Translations under genes and position numbers: made by a program | Notes under the pieces: model-generated | Databases searched by the model: none | Told to the model about the DNA's origin: nothing | What the model saw: the letters and a program-made list of their open reading frames with translations, nothing else | Origin: Pacificibacter marinus | GTDB lineage: Bacteria > Pseudomonadota > Alphaproteobacteria > Rhodobacterales > Rhodobacteraceae | Assembly (NCBI RefSeq): GCF_018860665.1 | Contig: NZ_JAHKPK010000003.1 | Span: 62,001-126,000 of the forward strand | Length of the DNA stretch: 64,000 nucleotides | Direction: 5' to 3' | In this document: piece after piece, positions 1-64,000 of the stretch | How the letters are laid out: every line of letters starts with the position of its first letter | How positions within the stretch are numbered: position 1 is the first letter of the stretch

Positions 1-466
1 CCTTTTCCAAGACCCCACGCGAGGAGATGTTTTCAGGCAGACAAGCAGCCTCAATACGGCTCAGGTCCAGCTTACTAAAAGCATAGTGCACAACGCCGCT
101 AAGCGCTTCGCGCATATAACCTTGGCGGGCGAATTCAGAACCGATCCAATAGCCAACGGTGCCCGCTTGCGCAGGACCACGACGTATGTTGTCCAGCGTC
201 AAAGCCCCAAGCAATGCACCATCTTCGCGGCGGGTTAAGAACAGCGGCAGGGCCGTTTCCGACGCTACAGAACGCTGCGCCCAATACACACGGTTGGTAA
301 AGCCTTTACGCGACAAATGATCAACGGACCACGTTGGTTCCCAAGGCTGCAAAAACGGTGCACCATTGGCGCGCAGCTCACACCAAGCGCGATAATCCCC
401 ATGGGTCGGCAGGCGCAACGTCATACGCTCAGTCTCGATCCGAACCTTGGGGCGCCGCGCGAACAT
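1..466 (-). CDS. GNAT N-acetyltransferase, RimJ/RimL type (3' end outside window)
   Basis: About 155 residues are visible; the C-terminus lies beyond base 1. The reverse-strand ATG at 466 overlaps the stop of the M16 peptidase gene (TAATG), which fixes the start and suggests translational coupling. The protein opens with a RimJ-like strand (ERMTLRLPTHGDYRAW) and later carries VGYWIGSEFARQGYMREAL, which matches the acetyl-CoA pyrophosphate-binding region of GNAT enzymes (R-Q-G-Y-M variant of the Q/R-x-x-G-x-G/A loop). Family members acetylate protein N-termini or small molecules. The substrate cannot be read from the sequence. It is the last visible gene of a thrC-M16-GNAT unit. Confidence 0.85.
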   Translation of the reverse strand, partial: MFARRPKVRIETERMTLRLPTHGDYRAWCELRANGAPFLQPWEPTWSVDHLSRKGFTNRVYWAQRSVASETALPLFLTRREDGALLGALTLDNIRRGPAQAGTVGYWIGSEFARQGYMREALSGVVHYAFSKLDLSRIEAACLPENISSRGVLEK

Positions 467-1725
467 TATGCAACAAGCCTTGCTTTAAGTGTCTCTAATG
501 ATGGCGCTGTTTCAGCGGGGCCGTAGAGCGCCATAGCCGCGCGACCCGTTCCCATTTGACCAATAAAATCACGCACACCTTGGGTGGTGACGGCATCGAT
601 TTTCGCCACGGTTTCAGCCAAGCTGGGCACGCGATCCCAAATGCCGATCATCCGCGCATTACGTTCCACACGCGACCCGGGGCTTTCCAAGCCCATCAAC
701 AGACCGGCTTTGATCTGCGCACAGGCGCGTTGAACCTCAGCGTCAGACATGTCATCCGCTGCGCGTTTCAATTCGTCCATGGTCAATTCGGTCAGTTGCG
801 TCACATCTTCGCCAGAGGTGCCCGCATAGATCGTGGTCACGCCGGTGTCAGAGTAGGCACCGCTTTGGGCGTAAATCGTATAGCACAGACCCTTTTGTTC
901 ACGCACGGATTGGAACAGACGCGATGACATGCCCCCACCAAGTGCTGTGGTGGCAGCTTGCGCAATGTAGATGTCTTTGTCGCGGTAGCTTGGACCTTCA
1001 AAGGCGATGGCGACATGGACCTGCTCAAGATCCTTATTTGCGCGATGTTCGCCGCCAACAAAATTTGCGGGATCGATGTAATCACTGCCATGGGCTGTCA
1101 AATGGCCAAACAGTTTTTCAGCCTCAGCGACGATTTTGTCATGATCCACATTACCAGCAGCGGATAAGACCATACGTTCGGGCGAATAGTGTTCTTCGAC
1201 AAAGCCTGCAAGGTCTTCGCGGCTAAAGGCCCGCACGCGGTCTTCAGGGCCTAAAATGGTCCGCCCCACGGCTTGATCGGGGTAAGACACGCCTTGCAAC
1301 CAATCGAAAATGATATCGTCTGGCGTATCCAGAGCTTGGCCGATCTCTTGCAAAATCACGCCACGCTCGACCTCAAGTTCCCGCGCATCAAAAATCGGGT
1401 TCAACACAATATCAGCGATCACGTCCAGCGCCAAAGGTACGTCCTCTTTGAGCACACGCGCGTAATAAGCTGTCGTTTCTCGCGAGGTATAGGCGTTCAG
1501 GTATCCGCCCACGTTTTCAAGAACTTCAGCGATTTCCAACGGGCTGCGACGAGCGGTGCCTTTGAACGCCATATGTTCCAGAAAATGCGCGATGCCATTT
1601 TGCTCTAGACGTTCATGCCGCCCGCCCGCTTGGACCCAAACGCCAATCGAAGCGCTTTCCATTGAGGGCATATGTTCGGTCACGATGCGTAGGCCATTGC
1701 TGAGCCGGTGTGTTTTGAGGCTCAA
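466..1725 (-). CDS. M16 family zinc metallopeptidase (pitrilysin / processing peptidase type)
   Basis: 419 residues. The inverted zinc site HFLEH is at residues 47-51 (His47, Glu50, His51), with a conserved glutamate near residue 127, the spacing expected for the third ligand in HxxEH M16 enzymes. The length fits a single-chain bacterial M16B protein related to the mitochondrial processing peptidase beta subunit. The start codon is TTG: it overlaps the thrC stop (TTGA), has AAGGAG eight bases upstream, and the next Met (residue 19) would remove the conserved first strand LSNGLRIVTE. Physiological substrates are unknown. It is translationally coupled to thrC upstream and to the GNAT gene downstream. 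Confidence 0.95.
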   Translation of the reverse strand: MSLKTHRLSNGLRIVTEHMPSMESASIGVWVQAGGRHERLEQNGIAHFLEHMAFKGTARRSPLEIAEVLENVGGYLNAYTSRETTAYYARVLKEDVPLALDVIADIVLNPIFDARELEVERGVILQEIGQALDTPDDIIFDWLQGVSYPDQAVGRTILGPEDRVRAFSREDLAGFVEEHYSPERMVLSAAGNVDHDKIVAEAEKLFGHLTAHGSDYIDPANFVGGEHRANKDLEQVHVAIAFEGPSYRDKDIYIAQAATTALGGGMSSRLFQSVREQKGLCYTIYAQSGAYSDTGVTTIYAGTSGEDVTQLTELTMDELKRAADDMSDAEVQRACAQIKAGLLMGLESPGSRVERNARMIGIWDRVPSLAETVAKIDAVTTQGVRDFIGQMGTGRAAMALYGPAETAPSLETLKARLVA

Positions 1726-3104
1726 GAAATGCGCTCCTTCACTAGAGATTTAAGACCCGCCAGATCGTTTGGCACCACTGTAAACCGTTCATCACGGTCA
1801 AACAGGTCGGCCATATGCATGGGCAGGTCGGGGTGAATACCGCAGGCCGCTTTAACGGCTGCAGGGAATTTCGCAGGATGTGCTGTGGCCAATGTGATCA
1901 TTGGCACGTCGGACAGGTTTTCTTCAGCGACTTTGACGCCAACGGCAGAATGCGGGCACAGAACTTCCGTGGTGCGGATCTGCATGTCTTTAATGGTTGC
2001 TGAGGTCTCATCCTCGGACGCGCGCCCAGAGGAGAAGGTATCACGCAAAGTTTCCATCGCCCCTTGAGAGATTTTGAATTCACCTGATTTCAACTCATCC
2101 ATCAGTTGCGCGACGGCACCACCATCGCGGCCATAAGCATCGAACAAAGCACGTTCAAAGTTGGATGACACTTGGATGTCCATCGACGGTGACATCGACG
2201 GTGTCACGCCCTCTTTGGTGTAGGCGCCCGTTTGCATGGTCCGGTGCAGAATGTCATTTTGATTGGTGGCGATCACCAGCTTCTCAATCGGTAGGCCCAT
2301 TTTCTTAGCGATGTAGCCAGCAAATATGTCACCGAAATTTCCTGTTGGTACGGTGAAAGACACTTTGCGATGCGGCGCGCCCAAGGACACGGCAGATGAG
2401 AAATAGTATACAACTTGCGCCAAAACGCGGGCCCAGTTGATCGAATTCACCGCTGCGAGTTTCACACCATCGCGGAAATCGATATCGGCAAACATGTCTT
2501 TGAGCGCTGCTTGGCAATCATCGAAATCGCCTTCCACAGCCAGCGCGTGGACGTTGCTTTCAACCGGTGTGGTCATCTGACGACGTTGCACATCGGAGAC
2601 ACCACCATGCGGATACATGATAAACACATCAACGTTGGACAGGCCTTTGAAGGCCTCAATAGCGGCAGAACCGGTGTCGCCAGAGGTCGCCCCCACGATT
2701 GTCACGCGTTTTCCAGAGCGCGACAAAGCCGCTTGGAACAATTGTCCGATGAGTTGCATGGCGAAGTCTTTGAACGCAAGCGTCGGACCATGGAACAGCT
2801 CAAGTAGGAAATGGTTCGGCCCAAGCTGCACAAGCGGCGCGCGGGCATCATGGCCGAAGCCTGCATAAGATTTCGCGATGATCTCTTTGAATTCAGCGTC
2901 GGTGAACGTATCGCCGATGAACGGCTTCATCACCCGAAACGCGATGTCCTCATAGGACAGGCCGGCTAAAGCGGTGATTTCGTCCGCAGTCATGGTCGGA
3001 ATGGTTTCAGGCACATAGAGCCCGCCATCAGAGGCCAGACCAGTGAGCATTGCATCTTCGAAGTTCAAGGCGGGCGCGGTGCCGCGTGTAGAGATATATC
3101 GCAT
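1722..3104 (-). CDS. thrC: Threonine synthase
   Basis: 460 residues. It converts O-phospho-L-homoserine to L-threonine with pyridoxal phosphate, the last step of threonine synthesis in the cytosol. The N-terminus (MRYISTRG, SDGGLYVPE) is typical of the long bacterial and fungal ThrC class. The PLP-binding lysine is Lys112 in HGPTLAFKDFAMQ, and VGATSGDTGSAA is the phosphate-binding loop. The TGA stop overlaps the TTG start of the M16 peptidase gene. SURF1 lies 26 bp upstream, so the unit SURF1-thrC-M16-GNAT is probably co-transcribed. Full length, with no anomalies seen. Confidence 0.97.
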   Translation of the reverse strand: MRYISTRGTAPALNFEDAMLTGLASDGGLYVPETIPTMTADEITALAGLSYEDIAFRVMKPFIGDTFTDAEFKEIIAKSYAGFGHDARAPLVQLGPNHFLLELFHGPTLAFKDFAMQLIGQLFQAALSRSGKRVTIVGATSGDTGSAAIEAFKGLSNVDVFIMYPHGGVSDVQRRQMTTPVESNVHALAVEGDFDDCQAALKDMFADIDFRDGVKLAAVNSINWARVLAQVVYYFSSAVSLGAPHRKVSFTVPTGNFGDIFAGYIAKKMGLPIEKLVIATNQNDILHRTMQTGAYTKEGVTPSMSPSMDIQVSSNFERALFDAYGRDGGAVAQLMDELKSGEFKISQGAMETLRDTFSSGRASEDETSATIKDMQIRTTEVLCPHSAVGVKVAEENLSDVPMITLATAHPAKFPAAVKAACGIHPDLPMHMADLFDRDERFTVVPNDLAGLKSLVKERIS

Positions 3105-3130
3105 GGGGCCCTATCAGAGTTGGGATCGCG

Positions 3131-3811
3131 TTAAACAGTTCGGGTTTTGATACGCCACAGAAGGAAGAGTGTCATCCCCAACCAGACAAGAGCGAGAGAA
3201 AACCATGTGATTGCGTAGCCAAGATGGTCATTTTTGACACCCGTGATGCCCACAGGCATGGCTTCAATGCCCTGCCCCGTGTCGGCACGCGCGACGATCA
3301 GCACTTCGGCAGTGTCCAAGGCGCGCGCCATGGCGGCGATATCGCGCCCGAACCAGATGTTTTCAGACATATCAGGTTCAGGGGTTGAACTGTTCATATC
3401 ATCCGGCCAATGCAGATTTCCAGTGATGGTCGCAGGACCGCTGGCGCGAAACACATCTTTGGCCTCAGGTTTGATAAACCCACGATCCAGCAACACCCGC
3501 CGCCCGTCATCCAATTCAAACGGCGCAATCACGCGGTAGCCTGCCCCGATTTCCAAACGCGACACCAGCACGTGCAGTTCGTCTTGCCCGATGGTGCCTG
3601 TGGCTGTGACCGGCAGGTATTTCATATCGGTTGAAATCAGTGTTGGCACAGGCACGGGATCGGCTGCAATTTCGGCGGTGATTTCGGCCAAAATACCTTG
3701 TTTCCACGCCAATCGCTGCACCTGCCATGTGCCAAGCCAAAGCAAAATAGCGATACCAATCACTCCCATCAAAATAGGGCCGATCATGCGTTTGATCACA
3801 GGTTTGATCAT
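3131..3811 (-). CDS. SURF1 family cytochrome oxidase assembly protein
   Basis: 226 residues with the SURF1 layout: an N-terminal membrane helix (about residues 10-30) followed by WLGTWQVQRLAWKQ, a periplasmic domain, and a C-terminal helix (about 198-218) preceded by HLGYAITWFSLAL. SURF1 proteins assist insertion of heme a into subunit I of aa3-type oxidase. Its position directly after ctaE supports this role. A hairpin between ctaE and this gene may partly separate their transcription. Confidence 0.93.
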   Translation of the reverse strand: MIKPVIKRMIGPILMGVIGIAILLWLGTWQVQRLAWKQGILAEITAEIAADPVPVPTLISTDMKYLPVTATGTIGQDELHVLVSRLEIGAGYRVIAPFELDDGRRVLLDRGFIKPEAKDVFRASGPATITGNLHWPDDMNSSTPEPDMSENIWFGRDIAAMARALDTAEVLIVARADTGQGIEAMPVGITGVKNDHLGYAITWFSLALVWLGMTLFLLWRIKTRTV

Positions 3812-3831
3812 GAGACGTTCCTTCGGAATAC

Positions 3832-3859
3832 AAAAGGGCGCAGCTGGTGCCGCGCCCTT
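3832..3859 (-). terminator. Rho-independent terminator after ctaE
   Basis: An 8-bp perfect stem, AAGGGCGC (3834-3841) with GCGCCCTT (3852-3859), with a 10-base loop. Read on the minus strand the stem ends in a short T run. It lies 41 bp past the ctaE stop and upstream of SURF1, so it would end or attenuate oxidase transcripts. Confidence 0.6.
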
Positions 3860-3899
3860 GTAACCTGATTATTACGTAAGGCGAAGCCTCAGCGCAGGG

Positions 3900-4703
3900 T
3901 TATTGACCCCAGATGTAGACGGCCACGAACAGGAAGAGCCAAACCACATCCACAAAGTGCCAGTACCAAGCGGCGGCTTCAAAGCCGATGTGATCGTCTG
4001 GTGTAAAGTCACCTTTGATCGAGCGCACGAGGCAGATGGTCAGAAAGATTGTGCCCACAAGAACGTGGAAGCCGTGGAACCCTGTGGCCATAAAAAATCC
4101 ACCAAAGAACACGTCACCGCCGAATGTCCAACCCTCATGGACCAACAGTTCGTAGTACTCATAGGCTTGGAACATGGTGAACACAGCGCCAAATCCAACA
4201 CCGATGGCCAGTCCAGCCACCAAGTCTTTGCGCACATTGCCGTGCACCAACGCATGGTGCGCCCAAGTGACGGCACATCCAGACAAGAGCAACAGCAATG
4301 TGTTGATCAATGGCAGGTGGAAGGCATCAACCGGAATGATCTCTGGTTTGACGTATTCTGTGCCCGCGTATTCATACATCGGGTAAATAGCGCTTTTGAA
4401 AAACGCCCAGAACCAAGCGACAAAGAACATCACTTCGGACATGATGAACATGATAAAGCCATAGCGCAGACCGATGCGCACAACGGGCGTGTGATCGCCA
4501 GCTTTGTTTTCCAAAATCGTTTCACGCCACCAAGCCCACATCACATAGAGCACGCCCAGAAGACCAGCCAAGAACATAAATGGCGTGCCTTTGGCCATCC
4601 ACATGACAGCGCCAAAGAACATGATAAAGGCTGCAACAGAACCCATAAGTGGTTTCGTTGATGGTGGCAGAATGTGATAATCGTGGTTCTTTACATGAGC
4701 CAT
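3900..4703 (-). CDS. ctaE: Cytochrome c oxidase subunit III
   Basis: 267 residues, the normal length, with seven hydrophobic segments. The N-terminus [19 protein letters not shown] and the internal segments [24 protein letters not shown] and [16 protein letters not shown] are characteristic of subunit III of aa3 oxidases. The C-terminus [18 protein letters not shown] is the conserved last helix. Subunit III stabilises the catalytic core and helps proton uptake in the cytoplasmic membrane. It follows ctaG by 42 bp in the same direction. Subunit I (ctaD) is not in the window, as is common in this lineage. Confidence 0.97.
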
Positions 4704-4745
4704 AGTCTTGCGTCCCTCTCCCTTGGGGTATTTTCCCTAATGGGT

Positions 4746-5327
4746 TCAGTTAAGATCTGTAACCTTAGGCGTGTCGCTTTGCAAAGCGGCAAGTTCCTCG
4801 GGCAGATCGGTTTCGTAGAATGTATAAGACAAAGTGATGCGATGTACATATTTCGCGTCACGGTCTGTGGTGATTTCGGGGTCCACATAAAACGTCACGG
4901 GCATCAACACGGTTTCGCCGGGCTGAAGCACCTGTTCTGTGAAGCAAAAACAATCGATCTTGGTGAAAAATCCGCCCGCCTCATAGGGGGCTACATTATA
5001 GGACGCAGTGCCAGCAATGACACGGTCCGTTGGGTTATGTGCCTCGTAAAAGGCGAGACCCGTTTCACCGATGCGGATTTCCATCTCGCGCTCAACAGGC
5101 TTGAAAGACCACGCCATGCTGGGGTCTGTATTGGCGTCAAAGCGGATTTTGATCGTCTCGTCTAAAATGACGTCAGACCCGGCATCGGCTTCCAATGTAG
5201 TGCCCCCAAAACCGGTGACGGCACAAAACCAGCTGTAGAACGGCACCGATGCCCATGCCAAAGCGCCCATGGTGAACACAACACCAACGAGCTTAAGAAC
5301 CGTTTTTTGTGGACCATCCATCGCCAT
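4746..5327 (-). CDS. ctaG: Cytochrome c oxidase assembly protein CtaG (Cox11 family)
   Basis: 193 residues. One N-terminal membrane helix (about residues 10-30) anchors a periplasmic Cox11 domain. The copper-binding CxC is in KIDCFCFTEQ (Cys126 and Cys128), and a further conserved cysteine is Cys35 just after the helix (YSWFC). CtaG delivers copper to the CuB site of subunit I. It sits between ctaB and ctaE. The start ATG at 5327 directly abuts the stop of the 54-residue ORF upstream. Confidence 0.96.
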   Translation of the reverse strand: MAMDGPQKTVLKLVGVVFTMGALAWASVPFYSWFCAVTGFGGTTLEADAGSDVILDETIKIRFDANTDPSMAWSFKPVEREMEIRIGETGLAFYEAHNPTDRVIAGTASYNVAPYEAGGFFTKIDCFCFTEQVLQPGETVLMPVTFYVDPEITTDRDAKYVHRITLSYTFYETDLPEELAALQSDTPKVTDLN

Positions 5328-5491
5328 TAATTGTGCGCCTCTGCAGAGCCGATATTGCTGATCGGGGTGGTTGTCACTTTCACCATGGTCAAGCCAAGGA
5401 TCAACACAACGAAGACGGCCAATACCAACCCAAGGCCGACATTGCGCGACTTGCGCCGTCTGTGAATTTCATGAAGTTTGGTAATCGCCAT
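5327..5491 (-). CDS. Small single-pass membrane protein in the cta operon
   Basis: 54 residues. The start MAITKLHEIHRRR is chosen because it follows ctaB by one base and ends where ctaG begins, so both neighbours fix its limits. A basic N-terminus (RRRKSRN) precedes one hydrophobic helix (about residues 18-37), giving an N-in topology with a short periplasmic tail. Many alphaproteobacterial cta operons carry a similar tiny ORF between ctaB and ctaG. I infer a role in oxidase assembly or as a small accessory subunit, but no catalytic motif is present and the function is unknown. Confidence 0.8.
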   Translation of the reverse strand: MAITKLHEIHRRRKSRNVGLGLVLAVFVVLILGLTMVKVTTTPISNIGSAEAHN

Positions 5492-5492
5492 C

Positions 5493-6443
5493 TTAGAAAA
5501 GTCCCCCAATGCCCATACCGTCAAAAAGACCGCTGAGCATTCCGTCGAACATGAGCGCCGTGAAATGCGCGAAAAGATAGGCCAAAGACAGCTTAAAGAA
5601 AGACCGTTCTGCTTTGAAATTATCTGCTTTGGACGCCGCATCATCACGACGCCAAATCTTTACTGCCCCCAAGATGAACAAGGTGTTCATCACCAAAAAC
5701 GCGGCAAGGTAGACCCAGCCTGCGATGGACGTGAACAACAACGCTCCCGCGGTGACAGCCAAAAGTAAAGTATAGGCCAGAATGTGATTGCGCGTGACGC
5801 GTGTGCCATGCGTCACAGGCAGCATCGGCACTTTTGCCTTGCCGTAATCCGAGTTCATGAACAAAGCCAAAGCCCAAAAATGCGGTGGCGTCCACATAAA
5901 TGTCAAAGCAAACATCAAGGTGCTCGCGATGGTGATATCGCCGGTAACAACAGCCCAACCGATCATCGGAGGAAAGGCACCAGCGGCCCCGCCAATCACG
6001 ATATTCTGTGGTGTCGAGCGCTTCAGCCACATGGTATAAATCACCACATAGAAAAAGATCGTAAAGGCCAAAAGCCCGGCAGCAACCCAATTGGACGCCA
6101 GCCCCAGCATGATCACGGAAAATGCAGACAGCGTCAGGCCGATGGCCAAAGCCTCGCCTTCCGTTACTTTGCCAGCAGGAATAGGGCGTCCCTGAGTACG
6201 CTTCATCACGCGGTCGATGTCCGCGTCATACCACATGTTCAACGCACCAGAGGCACCGCCACCGATCGCGATACACAGCACGGAAAAGAACGCGACAAAG
6301 GGATGCACCGATCCGGGCGCAACGATAAGCCCGACCATCGCGGTGAACACGACAAGCGACATCACGCGGGGCTTTAACAGCGCAAAAAAATCGCCAAAGC
6401 TCGCTTCCTTATCGTCGTCAAGTGTTATGGTCGCGTCGGTCAT
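5493..6443 (-). CDS. ctaB: Protoheme IX farnesyltransferase (heme o synthase)
   Basis: 316 residues, a UbiA-superfamily polytopic membrane enzyme. It transfers a farnesyl group to heme b to make heme o, the precursor of heme a for the oxidase encoded around it. The allylic-diphosphate site NxxxDxxxD is Asn69, Asp73 and Asp77 in NMWYDADIDRVMKRTQGRP. The second Asp-rich region follows in the later loops (NSDYGKAKVPMLPVTHG). About eight to nine hydrophobic segments are visible. It is the second cta gene after ctaC. Confidence 0.97.
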   Translation of the reverse strand: MTDATITLDDDKEASFGDFFALLKPRVMSLVVFTAMVGLIVAPGSVHPFVAFFSVLCIAIGGGASGALNMWYDADIDRVMKRTQGRPIPAGKVTEGEALAIGLTLSAFSVIMLGLASNWVAAGLLAFTIFFYVVIYTMWLKRSTPQNIVIGGAAGAFPPMIGWAVVTGDITIASTLMFALTFMWTPPHFWALALFMNSDYGKAKVPMLPVTHGTRVTRNHILAYTLLLAVTAGALLFTSIAGWVYLAAFLVMNTLFILGAVKIWRRDDAASKADNFKAERSFFKLSLAYLFAHFTALMFDGMLSGLFDGMGIGGLF

Positions 6444-6523
6444 GTGGTGCCTTGCTTTTGGTGCCTGCGGACCTGCGTCGCCATATCGGCTACACTAAGG
6501 CTTCGCATAATATAGAACAGTCA

Positions 6524-6550
6524 GCGGGCGGGGCGATGATCTTCGCCCGC
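6524..6550 (-). terminator. GC-rich hairpin between ctaC and ctaB
   Basis: A 7-bp perfect inverted repeat GCGGGCG (6524-6530) with CGCCCGC (6544-6550) lies just after the ctaC stop. There is no clear T run on the minus strand, so it may be an attenuator or an mRNA-stabilising structure rather than a full terminator. Confidence 0.35.
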
Positions 6551-6572
6551 GCCCAGATGTCGCAGTGATCGC

Positions 6573-7436
6573 TTACTCAGCAGAAGCCAATTGGATCAGC
6601 TGTTCGCCGGCATCCAAAGACGCGTATTCTTCGATCGCGCCAGCCAACCATGCATCGTAATCTTCTTGTGAGACAACTTTCACAGTGATCGGCATGTATG
6701 CGTGGTCTTTACCGCACAACTCTGAACACTGACCAAAGAAGGTGCCAGTTTTCTCGGCGTTGAACCAAAGCTCAGCCACACGACCAGGAACCGCATCTTG
6801 CTTCACGCCAAACGCAGGTATTGTCCAAGAGTGGATCACATCCGCGCCGGTGACGCCCATAACAACTGTGGAGCCAACAGGCACAACAACAGCTGTATCA
6901 GTTGCCAATAGGTAGAGGCTTTGGTCGTAACCAGCCGCTTCCAATTCGTCGCGCTCAAGTTTGTAGCTGTCGAATGCAAAGCCTTCATCAACGTACTCAT
7001 AGCCCCAGTACCACTGGTAACCCGTCACCTTGATGTATAGATCGCCTTCTGGAATTTCTTGCTGTTTGAACAAAACAGGCAAAGAGAACGCGCCAATTCC
7101 GACCAAGATCAGAATCGGGATCAATGTCCAAGCAATCTCGATGGTGGTGTTATGCGTAAAGCTTGCTGGGTTTGCATTGGCGCGGCGATTGTAGCGCACC
7201 ATCACCCAAACCAACAAAATACAAACGAACAATGTGATCAGGCCAGTGATCCACAAAAGCAAGTGGTCCAATCCTTGCAAATCGCGTGCAAGCTCGGTTG
7301 CGGCAGGTTGAAAACCCATTTTACCGTTCACCGGCGCACCCAGCAATTCACCGGCTTGCTGTGCCATGGCGGCACCTGAAACGGTGGTGGCTAAAACTGT
7401 GGCGGCAAAGCCAGACAAAAAGCGTTCTGTGCGCAT
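6573..7436 (-). CDS. ctaC: Cytochrome c oxidase subunit II
   Basis: 287 residues from the ATG at 7436 (signal peptide [24 protein letters not shown]). The longer upstream reading frame has no signal peptide or good ribosome site, so I chose this start, which is preceded by GGGAAAAG. Two membrane helices (about residues 57-80 and 100-122) are followed by the periplasmic cupredoxin domain. The CuA ligands are complete: His202, Cys237, Glu239, Cys241, His245 and Met248. The aromatic track QWYWGYEY receives electrons from cytochrome c. First gene of the cta cluster, divergent from tldD. Confidence 0.97.
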
Positions 7437-7580
7437 GTTCTTTTCCCATTTCGCAAGCGCAACAGTGATATGTGCGCCGCAGTGCCTGATGTTCAGGCGA
7501 ATTTCGTTTGAGTCTTGCCCCCCAAAAACCATATTACTCGGCGTGGGACAAGATTTCCGCGCCGCCATTGACCGTGTTTT

Positions 7581-7594
7581 TTGATTTAGATCAA
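7581..7594. promoter_or_regulatory. FNR/FnrL-type binding site in the ctaC-tldD intergenic region
   Basis: The sequence TTGATTTAGATCAA exactly matches the FNR consensus TTGAT-N4-ATCAA. It lies 145 bp upstream of ctaC and 20 bp upstream of the tldD start. That is too close to the tldD start for classic activation of tldD, so control of ctaC, or repression of tldD, is more plausible. FnrL is the oxygen-responsive regulator of respiratory genes in Rhodobacterales. Its action here is inferred from the motif only. Confidence 0.6.
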
Positions 7595-7613
7595 GTCCCC
7601 AAGGAGAAAATAG

Positions 7614-9035
7614 ATGACAACGAGACGTTTTGACCCATTCGAAACCCTGTTGGATCAGGCCTCAGCCCTATCGATCTTGCAAAATGCCACCGCAGGCGCA
7701 GATGATGGCGAACTATTCTTCGAGCGTCGCACATCTGAGGGCATTGTCTTGGATGACGGGCGAATCCGCAATGCGACATATGACGCATCAGAGGGATTCG
7801 GCCTGCGCGCGGTACGTGGCGAGACCGCAGGCTACGCCCATTCCACCGAAATTTCCGAATCGTCTTTGCGCCGCGCAGCTGAAACCGCGCGTTTGGCCGT
7901 GGGCGCGGGCGGCGGCACTTTGGCGGATGGCCCGCGTGCCACCAACGTCAAACTCTACACCGACGAGAACCCAATGGACGGCGCGGCCTTCGAGGTCAAA
8001 ATCGATACGCTTAAAGAAATCGACGATTTCTTGCGCGCCCTTGATCCGCGTGTGGTGCAAGTCTCGGCCTCGATGGCGGCCTCATATCAAGAAGTCTTCA
8101 TCTTGCGCCCCGACGGTACGCTTGTGTCGGACCAACGCCCCATGGCGCGTCTCAATATTTCGGTCATCGTTGACAAAGATGGCCGTCGCGAAAGCGGCTC
8201 AGCTGGCGGCGGCGGGCGCACAGGTCTTTTGGGAATGCTCGCTCCGGATCACTGGAAATCCGTCGCCACCGAGGCCCTGCGGATCGCTTGCGTCAACCTA
8301 GAGGCCATCCCTGCCCCCGCTGGCGTAATGGATGTCGTGCTTGGCAATGGCTGGCCTGGTATCTTGCTGCACGAAGCCATCGGTCACGGGCTAGAGGGCG
8401 ATTTTAATCGCAAAGGCACGTCTGCTTTTGCGGGCCTGATGGGGCAACAAGTGGCGGCCAAAGGCGTCACCGTTTTAGATGATGGCACCATTCCTGATCG
8501 TCGTGGGTCCATATCTGTCGATGACGAAGGCACGCCCAGCGCCAAGAACACCTTGATCGAAGACGGTATTCTGGTCGGTTACATGCAAGACCGCCAAAAC
8601 GCGCGCCTTATGGGCGTCGAGGCCACGGGCAACGGACGCCGTGAGAGCTACGCCCACACCCCCATGCCTCGCATGACCAACACTTATATGTTGGGTAGTG
8701 ACGCTGCGCCTGAAGACATTGTTGCCAGCCTCAAAGATGGTATTTACGCAGTTGGTTTTGGTGGCGGACAGGTCGACATCACCAATGGCAAATTCGTGTT
8801 CTCTTGCACCGAAGCCTACCAAGTCAAAAACGGCGTGGTTGGCGCCCCCGTCAAAGGCGCCACTTTGATCGGCGATGGCGCGACATCCCTGAAGCACATC
8901 CGTGCCCTCGGCAATGACATGGCGCTGGACCCTGGTATGGGCAATTGCGGTAAGGCGGGACAATGGGTGCCTGTTGGGGTCGGCCAGCCGACGACCTTGA
9001 TTGGTGAATTGACCGTTGGCGGGTCCGCCACCTGA
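7614..9035 (+). CDS. tldD: Metalloprotease TldD
   Basis: 473 residues, full length. The zinc-binding HExxxH of the PmbA/TldD family is HEAIGH at residues 253-258, followed by [14 protein letters not shown]. TldD with its partner TldE (PmbA) degrades unfolded peptides and matures modified peptides in the cytosol. tldE is not in this window. The start has a strong ribosome site AAGGAG seven bases upstream. The gene is transcribed away from ctaC and ends at a strong terminator, so it is probably monocistronic. Confidence 0.97.
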
Positions 9036-9084
9036 GTCGCAAAGGTTAACGTCTCCAAGCTCGCGTTATAGAAATCTGAAACTT

Positions 9085-9110
9085 AAGGCGGTCTTCGGAC
9101 CGCCTTTTTA
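9085..9110 (+). terminator. Rho-independent terminator after tldD
   Basis: A perfect 9-bp stem AAGGCGGTC / GACCGCCTT closed by a stable TTCG tetraloop (9094-9097) and followed by a T run. It lies 50 bp after the tldD stop. Confidence 0.93.
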
Positions 9111-9272
9111 CAATTGTTCTACTCTAGTCACGATATATTTGCGACAAAATCGCTTGAATTCAGGAAGATACAGAAAAATTCGATAAATTTGAGGATTGTT
9201 GAGTAACGGTAACGGCTCATTAACCAATTTGCGCGATGGTGTAATGGCAAGAGACGGAGAGAGCTGGTCAAT

Positions 9273-10415
9273 ATGGATTTCATCCCTTCCCACCACCCCC
9301 TCACCCCACCCCACACTGCGGAAGACCGCGCCATCTGGCTCCGCCTCTTGCGATCACGCCGTGTTGGCGTATCAACCTTTTATCGCCTCATGAATGATCA
9401 CGGCTCTGCCGCAGATGCGTTGACGGCTTTGCCCGAAATTGCGCGCGAAGCGGGTGTGAGCGGCTATCAAACCTGCCCCATGGCTGTCGTCGACAAAGAA
9501 CTCAAAGCGGGCCGCAAAGCAGGCGCGCGACTGATGGCGATTGGCGACACAGATTATCCTGCCGCCCTTGCTCTTATCCCTGATGCCCCGCCGCTGTTAT
9601 GGGTCAAAGGCGACCTTTCCTTGTTTGAACGCCCGATGATTGCCCTTGTGGGCGCTCGCAATGCCTCGTCTTTGGGGCTGCGTATGGCGCGGGCTTTGTC
9701 GCGTGATTTGGGGGACGAGGGCTTTGGCATCGTCTCTGGCATGGCGCGCGGCATTGACAGGGCTGTGCATGAGGCGGCCTTGGGAACAGGCACCATCGCG
9801 GTTTTGGGTGGTGGATTGGATGTGATCTATCCCGCGGAAAACAAAGATATTTACGCAAAAATCGCCGATACTGGCGTCATAGCGTCCGAACAACCTATGG
9901 GCATGAAACCCTTCGCGCGGCATTTCCCAATGCGCAATCGCATCGTTTCTGGCATGGCCTTGGCCACCGTCGTGATAGAAGCGGCTGCCAAATCCGGCTC
10001 ACTGTTGACCGCGGGCAATGCGATGGAACAGGGCCGCGAAGTCATGGCCGTGCCAGGCCACCCGTTTGATGGGCGCTCCTCAGGTTGCAACAACCTGTTG
10101 CGCGATGGCGCCAGTTTGGTCCGTGGGGCGCGTGATGCGATTGATGTACTGGCCAGTGCTTCGCCCTTGGCGATCACCGCGATGGACACGCCTGAGGACG
10201 CGCTTGTACCTATTGAACCGGAAAGGCGCGGCCTTGATGATCACACCGCCTTGCACAGTGAAATCCTGTCCCGTTTGGGCGGGGCTGCGGTGGCCGAAGA
10301 CCAGTTGATCCGCGACATCGGAGCGCGCGCCGAAGAGGTGAGTTCCCAGATCATGACGCTGGAACTCAACGGCCAAATCCTGCGCAAAGCCGGTGGTCTT
10401 TTGGCCCGGGCCTAA
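9273..10415 (+). CDS. dprA: DNA processing protein DprA (Smf)
   Basis: 380 residues. An N-terminal helical domain is followed by the Rossmann-fold DprA core with VGARNASSLGLRMARALSRDL, IVSGMARGIDRAVHEAAL and FARHFPMRNRIVSGMA, all diagnostic for the family. A C-terminal winged-helix-like region (about residues 310-380) is typical of longer DprA proteins. DprA binds incoming single-stranded DNA and loads RecA during natural transformation. No other competence genes are near. Start ATG at 9273 with upstream GGAGAGAG. Confidence 0.95.
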   Translation: MDFIPSHHPLTPPHTAEDRAIWLRLLRSRRVGVSTFYRLMNDHGSAADALTALPEIAREAGVSGYQTCPMAVVDKELKAGRKAGARLMAIGDTDYPAALALIPDAPPLLWVKGDLSLFERPMIALVGARNASSLGLRMARALSRDLGDEGFGIVSGMARGIDRAVHEAALGTGTIAVLGGGLDVIYPAENKDIYAKIADTGVIASEQPMGMKPFARHFPMRNRIVSGMALATVVIEAAAKSGSLLTAGNAMEQGREVMAVPGHPFDGRSSGCNNLLRDGASLVRGARDAIDVLASASPLAITAMDTPEDALVPIEPERRGLDDHTALHSEILSRLGGAAVAEDQLIRDIGARAEEVSSQIMTLELNGQILRKAGGLLARA

Positions 10416-10637
10416 TTGCATTCTGTGCGATATTTTAAACATTTGCATAACAATGCGGCACGTCTTTACAACATTTTAAACCTTTCCCCTATCGTCGGTT
10501 TACATGTTTTAAAGGTCAATTTCCGTGGATTTTGACCCGTTCGCGATTAACCTTGATGAATAAATCCTAAGCTTCGCGCACGATAGGGTCAGAAACGCGC
10601 CATCTAAGTTAAATTTATACATTATTCCCGAGCAGAG

Positions 10638-11534
10638 TTATCGCAAAGCTTTTGACACCTGAAGAATGAAATCACTTAAAGCCGCGATACGCGAGATCTC
10701 CGTCCGCCTCTTACGGGATATAATCCACAAATCATGATACCGTCGTTTCGGCAATTGAAAGATCGCCAGCTTCTGTTTTCCATGAAAGGCATCCACGCCG
10801 GATTTGGGCAATATTGTATACCCAAGTCCCTGCGCAACAGGCAGCGGGATTTGTCCGATCTGGTTGACGAATGTCCTGACCTTGAGGTGATCAGAGCCTT
10901 TGTAATCCCTTGGGAAGTTCAGCGAAAACAAGTCATCCGCATATGCATAGCCGTCAGGATGCGCAACAAACCCCAACCCGTTCAACTGCGGCAGGTCAAG
11001 ATCTCGCTCTGCATAGGGGGGCGGAACCACCAAACACAACTCTTCACGAGTCAATTCCTGCGCCTCAAGGCGCGGATGACTGATGGGTTCGGCGACGATC
11101 CCCAGATCAAATGCGCCATTCAAAACGGATTTCACAATGCTCATGTGCGGGGCGGCCGTAACATTGATCACCAGCTCTGGCGCCTGATGCAACCGATCAA
11201 GAATATGCGGATAGAGCCACATAGCAAAGCTGCCGGAACACCCAATGCTGATTTCACCTACGTTTGGATCATCAAAATTGATTACGTCTTTCAACTCGCG
11301 CTCTTGTTGACGTCGCGCAAGGCCGATGGCCAGAACGGCTTCACCAGCGGGGGTGAGTGTGAAGGATTTCCCGTCTTTTGAAATGAGTGGTTTGCCGACT
11401 TGGGTGGTCAGTTTGTGCAGGTGCTGCGACACACCAGGCTGGGTCATGCCCAACAGATCCGCCGTACGCGTGAAATGCCCCACATCACAGAGCGTCGTAA
11501 ACGTTTCTAACCATGTGGCGTTCAACATCATCAA
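10638..11534 (-). CDS. LysR family transcriptional regulator
   Basis: 298 residues. The N-terminal winged HTH (about residues 5-65: LETFTTLCDVGHFTRTADLL, GMTQPGVSQHLHKL) is followed by a LysR substrate-binding domain. It is divergent from the VOC-fold gene, and a T-N11-A dyad lies between them, so it probably controls that gene and itself in response to an unknown small molecule. No terminator is evident after it. The 222 bp between it and dprA hold no gene that I can support. Confidence 0.9.
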   Translation of the reverse strand: MMMLNATWLETFTTLCDVGHFTRTADLLGMTQPGVSQHLHKLTTQVGKPLISKDGKSFTLTPAGEAVLAIGLARRQQERELKDVINFDDPNVGEISIGCSGSFAMWLYPHILDRLHQAPELVINVTAAPHMSIVKSVLNGAFDLGIVAEPISHPRLEAQELTREELCLVVPPPYAERDLDLPQLNGLGFVAHPDGYAYADDLFSLNFPRDYKGSDHLKVRTFVNQIGQIPLPVAQGLGYTILPKSGVDAFHGKQKLAIFQLPKRRYHDLWIISRKRRTEISRIAALSDFILQVSKALR

Positions 11535-11552
11535 CTCAAAATATTATGAAAA

Positions 11553-11565
11553 TCATATAAAATGA
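11553..11565. promoter_or_regulatory. Candidate LysR operator (T-N11-A dyad)
   Basis: TCATATAAAATGA is a T-N11-A motif with the inverted repeat TCAT/ATGA. It is centred in the 92-bp AT-rich gap between the divergent LysR and VOC genes, the usual position for LysR regulators. Inferred from motif and position only. Confidence 0.5.
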
Positions 11566-11626
11566 TAATTTTTATTACGAATTAAGTCCATCTAAATCTC
11601 TTTCGACACCCTCGAAAGGAAACACT

Positions 11627-12124
11627 ATGCAACCTACTCCACGCTCATTTTCTCATATTGGCTTGTCTGTCCCAGATTTGGACAAGGCGATTGAATTCTA
11701 CGGCAACGTCCTTGGCTTTTATGTCATCATGGACCCTACGATCATTGTCGAAGACGACAGTGACATCGGCCAGATGTGTTCAGACGTTTTTGGCACAGGC
11801 TGGGGCCGCATGCGCATCGCGCATTTGGCGACAGCAGATCGCATCGGGTTTGAGCTGTTCGAATTTGAAGGACACGAAGCCCCCAAAGAGAACCTCAATT
11901 TCAGGCAACACGGTACGTTTCACTTTGCTATTCAAGACCCGAACCTTGAAGACCTCTTGGCAAAGATCGTCGCAGCAGGCGGCAAGCAGCGTATGCCTGT
12001 GCGCGAATATTTTCCGGACGAGAAACCCTATAGAATGGTTTATGTCGAAGACCCTTTTGGAATTGTCTTTGAACTCTACAGTCACAGTTATGAGTTGACA
12101 TACTCGAACGGTGCTTACTCTTGA
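11627..12124 (+). CDS. VOC superfamily (glyoxalase/dioxygenase fold) protein
   Basis: 165 residues. Two beta-alpha-beta-beta-beta repeats are visible. Metal-ligand candidates are His10 (SHIGLSVPDLDKAIEFYGNV), a histidine in HGTFHFAIQD and the glutamate in GIVFELYSHSYE. Related proteins include glyoxalase I, fosfomycin-modifying enzymes and ring-cleavage dioxygenases, and the sequence does not say which. Expression is probably controlled by the divergent LysR regulator. Start ATG at 11627 with upstream GAAAGGA. Confidence 0.85.
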   Translation: MQPTPRSFSHIGLSVPDLDKAIEFYGNVLGFYVIMDPTIIVEDDSDIGQMCSDVFGTGWGRMRIAHLATADRIGFELFEFEGHEAPKENLNFRQHGTFHFAIQDPNLEDLLAKIVAAGGKQRMPVREYFPDEKPYRMVYVEDPFGIVFELYSHSYELTYSNGAYS

Positions 12125-12131
12125 AACAAAA

Positions 12132-12167
12132 GCCGACATTCACCTCGCTCGTGAGTGTCGGCACATT
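12132..12167 (+). terminator. Hairpin terminator after the VOC gene
   Basis: A 12-bp stem (GCCGACATTCAC at 12132-12143 with GTGAGTGTCGGC at 12151-12162, one G-T pair) begins seven bases after the stop. The following T run is short (ATTT). Confidence 0.6.
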
Positions 12168-12239
12168 TGGATTAACTCTGACCTTTGTGGCATTGAATTT
12201 CAATCGCGGCTCAACACGCAGAACCCCTTCCAAATCCTC

Positions 12240-12725
12240 TCATCGATAGCAAAAATCAGACATAACGATAATATAGTCAGCGCATATATCTGGTGCTGAT
12301 ATCCACAGGTCTGTGGCCCCAATCGAAAAATGTTGCGCGACCCATGTGTCACCGGATTTGACCAAAAGCGCCATGATGGACAGACCATCCATATCCTCAA
12401 GATAGCCATCACCATCAACACGCCAGTCACCGCGCAAAACAGCGGGAACGGTGGTGACATCGATGGGTCCGCCACCGGGGCGCTTGGGTGACAGGAAGGC
12501 CAGAGCGCGGTCGCCTGACAAGCGCAGGGTGTCCACCACGAATTGCACAGGCGCCCCCAGCTGCCATTCTGCATGAGGGCGAATGGCATCCATCAGGTCT
12601 TGACGGACTTTTGATCCACGGGTGGGTTCGGACCAGTCTTGGGCCAGGGCTGGCAAAGGGGTGGTCAGACAGGCGATTAGGGGCAAAACAAACGCAAAAG
12701 CGAACCGTGTGAAAAGCATTATCAT
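12240..12725 (-). CDS. Exported hypothetical protein
   Basis: 161 residues. The first 28 residues form a signal peptide (hydrophobic core FAFAFVLPLIACL, cleavage after PALA|QD), so the mature protein is probably periplasmic. The mature part begins SEPTRGSKVRQDLMDAIRPH and contains GAPVQFVVDTLRLSGDRALAF, which resembles small secreted domains of unknown function with a mixed alpha-beta fold. There are two cysteines near the C-terminus (about residues 148 and 159). It stands alone between convergent VOC and divergent topA, with no operon context. I do not assign a function. Confidence 0.75.
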   Translation of the reverse strand: MIMLFTRFAFAFVLPLIACLTTPLPALAQDWSEPTRGSKVRQDLMDAIRPHAEWQLGAPVQFVVDTLRLSGDRALAFLSPKRPGGGPIDVTTVPAVLRGDWRVDGDGYLEDMDGLSIMALLVKSGDTWVAQHFSIGATDLWISAPDICADYIIVMSDFCYR

Positions 12726-12882
12726 TTCTGTCCTGTTGTAAAATCACGCCAAAAATAGGGCGCTAGTTGATTGTGCCGCAAAGATATTAACATCTTCTCA
12801 CGATCTTTCATTGACAATCCGCAGTTGCGCAAACCATCTTGCCCCGCCATAAGGCCACCGTAGTCGTATCAAAGGATCTATC

Positions 12883-15513
12883 ATGCCAGTTGTCGTCGTC
12901 GAATCCCCTGCCAAGGCCAAAACGATCAATAAATACCTTGGAAGTGACTACACAGTTTTGGCGTCCTACGGCCACGTGCGCGACCTGCCGGCCAAGAACG
13001 GATCGGTCGATCCGGACAACGATTTCGAAATGATCTGGGACATCGGCGCACAAAGCCGCCCGCATGTGAAAGCCATCGCCGACGCTTTGAAACACGACGA
13101 CGTATTGATCCTCGCGACCGACCCCGACCGCGAAGGCGAAGCGATCTCATGGCACTTACAACAAGCGCTGACCAAACGCCGCGCGATCAAAAAATCCACC
13201 CAAGTGTCGCGCGTCGTGTTCAACGCGATCACCAAAACGGCCGTCACTGAGGCGATGAAAAACCCGCGCCAAGTCGATGTGCCGCTGGTCGATGCCTATC
13301 TGGCCCGCCGCGCTTTGGACTATCTGGTGGGGTTTAATCTGTCGCCCGTGCTGTGGCGCAAATTGCCCGGCGCGCGCTCTGCCGGTCGTGTGCAATCGGT
13401 GTGCCTGCGGTTGATCGTGGAACGTGAAGACGAGATCGAGGCCTTTAATCCGCAAGAATACTGGACCGTCAAAGCGATGCTGGAAACCCCACGCGGGCAG
13501 CAGTTTGAAGCGCGCTTGACGCAGCTGTCAGGCAAAAAGCTTGATAAATTCGACTTGGGCGATCGCTTGTCGGCTGAGATGGCGGTGCAAGCCGTGTCAT
13601 CGCGCGATCTGAAAATCGCATCGGTTGAGGCCAAACCGGGCACACGCAACCCATCTGCGCCCTTTATGACATCGACCCTGCAACAAGAGGCCAGCCGCAA
13701 ATTCGGCATGGGCGCGCGTCAAACGATGAACGCGGCGCAACGCCTGTATGAAGCGGGTCTGATCACCTATATGCGAACCGATGGCATCGATATGGCGCCC
13801 GAGGCCATCGTTGAGGCACGCGCGGCGATCAAAGCGCGCTACGGCGATAAATATGTGCCAGCCTCGCCACGTGTGTACAAAAACAAAGCCAAAAACGCGC
13901 AAGAAGCACACGAATGTATCCGCCCGACCGAACTGGCCAAAGGCCCAAAAGAGGCCGCGCTGTCGGACGGCGACCAAGCCAAACTTTACGATCTGATCTG
14001 GAAACGCACCATTGCATCGCAAATGGAAGCAGCCCGACTGGAACGCACCACGGTCGACATCGCCTCGGCTGACCAAGAGGTCGTCTTGCGCGCCACGGGT
14101 CAAGTTGTGGCCTTTGACGGTTTTATGGCGGCCTACACCGAGGGCAAAGATGACGCGGAGGGCGAAGAAGACAGCGCGCGCCTGCCCCAGATCATGAAAG
14201 ATGAACCCGCGAAAAAAGTCGCGGGCGCTTTGAAATCTGACGCAGAAGGCAAAGAGGCCGCTTTGGGGGGCAACGATTCGGTGCTTGGTATGCAGCACCA
14301 CACCAACCCACCGCCACGCTACACCGAGGCCACGCTTGTCAAACGCATGGAAGAGCTCGGCATCGGCCGCCCGTCCACCTATGCCTCTGTCTTAACAACG
14401 ATTGTTGAACGCGAATATGTGCGCAAAGATCAAAACCGCCTGTTCCCAGAGGACAAAGGCAAGATCGTGACGATCTTTTTGATGAACTTCTTTCGCAAAT
14501 ATGTCGGTTATGAATTCACCGCCGATCTGGAAGGCGAACTTGATTCCGTTTCTGCGGGCGAGATGAATTATAAAGACGTTCTGAACCGATTCTGGCGTGA
14601 TTTCTCTGCCGCGATTTCGGAAACGTCAGATTTGCGCATCTCGGAAGTGCTCGACAAATTGGACGAAGCGCTGACGCCAACGCTCTACCCGCCCCGCGAA
14701 GATGGAACAGATCCACGCGCTTGCCCCAAATGTGGCGCTGGCAGCCTGCACCTGAAAACATCGCGTTCTGGTGGCTTTGTTGGCTGTTCCAATTACCCAG
14801 AATGTCGCTACACACGTCCGATTTCAGGCGAAGGCGCTGAGAGCTATGAAAAGGTTCTGGGCGAAGACAACGGCGATGAAATTTCTCTGCGCTCGGGTCG
14901 GTTCGGCCCTTACGTGCAGCGCGGCGAAGCCACGCCTGAAAACAAAAAACCACCGCGTACGTCTTTGCCCAAAGGCTGGGCGCCGGAAAGTATTGATCTG
15001 GAAAAAGCGCTTTTGCTGCTGAATCTGCCACGCGAGATTGGCCCGCACCCTGATGGAGGCGTGATTGCTGCCAATTTGGGTCGTTTTGGTCCCTATTTGG
15101 TCCACCAATTGCCAGACGAGGAAAAGCCCGTCTACGCCAATCTCAAAGAGACCAGCGAAGTGTTCGAGATCGGTATGAATTTGGCGATGGAAATGATCAC
15201 GCACAAACGCGAAAACCCCGGTCGCGGACGCACCGTGGCCAAGGCGCTGAAAGAATTGGGCGATCACCCCGATGGCGGTCCGATCAAAGTGATGGACGGC
15301 AAATTCGGGCCTTATGTGAAGTGGGAAAAAGTCAATGTGACCCTGCCCAAAGAGATCAAGCCCGAGGACATCACCGTCGCGCAAGCGTTGGAATTGATTG
15401 AAACGAAAAAACCGGCCAAGAAAAAAGCCCCCGCGAAAAAGAAAGCTGCGCCGAAAAAGGCTGCGGCCAAGAAAGCGCCAGCCAAAAAGCCTGCGGCGCA
15501 AAAAGACAGCTAA
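12883..15513 (+). CDS. topA: DNA topoisomerase I
   Basis: 876 residues. It relaxes negatively supercoiled DNA. The Toprim domain is N-terminal (VVVESPAKAKTINKYLG; acidic DPDREGEA near residue 80), and the catalytic tyrosine is Tyr296 in GLITYMRTDG. One four-cysteine zinc module follows (CPKCGAG..GCSNYPEC). After it come three repeats of the type FGPYV, seen in alphaproteobacterial TopA. The last about 40 residues are a Lys/Ala/Pro-rich tail that probably binds DNA non-specifically. It is monocistronic and followed by a hairpin. Confidence 0.97.
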   Translation: MPVVVVESPAKAKTINKYLGSDYTVLASYGHVRDLPAKNGSVDPDNDFEMIWDIGAQSRPHVKAIADALKHDDVLILATDPDREGEAISWHLQQALTKRRAIKKSTQVSRVVFNAITKTAVTEAMKNPRQVDVPLVDAYLARRALDYLVGFNLSPVLWRKLPGARSAGRVQSVCLRLIVEREDEIEAFNPQEYWTVKAMLETPRGQQFEARLTQLSGKKLDKFDLGDRLSAEMAVQAVSSRDLKIASVEAKPGTRNPSAPFMTSTLQQEASRKFGMGARQTMNAAQRLYEAGLITYMRTDGIDMAPEAIVEARAAIKARYGDKYVPASPRVYKNKAKNAQEAHECIRPTELAKGPKEAALSDGDQAKLYDLIWKRTIASQMEAARLERTTVDIASADQEVVLRATGQVVAFDGFMAAYTEGKDDAEGEEDSARLPQIMKDEPAKKVAGALKSDAEGKEAALGGNDSVLGMQHHTNPPPRYTEATLVKRMEELGIGRPSTYASVLTTIVEREYVRKDQNRLFPEDKGKIVTIFLMNFFRKYVGYEFTADLEGELDSVSAGEMNYKDVLNRFWRDFSAAISETSDLRISEVLDKLDEALTPTLYPPREDGTDPRACPKCGAGSLHLKTSRSGGFVGCSNYPECRYTRPISGEGAESYEKVLGEDNGDEISLRSGRFGPYVQRGEATPENKKPPRTSLPKGWAPESIDLEKALLLLNLPREIGPHPDGGVIAANLGRFGPYLVHQLPDEEKPVYANLKETSEVFEIGMNLAMEMITHKRENPGRGRTVAKALKELGDHPDGGPIKVMDGKFGPYVKWEKVNVTLPKEIKPEDITVAQALELIETKKPAKKKAPAKKKAAPKKAAAKKAPAKKPAAQKDS

Positions 15514-15543
15514 ACCCACAGGCTGACACAGCTTTGATCCACA

Positions 15544-15573
15544 CGGGCGCGACATAAAGTTGCGCCCGATTTG
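15544..15573 (+). terminator. Hairpin terminator after topA
   Basis: A 10-bp stem CGGGCGCGAC / GTTGCGCCCG (one G-T pair), loop ATAAA, followed by ATTTGCTTT. It starts 31 bp after the stop codon. Confidence 0.7.
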
Positions 15574-15698
15574 CTTTGATGTGCGATATATTGCGCATAG
15601 CGCCCATCAGAAATTGTTACTGCAGTGCAGCAATCCATTGACACTTGCCCGTCAATTGCGTCCAATTGCGCAAATTTGACTGTTAGGGAGAGAGCGTC

Positions 15699-16397
15699 AT
15701 GAAAAAAGTTTACGGATCCGCAGCTGAGGCCTTGGACGGCATTTTGCATGACGGCATGTTGATTGCCGCAGGCGGTTTTGGCCTGTGTGGCATCCCTGAG
15801 CTTTTGATCGAGGCTTTGGTCGAAAGCGGCGTCAAGGATTTGACCGTGGCCTCAAACAACGCAGGCGTTGACGATTTTGGCTTGGGCAAACTATTGGCCA
15901 CTCGCCAGATCAAGAAAATGATGTCGTCCTACGTGGGTGAAAACGCCGAATTCATGCGTCAATATTTGAGCGGTGAATTGGAATTGGAATTCAATCCCCA
16001 AGGCACCTTGGCTGAACGCATGCGCGCAGGCGGCGCGGGCATTCCGGGATTTTACACCAAAACAGGTGTCGGCACGGTGATCGCTGAGGGCAAAGACGTA
16101 AAATCATGGAATGGCCAAGATTATATTTTGGAAGAGGGTATTTTTGCTGATATCTCCATCGTGAAAGCGTGGAAAGCCGATGCCACAGGCAATGCGATTT
16201 TCCGCAAGACAGCGCGTAATTTCAACCCGCCAGCGGCGATGTGCGGCAAAATCTGCATCATGGAAGTCGAAGAGATTGTGCCTGTCGGCTCGCTTGATCC
16301 AGATGCGATTCACCTGCCCGGCGTCTATGTGCACCGCATCATTCAAGGCCAACACGAGAAACGCATCGAGCAGCGCACAACGCGCCCAGCCGCCTAA
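15699..16397 (+). CDS. scoA: 3-oxoacid CoA-transferase subunit A
   Basis: 232 residues, full length for the alpha subunit of succinyl-CoA:3-oxoacid CoA-transferases. These enzymes move CoA from succinyl-CoA to acetoacetate or a similar acid in ketone-body and butanoate metabolism. Family features are [27 protein letters not shown] (oxyanion and glycine-loop region) and the C-terminal [18 protein letters not shown]. Its beta-subunit gene normally follows directly, but here it is 2 kb downstream, behind two SGNH-like genes. Start ATG at 15699 with upstream AGGGAGAG. Confidence 0.95.
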
Positions 16398-16420
16398 ACG
16401 GCACGGCAGGCCCGCGCGTG

Positions 16421-17527
16421 ATGTCCCCCTATGATACATTGCCGCCCCGCGCTTTTTGGCGCAGCGGCGTCGTGGCTGAGGTGCCTGAGTCGGCTGAACC
16501 GATTCAGGTGGCTGAGCCGCTGCAGGCAATTCAGGGGCTTTACCTGCCGAAATTTGCCATCACCAAAGATACGACAATCATGACTGCGGGCAGTTGCTTT
16601 GCACAGCATGTGCATCGCAATCTGTATGAGCGCGATTGGGCCGTGTTGGATTTTGAAAGCCCACAGCACAATTTTCGCCGCGATGTTATGACCCGCTTTG
16701 GCTATGGCATGTATTCGGCACGCTACGGCAATATTTATTCCGCGCGTCAAATGGTTCAGCTACTACACGAGGCTTACGGGTTTGAGACGCCCCACGCCCC
16801 TGTCTGGCAACGTCCCGACGGCAAATATGTCGATGCGCAGCGTCCTGCGATTGAGCCTGACGGCTATGACACCCCCGAATTGGTCAGGGACGCGCGCGCC
16901 CACCATCTGCGCATTTTGCGCAAGACTTTTGAATCGGCTGAGCTGTTGATTTTCACTCTTGGGCTGACCGAAACATGGTGTCACACGGCCACGGGCACGG
17001 TGTATCCGACGGCCCCCGGAGTGATTGCCACGCCGACAGAGCCGCAAGAGATCAGCTATCGCAACGACGGGCACCGCGCCATCATGGCGGATTTGCGCGC
17101 TTTGAACGATTTTGGCAAAAGCCGGAATCCGAATTTTAAACTGTTGCTCACTGTCTCCCCCGTGCCTTTGACAGCGACGGCATCGGGCGCACATGTCTTG
17201 CCCGCCACGACCTATTCCAAATCGGTTTTGCGGGCGGCTGCAGGCGAATTTGTTCGTGCGCATGATACTGTCGATTACTTTCCATCCTTTGAGATCATCA
17301 CCAATGCGGCCACGCGAGGGCGCTTTTTCGAGGCCAACCAGCGCAGCGTGACCAGCCGCGGTGTCAAAGCTGCAATGGACATGTTTTTCCAAGCCCATGG
17401 CGAAGAGGTCGACACCCATCAGCCCCGTATTTCGGCCAGTCTCACCGGCGGCATGGCAGACGAAGGCGATAACGCAGTGCAATGCGAAGAGGTACTCTTG
17501 GACGCCATGAACAGGAGCCTGACATGA
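16421..17527 (+). CDS. GSCFA domain protein (SGNH hydrolase-like)
   Basis: 368 residues. The family-naming motif is present as MTAGSCFAQHVHRN near residue 50, followed by VLDFESPQHNFRRD, FTLGLTETWCH and LLTVSPVPLTATA, the expected blocks of GSCFA proteins. The family is of unknown function and resembles SGNH-type esterases and acetyltransferases, with the cysteine or serine of block I as a possible nucleophile. I chose ATG at 16421; GTG at 16418 is possible. It lies 23 bp after scoA and overlaps the next gene by ATGA, so it is probably co-transcribed with scoA. Confidence 0.88.
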   Translation: MSPYDTLPPRAFWRSGVVAEVPESAEPIQVAEPLQAIQGLYLPKFAITKDTTIMTAGSCFAQHVHRNLYERDWAVLDFESPQHNFRRDVMTRFGYGMYSARYGNIYSARQMVQLLHEAYGFETPHAPVWQRPDGKYVDAQRPAIEPDGYDTPELVRDARAHHLRILRKTFESAELLIFTLGLTETWCHTATGTVYPTAPGVIATPTEPQEISYRNDGHRAIMADLRALNDFGKSRNPNFKLLLTVSPVPLTATASGAHVLPATTYSKSVLRAAAGEFVRAHDTVDYFPSFEIITNAATRGRFFEANQRSVTSRGVKAAMDMFFQAHGEEVDTHQPRISASLTGGMADEGDNAVQCEEVLLDAMNRSLT

Positions 17528-18318
17528 AGGTCTTAGTTCTGGGCACATCTCATTCGGCCAGCCTGCGCATGAGTGCCGATTGGATCAAGCGCGCCTATCC
17601 CAGCCTTGAGGTCGATTATTTTTCCCTTCCGGGGATCGTGCATTCCAGATCACTGATGATCGGCAGCACCTTTGGCCCGACGCCCAGCGATGCTTACGGC
17701 TGTAAAATGAGCCAGCAGTGGAACGGCAGCTTGATCGTCGATTTGGCGCCTTACGCGCAGATTTTTCATGTGGGTGAACGCTTTGCCATGGGCGCGGTCA
17801 CCCGTTTGATGGCCGATTACGACATCTTGGAACATGAAGAACGCAGCCTGCGCCCTGTGATGTCATTGAGTGCTGCGCGGGCCTTGATCGGCTCTGCGGT
17901 TTATGATTTCGTTGAGGCGCGCCACGATGTGTTTGGCGACGACAGACGCATCACCTTTATGCCTGCGCCCTATCCTTTGGCGCGCAGCGCGAAACGCGGG
18001 CCGGGGTTCGAGAACACGATGTCGCGGCTGAACAAACGTCACACAGCAGCCGATTGGTCGCAGATCTATGAGCACGCCATGGGGACCAGTTTGGCCGATT
18101 TTGGCTATCGGTTTATCGCGCAACCGATGCACACGCGTCAGGGTATTTTCGCAACCCAAGACATTTTTGCGCGCCCCAAGTCGTCGGTCGCAGATGTCGG
18201 CGACAAGGTCGACAACAGACATACCAATGCCAACTACGGGCAAGAGATTTTCGCAGCTTATGCACAAAGCCAATTGGGCCTCGCCCCGTTGGAAATGGCA
18301 TCAGCACCACAGTCATAA
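17524..18318 (+). CDS. SGNH-like protein paired with the GSCFA protein
   Basis: 264 residues from the ATG overlapping the upstream stop (ATGA). The N-terminus MKVLVLGTSHSASLRM resembles SGNH block I with GTSHS in the GDS position. MPAPYPLARS may correspond to block III, and the C-terminal VDNRHTNANYGQ contains a DxxH motif like the catalytic Asp-His of SGNH enzymes. No signal peptide is seen. A carbohydrate or ester substrate is a guess. It ends 67 bp before scoB. Confidence 0.75.
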   Translation: MKVLVLGTSHSASLRMSADWIKRAYPSLEVDYFSLPGIVHSRSLMIGSTFGPTPSDAYGCKMSQQWNGSLIVDLAPYAQIFHVGERFAMGAVTRLMADYDILEHEERSLRPVMSLSAARALIGSAVYDFVEARHDVFGDDRRITFMPAPYPLARSAKRGPGFENTMSRLNKRHTAADWSQIYEHAMGTSLADFGYRFIAQPMHTRQGIFATQDIFARPKSSVADVGDKVDNRHTNANYGQEIFAAYAQSQLGLAPLEMASAPQS

Positions 18319-18385
18319 TCGCCAGCGCGCGCAAGCCGCTAGCAAAGGTCACACCGCAGCATTGCGGACATAGGGAGAGCACATC

Positions 18386-19039
18386 ATGGCCACAGACACA
18401 CAAGCCCCAAAGGGTTGGGATCGCAATCAAATGGCAGCGCGTGCAGCGCTTGAACTGGAAGACGGGACCTATGTAAACCTTGGGATCGGCATTCCGACCT
18501 TGGTGCCAAATTTCATTCCAGAAGGCGTCGAGGTGACGTTGCAATCTGAAAACGGCATGTTGGGTATGGGGCCTTTCCCCGTGGAAGGCACTGAGGACGC
18601 CGACCTGATCAACGCCGGCAAGCAGACCATCACCGAGTTGCCAAACACGGCCTATTTCGATTCCGCATTTTCTTTTGGCATGATCCGTGGCGGCAAAATC
18701 GCGATGGCGATTTTGGGTGCTATGGAAGTCGACGAAAAAGGCGATCTGGCCAACTGGATGATCCCCGGGAAACTGGTCAAAGGCATGGGCGGCGCGATGG
18801 ATTTGGTCGCGGGCGTGGGCCGCGTTGTGGTGGTCATGGATCACACAAACAAACACGGCGACAGCAAGCTGTTAAAAGAATGTACCCTGCCCCTGACTGG
18901 CAAATCGGTTGTGGACCGTGTGATCACCAATTTAGGCGTTTTGGATGTGGTTGAGGGCGGTTTGAAAATCGTCGAGACGGCTGAGGGCGTGACCGAGGCC
19001 GATCTGCGTGCTGCCACTTTGGCGACGATTGTCGACTGA
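18386..19039 (+). CDS. scoB: 3-oxoacid CoA-transferase subunit B
   Basis: 217 residues, the usual beta-subunit length. The catalytic glutamate that forms the glutamyl-CoA thioester is Glu55 in [29 protein letters not shown] and [18 protein letters not shown] are conserved blocks. It forms the active site with the scoA product. Its own ribosome site (AGGGAGAG) and the 67-bp gap suggest independent translation, but a single terminator after this gene implies one transcript from scoA onward. Confidence 0.95.
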
Positions 19040-19067
19040 TCCGCGCCGCATTCACTGTGCAAACGAC

Positions 19068-19097
19068 AAAGGCTCCCACTCTGGGGGCCTTTTTTTT
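19068..19097 (+). terminator. Rho-independent terminator after scoB
   Basis: A 10-bp stem AAAGGCTCCC / GGGGGCCTTT with one T-G pair, 5-base loop and an uninterrupted run of T through 19097. Confidence 0.9.
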
Positions 19098-19195
19098 CGA
19101 ATCCACGCCTCTATTGTCGCCAATTCGGCAACAGCATCATATTCTTGCCCCAATCTGTCGCTAGAACGGCGTGAAATACGGGCAAATTAGATCAC

Positions 19196-20197
19196 ATGCA
19201 GCAAGAGCAAACCCTTTCCACCACCATCAAACCCACCGCAGGAGGCTCCAAAGCCTTGCGGGATCGTTTGGTCTTGCTGGGACTTATGGCCTTGCTGATC
19301 ATCGGCCTTTTGGGGGCTGCGGCCGCCACGGGCTGGTCTGAGACCCTGCACCAAATCCAAAAACTGTCCTTGTGGCAGGTCTGCGCGCTTCTGGCGCTAT
19401 CGCTGATGAATTATGGTTTGCGCGGTTTGCGTTGGCATCTGTTTGCCAAACGTCTTGGGCTTGATCTATCACTGATGGCCAATATGCGCCATTTCCTTGG
19501 CGGTTTTGCCATGACGGTCACGCCGGGGCGTGTGGGCGAATTGGTGCGGATGCGTTGGATACGGCGCGAAACAGGTTGGGCGGTTGAGCGCACTGCGCCT
19601 TTGGTTTTGGTCGATCGCGCCTCTGATTTGGCGGCGATGGCTGTGCTTTTGGCGGGCGCACTTTTGTTATCAACGTCAAAAATTGCTGGCGGCGTGCCTG
19701 TCACGCTTTTGGCTTTGCTTGCCGCATTTATCGCCACACGGCCCGCGCTTTTGGCGTGGTGCGCCCGTTTGGGGTATCAAACAACGGGCAAAGCCCCGCG
19801 TCTGTTTTCTAAGGTCCGCCGCGCGGCGCGCGCGCTGGAGCCGTTCTCGCAAGGCGGCACTTTGTTTCAAGGGTCCCTGTTGGCGTTCATCGGCTGGCTG
19901 GCCGAAGGGCTGGCCTTTTATCTATTACTGGCATGGATGGGCGCGGATGTATCTGCCTCCACCGCCATCGCGATATTCCTGTTTTCAACCTTGGCGGGCG
20001 GGCTGACCGGCGCGCCAGGCGGCGTGGGCGGCGCAGAAGCCGCGATGATCGCGCTGCTCAGCCTAGAGGGCGTGCCTTTGGCGCTGTCCCTGCCCGCCAC
20101 GGCCATCATTCGTTTGACCACACTTTGGTTCGCCATCGTGATCGGTCTGATCATTTTTCCCATCGCGGAACGCATATCAAAGAGAGTTCAAACATGA
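19196..20197 (+). CDS. Flippase-like integral membrane protein (LPG synthase TM / UPF0104 family)
   Basis: 333 residues with about eight hydrophobic segments. Conserved family features are LNYGLRGLRWHLFAKRLG, FLGGFAMTVTPGRVGELVRM and the C-terminal GGLTGAPGGVGGAEAAMIALL. Members include the flippase domain of MprF and YbhN-type proteins, proposed to move lipids or lipid-linked sugars across the inner membrane. Its stop overlaps the ATG of the DprE1-like gene (ATGA). I infer that it flips the lipid-linked product of the next two enzymes, but the substrate is not shown by sequence. Confidence 0.88.
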   Translation: MQQEQTLSTTIKPTAGGSKALRDRLVLLGLMALLIIGLLGAAAATGWSETLHQIQKLSLWQVCALLALSLMNYGLRGLRWHLFAKRLGLDLSLMANMRHFLGGFAMTVTPGRVGELVRMRWIRRETGWAVERTAPLVLVDRASDLAAMAVLLAGALLLSTSKIAGGVPVTLLALLAAFIATRPALLAWCARLGYQTTGKAPRLFSKVRRAARALEPFSQGGTLFQGSLLAFIGWLAEGLAFYLLLAWMGADVSASTAIAIFLFSTLAGGLTGAPGGVGGAEAAMIALLSLEGVPLALSLPATAIIRLTTLWFAIVIGLIIFPIAERISKRVQT

Positions 20198-21561
20198 GCT
20201 GGAAAACAGTAGACACCACAGGTTGGGGTCGCGCACATTGCACCTCTGGCGAGGTTGCCCGCCCTGAACGCGCATTGCAACTGAAACGCCTCTTGGCAAC
20301 GGCACCTGTACCGGCCTTTGGCATGCGCAGATCATATGGCGACGCGGCCCTGACTTCTGATGCGCGGTCTTTGGATATGACCCGTTTGGATCGCGTGCTG
20401 TCGTTCGATGACACCTCTGGCGTGGTGCATGTAGAAGCAGGCCTGCCGATTGGCGATCTGGGGCGAATGTTTGCCGCAAAAGGCTGGATTCCACCGGTGA
20501 TGCCGGGCACGGGCTTTGCGACGATCGGCGGTTGTATCGCCAATGATGTACACGGCAAAAACCACCATGTTGTGGGCTCTTTTGGGCAACACGTGACGGA
20601 AATCACCTTGATCCAAGGCGACAAAACCCGCGTGATTACACCGAAAGACGCTGGCATCTTTCAAGCCACCGTCGGCGGCTTAGGGCAAACGGGCGTGATC
20701 GCCTCGGCCAAGATACAAATGGCCCCCTGCAAAGGCGACCTGATGGTTTTGACAGAGCGGCGCATCGACAATTTGGATGAATTTTTCGTGGCCTTTGATG
20801 ACAGTTCTGCCGATTACACTGTCGGTTGGATCGATGCCACAGCCAAGGGCGCAAATCTAGGCCGCGGCGTTTTGGAAGAAAGCGAAATCACTTCGGGCGT
20901 GAACCCCGGCAGCGGCAAAAGCAAATCGGTACCGTTCAACGCGCCCCGCTGGGCTTTGTCTGCGCCGATCGTGCGTCTGTTCAACGAAATGTATTTTCGC
21001 CGCGTGCCCGCCTCTGGGCGCACAAGCGTCAAACCGATTACTGATCCGTTTTTCCCGCTGGATGCGATCCACAATTGGAACCGTCTGTACGGCAAAAACG
21101 GCTTTAACCAATTTCAATGCGTTGTGCCGCTTGAGGCCACGAATTGTTTGCGCATCATGCTGGAGCGGATTTCAGCCTCTGGGCTGGCTTCACCTTTGGC
21201 AGTGTTGAAAAAAATGGGCGCGGGACGCGCGGGCTATATGTCATTTCCGATGGAAGGCTACACTTTGGCGGTGGATTTTCCCAATCGCGGCAGCGCCGAA
21301 TATTTGGTGCGTGAATTGACCGATCTGGCGCGCGAGGCTGGCGGGCGGATTTACTTTGCCAAAGATGGCTTGGCCCAAGCGAAACAGATCGCAGGCATGT
21401 ATCCAGAACAAAAGGCATGGCAGCAAGAGGTGGCGAAAGCCGATCCAGAGCGCGCGATGGAAACTGATTTGGTGCGTCGCTTGCAATTGCGCGGTGCGCC
21501 AGCTGCGCCCAAGTTCCCTGAAACAAGCCTGTCTGCCAAAGACCAAGGAGAGAGCGCATGA
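20194..21561 (+). CDS. DprE1-like FAD-dependent oxidase (decaprenylphosphoryl-ribose 2'-oxidase family)
   Basis: 455 residues. The VAO-type FAD domain carries RRSYGD (45-50) and GGCIANDVHGKNHH (112-125), an almost exact match to the DprE1 flavin-binding segment. The C-terminal substrate domain has WNRLYGKNGFNQFQ, LAVDFPNRG and IYFAKDG. Lys390 corresponds to the catalytic Lys418 of mycobacterial DprE1, and Ala359 sits 31 residues before it, in the place of Cys387. Mycobacterial DprE1 oxidises the 2'-OH of polyprenyl-phospho-ribose, the first half of epimerisation to arabinose. The start overlaps the upstream stop, and the end overlaps the SDR gene. Confidence 0.88.
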   Translation: MSWKTVDTTGWGRAHCTSGEVARPERALQLKRLLATAPVPAFGMRRSYGDAALTSDARSLDMTRLDRVLSFDDTSGVVHVEAGLPIGDLGRMFAAKGWIPPVMPGTGFATIGGCIANDVHGKNHHVVGSFGQHVTEITLIQGDKTRVITPKDAGIFQATVGGLGQTGVIASAKIQMAPCKGDLMVLTERRIDNLDEFFVAFDDSSADYTVGWIDATAKGANLGRGVLEESEITSGVNPGSGKSKSVPFNAPRWALSAPIVRLFNEMYFRRVPASGRTSVKPITDPFFPLDAIHNWNRLYGKNGFNQFQCVVPLEATNCLRIMLERISASGLASPLAVLKKMGAGRAGYMSFPMEGYTLAVDFPNRGSAEYLVRELTDLAREAGGRIYFAKDGLAQAKQIAGMYPEQKAWQQEVAKADPERAMETDLVRRLQLRGAPAAPKFPETSLSAKDQGESA

Positions 21562-22310
21562 GCAAAGCCTCACAAAACGAGACATGGATTATTCTGGGCG
21601 CAACCTCGTCAATGGCGCGGGCCTTTGCACGCGATGTGGCAGCGCGCGGCGCGACCCTGTTGGTTTGCGGACGCGACATGGATGATCTGGCCAGCACAGC
21701 GCAAGATTGCTTGGCACGCGGCGCGAAAATGGCTGAGCCATGTGCCTTTGATGCGCGCGACACATCCAGCTTTGCCCCGATTATTGAACGCGCCACGTCG
21801 GAAGACGGCGTGATCAACTGCGCCGTTTTCGTAGGCTCGATGCCAACCCAAGACGCGATTGATGCAGAGCCTGATTTGATCAATGGCACGGTACAAGACA
21901 ATTTCACCGGCCCCGCGACGTTTTTGCAAATGCTGGCTCCTGAATTGGAAAGCCGCGGCAGTGGCACGGTCGTGGGCGTTGGATCTGTTGCGGGGGATCG
22001 GGGGCGCATCGGCAATTATGTTTACGGATCGGCCAAATCGGGTTTTGCCACCTATCTGTCAGGCTTACGCAACCGTTTGACCCGCGCAGGCGGCCATGTG
22101 GTCACTGTGAAACCGGGTTTTGTCGACACGGCGATGACATGGGATGTGGAAGGCATGTTCTTGGTCGCGGCCCCTGAAAAGGTGGCGTCAGACATAATGA
22201 AGGCCGTCACCAAGAAAAAGAATGTGATCTACACGCCGTTTTTCTGGCGCTACATCATGCTGATCATCCGCCATATCCCTGAGTTTATCTTTAAAAAGAT
22301 GTCTATCTGA
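21558..22310 (+). CDS. DprE2-like short-chain dehydrogenase/reductase
   Basis: 250 residues. The Rossmann NAD(P) loop is IILGATSSMARAFA, and the catalytic residues are Ser143 (VGSVAGDRGR), Tyr156 and Lys160 (YVYGSAKSG). VTVKPGFVDTAMT matches the DprE2 pattern. In mycobacteria DprE2 reduces the keto intermediate from DprE1 to polyprenyl-phospho-arabinose. The C-terminal FFWRYIMLIIRHIPEFIFKKM is hydrophobic and basic, consistent with membrane association. The ATGA overlap with the DprE1-like gene indicates coupled expression. A prenyltransferase for making the lipid-ribose substrate is not in the window. Confidence 0.88.
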   Translation: MSKASQNETWIILGATSSMARAFARDVAARGATLLVCGRDMDDLASTAQDCLARGAKMAEPCAFDARDTSSFAPIIERATSEDGVINCAVFVGSMPTQDAIDAEPDLINGTVQDNFTGPATFLQMLAPELESRGSGTVVGVGSVAGDRGRIGNYVYGSAKSGFATYLSGLRNRLTRAGGHVVTVKPGFVDTAMTWDVEGMFLVAAPEKVASDIMKAVTKKKNVIYTPFFWRYIMLIIRHIPEFIFKKMSI

Positions 22311-22396
22311 GGGATCGCGCCAAAGCGTTGCGCCGTTAAGGTTAACAGCTCGCGTTTTGCAACACATGTAAATGTCACATAAATATATGTCACACA

Positions 22397-22427
22397 AAAG
22401 GGACGCCCAAATGGAGCGTCCCTTTTT
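22397..22427. terminator. Bidirectional terminator between the DprE2-like gene and the lytic transglycosylase
   Basis: AAGGGACGC (22398-22406) pairs with GCGTCCCTT, with a T run on the plus strand and A-rich sequence on the other side giving a T run on the minus strand. It serves both convergent genes. Confidence 0.88.
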
Positions 22428-22582
22428 GATGTTTTGCGCCAGCACAGGCGGCTGTTCTCCCTGTGTTACTCGCGTTGACTTTGTTTCAAACCAACGCACC
22501 CCGAGCCTTATAAATGTTGATCCGCCATTATACCCGCCTTTTGCTATGAACTTGTACGCTTTCCCAGCGACTATATGGTCCT

Positions 22583-23581
22583 CTAATTCGATGAGCGCAG
22601 CGCGTTGGTGGCGAAGACGCAGCCATCGGAGTAGAGTTCGGGCTGAGTGACGCAAAGCCTGCGTGCGACTTGCCACGCAGCAAGGACTTTGGGCACATAG
22701 GCGCGGGTTTCGGGATATGGCGGCACGCCACGATTGTCTTTGACCGCGTTTTCGCCTGCATTGTAGCCCGCCAGAGCCAAGATCACATCGCCTTTAAACT
22801 CTTTGATTAACCAATCCAGATAGGTGATCCCGCCAGATATATTTTGTGAAGGGTCCATGGGATCTGTGACGCCAAAGCGCGCGGCTGTGGCGGGGATCAA
22901 TTGCATCAAGCCCTGCGCCCCTGCTCCGCTCACCGCATTCGTTTTGCCTGCAGATTCCACCGCGATAACAGCCAAAGCCAAAGCGGGGCTGACATCTGTA
23001 CCAATAGAATGGATCAGTAAGTCTGTGCCATATCTATTGGCCAAATCCGTGACATGTTGAAAGCTGGGGGTAGACAAGACTGCTGCACCGTCATTGTCGA
23101 GCGCGGCCAAAGCCTGCGCAAAACGTTCAGGACCAGCACCCGCCACATCATGGGGCACAACAGTCCAATACCAGTCTTGCAGATCGGCAGGCGCTTTTGG
23201 CACATCGGCCAAAGGCATCACAGTGCCTGCGGGCAGCGGACCTGTTGGACCGCTGGGGCCTTGTGGGGCGCTGGGTGATGAGGGCCGGATTTGAACGGTG
23301 ATGCGATTGGTGGTGCCCGATTTGGGTGGTGTCAGGCGACGCGGTGTCACTTTGGGCCAAGGGGCTGGCGTCAGCGAGGGGGTAACCTTTTTAACAGTAC
23401 TTCCAGTTTTGGGGCCGATAACGCTGGGGCCAGTTGGACCGGTTGGACTGGTTTGCGCCAAGACCGCAAGCGGTGCTGCACTGGCGAGACCCCATATGAG
23501 ACCCGTATAAAGGCAACATTTCGGAACACCTGTGCGTGGCACCCTGGCCCGTATCCTGGCCCAAATAGTGATTCCACTCAT
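22583..23581 (-). CDS. Lytic transglycosylase (SLT family) with Gly-Pro-rich tracts
   Basis: 332 residues from Met at 23581 (an upstream Met at 23608 is possible but has no ribosome site). A signal peptide (..LIWGLASAAPLAVLAQ) leads into a low-complexity region with SPTGPTGP and QGPSGPTGPLP, short collagen-like Gly-Pro tracts. The C-terminal SLT domain has the catalytic Glu in LAVIAVESAGKTN, followed by GAGAQGLMQLIPATAARFG and LALAGYNAGENAV. It cleaves peptidoglycan glycan strands in the periplasm. Its divergence from the Tad locus suggests it may open the wall for the pilus, which is an inference. Confidence 0.92.
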   Translation of the reverse strand: MSGITIWARIRARVPRTGVPKCCLYTGLIWGLASAAPLAVLAQTSPTGPTGPSVIGPKTGSTVKKVTPSLTPAPWPKVTPRRLTPPKSGTTNRITVQIRPSSPSAPQGPSGPTGPLPAGTVMPLADVPKAPADLQDWYWTVVPHDVAGAGPERFAQALAALDNDGAAVLSTPSFQHVTDLANRYGTDLLIHSIGTDVSPALALAVIAVESAGKTNAVSGAGAQGLMQLIPATAARFGVTDPMDPSQNISGGITYLDWLIKEFKGDVILALAGYNAGENAVKDNRGVPPYPETRAYVPKVLAAWQVARRLCVTQPELYSDGCVFATNALRSSN

Positions 23582-23608
23582 GAATATGCCCAACCTGCTT
23601 TTTCTCAT

Positions 23609-23938
23609 TTTTGTCAGTTTCGCAAAAATAAAAGGTTTCGACCAGTGATTAGCGCAAAATTGGCACCAATAACCGGTTTGGTTAACGACAAATTACCTCT
23701 CCAAGCGATAAACTGTAAAAAGGTTAATTTTAAAATCGATATATTTCAGATGCTTACAGATTTTAGTTGATCAAAAATTAACGGTACCAAAAACGTACTA
23801 TTCCTGCCCCACTCTCGCCCCAGTTCGGGGGCCATATAGTCACATCGAAAGCGACAAGGCAGACGACGCGGTACGGGAAACACCGCAGCTAACACCGCTT
23901 AGAACGTGGACATCAGATATACCCCGGAGGGTAACAAC
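23609..23938 (+). promoter_or_regulatory. Intergenic region with the pilin promoter (no gene)
   Basis: This AT-rich gap separates the divergent transglycosylase and first pilin. It contains TTAA-N7-TTAC at 23682-23696, a near match to the CtrA site TTAA-N7-TTAA, and further TTAA and TTAG half-sites to 23790. A GC-rich stretch of about 100 bp and a strong ribosome site (GGAGGG) precede the pilin. I see no coding sequence. CtrA control is speculative. Confidence 0.35.
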
Positions 23939-24130
23939 ATGAAATTTTTTAAACTCTACAAAAACTTCCAAGCAGACGAAGACGGCGCAGTAACTGTTGA
24001 CTGGGTGGTTTTGACTTCCGCAATCGTCGGCCTCGGTGTTGCAGTTCTCGCAACTGTTGCAAAAGGCACAAAAGAAATTGGTTCTACAATTTCTTCCGAT
24101 CTCGCTGGCCGCTCGGTCGTAACTTACTAA
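23939..24130 (+). CDS. flp: Flp/Fap-type pilin, copy 1
   Basis: 63 residues, the structural subunit of the Tad pilus. The leader MKFFKLYKNFQADEDG ends at Gly16, and predicted prepilin peptidase cleavage before Ala17 leaves a 47-residue mature pilin with one hydrophobic helix (VTVDWVVLTSAIVGLGVAVL). The usual Glu+5/Tyr+6 of Flp pilins is Asp+5/Trp+6 here. The C-terminus is Ser/Thr-rich and ends VVTY. Start chosen by the GGAGGG ribosome site and by identity with copy 2. Confidence 0.93.
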   Translation: MKFFKLYKNFQADEDGAVTVDWVVLTSAIVGLGVAVLATVAKGTKEIGSTISSDLAGRSVVTY

Positions 24131-24181
24131 GTCAAAATATCTCAAAGTCTTTGGCTTTGATCTGAACACAGGAAATACATC

Positions 24182-24373
24182 ATGAAATTCTTCAAACTCT
24201 ACAAAAACTTCCAAGCAGACGAAGACGGCGCAGTAACAGTGGACTGGGTTGTTTTGACTTCCGCAATCGTAGGCCTCGGTGTTGCTGTTCTCGCAACTGT
24301 TGCAACAGGCACAAAGAAAATTGGTTCTACAATTTCTTCCGATCTCGCTGGCCGCTCGGTCGTAACTTACTAA
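24182..24373 (+). CDS. flp: Flp/Fap-type pilin, copy 2
   Basis: 63 residues, identical to copy 1 except VATGTKKIG in place of VAKGTKEIG. It has the same Gly16 cleavage site and Asp+5/Trp+6. The ribosome site is weaker (AGGAAATACATC before the ATG) than that of copy 1. It is followed by two inverted repeats that probably reduce read-through into cpaB, so that pilins are made in excess over the assembly machinery. Confidence 0.92.
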   Translation: MKFFKLYKNFQADEDGAVTVDWVVLTSAIVGLGVAVLATVATGTKKIGSTISSDLAGRSVVTY

Positions 24374-24379
24374 GTTACC

Positions 24380-24404
24380 TTGATCAACGCTTTACGTGTT
24401 GATC
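24380..24404 (+). repeat. Inverted repeat after the second pilin gene
   Basis: TGATCAAC and GTTGATCA form a perfect 8-bp dyad separated by about nine bases. It may be an mRNA-stabilising hairpin or a regulator site. No T run follows. Confidence 0.4.
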
Positions 24405-24418
24405 AGACAGGCAAGACA

Positions 24419-24451
24419 TGAAAACCGCGCTCTTAATCGGCGCGGTTTTCA
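24419..24451 (+). terminator. Strong hairpin between the pilin genes and cpaB
   Basis: A 12-bp perfect stem TGAAAACCGCGC / GCGCGGTTTTCA with a 9-base loop. The T run lies within the 3' arm. It is a likely partial terminator separating high pilin expression from lower expression of the assembly genes. Confidence 0.7.
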
Positions 24452-24662
24452 CCATTTGGGCCGTCTTCCTGGCTGACCATGAGATGTGAGACGATTGACC
24501 CAGAAGGGACGACAAAGATGCCCTGACAGCACTTTGTTATACAAAAACAGTAGAATCCCAGCTGTTGACGCGCGAAAACCACGAATTCGCCATATTCAAC
24601 AGTCATTTTCGAACAGTGAGCAGAAGGCCCAAATCAAGGGTCAGAGGCAAGAGGATGTGAAG

Positions 24663-25508
24663 ATGCGTATTATTTTTGGATTGGTTTTGGTGGTTGGGAT
24701 GGCCCTTGCGGGCTTTGCTGTTCACATTACGAGAGGTTACCTCTCAACCTATCAAGCGGATTTGGATCGCGAAAAAGCGTTGCGCCAGAATATCGTGAAA
24801 ACGGAAGAGATTTACATCGTGACAACGAAAGTTGCATACGGTGATCCCATTTTAGCCGAGGCGGTGACGCTGGCAAAATGGCCGGTAGACTTCATGCCCG
24901 AAGGCGTGTTTCGCACCGAAGAAGAATTATTCCCGCAAGGCGCCGATGTGCCTCGGATTGCCCTGCGTGCGATTGAACCGATGGAGCCGCTTCTGGGTGT
25001 CAAAGTGACCGAACCCGGTGCTGATGCAGGCGTGGCCTCGCGACTGAGCAAAGGTATGCGCGCCTTCGCGATCCGTGTAGATGTGTCCACAGGTGTGTCC
25101 GGATTCTTGCGTCCTGGCGATAAAGTTGACGTCTATTGGACAGGTAATTTGCCGGGTCAGAACAACGGTGACGTCACCAAATTGATCGAATCCTCTGTGC
25201 CGCTCGTGGCGATTGACCAAATGGCCGACGGTGAGCGGTCTTCGCCCACCATCGCACGCACTGTGACCGTAGAAATCACACCACAACAGGTTGCCGCATT
25301 GGCGCAGGCACAATCCACTGGTCGCTTGTCCCTGTCCCTTGTCGGCCGCGATGATGATACCGTGATCGATGGTGTTGAGATCGACCAAAAGACTCTTTTG
25401 GGCATCGAAGCCGCAGCACAAATTGTCGCTGCTCCCGAAGAGCGCGTCTGCACAGTGCGTACCCGCAAAGGCGCAGAGATCATCGATATGCCGATCCCCT
25501 GTAGCTAA
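24663..25508 (+). CDS. cpaB: Flp pilus assembly protein CpaB (RcpC)
   Basis: 281 residues from ATG at 24663, preceded by GAGG. The protein has an N-terminal membrane helix (MRIIFGLVLVVGMALAGFAV), a SAF domain (about residues 50-115: YIVTTKVAYGDPILAEAVTLAKWP) and an RcpC domain with RAFAIRVDVSTGVSGFLRPGD. CpaB is an inner-membrane/periplasmic part of the Tad machine near the secretin. Upstream in-frame codons lack a signal sequence, so I used the later start. Confidence 0.94.
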   Translation: MRIIFGLVLVVGMALAGFAVHITRGYLSTYQADLDREKALRQNIVKTEEIYIVTTKVAYGDPILAEAVTLAKWPVDFMPEGVFRTEEELFPQGADVPRIALRAIEPMEPLLGVKVTEPGADAGVASRLSKGMRAFAIRVDVSTGVSGFLRPGDKVDVYWTGNLPGQNNGDVTKLIESSVPLVAIDQMADGERSSPTIARTVTVEITPQQVAALAQAQSTGRLSLSLVGRDDDTVIDGVEIDQKTLLGIEAAAQIVAAPEERVCTVRTRKGAEIIDMPIPCS

Positions 25509-25565
25509 TAAAGCACAAGGCAACGCTTCATTTGCTCAAACTTAGCGGCACAGCGCAAAGTTTTG

Positions 25566-25600
25566 AAAAGGCAGCATCTGATAAAAGGTGCCGCCTTTTT
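25566..25600 (+). terminator. Terminator-like hairpin between cpaB and cpaC
   Basis: A 13-bp stem with one mismatch (AAAAGGCAGCATC with GGTGCCGCCTTTT) followed by T residues. It implies that cpaC may have its own promoter within 25601-25776, or that read-through is partial. Confidence 0.7.
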
Positions 25601-25776
25601 CAATGACTTGTCGGCAAAACCCGGTCGTGACCTAGAGGCAACCTGTGACTTGTCCACATCACCAAAGCCAGCCAAGCGATTGATTCTTGCAAACAAACCG
25701 GTTTTCGGCCATGGTAACCGCAATAGGGTCGTTAGAACCCAAATCTAGAGGCGTGATCATTTCAGAGGCAGGTCAC

Positions 25777-27189
25777 ATGAAAATGATGAATATACTTAAG
25801 GCAGCCCTATTGGGGTGCGCCGTCGCGAACATGGTGCCGCAGGTGGCATTTGCAGATAAACTTCGGGTTATGACGGGATCGCCTTCTGGGGCTTTGAACG
25901 TCCCAATGAACCGCGCTGTGGTCGTTGAAAGTGACGAACCCTTTGCGGAAATTTCGGTGGCCAACGCCGAGATTGCAGATATTTCGACATTGTCTGACAG
26001 ATCGATTTATGTGCTTGGGCGCTCACCTGGCCTGACGACGATGACGCTTTTGGCACCGGACGGATCTTTGATCACCAACGTTCAGATCCAAGTCACCCCA
26101 GATATTTCAGAATTCAAAGAACGCTTGCGTCAGATCATGCCCAATGAGGCGATTGAAGTGCGCACCGCCAACGATGGCATCGTTTTGTCAGGGGTGGTCC
26201 AATCGGTCACCTCGATGGAACGCGCAGTTGAACTGGCCAATCGTTATGCGCCGGATCGTGTATCCAATCTGCTAAACATCGGCGGCACCCAGCAGGTGAT
26301 GTTGAAAGTGCGCTTTGCGGAAATGTCGCGCTCAGTCTCGAAAAACCTTTCAGGATCTTTGGCTTTCGTGGGCAGCGTCGGAACAAACGGCAACTGGACC
26401 GGCTCTGAGACCGGTAGTTTTCTAAGCGACGACAACGGCGTAACCACTGCGCTCACCGCAAAAGATGATTCATTGGGCGCGTTGAAACTTGGCGCGTCTA
26501 TCGGCGGCACCGAGATTGCTGTGTTGCTCGAAGCGATGGAAAGCAAAGGCATCGTGCGCACACTCGCCGAGCCAAACCTGACTGCCCTGTCTGGCCAGCA
26601 AGCCAAATTCCTTGCGGGTGGCGAATATCCAATTCCTGTTGCCAGCGAAAACGGCATCACCATTGAATACAAACCTTTCGGTGTTGAGCTCGACTTTACC
26701 CCCCGTGTTGTGAACGGCGATCAGATCAACTTGGAACTCAAAGCAGCTGTGTCTGGCATTGACACCACAGTGAACTACAACCTTGAGGGATTTTCGGTGA
26801 GCTCGTTCACGCGTCGCGAGACATCGACGACTGTGGAAATGCGGGACGGCGAAAGCTTTGCCATCGCGGGCCTGTTGCAAGACGATTTCCAAGACCTTGC
26901 CGGCCAAGTACCATGGTTGGGCGACATCCCCGTTTTGGGTGCCCTATTCCGGTCAACCGATTATTCACGTGACCAATCTGAGCTGGTGATCATCGTTACG
27001 CCGCATCTGGTCACGCCGACCAATGGACTAGCTTTGGCTTTACCAACGGATCGCGTGAAAATTCCAACAGAATCTGAATTGTTTTTGTTTGGTAAAACTT
27101 ATGGCGGCACTGAGCGCCCGAAAACAGGTGCTGCGGCTGAAGTCGCCAAGCAAGACTTTTCCGGTTCTTACGGCTATGTGATGGAGTAA
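25777..27189 (+). CDS. cpaC: Tad pilus secretin CpaC (RcpA)
   Basis: 470 residues from ATG at 25777. A signal peptide (MKMMNILKAALLGCAVANM.., cleavage near AFA|DK) is followed by an N-terminal pilus-secretin domain (LNVPMNRAVVVESDEPFAEI), a BON-like domain (EVRTANDGIVLSGVVQSV) and the C-terminal secretin domain with VRTLAEPNLTALSGQQAKFLAGGEYPIP and VPWLGDIPVLGALFRS. It forms the outer-membrane channel for the Flp pilus. The gene ends four bases before the OmpA-like lipoprotein gene. Confidence 0.95.
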   Translation: MKMMNILKAALLGCAVANMVPQVAFADKLRVMTGSPSGALNVPMNRAVVVESDEPFAEISVANAEIADISTLSDRSIYVLGRSPGLTTMTLLAPDGSLITNVQIQVTPDISEFKERLRQIMPNEAIEVRTANDGIVLSGVVQSVTSMERAVELANRYAPDRVSNLLNIGGTQQVMLKVRFAEMSRSVSKNLSGSLAFVGSVGTNGNWTGSETGSFLSDDNGVTTALTAKDDSLGALKLGASIGGTEIAVLLEAMESKGIVRTLAEPNLTALSGQQAKFLAGGEYPIPVASENGITIEYKPFGVELDFTPRVVNGDQINLELKAAVSGIDTTVNYNLEGFSVSSFTRRETSTTVEMRDGESFAIAGLLQDDFQDLAGQVPWLGDIPVLGALFRSTDYSRDQSELVIIVTPHLVTPTNGLALALPTDRVKIPTESELFLFGKTYGGTERPKTGAAAEVAKQDFSGSYGYVME

Positions 27190-27193
27190 GATC

Positions 27194-27853
27194 ATGCGCG
27201 CAAATATCAAAATGACACTGGCTGCGACAAGCCTTTTGGCTCTCTCTGCTTGCTCTGATTCACCTGTCTTTGCGTCTTGGACACAAGAGGCCGGCGGATA
27301 TTTGGACAACGGCACCTTTGGCAACGCGACGATGAACAACACTTTGATTCAAAATGGTGAATTGTCTTACGCCATTAACATGAATGAACGTTTTGCCGCC
27401 GAAGTTGACACCACAGTGAACTTTGAATTCAATTCTGCGATCTTGGATGGGCCTGCGCGCGAGACGATCAAGCGACAAGCCGCATATATCGCGCAATTCC
27501 CCGAAGTACGTTTCCGCGTCTTTGGCCACACTGATTTGGTTGGCTCTGATGCTTCGAACAAAGCGCTTGGGATGCGTCGCGCCCGTGCTGTTGTGAATGA
27601 AATGGTCCGTCACGGGATTTCAAGATCACGCGTCGAAGCGGTGATTTCCGAGGGCGAAACACAGCCCTTGGTCGCCACACAGGGTCCAGAACGTCGCAAT
27701 CGTCGCACGGTGACCGAAGTGTCAGGCTTTGTCCAAAACGCACCGCTGATCATGGACAGCCGTTACGCCGATATCATTCACCGTGAATACATCGAAAGTG
27801 CGACAGCGCCTTCTGCCCTTGTAGATTATGGCCAATCTCAGCTAGCGGAGTAA
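27194..27853 (+). CDS. OmpA-family lipoprotein of the Tad locus
   Basis: 219 residues. The lipobox LALSAC puts the lipid on Cys20. An OmpA C-terminal peptidoglycan-binding domain spans about residues 75-180: VNFEFNSAILDGPA, FGHTDLVGSDASNKALGMRRARAV and ERRNRRTVTEV. It occupies the place of CpaD between cpaC and cpaE, and probably anchors the secretin to peptidoglycan. It is co-transcribed with cpaC (4-bp gap). A weak hairpin follows. Confidence 0.9.
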   Translation: MRANIKMTLAATSLLALSACSDSPVFASWTQEAGGYLDNGTFGNATMNNTLIQNGELSYAINMNERFAAEVDTTVNFEFNSAILDGPARETIKRQAAYIAQFPEVRFRVFGHTDLVGSDASNKALGMRRARAVVNEMVRHGISRSRVEAVISEGETQPLVATQGPERRNRRTVTEVSGFVQNAPLIMDSRYADIIHREYIESATAPSALVDYGQSQLAE

Positions 27854-27861
27854 ACATCGTC

Positions 27862-27891
27862 CCGAAATAGCGAATTATTATGCTATTTTGG
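27862..27891 (+). terminator. Possible hairpin after the OmpA-like lipoprotein gene
   Basis: AAATAGC (27865-27871) and GCTATTT (27882-27888), extendable to 10 bp with one G-T pair. AT-rich and weak; it may be an attenuator before cpaE. Confidence 0.4.
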
Positions 27892-28047
27892 CCCTATTGT
27901 TGCCCACATTGCCCGTCACCTTAGACCCAATAGGAGCAGTTCGTTTGACAGTGAGTCGGACGACATGCGCCAGGGACCAAGGGGCGGGCTTTGTTTTTAA
28001 AGCAAACCTTTTTGGCTTTGGCGCTCCAAGGTGAAAAGGACGCGGCA

Positions 28048-29295
28048 ATGACGAGTGAAACTGCATTGCATACTGAACAAGACCAATTGGTTGCGTGTAC
28101 AATCTCACGCGATGTTCAGAATTTCGATCTGTTGGTCGAAGACATGGAGACCGAACTGGGAGAATCCTGGGGCGATCTTAACTTTGAGGATGCGCGGCAA
28201 TTCTTCCGGCAACCTGAATCAGGCGCATTAAAATTTGTCGCCGTCGCCATTGACCAAGAAGACGAAGGTATGCTTGCCATCGTTGCAGATTTGATCAAGT
28301 CGGCCAAGGCTCAGAATGTTAAAGTCATTTTGATCGCGGATGAGGTCAGCCCGATGGCGCTGCACCACTTGCTACAACTTGGCGCTGAAGATTTTATCCC
28401 CTACCCCTTGCCCGAGAATGCTTTGTCAGAAGCCATCGCGCGTCTTGACGCACCGCGCAAGGCGCATGCTTCGGATTTTATCGAGCAAGCTACGCCCCCA
28501 AAACGCGCAGCCAATGGTGTGGTCTTGCCGGTTCAATCTGTTTCAGGCGGCGCAGGCGCGACGACTTTGGCGGTGAACTTGGCCTGGGAACTTGCCCATG
28601 TTGAAAAATCCGAACCGCAACCGCGTGTGTTGTTAATGGATTTAAATCTGCAATTCGGATCGGTTTCTACCTATCTTGATTTGCCGCGCCGCGAAGCGGT
28701 TTATGAGCTGCTGTCCTCGACAGAACATATGGATGACGAAGCGTTCAAATCGGCATTGACCAACTTCAACGATTCAATTTCGGTGCTCACCGCGCCAGCA
28801 GATTTACTGCCGCTTGATTTCATCGAGTCAGAGGATTTGGATCGCATCTTGGAAATGGCGCGCCATCATTTTGACTATGTGATCATCGACATGCCATCGG
28901 TGTTTGTGACTTGGTCCGAAGTGATATTGAACCAAGCTGACATCATCTTTGCCCCTTTCGAGCTGGATATGCGGTCGGCGCAAAACATATTGCGTCTCAG
29001 ATCCGCCTTGCGGGCCGAAGACCTGCCGTTTGAAAAGTATCGCTTTTTGTTGAACCGCGCCCCCAAAGGCATGGACCTATCAGCAAAATCACGGATCAAA
29101 CGCATGTCCGAGAGCTTGGAAATCGCCATTGAGGTGCAACTGCCAGATGGCGGCAAAGCCGTGCTTCAATCGAATGACCAAGGGCTGCCTCTGGCGATCG
29201 ACGCAGGTAAAAACCCGCTGCGCAAAGAGATCCAAAAGCTCGCCGCATCGATACACGTACGCCAAAGCGAAGCAATGAGCGCAGCAGCACAATAA
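28048..29295 (+). CDS. cpaE: Tad pilus localisation ATPase CpaE (TadZ)
   Basis: 415 residues from ATG at 28048 (ribosome site AAGGA, 7-base spacing). An N-terminal receiver-like domain (about 10-140) precedes a ParA/MinD-type ATPase domain with SVSGGAGATTLAVNLA. This deviant P-loop lacks the signature lysines (Ala and Thr where Lys and Thr/Ser are usual), as seen in other TadZ proteins. RVLLMDLNLQFGSV and DYVIIDMPSVF are the Walker A' and B regions. CpaE positions the pilus machine at the cell pole. Confidence 0.93.
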   Translation: MTSETALHTEQDQLVACTISRDVQNFDLLVEDMETELGESWGDLNFEDARQFFRQPESGALKFVAVAIDQEDEGMLAIVADLIKSAKAQNVKVILIADEVSPMALHHLLQLGAEDFIPYPLPENALSEAIARLDAPRKAHASDFIEQATPPKRAANGVVLPVQSVSGGAGATTLAVNLAWELAHVEKSEPQPRVLLMDLNLQFGSVSTYLDLPRREAVYELLSSTEHMDDEAFKSALTNFNDSISVLTAPADLLPLDFIESEDLDRILEMARHHFDYVIIDMPSVFVTWSEVILNQADIIFAPFELDMRSAQNILRLRSALRAEDLPFEKYRFLLNRAPKGMDLSAKSRIKRMSESLEIAIEVQLPDGGKAVLQSNDQGLPLAIDAGKNPLRKEIQKLAASIHVRQSEAMSAAAQ

Positions 29296-29337
29296 GACCT
29301 CGTGAGGGGGTTTCAGGTTTAGGTTTAGGGGAATTAC

Positions 29338-30798
29338 ATGTTTTCGAGATACAAAAAGACAGACACAAAACAAGCGCGCGCCGTTACAGGCGCGCCGGCC
29401 CAAGACGCGCCTGTGTCCCAAGCTCCCCAAGTTGCAGCCTCTGCACCGAAGCCAAAAGCGACAGTACAGCGTCGTGACATTCAGCGCACAGAAGTCATCG
29501 TGCCTGAGGAAAAAGACCGCAAACGCAAGGAACGCATTTCCGACATCAAAGTGTCGATGCACCAACGCTTGCTGGAAGACTTGAACTTGGCCGCGCTGGA
29601 AAGCGCGCCGGAAAAAGAGTTAAAGCTAGAGATTGCCGCCATCACCACAGAGTTCCTCAATGAGGAAGGTATGGTTCTCAATCGCGACGAGCGGATGGTC
29701 TTAAACCAAGATTTATACGATGAAGTCAAGGGCTTGGGGCCGCTGGAAACCCTGCTCAAAGACGACACTGTGAACGATATCTTGGTCAACGGTCCGAACC
29801 AGATATTCGTGGAACGCGACGGTAAATTAATGCTGTCGGATGTGACATTTAAAAACGAAAAGCACCTGTTGCGCATCATCGATAAGATCGTGTCGGCCGT
29901 TGGCCGTCGCGTCGATGAATCCAACCCTTACGTCGATGCGCGTCTCGCGGACGGGTCACGTTTCAACGCCATGGTGCCGCCTGTCGCGGTGGATGGGTCT
30001 TTGGTGTCCATTCGTAAATTTAAAAAAGAAAAACTGGCGATTGACGATCTGGTCAAATTTGGGGCCTTCACCGAAGAAATGGCCGCCTATTTGCAAGCTG
30101 CCGTGTCCACACGACTGAACGTCATCGTGTCAGGTGGGACGGGCTCTGGTAAAACGACCACGCTCAATGCGCTGTCATCCTTTATTGCCGATGACGAACG
30201 TATCCTAACCATTGAGGACACGGCCGAGCTTCAACTGCAACAAACACATGTGGGCCGGATGGAATCCCGTCCCGCCAACGTCGAAGGCAAAGGTGCAGTG
30301 ACCCAGCGCGATTGTTTGCGCAATGCTTTGCGGATGCGCCCTGACCGCATCATCGTGGGGGAAACCCGCGGTGAAGAAGTTATCGATATGTTGCAAGCGA
30401 TGAACACCGGTCACGATGGATCAATGACCACAATTCACGCCAACTCGGCACGTGATGGTGTGTCTCGTCTGGAAAACATGGTCGCCATGGCCGGGATCGA
30501 AATGCCGCTCAAAGCGGTGCGCAGCCAGATCTCAAGCGCGGTGAACCTGATCGTGCAAGCCTCGCGTTTGCAAGACGGGTCACGCCGCATGGTGTCGATC
30601 ACTGAAATCACCGGCATGGAAGGCGACGTCATTTCGATGCAAGAAGTCTTTCGCTACCAACGCACAGGCCTGACGCCTGACAATAAAATTATCGGTCATT
30701 TCACAGCGACCGGCGTGCGCAGCCACTTTTCCGAGCGGTTCAAAATGTGGGGTTATGATTTGCCACCATCATTGTTCGAACCCACGAAACCGCAGTAA
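29338..30798 (+). CDS. cpaF: Tad pilus assembly ATPase CpaF (TadA)
   Basis: 486 residues, a type II/IV secretion-family motor. Walker A GGTGSGKT is at residues 266-273, and the Asp box is [14 protein letters not shown]. The Walker B and His box regions are [14 protein letters not shown] and [15 protein letters not shown]. The N-terminal about 60 residues are charged and low complexity. It powers pilin polymerisation, and in Caulobacter the homolog also drives retraction. It lies 42 bp after cpaE and 14 bp before tadB. Confidence 0.97.
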
Positions 30799-30812
30799 GG
30801 ACACGAACAGCC

Positions 30813-31781
30813 ATGGCCATTTCAACTGATCTTATCATCTACGTCGTCGTCTTTATTGCCGTGCTTTTGCTGGTCGAAGGCATTTATCTGACCGTCTTCG
30901 GCAAATCCATTTCGCTCAACAGCCGCGTGAACCGTCGCTTTGAGATGCTGGAAAAAGGGGGCAACCGCGAAGAGGTGCTCAACCAGCTGCGCAAAGAAAT
31001 GGGTCAGCACCTAAAATCGCGTCAGGTGCCGCTCTACTCCATTCTGGCAGAGAAAGCGCAGAAAGCGAACATCGCCTTTTCACCGGTTCAACTGATTGGA
31101 ATTATGGCGCTTTTGGCGATGATTTCCTTTGTGGGCTTAACTGTAGGCACCGCGACATCAGCCCCATTACGCGCAGGCGTCGCTTTGGGCATGGGGGTCA
31201 CAGCCGTATTTGTGTGGATCAACAACAAAGCTAAAAAGCGGATGTCGATGATCGAAGAACAGCTGCCAGAAGCCGTTGAATTGATGGTGCGGTCCTTGCG
31301 TGTGGGCCACCCGTTTTCCAGCGCCTTGACCATCGTGTCCAAAGAGGTCCCCGACCCGCTTGGCACTGAGATGGGCGTGATCGCCGATGAATCAGCTTAC
31401 GGGCGAGATGTGGGCGAGGCGTTGAAAGACATGGCCGAACGGCTTGATATGCAAGACATGCGCTTTCTGGCCGTGGCCGTGTCGATCCAACAGCAATCGG
31501 GTGGTAACCTGGCTGAAGTTTTGGAAGGCTTGTCCAAGGTTATTCGTTCAAGGTTCAAACTGTTTCGCCGCGTGAAAGCGATCACGGCTGAGTCGAAATG
31601 GTCCGGCATGTTCCTGTCATTGTTCCCGCTTGGGTGCTTGTTGGTCATCTTGGTGGGCAAACCCGATTACTACGACACCGTGAAACATACCGCCGCGTTT
31701 ATTCCCGCCTGTCTTGTGGTTGCTGGCTTTCTGGTCGCCAATATTTTCATCATGCGCTCCCTTGTCGACATCAAAGTCTAG
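30813..31781 (+). CDS. tadB: Tad inner-membrane platform protein TadB
   Basis: 322 residues with a T2SSF (GspF) domain: EEQLPEAVELMVRSLRVGHPF, LDMQDMRFLAVAVSIQQQSGGNLAEVL and a C-terminal pair of membrane helices. A first helix lies at residues 6-26 and further helices near 90-135. With TadC it forms the inner-membrane platform on which CpaF acts. It is 14 bp behind cpaF and 18 bp before tadC. Confidence 0.95.
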   Translation: MAISTDLIIYVVVFIAVLLLVEGIYLTVFGKSISLNSRVNRRFEMLEKGGNREEVLNQLRKEMGQHLKSRQVPLYSILAEKAQKANIAFSPVQLIGIMALLAMISFVGLTVGTATSAPLRAGVALGMGVTAVFVWINNKAKKRMSMIEEQLPEAVELMVRSLRVGHPFSSALTIVSKEVPDPLGTEMGVIADESAYGRDVGEALKDMAERLDMQDMRFLAVAVSIQQQSGGNLAEVLEGLSKVIRSRFKLFRRVKAITAESKWSGMFLSLFPLGCLLVILVGKPDYYDTVKHTAAFIPACLVVAGFLVANIFIMRSLVDIKV

Positions 31782-31799
31782 ACGGGGAAAGGACATACC

Positions 31800-32783
31800 A
31801 TGCTAGAGTTTTTCACATCTATTTTTGGCGAACAGCTTGGCCCCTTCGGCCCGGTGATTATCATGGGCGTGCTGGGCATCGTTCTGATGCTGTTTGCAAC
31901 CCCTGCCCTGTTGAAAAAACGCGATGATCCTCTAGATCGTTTGCGTGCGCAGGTGCGTGGCAATGCCCAAACGGCAAAGGCCAAAAACGGCAAGACAACG
32001 AAATTGCGTCAGACCCAAAAGAAAGACAAGCTTGAGAAATACGCCGATTTCCTAGAACCACAGAACGAAGAAGAATATTCTGCCGTTCAGTTGAAACTGA
32101 TCCAAGCGGGCTATCGCGGCAAAAACGCAGTGCGCATGTATAACTTTGCGCAGCTTGCTTTGGGCATGGGCCTTTTGGCCATCGGTGTGATTTTGGCAGT
32201 GATCAAAAGCGGCAACGCTGAGGTCTCAACCCAGTCGATGATTATGACTGTTCTGATCCCTGCTGGCATCGGCTATATGGCGCCAAAATACTGGGTCACA
32301 CGCCGCGTCGAAGCACGCAAAGAAGAGATCACCAACGGCTTTCCAGACGCGCTTGACTTGATGCTGGTCTGTGTGGAAGCGGGCCAATCGCTGGATCAAT
32401 CCATCGTGCGCGTGGCACGTGAAATTCGCTCGGGTTTTCCCGCATTGGCCGATGAGTTTGAGATCGTCAGCTATGAGATCAAAGCCGGTAAAGACAAGAT
32501 CAACGTGTTGCGCGATATGTCCGAGCGTGCTGGCGTGGCCGATGTGGCCTCATTCGTGACCGTGCTGATTCAATCTCAGTCCTTTGGGACCTCTATTGCC
32601 GATGCTTTGCGGATTTACGCGAGTGAGATGCGCGACAAACGGGTGATGCTCGCTGAGGAAAAGGCCAACACTTTGCCGACAAAAATGACCTTGGCGACCA
32701 TGATGTTGACCGTGCCACCGCTGTTGATCATTTTGATCGGCCCATCTGTTTATGACATCGTCACCTTGCTGAAAGGGTTCTAA
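31800..32783 (+). CDS. tadC: Tad inner-membrane platform protein TadC
   Basis: 327 residues with a T2SSF domain: FPDALDLMLVCVEAGQSLDQS, FVTVLIQSQSFGTSIADALR and EEKANTLPTKMTLATMM. Membrane helices occur near residues 18-40, 115-160 and at the C-terminus. It is paralogous to TadB and pairs with it. The next gene, tadD, starts 74 bp later, after a hairpin. Confidence 0.95.
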   Translation: MLEFFTSIFGEQLGPFGPVIIMGVLGIVLMLFATPALLKKRDDPLDRLRAQVRGNAQTAKAKNGKTTKLRQTQKKDKLEKYADFLEPQNEEEYSAVQLKLIQAGYRGKNAVRMYNFAQLALGMGLLAIGVILAVIKSGNAEVSTQSMIMTVLIPAGIGYMAPKYWVTRRVEARKEEITNGFPDALDLMLVCVEAGQSLDQSIVRVAREIRSGFPALADEFEIVSYEIKAGKDKINVLRDMSERAGVADVASFVTVLIQSQSFGTSIADALRIYASEMRDKRVMLAEEKANTLPTKMTLATMMLTVPPLLIILIGPSVYDIVTLLKGF

Positions 32784-32800
32784 GCCTTTACGATATAGCC

Positions 32801-32829
32801 TATAGGGGCTGACGTTGCGCGCCCCTATA
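32801..32829 (+). repeat. Hairpin in the tadC-tadD gap
   Basis: A 9-bp perfect dyad TATAGGGGC / GCCCCTATA separated by 11 bases. There is no T run. It could be an mRNA processing or stability element that sets lower levels of the TPR lipoproteins. Confidence 0.5.
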
Positions 32830-32857
32830 TGCCCTATAAAGCAAAGGCCCGAAAGAC

Positions 32858-33460
32858 ATGTGTCTACGTCATGATCCGTCTTCCCCAAAGCTGGTACTGC
32901 GTCGGGTTGTCTTGGCGTGTTTGAGCCTCGCGACGTTGACAGGGTGTCATGATCCCAACGCGTTGGCCCCACTCAAAGAGGGCGGCGTCTATGCGCCAAC
33001 AGGTATCAAGGCGAATGTCGCTTCCGTAGACGGGTTGATCGTGGGCCACAGATTGATGGCATCCGGCGAATATGAACTGGCCTTGCGTGCTTACTTGCGT
33101 GCGGCTGGGGATCGCGGCCTTGATGTGGATGTTATGTCAGCCATCGGGTCAGCCAATCTTAAGCTGGGGCGTTTGGGCCAAGCTGAAAAAATTCTGCGCC
33201 GCGCGGTTGAGGCGGACGAAACCTTCGTGCCGGCATGGAATAATTTGGGCGTTGTTTTGATGGAACAACGCAATTACGGCGAAGCAGAGCGCGTGTTCCG
33301 TATGGCCTTCGCCCTTGATAGTGGCCAATCTGCCGAAATTCGTGACAATTTACGCTTGGCGCTCGCCAAATTGAAAAATCCTGATACAATTATTCAAAAT
33401 GAGAGTGATTTTACCTTGGTGCGTCGAGGAACAGGGGATTACCTGATCTTGGCACGCTAA
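32858..33460 (+). CDS. tadD: TadD-like tetratricopeptide lipoprotein, first copy
   Basis: 200 residues. A hydrophobic signal ends in lipobox ATLTGC (Cys30). About two to three TPR units follow (ELALRAYLRAAGD.., KLGRLGQAEKILRRAVEADE, AWNNLGVVLMEQRNYGEAERVF). TadD lipoproteins are needed for Tad pilus assembly, probably as secretin pilotins. A second TPR lipoprotein follows 125 bp later, so the locus encodes two. Confidence 0.9.
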   Translation: MCLRHDPSSPKLVLRRVVLACLSLATLTGCHDPNALAPLKEGGVYAPTGIKANVASVDGLIVGHRLMASGEYELALRAYLRAAGDRGLDVDVMSAIGSANLKLGRLGQAEKILRRAVEADETFVPAWNNLGVVLMEQRNYGEAERVFRMAFALDSGQSAEIRDNLRLALAKLKNPDTIIQNESDFTLVRRGTGDYLILAR

Positions 33461-33585
33461 TCGGACCTCGGGAACAACCCGGCGGCGGCGATCTCAAATC
33501 ATACGTTCTGTGTGATTTTGGGCAAACCGGATGCAAAAAGGCCGATATCTGGTGAAACGGGCAGTCAAAAGAGGTGGCAGGCACC

Positions 33586-34443
33586 ATGCGCAAAGTGATT
33601 TTAACTTCGCTGACCCTTTCGGGCGCGATAATCTTGACCGGTTGCGGTCAATCAAATTTCGGTGACGTGAAGCGAGCAAAAACATCCGTCAATGTCATCG
33701 ATGAAAACAACCTCAATGATGTGATGTTGTCGGCGGCAGACCCAAACGAGTCTGTGTCTTATTTTACACGAGCCTTAACTTCAGATCCGAACCGTATCGA
33801 TCTGATGCGCGGGCTGGCCCAATCCTTGATCCGAGCACGCAATAATACTGCAGGCGTTAAAGCCTGGAAGGGCGTTGTTCAACACGAGGACGCCACCAGC
33901 ACGGACCGCGTGGATTACGCGGATGCACTGATCCGCTCCGGCGATTGGAAAGAAGCGCAAGTACAACTGAACCTTGTTCCACCAACCCATGAAACATACA
34001 AACGCTACCGTTTGGAAGCGATGATCGCCGACAGCAATCAAGACTGGAAAAAAGCCGACAGCTTTTACGAGACAGCGGTTGGCCTGACCACAAAGCCATC
34101 GTCAGTGCTGAACAACTGGGGCTATTCCAAAATGACCCGTGGCGAATTCACTTCGGCCGAGCGGCTGTTTGCAGAAGCGATCACCTATGATCCTGCCTTG
34201 TTCACCGCAAAAAACAATCTTGTGTTGTCACGCGGCGCTCAAGGTAAATACGAATTGCCCGTCGTCACGATGACCCAAGTCGAGCGTGCGCAGCTTTTGT
34301 ATACGCTGGGTCTCTCTGCGGTAAAATCTGGCGATGTCACCATCGGCAAAGGGTTGATCAAAGAAGCCATCGACACCCACCCACAGCATTTTGAAACGGC
34401 CGTGCGATCTTTGCGTGCGCTTGAATCCAACGTCACGAATTGA
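33586..34443 (+). CDS. TadD-like tetratricopeptide lipoprotein, second copy
   Basis: 285 residues from ATG at 33586 (GTG at 33574 is possible but has a poor ribosome site). Lipobox IILTGC places Cys20 as the lipidated residue. TPR motifs run through most of the protein (SVSYFTRALTSDPNRIDLMR, VLNNWGYSKMTRGEFTSAER, SAVKSGDVTIGKGLIKEA). It is about 85 residues longer than the first TPR lipoprotein. Its TGA stop overlaps the ATG of the prepilin peptidase gene. Confidence 0.88.
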   Translation: MRKVILTSLTLSGAIILTGCGQSNFGDVKRAKTSVNVIDENNLNDVMLSAADPNESVSYFTRALTSDPNRIDLMRGLAQSLIRARNNTAGVKAWKGVVQHEDATSTDRVDYADALIRSGDWKEAQVQLNLVPPTHETYKRYRLEAMIADSNQDWKKADSFYETAVGLTTKPSSVLNNWGYSKMTRGEFTSAERLFAEAITYDPALFTAKNNLVLSRGAQGKYELPVVTMTQVERAQLLYTLGLSAVKSGDVTIGKGLIKEAIDTHPQHFETAVRSLRALESNVTN

Positions 34444-34937
34444 TGCTCAACCTTGATGCGACTGCGGCCTTGTGGATTTTGATTGTCACCACGCCGCTAT
34501 CTTTTCTAGCCGCGTTCAATGACTTGGCGCGGATGAAATTGCCCAATGCCCTCGTGATGGCTTTGGTGGCTATCTACGTTGTGATCGGGCCGTTTTTGTT
34601 CGATTGGCCGACCTATTTTTGGGGCTTTGCCCATGGCATTGTCATGTATCTATTTGGCATGTTCGCCTATGCCTTTATGGGAGTTGGCGCGGGCGACGGC
34701 AAATATGCGGCCGCCATGGCGATGTTCATTCCCGCCCATGATGCGCGCTTTGTGGTGCCGCTGTTTTGCGCTTACTTGATCGGGGCTTTTGTCACCCATC
34801 GGCTGTTTCGCGCCATACCTGCTGTGCGCAACGCGACGCAAACTTGGGTGTCTTGGGGGCACAAAAAATTCCCCGCTGGGCTGGCATTGGCAGGGGCTTT
34901 TACCACATATTTTGGAATCGTCGCCTTTGGCTGGTAA
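34443..34937 (+). CDS. cpaA: Prepilin peptidase CpaA (TadV), A24 family
   Basis: 164 residues. The two catalytic aspartates are Asp27 (AAFNDLARMKLPN) and Asp85 (VGAGDGKYAA, a GxGD motif). Four to six hydrophobic segments are visible, and it lacks the N-methyltransferase domain of type IV PilD, as expected for Tad. It cleaves the Flp pre-pilins after Gly16. The start overlaps the previous stop (TGATG). Confidence 0.92.
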   Translation: MLNLDATAALWILIVTTPLSFLAAFNDLARMKLPNALVMALVAIYVVIGPFLFDWPTYFWGFAHGIVMYLFGMFAYAFMGVGAGDGKYAAAMAMFIPAHDARFVVPLFCAYLIGAFVTHRLFRAIPAVRNATQTWVSWGHKKFPAGLALAGAFTTYFGIVAFGW

Positions 34938-34970
34938 CGGCGCATAGATTGAGAGTAACACTGAGACATC

Positions 34971-35001
34971 AAAAAGCCGCGCATGATTACGCGGCGTTTT
35001 T
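34971..35001. terminator. Bidirectional terminator at the end of the Tad operon
   Basis: AAAAAGCCGCG pairs with CGCGGCGTTTTT (one bulged G). It has T runs on both strands, serving cpaA and the convergent membrane-protein gene. Confidence 0.88.
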
Positions 35002-35033
35002 ACTTGGGTCATGTGCCTACGTCTAAGATAGGT

Positions 35034-36668
35034 CTATTCACCCGCCTTTTTAATCGGATAAACCCACATCACATCATTCTTAATCGGTGCCCCCAAGGTC
35101 AGGTCGGCTTGTTCAATCGCGGCCAAGGTCTCACGTCGCACAAGCGCATCTCGGGGGCAGACAGGGACAACGATGACATCCGCATTCTCTATCCCTGGCA
35201 ATCCTGAATAATACCACGGCGCCCCGCCTTTGAGTGGTGCAAAACCGCCCTCGATCCAAATTGAGCTGACCAAATCCGTCACAAAGACCTGCGTGAGCGA
35301 TCCAAAACCATAAGGTGCGCCGCGCAATGTTTGTGCCATATATGTGTCTAAGGGGCCTTGCCCAGAGTCCAATGTACAACGCGGCAACTCTGCGCCCTGA
35401 AACGTCATAGGCTCTGACAACGGCGCGCCATAAATGGCCAAGGCTGGCACCCGCAAGGCCATCGGTCGCGTTTCAGTGATTTGCGAGACGCGATCGGCAA
35501 ATACAAACACATCATGGGCCTTTGGCGCTGTCTTAAACAGCATGGCATAGCCCTCTTCAACCTCACCAAAATGGCGCATCGGGCTGGTGATCATGTTTTG
35601 AAACGAGGGCGCGATTAAAGCAAAGCTGACCAAAGCCAAAGCCGCGCTGGCATTGCGGGCGTCAGCGTTGAAAATAACCCGCGTGCCCCGCGTCGGGCGA
35701 TGCGCCAGCAAAAACACACATAGAAATAACAACCATTTGGGGTCGTTTCCAAAGTTTTGGTAGGTGACATAGATGAACCCAGGGGCCAAGAGCAAAAGCA
35801 CCAGCCCTGCCCGCCCTTGACGCCCTTGTCGCAACACGATGATGCTGAGTACCAGCACAAGTGTCCCGATCAAAAACCGCGGGCCATTTAGAACTTCGGC
35901 AAAATCAGCACTCGGGGCCGCACGGGTGGGAGATTGCGCGACAGTCAACAGATCGTGGATATAGGCAAGGTAGAAATCCACCCCAAATCCCCAAGCCACC
36001 ATGAGTGCCACGACACAGCCCGAAACAAGTCCAAACAGCAAAGACATCCAAGCACCGCGCAAGGCCAATGCCGCAGAAATTGGCAGCACAAAGGCGATAA
36101 AATACGTGGGTTTCAACAAGGCTAGCCCTGCCAATAGCACGCCAATGATCAGCCCATCCAAGCGCGGGCGATCTGATCCATCCTGAGCAGGCATAGCCGC
36201 CAAAAAGAGCGCAACAAACGACATGGCCCAAGCCCAGCGGTTGTAATACATCGAGGCAGATGTCGAGGCGACGTCTTCGCCGTGAACCAATGACAACACG
36301 ATCGTCATCACCACCAAACCAAAGACCCAAGCACTCATCCCGTTGAGACGAGACACGGCCACGCGCGTCACCATAGGCGCAAGCAATCCGGCAATCAAAA
36401 TCTGCGCCGCGATAAAGCTTTGACCGTAACCAAGACCAAGCGCGCTGAACAACGTGATCGGATAAAACGCTGCAATCCCCAAAGGGGTAGAAATGTCGAT
36501 ATGAGGCACCAGCCCTGCATCGATACGCAGCAAAATATCCAACAGATGCGCCACATCTGCCTCATAACGATCGACGAAGAACCCGCCTTTGGCCAAAGCC
36601 ACGCCGCCCATAACGCCGATGATCACGATCAAAAAAAGCCCATAGCGCATGCTGGAAATCTTGCTCAT
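35034..36668 (-). CDS. Polytopic membrane protein, GT-C glycosyltransferase-like
   Basis: 544 residues with about ten to twelve hydrophobic segments and a soluble C-terminal domain of about 180 residues. The first external loop contains FVDRYEADVAHLLD and GLVPHIDISTPLGIAAFYP. Acidic residues followed by a P-H-x-D-x-x-x-P-L-G pattern resemble the first loop of GT-C enzymes and GT39/GT87-like proteins, which use lipid-phosphate sugars. ALLKPTYFIAF is a further resemblance. No exact family was recognised. ATG at 36668 is chosen over GTG at 36671. It is convergent with the Tad operon. Confidence 0.6.
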   Translation of the reverse strand: MSKISSMRYGLFLIVIIGVMGGVALAKGGFFVDRYEADVAHLLDILLRIDAGLVPHIDISTPLGIAAFYPITLFSALGLGYGQSFIAAQILIAGLLAPMVTRVAVSRLNGMSAWVFGLVVMTIVLSLVHGEDVASTSASMYYNRWAWAMSFVALFLAAMPAQDGSDRPRLDGLIIGVLLAGLALLKPTYFIAFVLPISAALALRGAWMSLLFGLVSGCVVALMVAWGFGVDFYLAYIHDLLTVAQSPTRAAPSADFAEVLNGPRFLIGTLVLVLSIIVLRQGRQGRAGLVLLLLAPGFIYVTYQNFGNDPKWLLFLCVFLLAHRPTRGTRVIFNADARNASAALALVSFALIAPSFQNMITSPMRHFGEVEEGYAMLFKTAPKAHDVFVFADRVSQITETRPMALRVPALAIYGAPLSEPMTFQGAELPRCTLDSGQGPLDTYMAQTLRGAPYGFGSLTQVFVTDLVSSIWIEGGFAPLKGGAPWYYSGLPGIENADVIVVPVCPRDALVRRETLAAIEQADLTLGAPIKNDVMWVYPIKKAGE

Positions 36669-36833
36669 CACTGCCTCGTTTCATTTTTTTCAAAGATTAG
36701 GCTCAAACGCCATGGTTTGCAAAGAATTGCGCGGTAAATTCTTGGCGTGGCGCGTCAGGCTGGCTACACTGTGCTAACATCGCGGGCCGTGCGAGCATTC
36801 GCCAAAACAGCGCAGCGGAAGAGGACAAGATAG

Positions 36834-38147
36834 ATGAACATGGACGTAACCCCAAACGTGGTCGCACCGCCCCTGCCCCGCACGATTGCCGACACGGGCC
36901 TTGGCGTCGTGATGATGCGTGATATCTTGTTGAAAACGATGTTTCGCACCAATCAAGAGCAGGTGTCGAATCTGTCCAAAACCCTCTGTTTGCCGGTGAA
37001 TGTCACGCAAGAGTTGGTCGATATGGTGCGCGAGCAAGGCTTGGTCGAAGCGACTGGGACTTTGGCGGCGGGGCAAGGCTCTGAAATGGGGTTTCGTCTG
37101 TCAGATACCGGCAAAGCGCGCGCGCTTGATGCCTTATCGCAATCTGAATATTACGGCCCGATGCCGATCCCGCTTGAGGTTTACGCCGAACAAGTGAAAC
37201 GCCAATCGGTGCGCAATATGCGCATCACTCGGCAGGCTTTGACCGATGCCATGGGTCATCTGATTTTGCCCCCTGACTTGCTGGACCAACTTGGGCCGGC
37301 GGTCGGCGCAGGGCGTTCTATTTTAATGTACGGACCACCTGGCAATGGTAAGTCGTCAATCTCGAACGGTATTCGCGACGCTTTGGGTGATTTGATTTAT
37401 GTGCCCCGCGCCATCGATTATCATGGTCAGGTGATCACGGTTTATGACCCTATTATTCACACCATTCGCGAAGAAAACGAAGATGATGCCTCGCAATTGC
37501 GCCGCTCTGCCAACCGTTTTGATCGCCGCTATGTGCGCATCCAGCGCCCCACGGTGGTCACCGGTGGCGAGCTGACTCTCGACATGTTGGATCTGGTCTA
37601 CAACCCCACTGCGCGCACCTATCAAGCGCCGCTTCAGCTGAAATCCAATGGTGGTATTTTCATCGTCGACGACCTTGGTCGCCAAGAAGAGCCTCCACAA
37701 AAACTGATCAACAGATGGATTGTGCCGCTCGAGGAAAACAAAGACATCTTGGCGCTACAATCGGGTGAAAAATTCGAAGTGCCCTTTGACACTTTGGTGA
37801 TTTTCTCGACCAACTTTCACCCCAATGAAATCTTCGACAAAGCGGCTTTACGGCGGATTTTCTACAAAATCAAAATCGACGGGCCTGACCAAGAGGGCTT
37901 TTTGAAAATCTTCGCAATGATGGCGCGCAAGAAAAAGATGCCGCTGGACGAGGCCTCGCTGATCTACTTGCTGAAAGAAAAATATCCAACGATTGATAGC
38001 ATTTTCGCGAACTATCAGCCGATATTCCTGATCGATCAAATGATTGCCATCTGCGAATTCGAAGGCATGCCTTACCACATGTCGCCCGACCTGATTGACC
38101 GCGCATGGGCGAATATGTTTGTGGCCGAAAGTACGTTTGATCACTAG
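36834..38147 (+). CDS. AAA-family ATPase next to the Tad locus
   Basis: 437 residues. Walker A is MYGPPGNGKSS (near residue 163) and Walker B is GGIFIVDDLGRQE. The sensor region includes TLVIFSTNFHPNEIFDKAALRR, typical of AAA+ proteins. An N-terminal winged-helix-like domain (LSKTLCLPVNVTQELVDMVREQGL) precedes the ATPase core. Similar ATPases occur near Tad genes in Rhodobacterales, but the function is not established. AAGAGGA lies eight bases before the ATG. The hydrolase fold is clear; the cellular role is unknown. Confidence 0.78.
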   Translation: MNMDVTPNVVAPPLPRTIADTGLGVVMMRDILLKTMFRTNQEQVSNLSKTLCLPVNVTQELVDMVREQGLVEATGTLAAGQGSEMGFRLSDTGKARALDALSQSEYYGPMPIPLEVYAEQVKRQSVRNMRITRQALTDAMGHLILPPDLLDQLGPAVGAGRSILMYGPPGNGKSSISNGIRDALGDLIYVPRAIDYHGQVITVYDPIIHTIREENEDDASQLRRSANRFDRRYVRIQRPTVVTGGELTLDMLDLVYNPTARTYQAPLQLKSNGGIFIVDDLGRQEEPPQKLINRWIVPLEENKDILALQSGEKFEVPFDTLVIFSTNFHPNEIFDKAALRRIFYKIKIDGPDQEGFLKIFAMMARKKKMPLDEASLIYLLKEKYPTIDSIFANYQPIFLIDQMIAICEFEGMPYHMSPDLIDRAWANMFVAESTFDH

Positions 38148-38191
38148 GGGGATTGCAAAAAGCCTCTTCCCAACCCTGACCAATAGCGCCA

Positions 38192-38209
38192 TCCTCCCCC
38201 TCAGGAGGA
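38192..38209 (+). promoter_or_regulatory. Hairpin containing the Shine-Dalgarno site
   Basis: TCCTCC (38192-38197) pairs with GGAGGA (38204-38209) across a 6-base loop. The 3' arm is the ribosome-binding site of the gene starting at 38216, so the structure would hide it. No known riboswitch consensus is recognised. Confidence 0.55.
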
Positions 38210-38215
38210 CAAGAC

Positions 38216-39019
38216 ATGACAAAAACAGGACTGGCTGGCGTGGGCCGTATGGGCAGTGGAATGCTGACCAATATGCGCAAAGGTGGGATTGACGCGGTGG
38301 GGTTTGATATTCGCCCAGCCGGTGAATTTGGCAATCTACCGGTGACCAATGATGCCGATGCTTTTGCAAATGGGCTGACGACACTGATCACCGTTGTGCG
38401 CGATATGGTTCAGACCGATGAAGTGCTGTTCGGCCCCCAAGGCTTTGTGCTGCGCGCCACAGATTTGGAAACCATCATTGTCTCATCGACCTTATCGCCG
38501 AAATATGTGCGCGCTTTGCGGGACCGCATTCCAGATCATATCAATTTGATTGATGCGCCGATGTCGGGCGCACAAGTCGGCGCAATAGAAGGCACGCTGG
38601 CCTTTATGGTCGGCGGCGATGATGCGCCAGTTGAAGCCGCTTGGCCCTTGTTTGAAGCGATGGGCAGCAACATCCATCGTATGGGCGGGTTTGGCGATGG
38701 CATTCAAACCAAGGTGTTGAACAATCTGCTCTGTGCTTCGCATACGGTGATGACGCGGCTGATTTTGGATTGGGCCTCGGATGCCGATCTTGATCACGGT
38801 AAGCTGCTGGCGCTGGTGGAAAAAGCCACAGGGCAAAATTGGTTCGCCTCGCGTTTCGAGCAAATCGAATTTGCCCGCCAAGGCTATGAGACGGGAAACA
38901 CCGTCGCGATTTTGGAAAAAGACGTGGCTGCGGCTTTGGATGCTGCGCCTGAGGGCGCGGATACCGCCCTGCCAGAGCTGCTGAAACAGATGCTGCACAA
39001 TCTGGAACCGATGGATTAG
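38216..39019 (+). CDS. Beta-hydroxyacid dehydrogenase-like NAD(P)-dependent oxidoreductase
   Basis: 267 residues, slightly short for the family (about 290). The N-terminal Rossmann motif is GLAGVGRMGSGMLTNM, and the substrate region is DAPMSGAQVGAIEGTLAFMVGG. The catalytic lysine is in FGDGIQTKVLNNLL. Relatives include 3-hydroxyisobutyrate dehydrogenase, tartronate semialdehyde reductase and glyoxylate reductase; the substrate is not identifiable. The upstream hairpin may control translation. The downstream GNAT gene begins 35 bp later. Confidence 0.88.
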   Translation: MTKTGLAGVGRMGSGMLTNMRKGGIDAVGFDIRPAGEFGNLPVTNDADAFANGLTTLITVVRDMVQTDEVLFGPQGFVLRATDLETIIVSSTLSPKYVRALRDRIPDHINLIDAPMSGAQVGAIEGTLAFMVGGDDAPVEAAWPLFEAMGSNIHRMGGFGDGIQTKVLNNLLCASHTVMTRLILDWASDADLDHGKLLALVEKATGQNWFASRFEQIEFARQGYETGNTVAILEKDVAAALDAAPEGADTALPELLKQMLHNLEPMD

Positions 39020-39053
39020 ATCAACATGCGGCAAAACTTATGAAAGCAAAATT

Positions 39054-39590
39054 ATGCAAGTACAGGTGATCAAAGCCGCCCCCAATGACAAGCCTGATCT
39101 GTGGCTCGCACAAAGCCGAAGTTTGGCGCAGATACTTGTCGACAGTGTGGCGGCGGGGGCGGCGATTGGTTTCATGCAGCCTTTAAGTCTTGAGGCAGCA
39201 CAAGCATTTTGGCGCGACACGGTTGCGTTAAGTGTGATCCAAGGCGAACGCGATGTGCTCATAGCGGTTGAGAACAATACAGTGTTGGGTACGGTTCAAT
39301 TGGTCGGGAATATGCCGCCCAACCAACCGCATCGCGCCGAGATTGCCAAGATGATGGTTGCCCCAGAAGCGCGTCGTAAAGGCATTGGACGGGCTTTGAT
39401 GCATGCCGCCTTGCGCACAGCGAAAGGCAACGGCAAAACGCTCGTCACATTAGACACGCGCACCGGCGATGTGGCTGCACCCCTTTATGCCTCTGTCGGG
39501 TTCAAGGTCGCAGGCTCGATCCCTGATTTCGCCTATGATGCCGATGGACAGGCATTGCACGGCACCACATATATGTACTGTAAGCTGTGA
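39054..39590 (+). CDS. GNAT family N-acetyltransferase
   Basis: 178 residues. The acetyl-CoA-binding motif is AKMMVAPEARRKGIGRALMHAAL (Q/R-x-x-G-x-G/A as RRKGIG), with core strands before and after and a C-terminal strand LYASVGFKVAGSIPDF. The substrate is unknown; it could be an amine or antibiotic. It forms a two-gene unit with the preceding dehydrogenase. Confidence 0.9.
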   Translation: MQVQVIKAAPNDKPDLWLAQSRSLAQILVDSVAAGAAIGFMQPLSLEAAQAFWRDTVALSVIQGERDVLIAVENNTVLGTVQLVGNMPPNQPHRAEIAKMMVAPEARRKGIGRALMHAALRTAKGNGKTLVTLDTRTGDVAAPLYASVGFKVAGSIPDFAYDADGQALHGTTYMYCKL

Positions 39591-39613
39591 ATCGCGAGCC
39601 TTTTTAAACAGAT

Positions 39614-39652
39614 AAAAAGCCCGCGCAAGGTGCTCCTCAGCGCGGGCTTTTC
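39614..39652. terminator. Bidirectional terminator between the GNAT gene and folD
   Basis: A 12-bp perfect stem AAAAGCCCGCGC / GCGCGGGCTTTT with a 13-base loop, flanked by T runs on both strands. It serves the convergent genes. Confidence 0.9.
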
Positions 39653-39681
39653 TATGCGACTTGCGCTGGGTTTTGACGGCC

Positions 39682-40584
39682 TTAGGCTGTCAGACCTTCG
39701 GGTTCGGCCAAACCGTTGGCACGGCAGCAGGCGGTGACTGTATTGGCCAGCAGGCATGCGATGGTCATTGGACCTACACCACCGGGCACAGGCGTGATCG
39801 CGCCTGCGACCTCGGCGGCAGAAGCGTAATCAACATCGCCCACAAGACGGGTTTTGCCCGCGCCACGCTCGGGCGCGTCGATGCGGTTGATGCCCACATC
39901 GATGACCACAGCACCCGGTTTGATCCAATCGCCTTTGACCATTTCAGCACGACCCACAGCGGCGACAACGATGTCAGCGCCGCGCACGACCTCTTCGATA
40001 TTCTTGGTGCGTGAATGGGCGATAGTGACAGTGGCGCTGTCGCGCAGCAACAGTTGCGCCACGGGTTTGCCCACCAAATTGGACCGCCCGATGACCACAG
40101 CATTTTTACCAGACAAAGACCCTAGCTGATCGCGCAAGAGCATCAAACAGCCAAGCGGCGTGCAGCTGACCATAGCGCGCTGACCACTGGCCAAAAGACC
40201 CGCATTCAACACATGCAAGCCGTCGACGTCTTTGGCGGGATCAATGCGGGCGACGATATCGCGTTCGGACAGATGGTCGGGCACTGGGAACTGACACAGG
40301 ATGCCATGCACAGCAGGGTCGGCGTTCAACTGGTCAATCAGCGCGTAAAGATCAGCCTCGGAGGTGTCCGCGGGCAGTTTGTGTTCAAAAGAATTCATGC
40401 CCACTTCGATGGTCGATGTGTTTTTATTGCGCACGTAAACTTCGGACGCAGGATCGGCGCCCACAAGAATTACAGCCAAGCCAGGGGTTATGCCCTGCTC
40501 TTCTTTGAGGCGCGCCACATGGGCTGCGATTGCGCCGCGCATCGTAGCAGCAAAGGCTTTTCCGTCAATTCGGGTGGCTGTCAT
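39682..40584 (-). CDS. folD: Bifunctional methylenetetrahydrofolate dehydrogenase / cyclohydrolase
   Basis: 300 residues. It interconverts 5,10-methylene-, methenyl- and 10-formyl-tetrahydrofolate for one-carbon metabolism. The catalytic Lys54 and Tyr50 are in [12 protein letters not shown], followed by QFPVPDHL, the conserved [18 protein letters not shown] and the C-terminal [13 protein letters not shown]. The ATG overlaps the stop of the upstream chorismate mutase (4 bp), so the two are translationally coupled. Confidence 0.97.
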
Positions 40585-40892
40585 TCGGTGTCTCCTTTGG
40601 ACATGGCCTGCTCTTCGCGGGCGATCATGTTATCAACCATCAAACGCCACATGTCAGCAGCAGTTTGCGCGTCGAATCCTTCGCGGGTCGCAAGCCGGCG
40701 CACGTTGTTCACAACCTCATTGACGCGATCGTCAATGCGCGCGGGCAGACCCACGGCAGGCTTGATCTCGGCGGCGCGATCGATGTGGCTTTGGCGGATC
40801 GACAGCATGCGGATCAGCTCAAGATCAATCTGATCAATCTGAGCACGCAGATCTGCCATTGTGTCGATGTCTTTTGGATTTCTAAGCGTCAT
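40581..40892 (-). CDS. Chorismate mutase (AroQ class, monofunctional)
   Basis: 103 residues from ATG at 40892 (ribosome site AGAGGA). It is an all-helical AroQ domain: [31 protein letters not shown], where the conserved arginine and lysine contact the substrate. It converts chorismate to prephenate for phenylalanine and tyrosine synthesis. It is coupled to folD; the longer upstream frame is not supported. Confidence 0.9.
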
Positions 40893-41020
40893 ATCAGGTC
40901 CTCTTATCCGCGCTTTATCATGTGGGAGGTCTTGAGGAAAGAGGCCGCATGGCCGCGGCCAAAATCGCGACGCTTCACCCGCCAGTGCAGATTGATGATG
41001 TTTTGCCCTAAGCGACTCAT

Positions 41021-41050
41021 AAAAAAACCGCACCCTAAGGCACGGTTTTT
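41021..41050 (-). terminator. Rho-independent terminator after ftsH
   Basis: AAAAACCG (41023-41030) with CGGTTTTT (41043-41050). On the minus strand a run of seven T residues follows. It lies directly after the ftsH stop. Confidence 0.75.
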
Positions 41051-41071
41051 AAATTCATATAGTGACACAGA

Positions 41072-43006
41072 TTACTCTGGTGTCCCCGCATCAGAGGCAT
41101 CCGTATCTGGCGTCTCTGATTTCGGCGCGTCCAGTTTACGTTTACGCGTTTTAGGCACGGCCATCAAAGAGGGCTTGTCTTTGTCGGTCTCATCGTCCGC
41201 GTTTTCATCCACGTGAGGTGATTCACCTTTCATCACGCGTTTGATCTCGTCGCCAGTGAGGGTCTCATATTCAAGCAAGCCTTGCGCCAGACGTTCAAAT
41301 TCTTCGCTGTTTTCTTCGAGAATTTGATAGGCACGCTCATAGCCCGCTTGGATAAAGTTTTTGACTTCTTCCTCGACCATTTCTTTGGTCGCAGCTGACA
41401 TTGAAAACCCGCCAGCGCCGCCGCTGTAGCCTTCATGCGCTTCGGTGTAATCGATATTGCCGACCTTGTCTGACATGCCCCAGCGCAAGATCATCGCACG
41501 CGCCAAGCCAGACGCCTGTTGAATGTCGCCTGCGGGACCGTTGGACACTTGGTCCGCACCGTATTTGATGATTTCAGCCGCTTTGCCCGCCATGGTCATC
41601 GCCAAGCGTTGATGGCACTCGTCTTTGAACATGTTCAAGCGATCCATTTCAGGCAGGCTCATCACCATCCCCAAAGCAGAGCCGCGTGGAATAATCGTCG
41701 CTTTGTAGACAGGATCACATTTCGGCAAGATGATGCCAACAATGGCGTGGCCCGCTTCGTGGTAAGCCGTCATTTCTTTTTGCTCAGGCGTCATAACCAT
41801 AGAGCGACGTTCCGCGCCCATCATGACCTTGTCTTTGGCAGATTCAAAATCGACCATAGTGACAACATTGCGTCCGATACGCGCGGCCATCAAAGCGGCC
41901 TCGTTCACAAGATTGGCCAGATCGGCACCCGAAAACCCCGGTGTACCACGCGCGATGATGCGCAGATCAACCGCAGGTCCAAGAGGGATTTTACGCGCAT
42001 GCACGCCCAAAATTTTCTCGCGACCTTTGATGTCTGGGTTTGGCACGGTGACTTGGCGGTCAAAACGACCCGGGCGCAGCAAGGCAGGGTCAAGAACGTC
42101 ACGACGGTTGGTCGCAGCCACGATGATCACGCCTTCATTGGCTTCAAAGCCATCCATCTCAACCAGCAATTGGTTAAGCGTTTGCTCACGTTCGTCATTG
42201 CCGCCACCATGGCCAGCCCCACGGGCACGGCCCACGGCGTCGATTTCATCGATAAAGACGATACATGGCGCGTTTTTCTTGGCTTGTTCGAACATATCGC
42301 GCACACGAGAGGCACCGACACCGACGAACATCTCAACAAAGTCAGAGCCTGAGATGGTAAAGAATGGCACGCCAGCTTCGCCCGCAATCGCACGCGCCAG
42401 CAAGGTTTTACCAGTACCGGGAGGGCCAACAAGCAAAGCGCCTTTTGGAATTTTACCGCCAAGGCGTGAATATTTTTGCGGATTGCGCAGGAATTCGACG
42501 ATCTCTTCCAGCTCTTCTTTGGCCTCGTCGATGCCGGCGACATCATCAAATGTCACGCGTCCGGCTTTTTCGGTCAAAAGCTTGGCTTTCGATTTGCCAA
42601 AGCCCATCGCCCCGCCTTTACCGCCGCCTTGCATGCGGTTCATGAAGAAAATCCAAACACCGATGATCAAGATGAAAGGCAAAAAGGTGATCAACAAAGA
42701 TGTCAGACCGCTTTGCTTTTGCGCCTTGCCTTTGACGTTCACGCCCTTGTCGACCAAGGTGCGCGCCAAATCGTCATCGCCTGGGTTGATGACATAAAAG
42801 TCCGAGCCATCCGACAGGGTGTAATTGACCTTCTCGCCATTGATATAGGCCGAGGTGACAGTACCAGAATCAACACTGGACATAAATTCGGAATAATTGG
42901 TTTCATTCGTCGCCAAAGATGATTGACTGCCACCGATGACGTTGAACAACGCCACCACCAGCATCAACAGCACCAGCCAAAAAGCGAGATTTCGTGCATT
43001 ACCCAA
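41072..43006 (-). CDS. ftsH: ATP-dependent zinc metalloprotease FtsH
   Basis: 644 residues, the standard FtsH length, if translation starts at TTG 43006 (ribosome site GAGGAG, 7 bases). The upstream ATG frame would add a non-conserved, charged 23-residue extension. Two membrane helices (about residues 8-25 and 100-122) flank a periplasmic domain. The AAA domain has Walker A GPPGTGK near 194-200 and the SRH region. The zinc protease site HEAGH is at 416-420. It degrades damaged membrane proteins and regulatory proteins such as LpxC. It follows tilS by 79 bp. Confidence 0.95.
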
Positions 43007-43085
43007 AACAGGTCTCCTCGAAAATTCAGACTCAGCGCGGAGGCGCTGAGCGGTTTCCCTTAAAATAGGGATCAATGGGGTAAGT

Positions 43086-44369
43086 TCAATGCGATAAAAG
43101 CGATGTAAACGCGTGACCGCGTGGATGGATCAATTTTGCATGGATAGATTGAGCGGCAACCCCCACCGGAACGCTTGGATCAGCCAAGGGAGCAGCAATC
43201 AAATCATCGCCTGAAAACACCGCAGGCGTGGACTTTAAGCTCTCTCTGGGCGCTCCCCCCTCTACGCGCGCCCCTAGTTTTTGCAAACCGTCTTCGCCCA
43301 AAGCCCGTACGATCAAACCATCTGATTTGTCGCAGGTTATCTGCCAGCGATTGTCCCAAATCCCGTTTGGAATGCTCACTTCGTCTTGCACAGCCGAAAA
43401 TTCACGACACAGGCGCAAGGATTGCGCGTCTCCGATCAAGCGCACCCCGTGCAGAGTCGCATGTTGACCGCGAAGCATCGCAGACATGAATTCTTGTAAT
43501 TTCAACCCGCGCGGCCCGTAATCGGCGGATGAAATCCACTTGAGCGCATGAGAAACAAGGCGGCGATTGATCTCGGGGGCGCCTTGGGAAAAGCCTTTGC
43601 GATCAATGATCAAATCGCCATTGTCTTCAACCATGCAATCAATCGCATGATCATGGGTCGTCACATCCAGCACTGAACGCACTTGCGACAGGTGATCCAT
43701 CACCCGCCCCACCACATGAGAATCGATGCCCAAATCCGTCAGCGCCGCCATGGCTTTGCGCGCTTTTACACGGTCGTAGGTTTCGTCATCATTGCTGGGA
43801 TCATCAATCCAAGGTTGGCGCAGATCGCGCAAGTACTGGCGCAGCTCACACCGTTCTTGCATCAGCAAAGGTCGCACCCATGTGATCCCGTCCGCTTGCC
43901 TGCGCCGTTGCATTCCCGTCAGCCCATCAATGCCAGACGCCCGCGCCAAACGCATGAAAAAGGTCTCTGCCTGATCATCGGCAGTGTGCCCCAGTGCGAT
44001 GGTATCAATATCGTTGTCCTTGGCCCAATCCGCCATCAAACCGTAGCGCGCACGGCGGGCAGCGTCCTGCAGATTGCCTGCGCCACTCCAATCGGTCCAG
44101 TTCAATGTACTGTGTTTGATTTTCAGGCTTTCACAGGTCTCAGCCACAAATTCCGCTTCGCGTGCGGCATCCGCGCGCAAGCCGTGATTGACCGTGACAG
44201 CAGACAGGCGCACCCGCTGCTCTTGGCCCCAATCGGCCATCAAGCGCAGCAAAGCCATGGAATCCCCGCCGCCGGACACAGCAATACCGACATGGTTGGG
44301 TTTCTCGAAAGTGAAAGCGGAGGCAAAAAAATGTTTCAGCATCGCGCTGTGGGTGTCTGTCTGAACCAT
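43086..44369 (-). CDS. tilS: tRNA(Ile)-lysidine synthetase
   Basis: 427 residues from ATG at 44369 (TTG at 44384 is possible). The PP-loop SGGGDSM (residues 32-38) binds [23 protein letters not shown] is the catalytic C-helix region, and a TilS substrate-binding C-terminal domain follows. It converts C34 of the tRNA(Ile2) CAU anticodon to lysidine, which is essential for reading AUA. It sits between cpoB and ftsH, a conserved order. No ribosome site is obvious. Confidence 0.93.
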
Positions 44370-44443
44370 AATAACGTTATGCAATCACATCAATAAAATG
44401 ACCAAGCGGCGCACCGCATGGTCCAATACTTAAAAGCATGTAT

Positions 44444-45313
44444 TTACTGGCACCCAAGAGTTTGACGCGCGGTTTGCGCCTCATTTGCCTCAGATGATCC
44501 AGAAAAACGACTGCCCACTTCAGCCAGCATCACACAGCCCTTATCCACATGCCCCAAAGCCGCCATCGCGCCCCCAAGACGCAACAAGGCCGCAGGAGCG
44601 CGCACGCCGTCGGACGAGATGTTGAAACTGTCCAAATAAGACCGCGCGGCTTCCGTGGTCTGGCCCAATTTGCTCAAGGCTTCGCCGCGCATGAAATGCG
44701 CTTCGCTGGTCAAAAATCCGCCAGTGTAGTTTTGCGCAAACGTGCCAAAGGCATCGGCAGCCACCTCATAGGATCCCGCGTCATAAGCGGCTTGAGCTGC
44801 ATCAAAATCGGCTTGTTCGGCTTCGGCCAATTGACCACCGCCACCATCCATCGGCGCCTCTGATCCTGGCCCGACAGCGACGACATCGCTGGCTCCGCTT
44901 GAAGGTTCAACCCCGCCAAGCGGTTCCAAAACGGGCAAATTGCCAATGTCACAACCGGCCTCCATATCGCAGATACGGAAATTCAGATCATCAAGCTGAC
45001 GTGTGCCATCGGCTACAATGCGGTCGATGCGAAATTCAAGCTGTTCCATCTTGGCTGTTAATTTGGTGAGACTGCTTTCCATCAAATCAACACGTTCCAA
45101 GGTGGACGCGCCGCCAAAAGCAGTATTCGGCGCGCCAGTCGTGGACAGTTCACGTTTCAATTTAAGCAGCTCAACCGACAAGACAGCGGCCTCTTGCCGG
45201 ATATCCGCCAAGGTCTGCGCATCTTGTGCGACGGCACCTTGCACGCCCGCGCCAAAGCTCAGACCAGCACCGAGGCCAAACATCACCACAGTCGTCATCA
45301 AAATGCGTTTCAT
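44444..45313 (-). CDS. cpoB: Cell division coordinator CpoB (YbgF)
   Basis: 289 residues from ATG at 45313 (AAGGTGG upstream). The signal peptide MKRILMTTVVMFGLGAGLS.. is followed by a coiled-coil region (about 40-110: RQEAAVLSVELLKLKRELS, TKMEQLEFRIDRIVADGT) and a C-terminal TPR domain (AAQAAYDAGSYEVAADAFG, LSKLGQTTEAARSYLDSFN). CpoB links Tol-Pal to peptidoglycan synthesis during division in the periplasm. It lies 40 bp after pal. Confidence 0.92.
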   Translation of the reverse strand: MKRILMTTVVMFGLGAGLSFGAGVQGAVAQDAQTLADIRQEAAVLSVELLKLKRELSTTGAPNTAFGGASTLERVDLMESSLTKLTAKMEQLEFRIDRIVADGTRQLDDLNFRICDMEAGCDIGNLPVLEPLGGVEPSSGASDVVAVGPGSEAPMDGGGGQLAEAEQADFDAAQAAYDAGSYEVAADAFGTFAQNYTGGFLTSEAHFMRGEALSKLGQTTEAARSYLDSFNISSDGVRAPAALLRLGGAMAALGHVDKGCVMLAEVGSRFSGSSEANEAQTARQTLGCQ

Positions 45314-45353
45314 ACCGCCACCTTTTGCCAGTTTATTGCGCCTATACAAGGCC

Positions 45354-45905
45354 TTAGCTTACGCCAGCGCCCGCCGCCAAAACAGTCACAGCGCGACGGT
45401 TTTGTGCATAACAGCTCTCGTCGGAACACACCGCGATGGGGCGTTCTTTGCCGTATGTGATTGGTTTAAGACGCGATGGGTTCACCCCTTGCGAGATCAA
45501 GAAATCTTGCACCGCAGCGGCGCGGCGGCTGCCAAGAGCCAAGTTGTAATCGCGTGTGCCTTGCTCATCGGCATGACCTTCGATGATCGCGGTGTAACCA
45601 GGGTTGGCCAACAACCACTGCGCTTGCTGCGTCAATTGTCCGCGTGCGCTGTCTGTCAATGTGGACTGGTCCACAAGGAACAACACACGATCACCAATAG
45701 TTTGGTTGAAATATGCAGTCGAGGTCGGATCGTTGATCGATCCTGCGATAATGCCGCCATTCGCGCCAGCTGCGCCAGCACCCGCACCGCCCGCGCCAAA
45801 GCGGTCAGGGTTGGTACAGGCCGTCAAAGCCAGTGCGGACATCAAAACAAAAGCGGCCACGCGGGGGGGGCTTTTGCGCGATTGTGTGGAAAGTGTCTGT
45901 GTCAT
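45354..45905 (-). CDS. pal: Peptidoglycan-associated lipoprotein Pal
   Basis: 183 residues. Lipobox ALTAC places Cys30 as the lipid site. A Gly/Ala-rich linker leads to the OmpA-like domain (about 65-180) with YNQ..DRVLFLVDQSTLTDSARGQL and IIEGHADEQGTRDYNLALGSRR. Pal tethers the outer membrane to peptidoglycan and binds TolB. It is 85 bp after tolB. Confidence 0.97.
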   Translation of the reverse strand: MTQTLSTQSRKSPPRVAAFVLMSALALTACTNPDRFGAGGAGAGAAGANGGIIAGSINDPTSTAYFNQTIGDRVLFLVDQSTLTDSARGQLTQQAQWLLANPGYTAIIEGHADEQGTRDYNLALGSRRAAAVQDFLISQGVNPSRLKPITYGKERPIAVCSDESCYAQNRRAVTVLAAGAGVS

Positions 45906-45990
45906 TTGGTCATCCTTTGCGGAATTTAACGCTGCTCATTTTAGGCAAGTATAGCACCCCGCAAACCCTTTGGGGAGTGGGGCAGGTTCA

Positions 45991-47343
45991 CTATTTTAAC
46001 AGGGGCGACCACGCCGGATCAGAAGCGCCAGAATTGGTCGGAACGCGGCGCAGATTGCGTCCTGAAATGTCCACGGAATACAATGCGGATTCCCCTGTGG
46101 CTCCTTGAGTTTCACGGGTGAACATGATCACGCGCCCATTGGGTGCCCATGTTGGCCCCTCGTCCAAAAAGGACGCGGTCAACAGACGCTCTTCGGACCC
46201 ATCCGTGCGCATCACGCCGATATGGAAACGCCCATTGGCTTGCTTTGTAAAGGCGACCAAATCCCCGCGCGGCGACCACACAGGCGTGCCATAACGCCCT
46301 TGGCCAAAGGAAATGCGCTTCGCATCGCCGCCAGCTGCATCCATGATGTAAATCTGCTGCGTACCAGAGCGGTCACTTTCAAAGACGATCTTTGATCCAT
46401 CTGGTGAAAACGACGGCGCAGTTTCAATCGCAGGCGTATTGGTCAAACGCGCCACCTGACCAGATGCGATGTCCATGCGGTACAAATCGGTGTTGGACCC
46501 CGTGGACACAGAATAGACCACAGAGCGCCCATCAGGTGAAAAGCGTGGCGCAAACGACATGCTTTCAGTCGGCACAGGTAACCTGCGACGGGTCACGGTG
46601 CCCACATCCAACATCATAATTTGCGGAAAGCCACTTTCATAAGATGTGTACAAAACGCGGTCGCCTGTGGGCGAAAAGCGTGGCGCCAAAACGATGGCAG
46701 AGGCATCAGTGAGATATTGCACATTCGCGCCATCGTAATCCATCACAGCCAAGCGTTTTTGACGGGCTTGCTTTGATCCGGCCTCAGACACGAACACCAC
46801 GCGACTGTCGAAATATGCGCCCTCGCCGGTGATCCGACTGTAAACCACATCGGCCACTTTATGCGCGATGCGACGCCAACTGTTGGTGGATCCTCCCAGC
46901 TGCATTCCAGACCCCAGTTGCCCGTCATTGAACACATCAAACACACGGAATTTGACCGACAAATTTCCGCCCGCATCCACGGACACAGCCCCTGTGACCA
47001 ACCCTTGCACGTTGATCGCTTTCCAATCGGCATATTGCACGGGACTCTCGAATGAGGTGATCTTGGAAATATAAGCGCTGTCAGGCACTTCGCGGAACAG
47101 GCCCGTCCCCACAAGATCGGCGGCGATCACATCTGAAATTTGTTTTGCAAATTCCGCAGCTTGTGCCGTTTCCACAATAAAATCAGGCACGGCCACAGGC
47201 AAGGGTTCGATCACACCTTGGGTGATTTCGATTTTAAGCGGGCCTTGATCTTGGGCCATCAATGGCGTGGCAGCCCCGAACACACAGGCTGCGGTGAAAG
47301 CCGTTGCGGCCAGGCGACGGACATAGGCTGAAAGTTGGATCAT
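45991..47343 (-). CDS. tolB: Tol-Pal system beta-propeller protein TolB
   Basis: 450 residues. A signal peptide ([15 protein letters not shown]) is followed by an N-terminal alpha-beta domain and a six-blade WD40-like beta-propeller with repeated [21 protein letters not shown] and [12 protein letters not shown] blocks. It binds Pal and the C-terminus of TolA in the periplasm. Its start overlaps the tolA stop (4 bp). Confidence 0.97.
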
Positions 47344-48512
47344 TTGAACCTCATTTGTTCAGGGTCGAAGCTAAGTTCGATATCGCGCCACTCGTTGTAT
47401 TTTTCGGCAGGCAGTTGAAAGCCGCTTCTGCCACAGATGATAATAGCGCGGCGCGCAGTTTGAAAGGCTTGCTCGGCAGAGGCACTCGAGCCCCCAGACG
47501 ATCCAAGCAGTTTGATCGAGCCAACAATGGGCGTGCCATCTTGGTTCATCGACACGCCCACAGTCACTTTCGTGCGCTGCGCTTCTGTCGACATGGACCC
47601 AGTGTTCCAACATTGCTGAACCGCCACACGCAGCGCGTCTTTTTCGCCCGCGCTCATCGGTGGACCTGTTGGGCGACGGGGCGCGGCAGGTGTCTCAGAT
47701 GTGGCCTCTGCCACCAAAGCCGAGGCGGCATCTGCGGCGGCATTGGCTGCCGCATCACTGTTGGCTTGTGCTGCGGCTTGGGTATTGGTCTGAGCTGTCG
47801 CTTGTGCTGCGGCTTCGGCCTTTTTCGCAGCCGCTTGAGCCACAACAGCTTGCGGACGCGCTTTGGGGCGTGGTGATGTGGACAGGCCCGATGGCTTTTC
47901 CGCCTCGGTCACAATTTCTGTCACAGCCTCTTGTGGGGCAGCTGCGGGTTGATCGGGCACGGGTTCAGCCGTCGCTGTGGCCTCGGGGGACACCTCAGGG
48001 ATCACTTGATCAGCGATGTCTGGCGTGCGCTCGGGGTTGACCACGGCCTCGGGCGCGATGCGTGGCACAGGGCGCGGCGTTGGGCGTTGATTTGGAATAT
48101 CAGGCAAACCAGCACCAGGGTCCTCGGTCGAGATTTCTGGCTCCACTGTAGGACTGGGCGGTGTCGGATCAACTGCCGCAGGTGGTGTGATCGGTTCCAC
48201 GGGTGCGGGCGCGGGTGTGGATATGCTTGGCTCTGCTGGTGCAACAGGTTCAGGCGTGGCCGGTGCGGCCTGTTCAGGATTTGACAGGGCAGCCGTATCT
48301 ACAGCTGGCGCTGTGATTTCAGGCGCCTCAACGGGCACCTCAGGGGCTGTCTCGACACGGCTGAGCGCCGCAAAATCGGATTCCGAGATTAAAGACACTT
48401 CTTGCGTTTGCACAGGTTCGCTGTCACGCGCGTTGAGAAAAAATCCTCCCAGCAAGACATAAGCAATGAACCCGAAATGAGCCCCCGCCGAGATATATTG
48501 ACCTGTGTTCAC
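47340..48512 (-). CDS. tolA: Cell envelope integrity protein TolA
   Basis: 390 residues from GTG at 48512 (ribosome site GAGGG); an upstream ATG overlaps tolR and would add a non-membrane extension. One N-terminal helix ([18 protein letters not shown]) anchors the protein. The central region is Pro/Ala/Glu-rich and low complexity (about 50-290), spanning the periplasm. The C-terminal TonB/TolA-like domain ([23 protein letters not shown]) contacts TolB. It couples the TolQR motor to Pal. Confidence 0.92.
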
Positions 48513-48522
48513 GCCTGCGCCC

Positions 48523-49008
48523 TCAGTTGCCTGTGCTTGCAGAAGTGCCGTCAAGACGTGGTCCGCCCTGTTCGGTCACAAGGCCGATATTGCGAAACCC
48601 GCCTGCATTGAGCGCGCCCATGACTTGAACGACTTGCTCATAGGGAATGGACCCGTCCGCGCGCAAAAACACTTTGTCGTCAGTGCGCTCAGCTGCGATG
48701 GCTTGCAATTTGGTCACCAATTCATCTTGGTTTTCTTCGTTGTTCATCAACAAGACGCGCCCATCCGCGGTCAGCGTGATCGACAATGGGTCTTCAGATT
48801 CTTGCGGCAAGGCGGTGGCGGCTGTTTCTGGCAACTCGACAGGCACGCCCACGGTCATCATCGGAGCGGCGACCATAAAGATGATCAACAACACCAACAT
48901 AACATCGACGAAAGGCGTGACGTTGATCTCGCTCATCGCCGCAGATTGCCCGCGACGACGACTGCCGCGCCCGCCGCCACTTTTGCGTTTGACTACTCCA
49001 GCGCCCAT
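48523..49008 (-). CDS. tolR: Biopolymer transport protein TolR (ExbD family)
   Basis: 161 residues. A basic, Gly/Arg-rich N-terminus precedes the single membrane helix FVDVMLVLLIIFMVAAPMM with the essential Asp (DVML) that carries protons. A periplasmic ExbD domain follows. It forms the proton motor with TolQ. Three bases separate it from tolQ. Confidence 0.96.
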   Translation of the reverse strand: MGAGVVKRKSGGGRGSRRRGQSAAMSEINVTPFVDVMLVLLIIFMVAAPMMTVGVPVELPETAATALPQESEDPLSITLTADGRVLLMNNEENQDELVTKLQAIAAERTDDKVFLRADGSIPYEQVVQVMGALNAGGFRNIGLVTEQGGPRLDGTSASTGN

Positions 49009-49011
49009 GGC

Positions 49012-49707
49012 TCAAGCGTCCAATTCGCGCGACAGGATGGTCGAGAACTCGTCCGCAAAGGCTTCGTACCCGCCTAATATTTTGTCGCTATCCGCAGACA
49101 ATTTATTATAGAAAATAACCGCAGGGATCGCAGCCAAAAGACCCAATGCAGTGGCCAAAAGTGCTTCGGCGATACCAGGTGCCACAACCGCCAGATTGGT
49201 CGATTGCGCCAAAGCGATGTCTTCGAACGCTGTTTTAATGCCCCACACAGTCCCGAACAAGCCGATGAAAGGACCGGTTGAACCGACTGTGGCCAGAATG
49301 GACAACTGGCTGTTCATGCTTTCCGCTTCTTTGGAAATTGCCACATCCATAGACCGATCAATACGCGAGGCAGCGCCAGCAATCAGCCCCCCGTCTGAGC
49401 GGTGCGAGCGACGCCATTCGGTCATGCCCGAGACGAACACCCGTTCAGGCGCATTGGCAGGCGCGCCCCCGATTTTATCGAACAGCTCATCAAGCGGTTC
49501 GCCGGACCAAAAGGCTTGGTCAAACACGGCGGCCGAAGACCGCGCTTTGCGGTAAAAAATGTGCTTTTGAATGATGATCGACCACGACCAAAAGGACGCG
49601 CCGATCAGCATCAGCATCACAAGTTTAACTGTAAATGTCGCTTTCATAAAAAGCGCCAGCAAGGAGAAATCGATCTCCTGCGCCATTGCGAGGGTAGTTT
49701 GTTCCAT
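49012..49707 (-). CDS. tolQ: Proton channel protein TolQ
   Basis: 231 residues with three membrane helices: TVKLVMLMLIGASFWSWSII, SILATVGSTGPFIGLFGTVWGI and VAPGIAEALLATALGLLAAIPA. The two C-terminal helices carry the conserved Thr and Gly of MotA/TolQ/ExbB proteins. It drives TolA movement with the proton motive force. ATG at 49707 has AGCAGG upstream. First gene of tolQRAB. Confidence 0.97.
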   Translation of the reverse strand: MEQTTLAMAQEIDFSLLALFMKATFTVKLVMLMLIGASFWSWSIIIQKHIFYRKARSSAAVFDQAFWSGEPLDELFDKIGGAPANAPERVFVSGMTEWRRSHRSDGGLIAGAASRIDRSMDVAISKEAESMNSQLSILATVGSTGPFIGLFGTVWGIKTAFEDIALAQSTNLAVVAPGIAEALLATALGLLAAIPAVIFYNKLSADSDKILGGYEAFADEFSTILSRELDA

Positions 49708-49856
49708 GACCTGCTCTTTTCGCCTGTGCCGCTGTTTGCGCGGCTTGTTGTTAACTCATGATTTACCCTATCGGCAGGGTTCACGCCAACACTTACATGT
49801 GAGTTCAGCGTGACATACGGGGAAAAACGGTCAAAACCATGCAGGTTTTGGCCAGT

Positions 49857-50246
49857 TCAGTGCAAATTTCGGCGAATATTTGCCGGCAAGCGCGTTGGCT
49901 GACCTGTTTCAGACAAAGCCACAAGCGTCACTTGCGACACAAACAGGATCGCATCGGCCCGTTTGACCGTTTGATTAAGTACGATCCGCACGCCTGTGAT
50001 GGCCTCAACCTCGGTCTCGACGGTCAAATCTTCGTCGAATTTTGCGGGCAAAAGGTAATCTGCCTCGACACGGCGCACGGCAAACACGATGCCATCATCG
50101 GCCTTCAGCGCGACCTGATCGACGCCCGCCTCACGCACCCATTCAGTGCGCGCGCGTTCGATGAATTTGAAATAATTGGCATAGTAAACGATGCCCGCAA
50201 GATCGGTGTCTTCATAGTAGACATGCACGGGAAATTTATGGATCAC
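49857..50246 (-). CDS. ybgC: Tol-Pal associated acyl-CoA thioesterase YbgC
   Basis: 129 residues, hot-dog fold. The conserved active-site region is YYEDTDLAGIVYYANYFKF, with the catalytic Asp, followed by RARTEWVREAG. YbgC hydrolyses short acyl-CoA and associates with phospholipid synthesis. It starts the tol cluster, and the 149-bp gap to tolQ probably holds a promoter. Confidence 0.95.
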   Translation of the reverse strand: MIHKFPVHVYYEDTDLAGIVYYANYFKFIERARTEWVREAGVDQVALKADDGIVFAVRRVEADYLLPAKFDEDLTVETEVEAITGVRIVLNQTVKRADAILFVSQVTLVALSETGQPTRLPANIRRNLH

Positions 50247-50327
50247 GTCGAGCCCCTCAAGCCGTTTTCATCAGGCTAAGGCTTGCGTATGACATGTGCA
50301 AGACGGGGTCATGTCGCCAGCCTTGCC

Positions 50328-50966
50328 CTATCCAGCAATCAGCCGCGCATAAAGACGCAAGGCATGCGACGCATCGCGCGCAGCACTTGGCAGGACCGGA
50401 TCATAAGAGGCGCGCAGCACATTGGCCACATCTGGGCGTATGACTGTGCCCGCCTCGGTCAGCGCCAGCGGACTGTCTTGGGTGAAGGTGGTGTCAGACC
50501 ACAACAAAAGCGCTTGGGTGGCCTGAGACAGCGCAATCACATCGGCAGGCACCTCGTCCATTGCCCCGCCCATGCGCACGAAAGTGAAACAGGCTTTGAT
50601 CGCGCCCTCATCGTCAAAGCGAAAGGCACGGTACTGATGCGCATTGCGGTCGATCAACATCTGAACGCGCATTTCTAGATCAGGGATCATGTCGCCCATA
50701 TTAGGCACGTCCAACAGTTCTTTCCAATCCGAGAAAAAGAACATCATCAGGTTTGATCCAAGTTCAGGATCGGTCTCGGCCATTTCGGCACCCGCAATGG
50801 CCACAGCCGCTTCGATGCTGCCTTTGATCACCGACAATGAATCGTCGGCCACGCCAAAAACAACAGGCGCAATAGGCCGCCCCCAACGGGCAAACACATA
50901 ATCACCACTGGCGCGGGTGAAATAGGCTTCAACGGCTTCGGGGGTGAATTCTGAAGTGTCTGACAT
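50328..50966 (-). CDS. Conserved hypothetical protein between ybgC and ruvB
   Basis: 212 residues from ATG at 50966 (AAAGGAGA upstream). A soluble alpha-beta protein with no signal peptide. It contains YVFARWGRPIAPVVFGVAD and NLMMFFFSDWKELLDVPNMG and a C-terminal helix DASHALRLYARLIAG. No catalytic motif is recognised. It shares a direction and probably a transcript with ruvAB. Function unknown. Confidence 0.8.
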   Translation of the reverse strand: MSDTSEFTPEAVEAYFTRASGDYVFARWGRPIAPVVFGVADDSLSVIKGSIEAAVAIAGAEMAETDPELGSNLMMFFFSDWKELLDVPNMGDMIPDLEMRVQMLIDRNAHQYRAFRFDDEGAIKACFTFVRMGGAMDEVPADVIALSQATQALLLWSDTTFTQDSPLALTEAGTVIRPDVANVLRASYDPVLPSAARDASHALRLYARLIAG

Positions 50967-51035
50967 GGGGTCTCCTTTGCGCTCACCGTAGATGCGCAAT
51001 TCCGACGCAAATCGCAAGGGGCAGTTGTGTACCGC

Positions 51036-52079
51036 CTATTTACCGAACATCTGGATCTGCTCCGGCTTTTGCGGCGGTTGCATCCCAAGGTGATGCCATG
51101 ATTTTTGCGTCAACATCCGGCCACGCGGGGTGCGCTGGATCAGACCTTGTTGAAGTAGGTAAGGCTCGATCACATCCTCGATCGCATCACGGCTTTCCGA
51201 CAAAGCGGCCGCTAAGGTTTCGACACCAACAGGCCCCCCTTGATAGTTTTGCGCGATAAGCAACAGATACCGCCTGTCCGCCCCATCAAGCCCCAAGTGA
51301 TCCACACCCAAACGCGTCAAGGCATTGTCAGCAATGGCATGAGTGATGCGCCCGTCGCCTTCGACCACAGCGAAATCCAGCACACGACGCAGCAACCGCC
51401 CCGCAATGCGCGGCGTGCCCCTTGCGCGTTTAGCGATTTCATGCGCGCCATCATCGTCAGCAGGCACCCCAAGCATCCGCGCGCCACGGGTGACGATCTC
51501 GTGCAACTCATCCGTAGTGTAAAATTGCAAGCGCGTGGGAATGCCGAAACGATCCCGCAAGGGCGTGCTGAGCAATCCCATGCGGGTTGTGGCACCGACC
51601 AGCGTAAAGGGCTGCAACTCAATACGCACGGTCCGCGCCGCAGGCCCCTCGCCGATCACCAGATCCAGCTCGAAGTCTTCCATCGCGGGATATAGAATTT
51701 CCTCGACCACGGGATTCATCCGGTGAATTTCGTCGATGAACAGCACATCGCGGGCTTCGAGATTTGTGAGGATCGCCGCCAAATCACCAGCACGAGCCAA
51801 AACAGGCCCAGAGGTCATCTTGAAATTCACGCCCAACTCGCGGGCCATGATTTGCGCCAACGTGGTTTTACCCAAACCGGGAGGGCCGTAAAACAGCACG
51901 TGATCCATGGTTTCTTCGCGTTTGCGCGCGGATTCGATAAAAATGCGCAGGTTGGCGCGGGCTTCTTGTTGGCCGATAAATTCGTCCAACGTTTGCGGCC
52001 GCAAAGCACGATCGGCGTCTTGCGGTTGGCGCTCAGGGCGCAGCGTTTCGTCTGGCTCAATAGGATCAAAGGCGTCCAT
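51036..52079 (-). CDS. ruvB: Holliday junction branch-migration helicase RuvB
   Basis: 347 residues. Walker A GPPGLGKT (65-72) and Walker B DEIHR are followed by sensor region [19 protein letters not shown] and a C-terminal winged helix. With RuvA it drives branch migration of Holliday junctions. It lies 3 bp after ruvA. Confidence 0.98.
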
Positions 52080-52082
52080 CTA

Positions 52083-52769
52083 TCAATCCTTCGGCGCAAG
52101 CAATTTGAGGGCGGCACGAATAAGCGTCGATGTGGTGGCCTCGGGCGTGTCCACGGCGGCTTGTGCCACGGCACTGGCAGCATCTGAGGGACTATACCCT
52201 AAATTTTGCAAGGCTGACAGGGCCTCAGCCTCGGCGGCGACATTTGGCTTGGCAGCGGGTGTTTTGGCTGCAGATTTGCGGGCGGGCTGAGGCTGCGAGG
52301 CCTCGATCACCTCTGCTGCATCAGAGGCATCCAGCGTTTCGGGCAGAGCGCCACCCATGGCCATGACTTTGGGCGCTTTGTCTTTTAGCTCCATAATCAC
52401 GCGCTGTGCGGTTTTAGGGCCGACGCCGGGGGCAGCTTTGATCGCGTTCCAATCGCCCAGCGCGATGGCGCGCCCTGTGGCCTCGGGTCCAAGCGTGCCT
52501 AAAATGGCCATAGCCGCTTTCGCGCCGATGCCTTGGACAGAAACCAGCAAGCGATACCATTCTTTTTCGAACAGCGATGTAAAGCCAAACAGCTGCATGA
52601 TGTCTTCACGCACCAGCATATCTGTATAGAGTGCCACAGGTTCGCCCTGTCGCGGCATGGACATGCGAGTGCGTTCCGACACGAAAACGATATAACCAAC
52701 GCCGCGCACATCAATCATCGCGTGATCCGTGCCGATGTAATCAACGATGCCTGTGAGTTTGCCAATCAT
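52083..52769 (-). CDS. ruvA: Holliday junction DNA-binding protein RuvA
   Basis: 228 residues. OB fold N-terminus [15 protein letters not shown], two helix-hairpin-helix motifs ([34 protein letters not shown]), an Ala-rich linker of about 60 residues and the C-terminal RuvB-binding domain ([15 protein letters not shown]). The start overlaps the ruvC stop by four bases. Confidence 0.97.
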
Positions 52770-53335
52770 GCGCGTGCTTTCTTGATGGTGGATGTTCTGT
52801 AGCTTGATGTTTTAACTACGGGGCGTTTGACGGCGGCCTTTTGGATCGCGTCACTCAAGCGTGCCCCAGATTGTGCGTGATGCGAATGACAAATCGCGAT
52901 GGCCAAAGCATCAACGGAATCTGCGCCGACCAGTCTCGCCCCCGGCAACTGTAGCTTGATCATATGTTCGACCTGTTGCTTGGCAGCATGCCCCACGCCG
53001 ACAACGGCTTTTTTCACCGCATTGGGAGCGTATTCACCAATCGGCAGGCCAAATTGGGCAGGCACTAAAAGCGCCACAGCGCGGGCTTGGCCCAGTTTCA
53101 ATGTGGCGACGGCGTCTTTGTTGACGAATGTCTGCTCGACCGCGGCGCAATCAGGTTGATGCGTATGGACGACGTCTGCCAGTTGGTCAAACAGCGACAA
53201 CAGTCGGATCGCTAGATCATCACTGGCCAATGAATGGCACACGCCATTTGCCACATGCGTGATGCGCGAGCCTGCGACGTCGATGACCCCCCAGCCCATA
53301 TTGCGCAACCCTGGGTCTATCCCGAGTACTCGCAT
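52766..53335 (-). CDS. ruvC: Holliday junction endonuclease RuvC
   Basis: 189 residues from ATG at 53335. The catalytic acidic residues are Asp7 (RVLGIDPGL), Glu67 (AAVEQTF), Asp140 and Asp143 ([15 protein letters not shown]), all intact. It resolves Holliday junctions after RuvAB action. First gene of ruvCAB. Confidence 0.96.
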
Positions 53336-53452
53336 GTTCACCCCTGCTCTTGTTACCTGCATTCTTATGCTTTTGCTTACGACTAGCACGAAACAAGAAC
53401 ATTGCAAACACCAATGGATAGATCTGACAGGACACGCAGCGTATTAAACGGC

Positions 53453-53485
53453 AAAAAACCCGCGCCGGAGGGACGCGGGTCTTTT
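53453..53485 (-). terminator. Terminator downstream of the 115-residue protein gene
   Basis: ACCCGCG and CGCGGGT form a stem with a 9-base loop. On the minus strand the stem is followed by six T residues. It ends the transcript from 53896 before the ruvC promoter region. Confidence 0.8.
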
Positions 53486-53548
53486 CATGGAAAGGGTCAA
53501 GAACGGCTGGGGGAAACTCGCCAGAACGGACCCAAGAGAAATCTGTGA

Positions 53549-53896
53549 TTAAGGCAGAAGCAGTTTAACCTGCATCGCCATCCATTGTGTCGCGGGATCG
53601 GCTGTCATCACCCAAGCACCAGCGCGCTCAAATATCGTACCATCATTCAATGCCGCGATACGATCCGCATAGGTCGCGGCACCAAGGGCCAGCATGACAC
53701 CAACTTTGAACATAAACAGGCCCGCGATTGCGAAGAACAAACCCCGCAATGGGAAACGAAGACCTGTGCGACGTGGACGTGCAATGATCAGCCCGTCTTG
53801 GTTAACTGAATAGACTGCACCCTTAGCGATCGAACGGCGTTTAGCGTCGATCCGTGTCAGTCTTTTTTCCAATTGCTGTGAACCTGAATAGGCCAT
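53549..53896 (-). CDS. Small conserved membrane protein downstream of prmA
   Basis: 115 residues from ATG at 53896 (ribosome site AAGGG). It opens with SGSQQLEKRLTRIDAKRRSIA, a charged N-terminus, and has one membrane helix (FPLRGLFFAIAGLFMFKVGVML, about 50-70). The C-terminal part (WVMTADPATQWMAMQVKLLL) is probably periplasmic. No function is recognised. It is 91 bp after prmA, followed by a terminator. Confidence 0.75.
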   Translation of the reverse strand: MAYSGSQQLEKRLTRIDAKRRSIAKGAVYSVNQDGLIIARPRRTGLRFPLRGLFFAIAGLFMFKVGVMLALGAATYADRIAALNDGTIFERAGAWVMTADPATQWMAMQVKLLLP

Positions 53897-53987
53897 GGCA
53901 ACACCCTTAATACCGGCCCCCACCGACAATGACTTTATTGCGGCCAAATGTGGCAAGAATGGGGCAAAAAAGGCAAAAACCAGAAAT

Positions 53988-54872
53988 TTAAGGTGAGTTT
54001 GAGGCAATCTTTTTAAGCGTTAGCGTCGACCAGTCAACAATCTCTTCGTGATGAATAAGATTGAACCCATTTCGGGTATAAACTTCAATAACCTCAGCGG
54101 CTTGCGGATTAAGAATTCCCGACAGAATCACCGCGCCACCCTCTTTGGTATGGGCTGCGACATCAGGGGCCAGCGCCACCAGCGGACCTTTGAGGATATT
54201 CGCAAAGACCAGATCAAACGGGGCTTTGGCCGCGAGCATTTCATGGTTAAAGCCAGCGGCTTCCAAACAGATCACTTGATCGCCCAAACCATTGGCATCG
54301 ACATTGCTTTGCGCCACGGCCACGGCCACCTCATCGATATCAGACGCATAGGCTGGCGTGTCGTTCACTTTTGCAGCCGCCATCGCCAACACGGCAGTGC
54401 CGCAGCCGATATCGGCCACATTGGCGTAAGTGCCGCCCGCAGTGAGCAAACGATCAAAAGCGCGCAGACAGCCCAATGTGGTGCCGTGGTGTCCCGTGCC
54501 AAAGGCCATTGCCGCCTCGATCAGCAGGCCGATTTTATCGCTCGGCAATTTGTCTGCATCATGTGACCCGTAGACAAAGAAGCGCCCCGCCTCGACAGGG
54601 GCCAAATCGCGGCGGACTTTGGCGACCCAATCTGTATCGGGCAGCTCGGAAATAACGAAATCTTTGGCACCGTTCGAGGCGGCCACCAAGGCAAGCCCAA
54701 CGACATCGGGCGCTTCGGTGAAATAGGCCCCCACTTCCCACAGGCCCGAACCGTCTTCGATTTCAAACACACCAACGCCGATAGGCTCTGGGATCAGGGT
54801 TTCAAGGACTTCTGAAATGGCCTCGGCTGGCAGGCGTCCGTTGGTTGTGGTGAAGGCTGTGAACGTGGGCAT
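53988..54872 (-). CDS. prmA: Ribosomal protein L11 methyltransferase
   Basis: 294 residues. SAM-binding motif VADIGCGTAVLAMAAAKV and the later DLVFANILKGPLVALAPD (family-specific N-I-L motif) identify PrmA. It trimethylates the N-terminus and lysines of ribosomal protein L11. The N-terminal substrate-binding domain is present. Solo gene apart from the following small protein. Confidence 0.95.
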   Translation of the reverse strand: MPTFTAFTTTNGRLPAEAISEVLETLIPEPIGVGVFEIEDGSGLWEVGAYFTEAPDVVGLALVAASNGAKDFVISELPDTDWVAKVRRDLAPVEAGRFFVYGSHDADKLPSDKIGLLIEAAMAFGTGHHGTTLGCLRAFDRLLTAGGTYANVADIGCGTAVLAMAAAKVNDTPAYASDIDEVAVAVAQSNVDANGLGDQVICLEAAGFNHEMLAAKAPFDLVFANILKGPLVALAPDVAAHTKEGGAVILSGILNPQAAEVIEVYTRNGFNLIHHEEIVDWSTLTLKKIASNSP

Positions 54873-55241
54873 TGCGGCTCTCCTGTTGGAATTATCACCG
54901 CTTAAACAGTTTTGACGGCATTAGGTCTATGGTTTTTCGCACGAAGCGCCGTTGCTGCGCGAAAGACCGTCGCCAAACGGCACCGACAGACTCACCGGTA
55001 TGCAGCCTGCGCGAAGGTGCTGCCGACCAATGTGAAATGGTTCCATTTTCGCACCCTTATTGAGCATCAAAGACAAATTTGTCACATCGCGATCAATAAC
55101 AGGATCATTCGCTTAACCTAGGGTAAAAAGCAGAGCTTTTAGTTGCACTCCAATATAGTCATTTATATTGATTTTTAGTGAAGTGCGTATTTGTTCTCGG
55201 CTGTTATTCCTTGGTCAATATTTCAAAATAGGCGCATATCA
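54873..55241. other. Gene-free intergenic region upstream of prmA
   Basis: 369 bp with no supportable gene. The part nearest prmA holds its promoter. From about 55070 the sequence becomes AT-rich. An imperfect inverted repeat (GAAATGG with CCATTTTC) lies near 55034-55050, of unknown meaning. Confidence 0.5.
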
Positions 55242-55655
55242 ATGTACTATGATACAGTTCCAAAATCACGTCAGTATATTTCAACGTTGAATGTGATTTT
55301 CCCCTTCGCCATTGGATTTTATCTGTGGCAAGTCTTCTTGGGAACAGGTTTAGTCCTCGTGGAAATGTCGACCGGTCAAAACGCGTCTTTTGGCTTTGAT
55401 ATCTTTGCAAGAACCCTAATTTGGGGCAGCCCGCTCTACGCATTTTGTATTTGCGCGATTTTTTTGTGGGGTATTTGGTTCGCATCAACCACGTTGAATT
55501 TTAGCCGCAATCGGCGGATAAAGCATCTCAAACTTGGGATTGCAACGTTTATAGCTGGCTTTTTGCTGTCGCTGTTTGGTCTTTTGGCAGGCCTGTCAGA
55601 CAAGCCACCTTTGAACCTCGTGTACCAACCTATGATCCACGCACTCGATAGCTAG
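55242..55655 (+). CDS. Hypothetical polytopic membrane protein
   Basis: 137 residues from ATG at 55242 with a weak ribosome site. Three hydrophobic segments (FPFAIGFYLWQVFLGTGLVL, LIWGSPLYAFCICAIFLWGI, LGIATFIAGFLLSLFGLLAG) suggest a three-helix inner-membrane protein. The coding sequence and its promoter region are AT-richer than the neighbours, suggesting acquired or poorly conserved sequence. No family recognised. Confidence 0.6.
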   Translation: MYYDTVPKSRQYISTLNVIFPFAIGFYLWQVFLGTGLVLVEMSTGQNASFGFDIFARTLIWGSPLYAFCICAIFLWGIWFASTTLNFSRNRRIKHLKLGIATFIAGFLLSLFGLLAGLSDKPPLNLVYQPMIHALDS

Positions 55656-55679
55656 GCGCCAGCCTTCGACGGCGCCTAG
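55652..55679. terminator. Perfect inverted repeat between convergent genes
   Basis: CTAGGCGCC (55652-55660) with GGCGCCTAG (55671-55679), 10-base loop. It overlaps the stop of the upstream gene and lies between convergent genes. No T run; a likely bidirectional transcription stop. Confidence 0.6.
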
Positions 55680-55697
55680 GGTGCAAACTCATTTGGA

Positions 55698-56354
55698 TTA
55701 TTTCGGTGTCGCGCCCAAACCAATCGGACAACTCACTCCAGTGCCGCCAATCCCGCAATAGCCTTCGGGGTTTTTGGCCAAATATTGCTGGTGATAGTCC
55801 TCGGCATAATAAAACGTGGGCGCGGGCAAAATCTCTGTGGTGATCGCGCCATGCCCTGTTTTGATCAGTGCAGGTGCATATGCCGCCAGACTGTCTTGAG
55901 CCGCCGCCATCTGCGCGGCATTGCTGGTGTAGATACCAGAACGATACTGCGTGCCGCGATCATTGCCTTGACGCATGCCTTGAGTGGGGTCGTGATTTTC
56001 CCAGAAGGTTTTCAGCAGAGCCTCGAAACTCAAGCGGCTGGGATCGAACACGACCCGCACCACTTCGTTGTGGCCTGTCTGTCCAGAGCACACTTCTTTA
56101 TAGGTCGGGTTCGGCGTGATCCCTGCTGCGTATCCAACGGCCGTGTTTACCACACCGTCAAGGGACCAAAAAATCCGCTCGACACCCCAAAAACACCCCA
56201 TGCCAAAGATCACCACTTGATGGCCTTCTTTGATGTCGGCCTTCAAAGGCGTGCCAAAAATGAAATGATCCTGCGCTGTTGCGATGGCCGTATCGCGTCC
56301 GGGCAAGGCCGTGTCAGGGGTTACAGGCGTGGCTTTGGAAAAGAGCGAAAGCAT
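55698..56354 (-). CDS. msrA: Peptide methionine sulfoxide reductase MsrA
   Basis: 218 residues from Met at 56354 (Met at 56378 is possible). The catalytic Cys54 is in [35 protein letters not shown] and [13 protein letters not shown] are conserved. It reduces the S-form of methionine sulfoxide with thioredoxin. The C-terminal [12 protein letters not shown] holds cysteines that can act as resolving residues. Confidence 0.96.
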
Positions 56355-56426
56355 ATGGCGGTCCTCATGTGGTGTCACAGATATATAGGGCGCGAGGGGC
56401 CGAGCACCAAGAGCGGTCCGAAAAGG

Positions 56427-57674
56427 TCACGCAGTTGTGCTCTCGCCTTTACGCTTTGTGAGACGCGCCGATAGCAGGGTTTCGTTTCCTTTGCGCGGAT
56501 GACGTGGGATCAACAGACCCAAGCCAAAGGACACCCCCGCCAATGAGGCGGCCAAGATGAACACAGCCGAAGGCGATACGATCCACAAATATCCTAAAGC
56601 GGCAGGCAAAAACACCGCCGCGATATGGTTGATGGTAAAGGCCACGGCGGCTGTTGGCGCGATGTCTTGCGGGTCTGCGATCTTTTGAAAATAGGTTTTC
56701 AAAGCAAAGGCCAAGCCAAACAACATATGATCGACCACGTATAAGACAGAAGCGACGACAACACCCCAACCCAGCCAGTACAACCCGCCGTAAGCCAAGA
56801 ACACCAAGATCAATCCAGCGTATTCCAACAGCAAGACAAAGCGTTCGCCGCGCGCGCCCACAAGTCGCCCCATCAATGGGGCTACCACCATATTGATCAC
56901 GAAATTGATCATGAACAGCGATGTCACTTGGTGCACATCAAAGCCGAACTTTTCCACCATCATAAAGGCCGCGAAGACCACAAAAATCTGACGGCGCGCG
57001 CCCGCCATGAACTGCAACGCGTAATACAACCAGTACCTGCGACGCAGCACAAATGTCTTCAACTGAGGTGTTGGTGATTCGAATTGCGGGAAAGCCAGTA
57101 GCGCATAAATCGCGATCGCAGCGGTCACCCCGCCCCCCACCATATAGACGAGCCCATAAGACAGATCAAAAGTCTTCCACGTTAAAACCAAAGTGCCATA
57201 GGCCAATAGCGAGGCCGCAGATCCAGCGGCCATCAGCCAACCGATCACTTGCGGTGCACGCGCTTTGTCGATCCATTGCAATTGCAGTGATTGGTTTACC
57301 GTCTCGTAGTAATGAAAGCCGATGGAAGACAGCATGGTCAGCGTCAAGATGCCACCAAAAGACGGAAAATAAGCCGTCAAGGCTGTAGCAACGCCGAGCA
57401 TCAACAAGGCAACCAACCCCAATATCTGCTCACGGACAAGCATCATCAGCGCGATCACTCCCACCGCCAAAAAGCCCGGAATCTCGCGCACGGAATGCAA
57501 CCACCCGATCTCAACGCCGGTAAAGTCTGCCACATCAATAACGAAATTATTGAGCAGAGCACTCCATGTGTTGAAGGCAATTGGCATGGCAAAGGCCATC
57601 AAAAACAGCAAAAAAACGGGACGACGCCAAAGCGGAAAATTCGCAGCCTCGGAAATGGGAATGATTTTTTTCAT
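56427..57674 (-). CDS. Major facilitator superfamily transporter
   Basis: 415 residues with about 12 hydrophobic segments. The first helix (VFLLFLMAFAMPIAFNTWSAL) is followed by a possible MFS loop 2-3 region (IALMMLVREQIL). HYYETVNQSLQLQWIDKARAPQVIG and DHMLFGLAFALKTYFQK suggest a family of uncharacterised Rhodobacterales transporters. The substrate is unknown. A stretch of 289 bp between it and priA holds no gene. Confidence 0.85.
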   Translation of the reverse strand: MKKIIPISEAANFPLWRRPVFLLFLMAFAMPIAFNTWSALLNNFVIDVADFTGVEIGWLHSVREIPGFLAVGVIALMMLVREQILGLVALLMLGVATALTAYFPSFGGILTLTMLSSIGFHYYETVNQSLQLQWIDKARAPQVIGWLMAAGSAASLLAYGTLVLTWKTFDLSYGLVYMVGGGVTAAIAIYALLAFPQFESPTPQLKTFVLRRRYWLYYALQFMAGARRQIFVVFAAFMMVEKFGFDVHQVTSLFMINFVINMVVAPLMGRLVGARGERFVLLLEYAGLILVFLAYGGLYWLGWGVVVASVLYVVDHMLFGLAFALKTYFQKIADPQDIAPTAAVAFTINHIAAVFLPAALGYLWIVSPSAVFILAASLAGVSFGLGLLIPRHPRKGNETLLSARLTKRKGESTTA

Positions 57675-57963
57675 GCCTGTCGTTTAGGCGTTTGTCTGCC
57701 GACTGAAAAGACAAAATTTTCAATGCGCCCCTCGTAAAAAATCCGTATCAATGACAGATATGGATTTGAATGTGGATATGCTAAACCCTCGTCGATCGCA
57801 CCACAATGGCACGGATCACGCACAGACACTGAGAATTGCAGATTGATATTTCGTGCAGGCGTAATCTTGACCCACGGCTATCGATCACTGGTTTTAAAAT
57901 CCACGGGCCCCCTACGGTCCGCCGCATCGGATTTAATTTTCGCAGTCACAGCACCGTTTAACC

Positions 57964-60159
57964 TTACCAAAAGCTCTGTGGATCGATATCGATCTGAAGC
58001 TTGACGTTTTTGGGCAATCGCACAGCTGCGGCCCAGCGGCTAAGCGCGCCTTGCAGCGGAGCAGCCTTTTCGGCTTTCACCAGCAACCGCACGCGGTGTT
58101 TGCCGCGCACGCGGGCAATTGGCGCGGGTGCAGGGCCGAACACCATCGCGCCAACCTTTTGCAAGGGCGCGATATTGCGCGCCATGTCACTGGCCGCCCG
58201 CGACACATCCCCCAGATCAGGCCCCGACAAAATGATCCCCGCCATACGGCCGTAAGGGGGCACGCCCGCCATTTTGCGCTCTTCCGCTTCGGCCTTCCAA
58301 AAGCCTTCCTCGTCTCCGGCCAAAATCGCACGGATCACGGGGTGTTCGGGTTGATAGGTCTGCATCAAAGCTGTGCCGCGTTTCTCGGCCCGCCCTGCCC
58401 GTCCCGCCACTTGGCGCATCAATTGGAATGTGCGTTCCGCGGCGCGCAAATCAGACCCTTGCAGGCCAAGGTCGGCATCGATCACGCCCACAAGCGTCAG
58501 ATTGGGAAAATTGTGCCCTTTGGCGACCAACTGCGTGCCGATCACGATATCCGTGTCGCCATTTGCAATCAGTTGGATTTGGTCTTTTAACGCCCGCGCA
58601 GAGCCGAACAGATCACTGGAAAGCACAGCCACTTTGGCATCGGGGAATTTTTCGATCACCTCTTCGGCCAAACGTTCCACCCCAGGTCCAACAGGGGCCA
58701 AACGCCCCTCGACCTTGCACGATGGACAGGCGGTTGGCATTTCTTTCGTCTCACCACATTGGTGGCACATCAAGCGTTTCAAAAAACGGTGTTCCACCAT
58801 GCGCGCATCGCAATGATCGCAGGCAATCTGATGCCCGCAAGCCCGACAAATGGTGACGGGGGCATAGCCGCGTCTGTTGATGAACAACAAAGACTGCTCG
58901 CCTTTTTCCACCCGTTTGTTCACTTCCGCAACCAGTTGGTCAGAAATGAACCGCGTGGCCGCAAGCGTTTCCACCCGCATGTCCAGTGCGCGCATTTCAG
59001 GCATCACTGCGGGGCCAAACCGGCTTTCCAGATCAAGGCGTTTGTATTTGCCGGATTCGACATTGGCCCAAGTCTCAAGGCTGGGCGTGGCCGAAGCCAA
59101 CACGACAGTCGCCGAACACAAAGACGCGCGCAGCACCGACATGTCGCGGGCGTTATACAACACGCCCTCTTCTTGTTTGTAGGATGTGTCATGTTCTTCA
59201 TCGACCACAATCAAGCCCAGATTTTGGTAAGGTAAAAACAGCGCAGAGCGCGCCCCGATCACCATCTGTGCCCCACCAGAGCCGACCATTTTCCACACGC
59301 GGCGCCGTTCTGTCATGGTCACGCCTGAATGCCACTCGGCGGGCTTTGCTCCAAAGCGTTCTTCGACGCGGTCCAAAAATTCAGACGTCAAAGCGATCTC
59401 GGGCAATAACACCAAAGCCTGACGGCCTTTGGCCAAACATTCGGCAACGGCTTCCAAATAGACTTCGGTTTTGCCCGATCCAGTGACACCTTTGAGCAAG
59501 GTGGTGGAATAGGTCTCTGAGGCCACAGCATGACGTAACGCGGCTGAAGCGGCGGCCTGATCCTCGCTCAAGGTTTTGCCGCTGGCATGGGGATCAAGGC
59601 GGGGGAATTCCAAATCGCGCGGACTGTCTTGTTCCAAAACGGCACCAGAAGGCACCATGCCTTTGATCACAGATGTGCCAACGCCCACATGTTCAGCCAG
59701 TTCTTTCAGAGTAAACGACAGATTCGGCGTATCCTTCAACGTCGCAATCACCCGTCTGCGCGCCTCTGTCTCGCGCGGCATTTCCCCTGTGCCAAGCCGA
59801 TAGACTTTGCGCATCGACGGCGGATCGACCAAGCCCGGTGCACGGGTGGCCAAGCGCAGCATCGCAGGCATCGGCGTCAATGTATAAGCGCCAACGCGTG
59901 TCAAAAACACCATCATGTCGGAGCTCATCGGGGCCACATCCAAGATGTTCGAAATGGATCGCGCCTTGCTCAGATCAAATCCGCCGCGCCCCGTGCCCCA
60001 AACGCAGCCCAAAACCTTGCGCGGCCCAAGCGGCACCTGCACAAAATCGCCCAAACGGCAGCCGCCTTCGGGGGATTTATAATCCAACGGACGGTCAAGT
60101 GGCTCGGTTGTCAACACTGCGACCAGCGCGCCTTGGGGGAAAAAATCACTCTGCGTCAT
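57964..60159 (-). CDS. priA: Primosomal replication restart helicase PriA
   Basis: 731 residues. The N-terminal DNA-binding domain is followed by a helicase with Walker A GVTGSGKT (224-231), the DEEHDTSYKQ box and zinc-binding cysteine pairs (CRACGHQIACDHC, CHQCGETKEMPTACPSC). Helicase motif VAGRAGR is near residue 595. It restarts stalled replication forks. It is divergent from the transaldolase gene. Confidence 0.97.
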   Translation of the reverse strand: MTQSDFFPQGALVAVLTTEPLDRPLDYKSPEGGCRLGDFVQVPLGPRKVLGCVWGTGRGGFDLSKARSISNILDVAPMSSDMMVFLTRVGAYTLTPMPAMLRLATRAPGLVDPPSMRKVYRLGTGEMPRETEARRRVIATLKDTPNLSFTLKELAEHVGVGTSVIKGMVPSGAVLEQDSPRDLEFPRLDPHASGKTLSEDQAAASAALRHAVASETYSTTLLKGVTGSGKTEVYLEAVAECLAKGRQALVLLPEIALTSEFLDRVEERFGAKPAEWHSGVTMTERRRVWKMVGSGGAQMVIGARSALFLPYQNLGLIVVDEEHDTSYKQEEGVLYNARDMSVLRASLCSATVVLASATPSLETWANVESGKYKRLDLESRFGPAVMPEMRALDMRVETLAATRFISDQLVAEVNKRVEKGEQSLLFINRRGYAPVTICRACGHQIACDHCDARMVEHRFLKRLMCHQCGETKEMPTACPSCKVEGRLAPVGPGVERLAEEVIEKFPDAKVAVLSSDLFGSARALKDQIQLIANGDTDIVIGTQLVAKGHNFPNLTLVGVIDADLGLQGSDLRAAERTFQLMRQVAGRAGRAEKRGTALMQTYQPEHPVIRAILAGDEEGFWKAEAEERKMAGVPPYGRMAGIILSGPDLGDVSRAASDMARNIAPLQKVGAMVFGPAPAPIARVRGKHRVRLLVKAEKAAPLQGALSRWAAAVRLPKNVKLQIDIDPQSFW

Positions 60160-60284
60160 GGTCTTATTTCATAAGAGGTTTGCCTGCCCCATACCAGTGC
60201 CGCTTTTACAGATAAGACCCTTTCTCAAACGCCTCGTTTGCGCTATCAAGACGCGAAAACTTTAGGTGTACAGAGGACTCCGCT

Positions 60285-60938
60285 ATGAAATTTTTCGTTG
60301 ATACAGCCGATGTAGATGCAATCCGTGAGCTGAACGACCTTGGCTTTTGCGATGGCGTGACCACAAACCCGTCTTTGATCGCAAAATCTGGCCGTGACAT
60401 TTTGGAAGTGACCAAAGAAATTTGTGATTTGGTTGATGGTCCCGTATCTGCCGAAGTTGTGGCGCTTGATTCTGCCACGATGATCGAAGAAGGTCGCAAA
60501 TTGGCCAAGATCGCCGACAACGTTGTGATCAAATTGCCTTTGACTTTGGACGGTTTGAAAGCCTGTAAAGTGCTCTCATCCGAAGGTCACAAAATCAACG
60601 TCACCTTGTGTTTCTCTGCCAACCAAGCGCTCTTGGCCGCGAAATCCGGCGCGACTTACATTTCGCCTTTCATCGGCCGTTTGGATGACATCAACATCGA
60701 TGGTCTGGACCTGATCGAAGACATCCGCACTATCTACGACAACTATGGTTACGAGACTGAAATCCTGGCCGCAAGCATTCGCACCGTGAACCACATTTCT
60801 GATTGTGCGAAAATCGGCGCGGATGTGATCACAGCCCCACCAGCAGTCATCAAAGCCATGGCAAACCATGTTTTGACCGACAAAGGCTTGGACGGTTTTG
60901 TGAAAGACATCAAAGCTGCTGGCATTAAAATTCTCTAA
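60285..60938 (+). CDS. Transaldolase (fructose-6-phosphate aldolase type)
   Basis: 217 residues. The Schiff-base lysine is Lys83 in [12 protein letters not shown]. The N-terminus [18 protein letters not shown] and [15 protein letters not shown] are typical of the short single-domain transaldolase/FSA subfamily. It belongs to the non-oxidative pentose phosphate pathway or dihydroxyacetone-dependent aldol chemistry; sequence alone does not separate the two. Ribosome site AGAGGA. Confidence 0.93.
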
Positions 60939-60976
60939 TCAAAACATCCTGTCTTTACGGGCTGTGAATTGATTCG

Positions 60977-61012
60977 ACGCCTCGCGACCTCATGGCCCGC
61001 GGGGCGTTTTCT
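60977..61012 (+). terminator. Rho-independent terminator after the transaldolase gene
   Basis: A 10-bp stem ACGCCTCGCG / CGCGGGGCGT (one T-G pair) followed by TTTCT. Confidence 0.82.
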
Positions 61013-61159
61013 ATTATGGGGGATGTGGCTTTGCGGACTCAAATGATGACAGATGCACCAAACAAAAGTGGCATTTCCCTTGCACCACAGGGTGCATAGC
61101 GTCACATTGCATGACAAGAGACTGGAAAAAATCCAGCTTAAGTTTGAGGCAGTACCCCT

Positions 61160-61897
61160 ATGAGCACCCAAATTCCCACGGCCCCCCATTCCAAAACGAT
61201 GGCGCCATTGGCCGAAGAATTGCGTGAAAAAATCATCTCTGAACCAGATATGATTTTAGATGATCTTGACGTCATGCGCGCGCTGATCGCGGCCAACGAA
61301 AAGGGCAACGGCGGCAATATCGTAGATTTGCGCGGCATCGCCATGGACCGTCTTGAGGATCGTTTGGATCGTTTGGAAGACACCCATCGCGGCGTCATCG
61401 CTGCCGCCTATGAAAATCTGGCTGGCACCAATCAAATTCACCGCGCGATTTTGCGCATGATGGACCCTCTCGATTTTGAAACATTTCTGCGTGATTTAGG
61501 CGGCGAGGTTGCTGATATTTTACGTGTCGATGCCGTCAAACTTTTGTTGGAAACCAAGATCGAAGACGAAGATCCCGTGGTGCGCAAACTGGGCGATGTT
61601 TTGGTCACGGCTGAACCAGGCTTCATCAACACCTATCTGACGCTGGGCCGCAATATCCCTGCCCGCGACGTCACCCTGCGCCAAGTCGCGCCAGACACAG
61701 ACGTTATATATGGGGACGAGACAGGGTTCATTCACTCTGAGGCCTGTTTGAAACTTGATTTCGGTTCAGGCCGCCTGCCCGGCTTGTTGATCTTGGGCGC
61801 AGAAGACCCCCATATGTTCAAACCGACTCAAGGCACTGATTTTTTGTCATTTTTCGCCGGCGTGTTTGAGAAAACCATGCGCCGCTGGCTGGCATGA
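61160..61897 (+). CDS. DUF484 family protein
   Basis: 245 residues. DUF484 proteins have a GAF-like fold. Visible features are SEPDMILDDLDVMRALIAANEK at the N-terminus, GNIVDLRGIAMDRLEDRLDRL (likely coiled-coil), and a C-terminal half with LPGLLILGAEDPHMFKPTQGTDFLSFF. The function is unknown. It is linked with xerC by an ATGA overlap, a conserved pairing in many proteobacteria. Confidence 0.93.
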   Translation: MSTQIPTAPHSKTMAPLAEELREKIISEPDMILDDLDVMRALIAANEKGNGGNIVDLRGIAMDRLEDRLDRLEDTHRGVIAAAYENLAGTNQIHRAILRMMDPLDFETFLRDLGGEVADILRVDAVKLLLETKIEDEDPVVRKLGDVLVTAEPGFINTYLTLGRNIPARDVTLRQVAPDTDVIYGDETGFIHSEACLKLDFGSGRLPGLLILGAEDPHMFKPTQGTDFLSFFAGVFEKTMRRWLA

Positions 61898-62838
61898 CCT
61901 CGGCGGCTATAGGTGGATTGACTGATGGCCTGCGTATGGCTGTCGTGGACTGGCTTGATTTACAGCGCGCTTTGAACGGTGTCTCAGAGCACACGATCAC
62001 CGCTTACCGCAGCGATGTCACCGGATGGCTGTCGTTTTTGATGCAACATCACGGCACAGGCTTTGGCACAGGCAAAATCGCCGATCTCACCATTTCCGAT
62101 ATGCGTTCTTGGATGGCGTTTGAACGCGGGCGCGGCGTTGGCGCGCGATCTTTGGCGCGATCATTGTCTGCCGTGAAAACCTTCACCCGTTGGATTGCAG
62201 AACGTGACGGGTTTGATGCCTCGGGTGTTTTGTCCGCGCGCTCGCCTAAGTTTGGCAAAAAACTGCCCCGCCCGCTAACGGCAGATGCGGCGCAAGACAT
62301 GATTTCAACAGTCGAGTTGCAATCCAGTGAGCCTTGGATCAACACCCGTGATGCGGCGGTTTTGACATTATTATATGGTTGCGGTTTGCGGATTTCAGAG
62401 GCGCTTTCCCTGACCGGTAAAGATGTGCCGCTCACTGACACCATCCGCATCGTCGGCAAAGGCAACAAAGAACGGCTGGTGCCTGTTTTGCCAGTCGCAC
62501 GGCGTGCCGTGGCAGACTATATACGCGAATGCCCCTTTGATTTGGACGATGACACAGCCTTGTTTCGCGGCAAACGCGGCGGCGCCTTAAATCCGCGTTT
62601 GATTTCCAAAGTCACCGAGAAAGCACGGATGCAGCTTGGTTTACCCTCGACCGTCACGCCCCACGCAATGCGACATTCCTTTGCCACCCATCTGTTGAAT
62701 GCCGGTGGCGATTTGCGGGCGATCCAAGAATTGTTGGGTCACGCATCTTTGGCCACAACCCAAGCCTATACCGCCGTCGATACCGCCCGCCTTTTGGAAG
62801 TGTACAACGCCGCCCATCCCCGTGCGACGTCTGAATAA
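61894..62838 (+). CDS. xerC: Site-specific tyrosine recombinase XerC
   Basis: 314 residues. The catalytic residues of tyrosine recombinases are present: Arg166 (GCGLRISEAL), Lys189, His257, Arg260, His283 and Tyr292 (TTQAYTAVD). A SAM-like core-binding domain is N-terminal. With XerD it resolves chromosome dimers at dif. Its pairing with DUF484 argues for a housekeeping recombinase and not a phage integrase. Confidence 0.95.
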   Translation: MTSAAIGGLTDGLRMAVVDWLDLQRALNGVSEHTITAYRSDVTGWLSFLMQHHGTGFGTGKIADLTISDMRSWMAFERGRGVGARSLARSLSAVKTFTRWIAERDGFDASGVLSARSPKFGKKLPRPLTADAAQDMISTVELQSSEPWINTRDAAVLTLLYGCGLRISEALSLTGKDVPLTDTIRIVGKGNKERLVPVLPVARRAVADYIRECPFDLDDDTALFRGKRGGALNPRLISKVTEKARMQLGLPSTVTPHAMRHSFATHLLNAGGDLRAIQELLGHASLATTQAYTAVDTARLLEVYNAAHPRATSE

Positions 62839-63082
62839 TTCACAGGGTTACTGGAAGCACTTGGAAACGAGTGGGCGTTGATTTGTGTCAGGCTGATGAG
62901 CCTTGCGCGATATGCTGTACATGTCTGACACCTGTTCAAAAACAATTAAAATTGAAATGAATTTGCTGCGGGTCGTTAAAATTTTAAACTAAAGATCAAA
63001 AGGATGTTAAATGACTTCGTCCATTTTGGCGGACAAGCGCCTTTTTGCATCCCGCGCGCGCCTGACCAAAGGACCATTTGAC

Positions 63083-63418
63083 ATGACACTGTCCATCACC
63101 TCCGCCTCTATGGGGATGATGACCAGCCTTCAAAGCCAGTCATCAACATCAGCACAAGCGACTGAAACCGAGCAAAGCCAAACCTCCGGTGCCCCTCCAC
63201 CTGGTGGCCCACCTCCGGGCGGCACAGGCGGTCCTCCTCCAAGCGGTCCGCCACCCGGCGGCGATAAAGAAACCACAGATGCAGATCTGGCCTCACTGTT
63301 TGACAGCTTGATGTCTGAAGAAACGGACGAAGACAGCGACGACGAAACACTGACGCTATCGTCTGAAACTGTCGCAGCATCAGGATACTCAACGGCCTTA
63401 AGCCTGCTGCAAACCTAA
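63083..63418 (+). CDS. Small Pro/Gly-rich acidic protein
   Basis: 111 residues from ATG at 63083 (AAAGGA upstream); an alternative start at 63011 also has a ribosome site and adds 24 residues. Central repeats GAPPPGGPPPGG and GGPPPSGPPPGG are followed by an acidic stretch (SEETDEDSDDE) and a short C-terminal helix (SGYSTALSLLQ). No signal peptide is apparent. No family recognised; probably unstructured. It is preceded by an AT-rich gap with promoter-like character. Confidence 0.7.
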   Translation: MTLSITSASMGMMTSLQSQSSTSAQATETEQSQTSGAPPPGGPPPGGTGGPPPSGPPPGGDKETTDADLASLFDSLMSEETDEDSDDETLTLSSETVAASGYSTALSLLQT

Positions 63419-63462
63419 CATCAAACCCTCCGAATCGAGCGACTTTTTTGTTAGAACATCGC

Positions 63463-63488
63463 TGATCCCGTGCAAAAACACGGGATCA
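63463..63488 (+). repeat. Perfect 10-bp hairpin after the Pro/Gly-rich protein gene
   Basis: TGATCCCGTG (63463-63472) with CACGGGATCA (63479-63488), loop CAAAAA. No T run follows directly. It is a possible terminator for the upstream gene. Confidence 0.5.
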
Positions 63489-63589
63489 ATTCCAATTATA
63501 GCTGCGGCTTCAAACCGGTCAGCATGCACTACGCATCCGTCTTTGCTGCCAATTCGGTACCTTACGTAACATCTGCTTGCAACGCAGCG

Positions 63590-64000
63590 ATGCGACAGGC
63601 ATCAAAGCCTATGCATACACGTCTAATTCTTGCCAATTCGATCCATCTCCTTACCGCATTGGGGGCCGCTTTGGCCTTACTGGCATTGTTCAGTGCCGCC
63701 CAAGGTGCTTGGTCCCATATGTTCTTGTGGCTTCTTGCTGCCCTTGTCGTCGATGGAATTGATGGACCTTTGGCACGTAAAGTTGACACCAAGACCCACG
63801 CCCCACGCATTGATGGGGCCGTGCTTGATCTGGTCGTCGATTTTCTCACCTATGTCTTCGTCCCCGTCTTTGCCATTGTACACTCAGGCATGATCCCTGA
63901 ATGGGCTGGCTGGACCTGCGCTCTCACGGTGACCACAGTCTCTGCTCTCTATTTCGCAGACACCCGAATGAAAACCGAAGACGCCAGTTTCGAGGGGTTC
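63590..64000 (+). CDS. pcs: Phosphatidylcholine synthase-like CDP-alcohol phosphatidyltransferase (3' end outside window)
   Basis: About 137 residues are visible, and the C-terminus is cut. The signature of the family is VDGIDGPLARKV followed by DGAVLDLVVDFLTYVFVP, the D-G-x-x-D-G-x-x-A-R and D-x-x-x-D elements. The spacing resembles bacterial phosphatidylcholine synthase (Pcs), which condenses CDP-diacylglycerol with choline. Hydrophobic helices alternate with these motifs. The start is uncertain: ATG at 63524, 63590 or 63611 are all in frame, and none has a good ribosome site. Confidence 0.75.
   Translation, partial: MRQASKPMHTRLILANSIHLLTALGAALALLALFSAAQGAWSHMFLWLLAALVVDGIDGPLARKVDTKTHAPRIDGAVLDLVVDFLTYVFVPVFAIVHSGMIPEWAGWTCALTVTTVSALYFADTRMKTEDASFEGF

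Follow-up and report, generated by a model that had tools for sequence, protein, structure and literature searches.

What does a DprE1/DprE2-like gene pair do in an alphaproteobacterium, and where does its product go? The window analysed here, the whole stretch of 64,000 nucleotides from Pacificibacter marinus, raises this question at positions 19196-22310, where a reading of the sequence alone had proposed a UPF0104-type membrane protein, an FAD oxidase and an SDR, with a lipid-linked D-arabinofuranose donor as the product. Gene content, predicted folds, co-inheritance and gene order were computed directly, and the most informative part of the answer lies outside these positions, in an orphan GT-C gene (gtc) and its link to the Tad pilus. 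I consider it likely that the genes, though dispersed, together form a three-component pentofuranosylation system in which a UPF0104 protein is the flippase and the orphan GT-C the transferase; its target is probably the Tad pilus (Table 1).

The three overlapping genes are all found on the forward strand, and the ATGA overlap claimed for both junctions can be read there. The first protein is indeed of the UPF0104 type (Pfam LPG_synthase_TM, 154 bits), the second has a FAD_binding_4 domain and contains the motif GGCIANDVHGKNHH that had been assigned to it, and the third has an adh_short domain with the expected Ser143, Tyr156 and Lys160, which are invariant in 15 of 15 aligned sequences (15 of 19 sequences made up this alignment). 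The genes dprE1 and dprE2 are adjacent in all 18 relatives examined, 11 of which have the UPF0104 gene next to them as well, so the three-gene set is not a chance arrangement.

Table 1. Features of the window discussed in the text, with the proposed roles.
Feature	Position	Strand	Basis
UPF0104/PF03706 membrane protein, proposed polyprenyl-phospho-arabinofuranose flippase	19196..20197	+	family profile, MprF fold
DprE1 homologue, proposed FAD-dependent polyprenyl-phospho-ribose 2-oxidase	20194..21561	+	PDB DprE1 E 3.2e-67; HGKNHH + K390
DprE2 homologue, proposed SDR 2-keto reductase	21558..22310	+	PDB DprE2 E 2.8e-36; S143/Y156/K160
SLT-domain lytic transglycosylase between dprE genes and Tad operon, context	22583..23608	-	
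Flp pilin gene 1, possible acceptor	23939..24130	+	
Flp pilin gene 2, possible acceptor	24182..24373	+	
Tad operon: cpaB, cpaC, OmpA-like, cpaE, cpaF, tadB, tadC, two TPR, prepilin peptidase	24486..34937	+	
gtc, orphan GT-C membrane protein, proposed arabinofuranosyltransferase	35034..36671	-	GT-C fold; E37/D39; DprE1 co-inheritance
AAA-type ATPase adjoining gtc, context gene	36834..38147	+	weak AAA matches

The DprE1 homologue matches the PDB DprE1 over residues 9-432 of 455 (E 3.2e-67), with xylitol oxidase as the next PDB match at E 1.3e-10, and the DprE2 homologue matches the PDB DprE2 over profile positions 4-246 of 246 (E 2.8e-36), with the next SDR in the PDB at E 3.8e-19. HGKNHH (H120 to H125) and K390 of the former are invariant in 19 of 19 sequences and align with the PDB DprE1; K390 stands for the conserved lysine of the C-terminal region, which I take to be Lys418, and Ala359 aligns with the cysteine that is presumably DprE1 Cys387. 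Neither protein reaches its NCBIfam equivalog cut-off (362 bits versus 500 for DprE1, 161 versus 250 for DprE2), and the protein at 20194-21561 is therefore named a DprE1 homologue and not filed as an equivalog; the DprE2 homologue passes the SDR model PRK07102 (269.6, cut-off 267). These scores, together with the membership of xylitol and lactone oxidases in the FAD family, would fit an epimerase pair that yields another lipid-linked pentose or acts on an unrelated alcohol. However, I regard this as highly improbable, as DprE1 and DprE2 are the top PDB matches by a wide margin, and an Rv3806c-like fusion is found in 40 of the 41 genomes with either DprE1 type in a set of 120 genera.

This fusion is the prenyltransferase that had been reported absent from the window, correctly, as its gene lies on another contig (C65). 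A genome search for the UbiA family found it there as a 479-aa HAD-UbiA protein, in which a phosphatase is fused to UbiA; among solved structures its best match is the decaprenyl-phosphate phosphoribosyltransferase, mycobacterial Rv3806c (UbiA domain against 8j8j, E 4.7e-31 over residues 191-373). It exceeds the PF01040 cut-off and scores 625.5 with PRK08238 (cut-off 351). N243, D244, D247 and D251, which I take to be the UbiA aspartate motif, and D14 and D16, presumably the HAD DxD motif, are invariant in 18 aligned sequences (18 of 19 were used, one frameshifted gene being omitted). In 24 of 33 genomes no more than 4 kb separates the fusion from DprE1, and 8 genomes among the 120 genera carry the fusion without DprE1. 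Inside the window there is one UbiA-family gene, at about 5493-6443, which looks like a heme/quinone enzyme. With the Rv3806c-like fusion in the genome, and with the FAD enzyme and the SDR matching DprE1 and DprE2 best in the PDB at near full length, the idea of a lipid-linked D-arabinofuranose donor has gained support: judging from homology, the two enzymes would oxidise and then re-reduce C2, giving polyprenyl-phospho-D-arabinofuranose.

The guess that the UPF0104 protein is a flippase is likewise strengthened, by the fold of its predicted model, which is that of the MprF flippase domain, and by a spread complementary to that of GtrA; a sequence match worth keeping was not found in the PDB. 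In a set of 41 genomes, UPF0104 is present in 12 and GtrA in 7 with no overlap, and their union is the DprE1 set, so that the 7 of 19 DprE1-bearing close relatives without UPF0104 are precisely those with GtrA (9 sequences in the GtrA alignment; Pfam check on 4 of 7 Celeribacter-group genes). A further genus with a truncated UPF0104 also carries GtrA. In the 41 DprE1 genomes of the 120 genera, full UPF0104 is found in 32, GtrA in 11, both in 2 and neither in none; GtrA is also present in three genomes with the fusion and without DprE1 (G072, G128 and G148). From fold and replacement by GtrA, the UPF0104 protein may carry polyprenyl-phospho-arabinofuranose to the periplasm.

The candidate for the last step is gtc. 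The protein has no Pfam or NCBIfam family match and no relevant sequence match in the PDB, and its predicted fold is GT-C, closest to AftA and ArnT, with AftA as best Foldseek match, in a model of moderate confidence (pLDDT 72; TM 0.33 to AftA). E37 and D39 in the first outer loop are invariant in 19 of 19 sequences. In HHalign comparisons, gtc was matched by none of five further GT-C-like proteins encoded close to a PPPRS; a divergent homologue in G136 alone did match, which keeps only the D of the E37/D39 pair and follows PPPRS-GtrA in a genome where TadC is absent. Fold and co-inheritance suggest that gtc would move arabinofuranose from the flipped donor onto an acceptor.

In order to follow the inheritance of these genes, I used the 41 genomes and the 120 genomes of the family, the latter being at least 95% complete and limited to one genome per genus code, with thresholds of my own setting (E 1e-40 for DprE1, 1e-20 for the fusion, 1e-10 for UPF0104 and GtrA, 1e-3 for the others) and with two DprE1 types split at the gap between 573 and 374 bits. 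Of the 41 genomes, 19 have a strong DprE1 match (E below 1e-100), and it is these 19 that also carry a full-length fusion gene and gtc. Among the 120 genera, gtc is found in 33 of 33 genomes with the window's DprE1 type versus 3 of 87 others (Fisher 2e-26, uncorrected for phylogeny). PPPRS, flippase and GT-C are thus inherited together in both sets. Some matches contained in-frame stops; in nine genomes checked, the genes were intact and the stop was the normal gene end. Some genomes show incomplete states. G132 has DprE1, UPF0104 and gtc, lacks the fusion and TadC, and shows no dprE2 in its 20-kb locus, which is the same as that of Marivivens donghaensis (L124); I infer one deletion, from dprE2 through a TPR gene. 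The highly fragmented genome G121 carries gtc, with neither DprE1 (at E 1e-40) nor TadC, and in G095 DprE1 is interrupted by a contig end.

The gtc gene and the dprE genes flank the Tad operon at opposite ends (prepilin peptidase and TPR genes were named by Pfam; the other genes of the operon were named from sequence and the known Tad gene order). In 31 of the 33 genomes with both, no more than 10.5 kb separates gtc from TadC, and in the other 2 they lie on different contigs; 24 of 33 genomes have DprE1 at most 25 kb from gtc. Such a shared neighbourhood could produce co-occurrence by joint transfer or loss; gtc would then encode a GT-C that serves some other pathway and travels with the dprE genes only as a neighbour at the Tad locus. 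I consider this unlikely, as the genes sit at opposite ends of an operon that is retained where both are absent, with an empty site at both ends in two genomes without the module. Moreover, in G130 gtc stays at Tad although the DprE1, fusion and GtrA of this genome are of the second type and form an operon about 43 kb away, and the G136 homologue follows PPPRS-GtrA. In a quick tree of 41 Tad loci (20 gtc-negative and 21 gtc-positive, picked by myself with TadC not too near a contig end), the gtc label switches 7 times, at least 5 of them forced by strong branches. I rejected the idea that the genes co-occur simply because Tad is present, as gtc (36 of 120 genera) does not track TadC (p 0.39), found in 104 of 120 by a search with one protein, so that some positives are weakly scoring Tad paralogues. 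These 104 genomes comprise 32 with gtc and DprE1, 1 with gtc only, none with DprE1 only and 71 with neither.

Because gtc sits in the Tad locus, the likeliest acceptor would be the Flp pilin or another Tad component, to which I give, from position, about an even chance. Alternatively, the proposed pathway and GT-C may act on a polysaccharide of the envelope (O antigen, capsule or adhesive polysaccharide), in which case the Tad locus would be no more than the place where gtc is found. This is a serious possibility, though of less than even probability. The best-described three-component systems decorate O antigens, according to a passage in PMC11127046, and the missing association between gtc and TadC presence in the 120 genera fits a polysaccharide as well. 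Among the 80 named gtc loci (the best 80 of 164, cpaC being left out of the gene counts), the AAA-type ATPase gene accompanies gtc in 79; tadD2 was not found in 7, of which 5 have long flanks on both sides, and 5 long-flanked loci of the 80 have no Tad gene nearby. Rhodobacter viridis (L168) is an example of a species whose gtc is found away from Tad. However, TadC is present in every one of the 32 genomes that combine DprE1, fusion, flippase and gtc (hypergeometric 0.005, uncorrected for phylogeny), the distance from gtc to TadC is short, and the TadC-less G132 also lacks the fusion and the dprE2 of the locus.

The pilins themselves give a mixed picture. The Ser/Thr share of Flp pilins did not differ between gtc-positive and gtc-negative loci (p 0.34), and a C-terminal aromatic residue is commoner with gtc (12 of 19 vs. 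1 of 19, p 4e-4, phylogeny uncontrolled). This comparison kept 19 of 21 and 19 of 20 loci, dropping sequences that did not start with AVTVDWVVLT or that held X. A gtc-negative genome placed beside the window in the Tad tree encodes a pilin very similar to that of the window.

Taken as a whole, the preferred reading suggests a sugar coat on the Tad pilus or a neighbouring surface structure. Tentatively, and with somewhat less than even confidence, I propose that many Rhodobacterales Tad (Flp) pili bear D-arabinofuranose, added by a new GT-C family whose gene belongs to the Tad locus, and that the donor is moved across the membrane by a flippase of the UPF0104/MprF type, for which GtrA can substitute. 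If true, an orphan family would gain a testable function as arabinofuranosyltransferase, UPF0104 proteins a testable cargo in polyprenyl-phosphate sugars, and Tad-pilin glycosylation a candidate enzyme, with an enzymatic route parallel to the arabinosylation of Pseudomonas type IV pilin. DprE1-type enzymes are an antitubercular drug target, and their range would be extended to a conserved role in marine bacteria. Passages in two papers describe Aggregatibacter Flp1 as glycosylated (PMC6182317) and implicate RcpC in Tad-pilin glycosylation (PMC12307814), neither passage naming a transferase. Among the papers listed by literature searches on Tad-pilus glycosylation and alphaproteobacterial DprE1, no Tad-pilin glycosyltransferase was named, and the terms glycosyl, arabinos, flippase and oxidase are absent from a paper on Rhodobacterales Tad genes (PMC8383342). 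As D-Araf on the pilin of Pseudomonas paraeruginosa is described, in part of PMC12369383, as giving resistance to pilus-specific phages, a similar role in marine Rhodobacterales can be asked about directly.

Several known systems share parts of this scheme. The mycobacterial DPA pathway (Rv3806c, Rv3807c, DprE1/DprE2, Rv3789, Emb/Aft) has the same chemical steps as proposed here and provides the best PDB matches (Rv3806c, DprE1, DprE2) and, with AftA, the best Foldseek match of gtc; in contrast, the HAD phosphatase is fused to UbiA here, the flippase would be UPF0104, and an arabinan polymer is not expected. Enzymes of the DprE type have precedents in Alphaproteobacteria: the rhizobial noeC, noeH and noeO are described in a passage of PMC5080398 as D-arabinofuranose donor steps for Nod factors. 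The noeCNHOP system differs in its lipo-chitooligosaccharide acceptor, its proposed transferase NoeP and its lack of a Tad link. Like MprF and GpgF (PF03706/UPF0104), the latter called a predicted UPF0104 flippase in a passage of PMC12713373, the window protein is modelled as an MprF flippase domain, with a polyprenyl-phosphate sugar instead of a phospholipid as proposed cargo. The three-component systems of Citrobacter youngae O1/O2, as far as the relevant part of PMC11127046 describes them, also have a PPPRS with HAD phosphatase domain, a flippase and a GT-C, and their Araf variants have DprE1/E2 homologues, as here. However, the prototype uses a MATE flippase and a GT136 transferase, where the window has UPF0104 as candidate flippase and an orphan GT-C at the Tad locus, and the components are dispersed here. 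In the type IVa pilin arabinosylation of P. paraeruginosa (PSPA7_6245-6251, TfpW; part of PMC12369383), a D-Araf donor pathway is likewise joined to a GT-C gene beside the pilin gene, although that pilus is of type IVa, whereas the putative acceptor here is a Tad/Flp pilus.

The overlapping genes for a UPF0104 protein (the proposed flippase), a DprE1-like oxidase and a DprE2-like SDR claimed by the sequence-only reading are all present, with ATGA at both junctions. Residues 9-432 of the DprE1 homologue align to solved DprE1 (E 3.2e-67), xylitol oxidase being far weaker, and the best solved match of the DprE2 profile is DprE2 itself (2.8e-36; next SDR 3.8e-19). As both proteins miss the NCBIfam equivalog cut-offs, I term them DprE1/DprE2 homologues. 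The source genome is a member of the Pacificibacter/Celeribacter group.

Features of the window around the dprE pair and the Tad pilus operon
Feature	Position	Remark
GSCFA-domain gene and 278-aa gene	16418-18318	interrupt the scoA/scoB CoA-transferase pair
UPF0104 gene	19196-20197	
DprE1 homologue	20194-21561	
DprE2 homologue	21558-22310	
Tandem Flp pilin genes	23939-24373	nearly identical; one to several copies in relatives
gtc	35034-36671	minus strand; 545-aa membrane protein
AAA-type ATPase	36834-38147	adjoins gtc

The prenyltransferase, which had been noted as missing from the window, was found elsewhere in the genome. One of three UbiA-family genes, on contig C65 beside tex, encodes a 479-aa protein in which a HAD phosphatase domain is fused to UbiA; its closest solved relative is Rv3806c, and it fits a polyprenyl-phosphate phosphoribosyltransferase (PPPRS) plus phosphatase. 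The fusion gene adjoins dprE2 in two of the relatives carrying both, and in the 120-genus set no more than 4 kb separates it from DprE1 in 24 of 33 genomes; its placement away from dprE in the window is probably a local rearrangement. In G018 (L053 and L067) the PPPRS gene has an apparent frameshift close to its end, giving two overlapping pieces.

In 18 relatives the dprE pair has scoB on one side and a lytic transglycosylase on the other, with Tad genes beyond the latter wherever the contig extends far enough. The GSCFA gene occupies its scoA/scoB position in 10 of these 18, two contigs beginning at scoB and not being scorable. The Tad operon of the window starts with the two Flp pilin genes, and at its distal end, on the opposite strand, lies gtc, a predicted GT-C protein and proposed arabinofuranosyltransferase without family match in Pfam or NCBIfam. 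Among the 80 named loci (the best 80 of 164), 79 have the ATPase next to gtc and the remaining one begins at gtc itself; in two gtc-negative genomes the ATPase is still found next to the prepilin peptidase.

Strong DprE1 matches, the full-length fusion (one copy broken by a frameshift included) and gtc occur in the identical 19 of 41 genomes. Across 120 genera, gtc is present in 36, and a score gap splits DprE1 into a window type (33 genomes, 32 full and one truncated at a contig end) and a second type (8); gtc accompanies the window type in 33/33 genomes, versus 3/87 of the remainder. TadC was found in 104 genera, with gtc and DprE1 together in 32, gtc alone in one, DprE1 alone in none and neither in 71. 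A Tad-protein tree built from 41 selected loci shows seven switches in gtc status, at least five of them forced by strong branches, which indicates that the module was gained or lost while the Tad locus itself remained stable. G070 and G110 have empty sites at either end of the Tad operon (scoB then transglycosylase; prepilin peptidase then ATPase), and in G063 the dprE side, the only one examined, is empty as well.

The second-type DprE1 forms a compact PPPRS-gtrA-dprE1-dprE2 operon (L184, L185, L186, L187, L190, L192). PPPRS fusions also occur in DprE1-negative genomes (L203, L204, also L194, L195, L201, L202, L205), two of them adjoining multi-TM proteins; these are possibly ribofuranose systems. 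In L189 PPPRS and GtrA are followed in turn by a divergent homologue of gtc (together 7663-11695), and a TadC search of that genome gave no match.

The acceptor of the sugar has an even chance of being a Tad pilin or another Tad component. Where gtc and TadC co-occur they lie within 10.5 kb in 31 of 33 genomes (on separate contigs in the other two), tadD2 lies in the flank of gtc at 73 of the 80 named loci (the best 80 of 164), and TadC is present in every one of the 32 genomes that hold DprE1, fusion, flippase and gtc (hypergeometric 0.005, uncorrected). However, five named gtc loci with long flanks lack a nearby Tad gene, presence of gtc and TadC is not associated across all 120 genera, and the compared Flp pilins gave no clear acceptor signature; another envelope glycan is a somewhat less likely alternative to a Tad acceptor.

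What sets this proposed system apart from known ones is its candidate UPF0104 flippase, an orphan GT-C family and a position around the Tad locus, a combination not found in a literature search largely confined to non-subscription papers. DprE1/E2 homologues accompany Araf in three-component pentofuranosylation systems (PMC11127046), rhizobial noeCNHOP is an alphaproteobacterial precedent (PMC5080398) and Pseudomonas TfpW a pilus precedent (PMC12369383). The proposed chemistry is that of mycobacteria, and the architecture that of the three-component systems.
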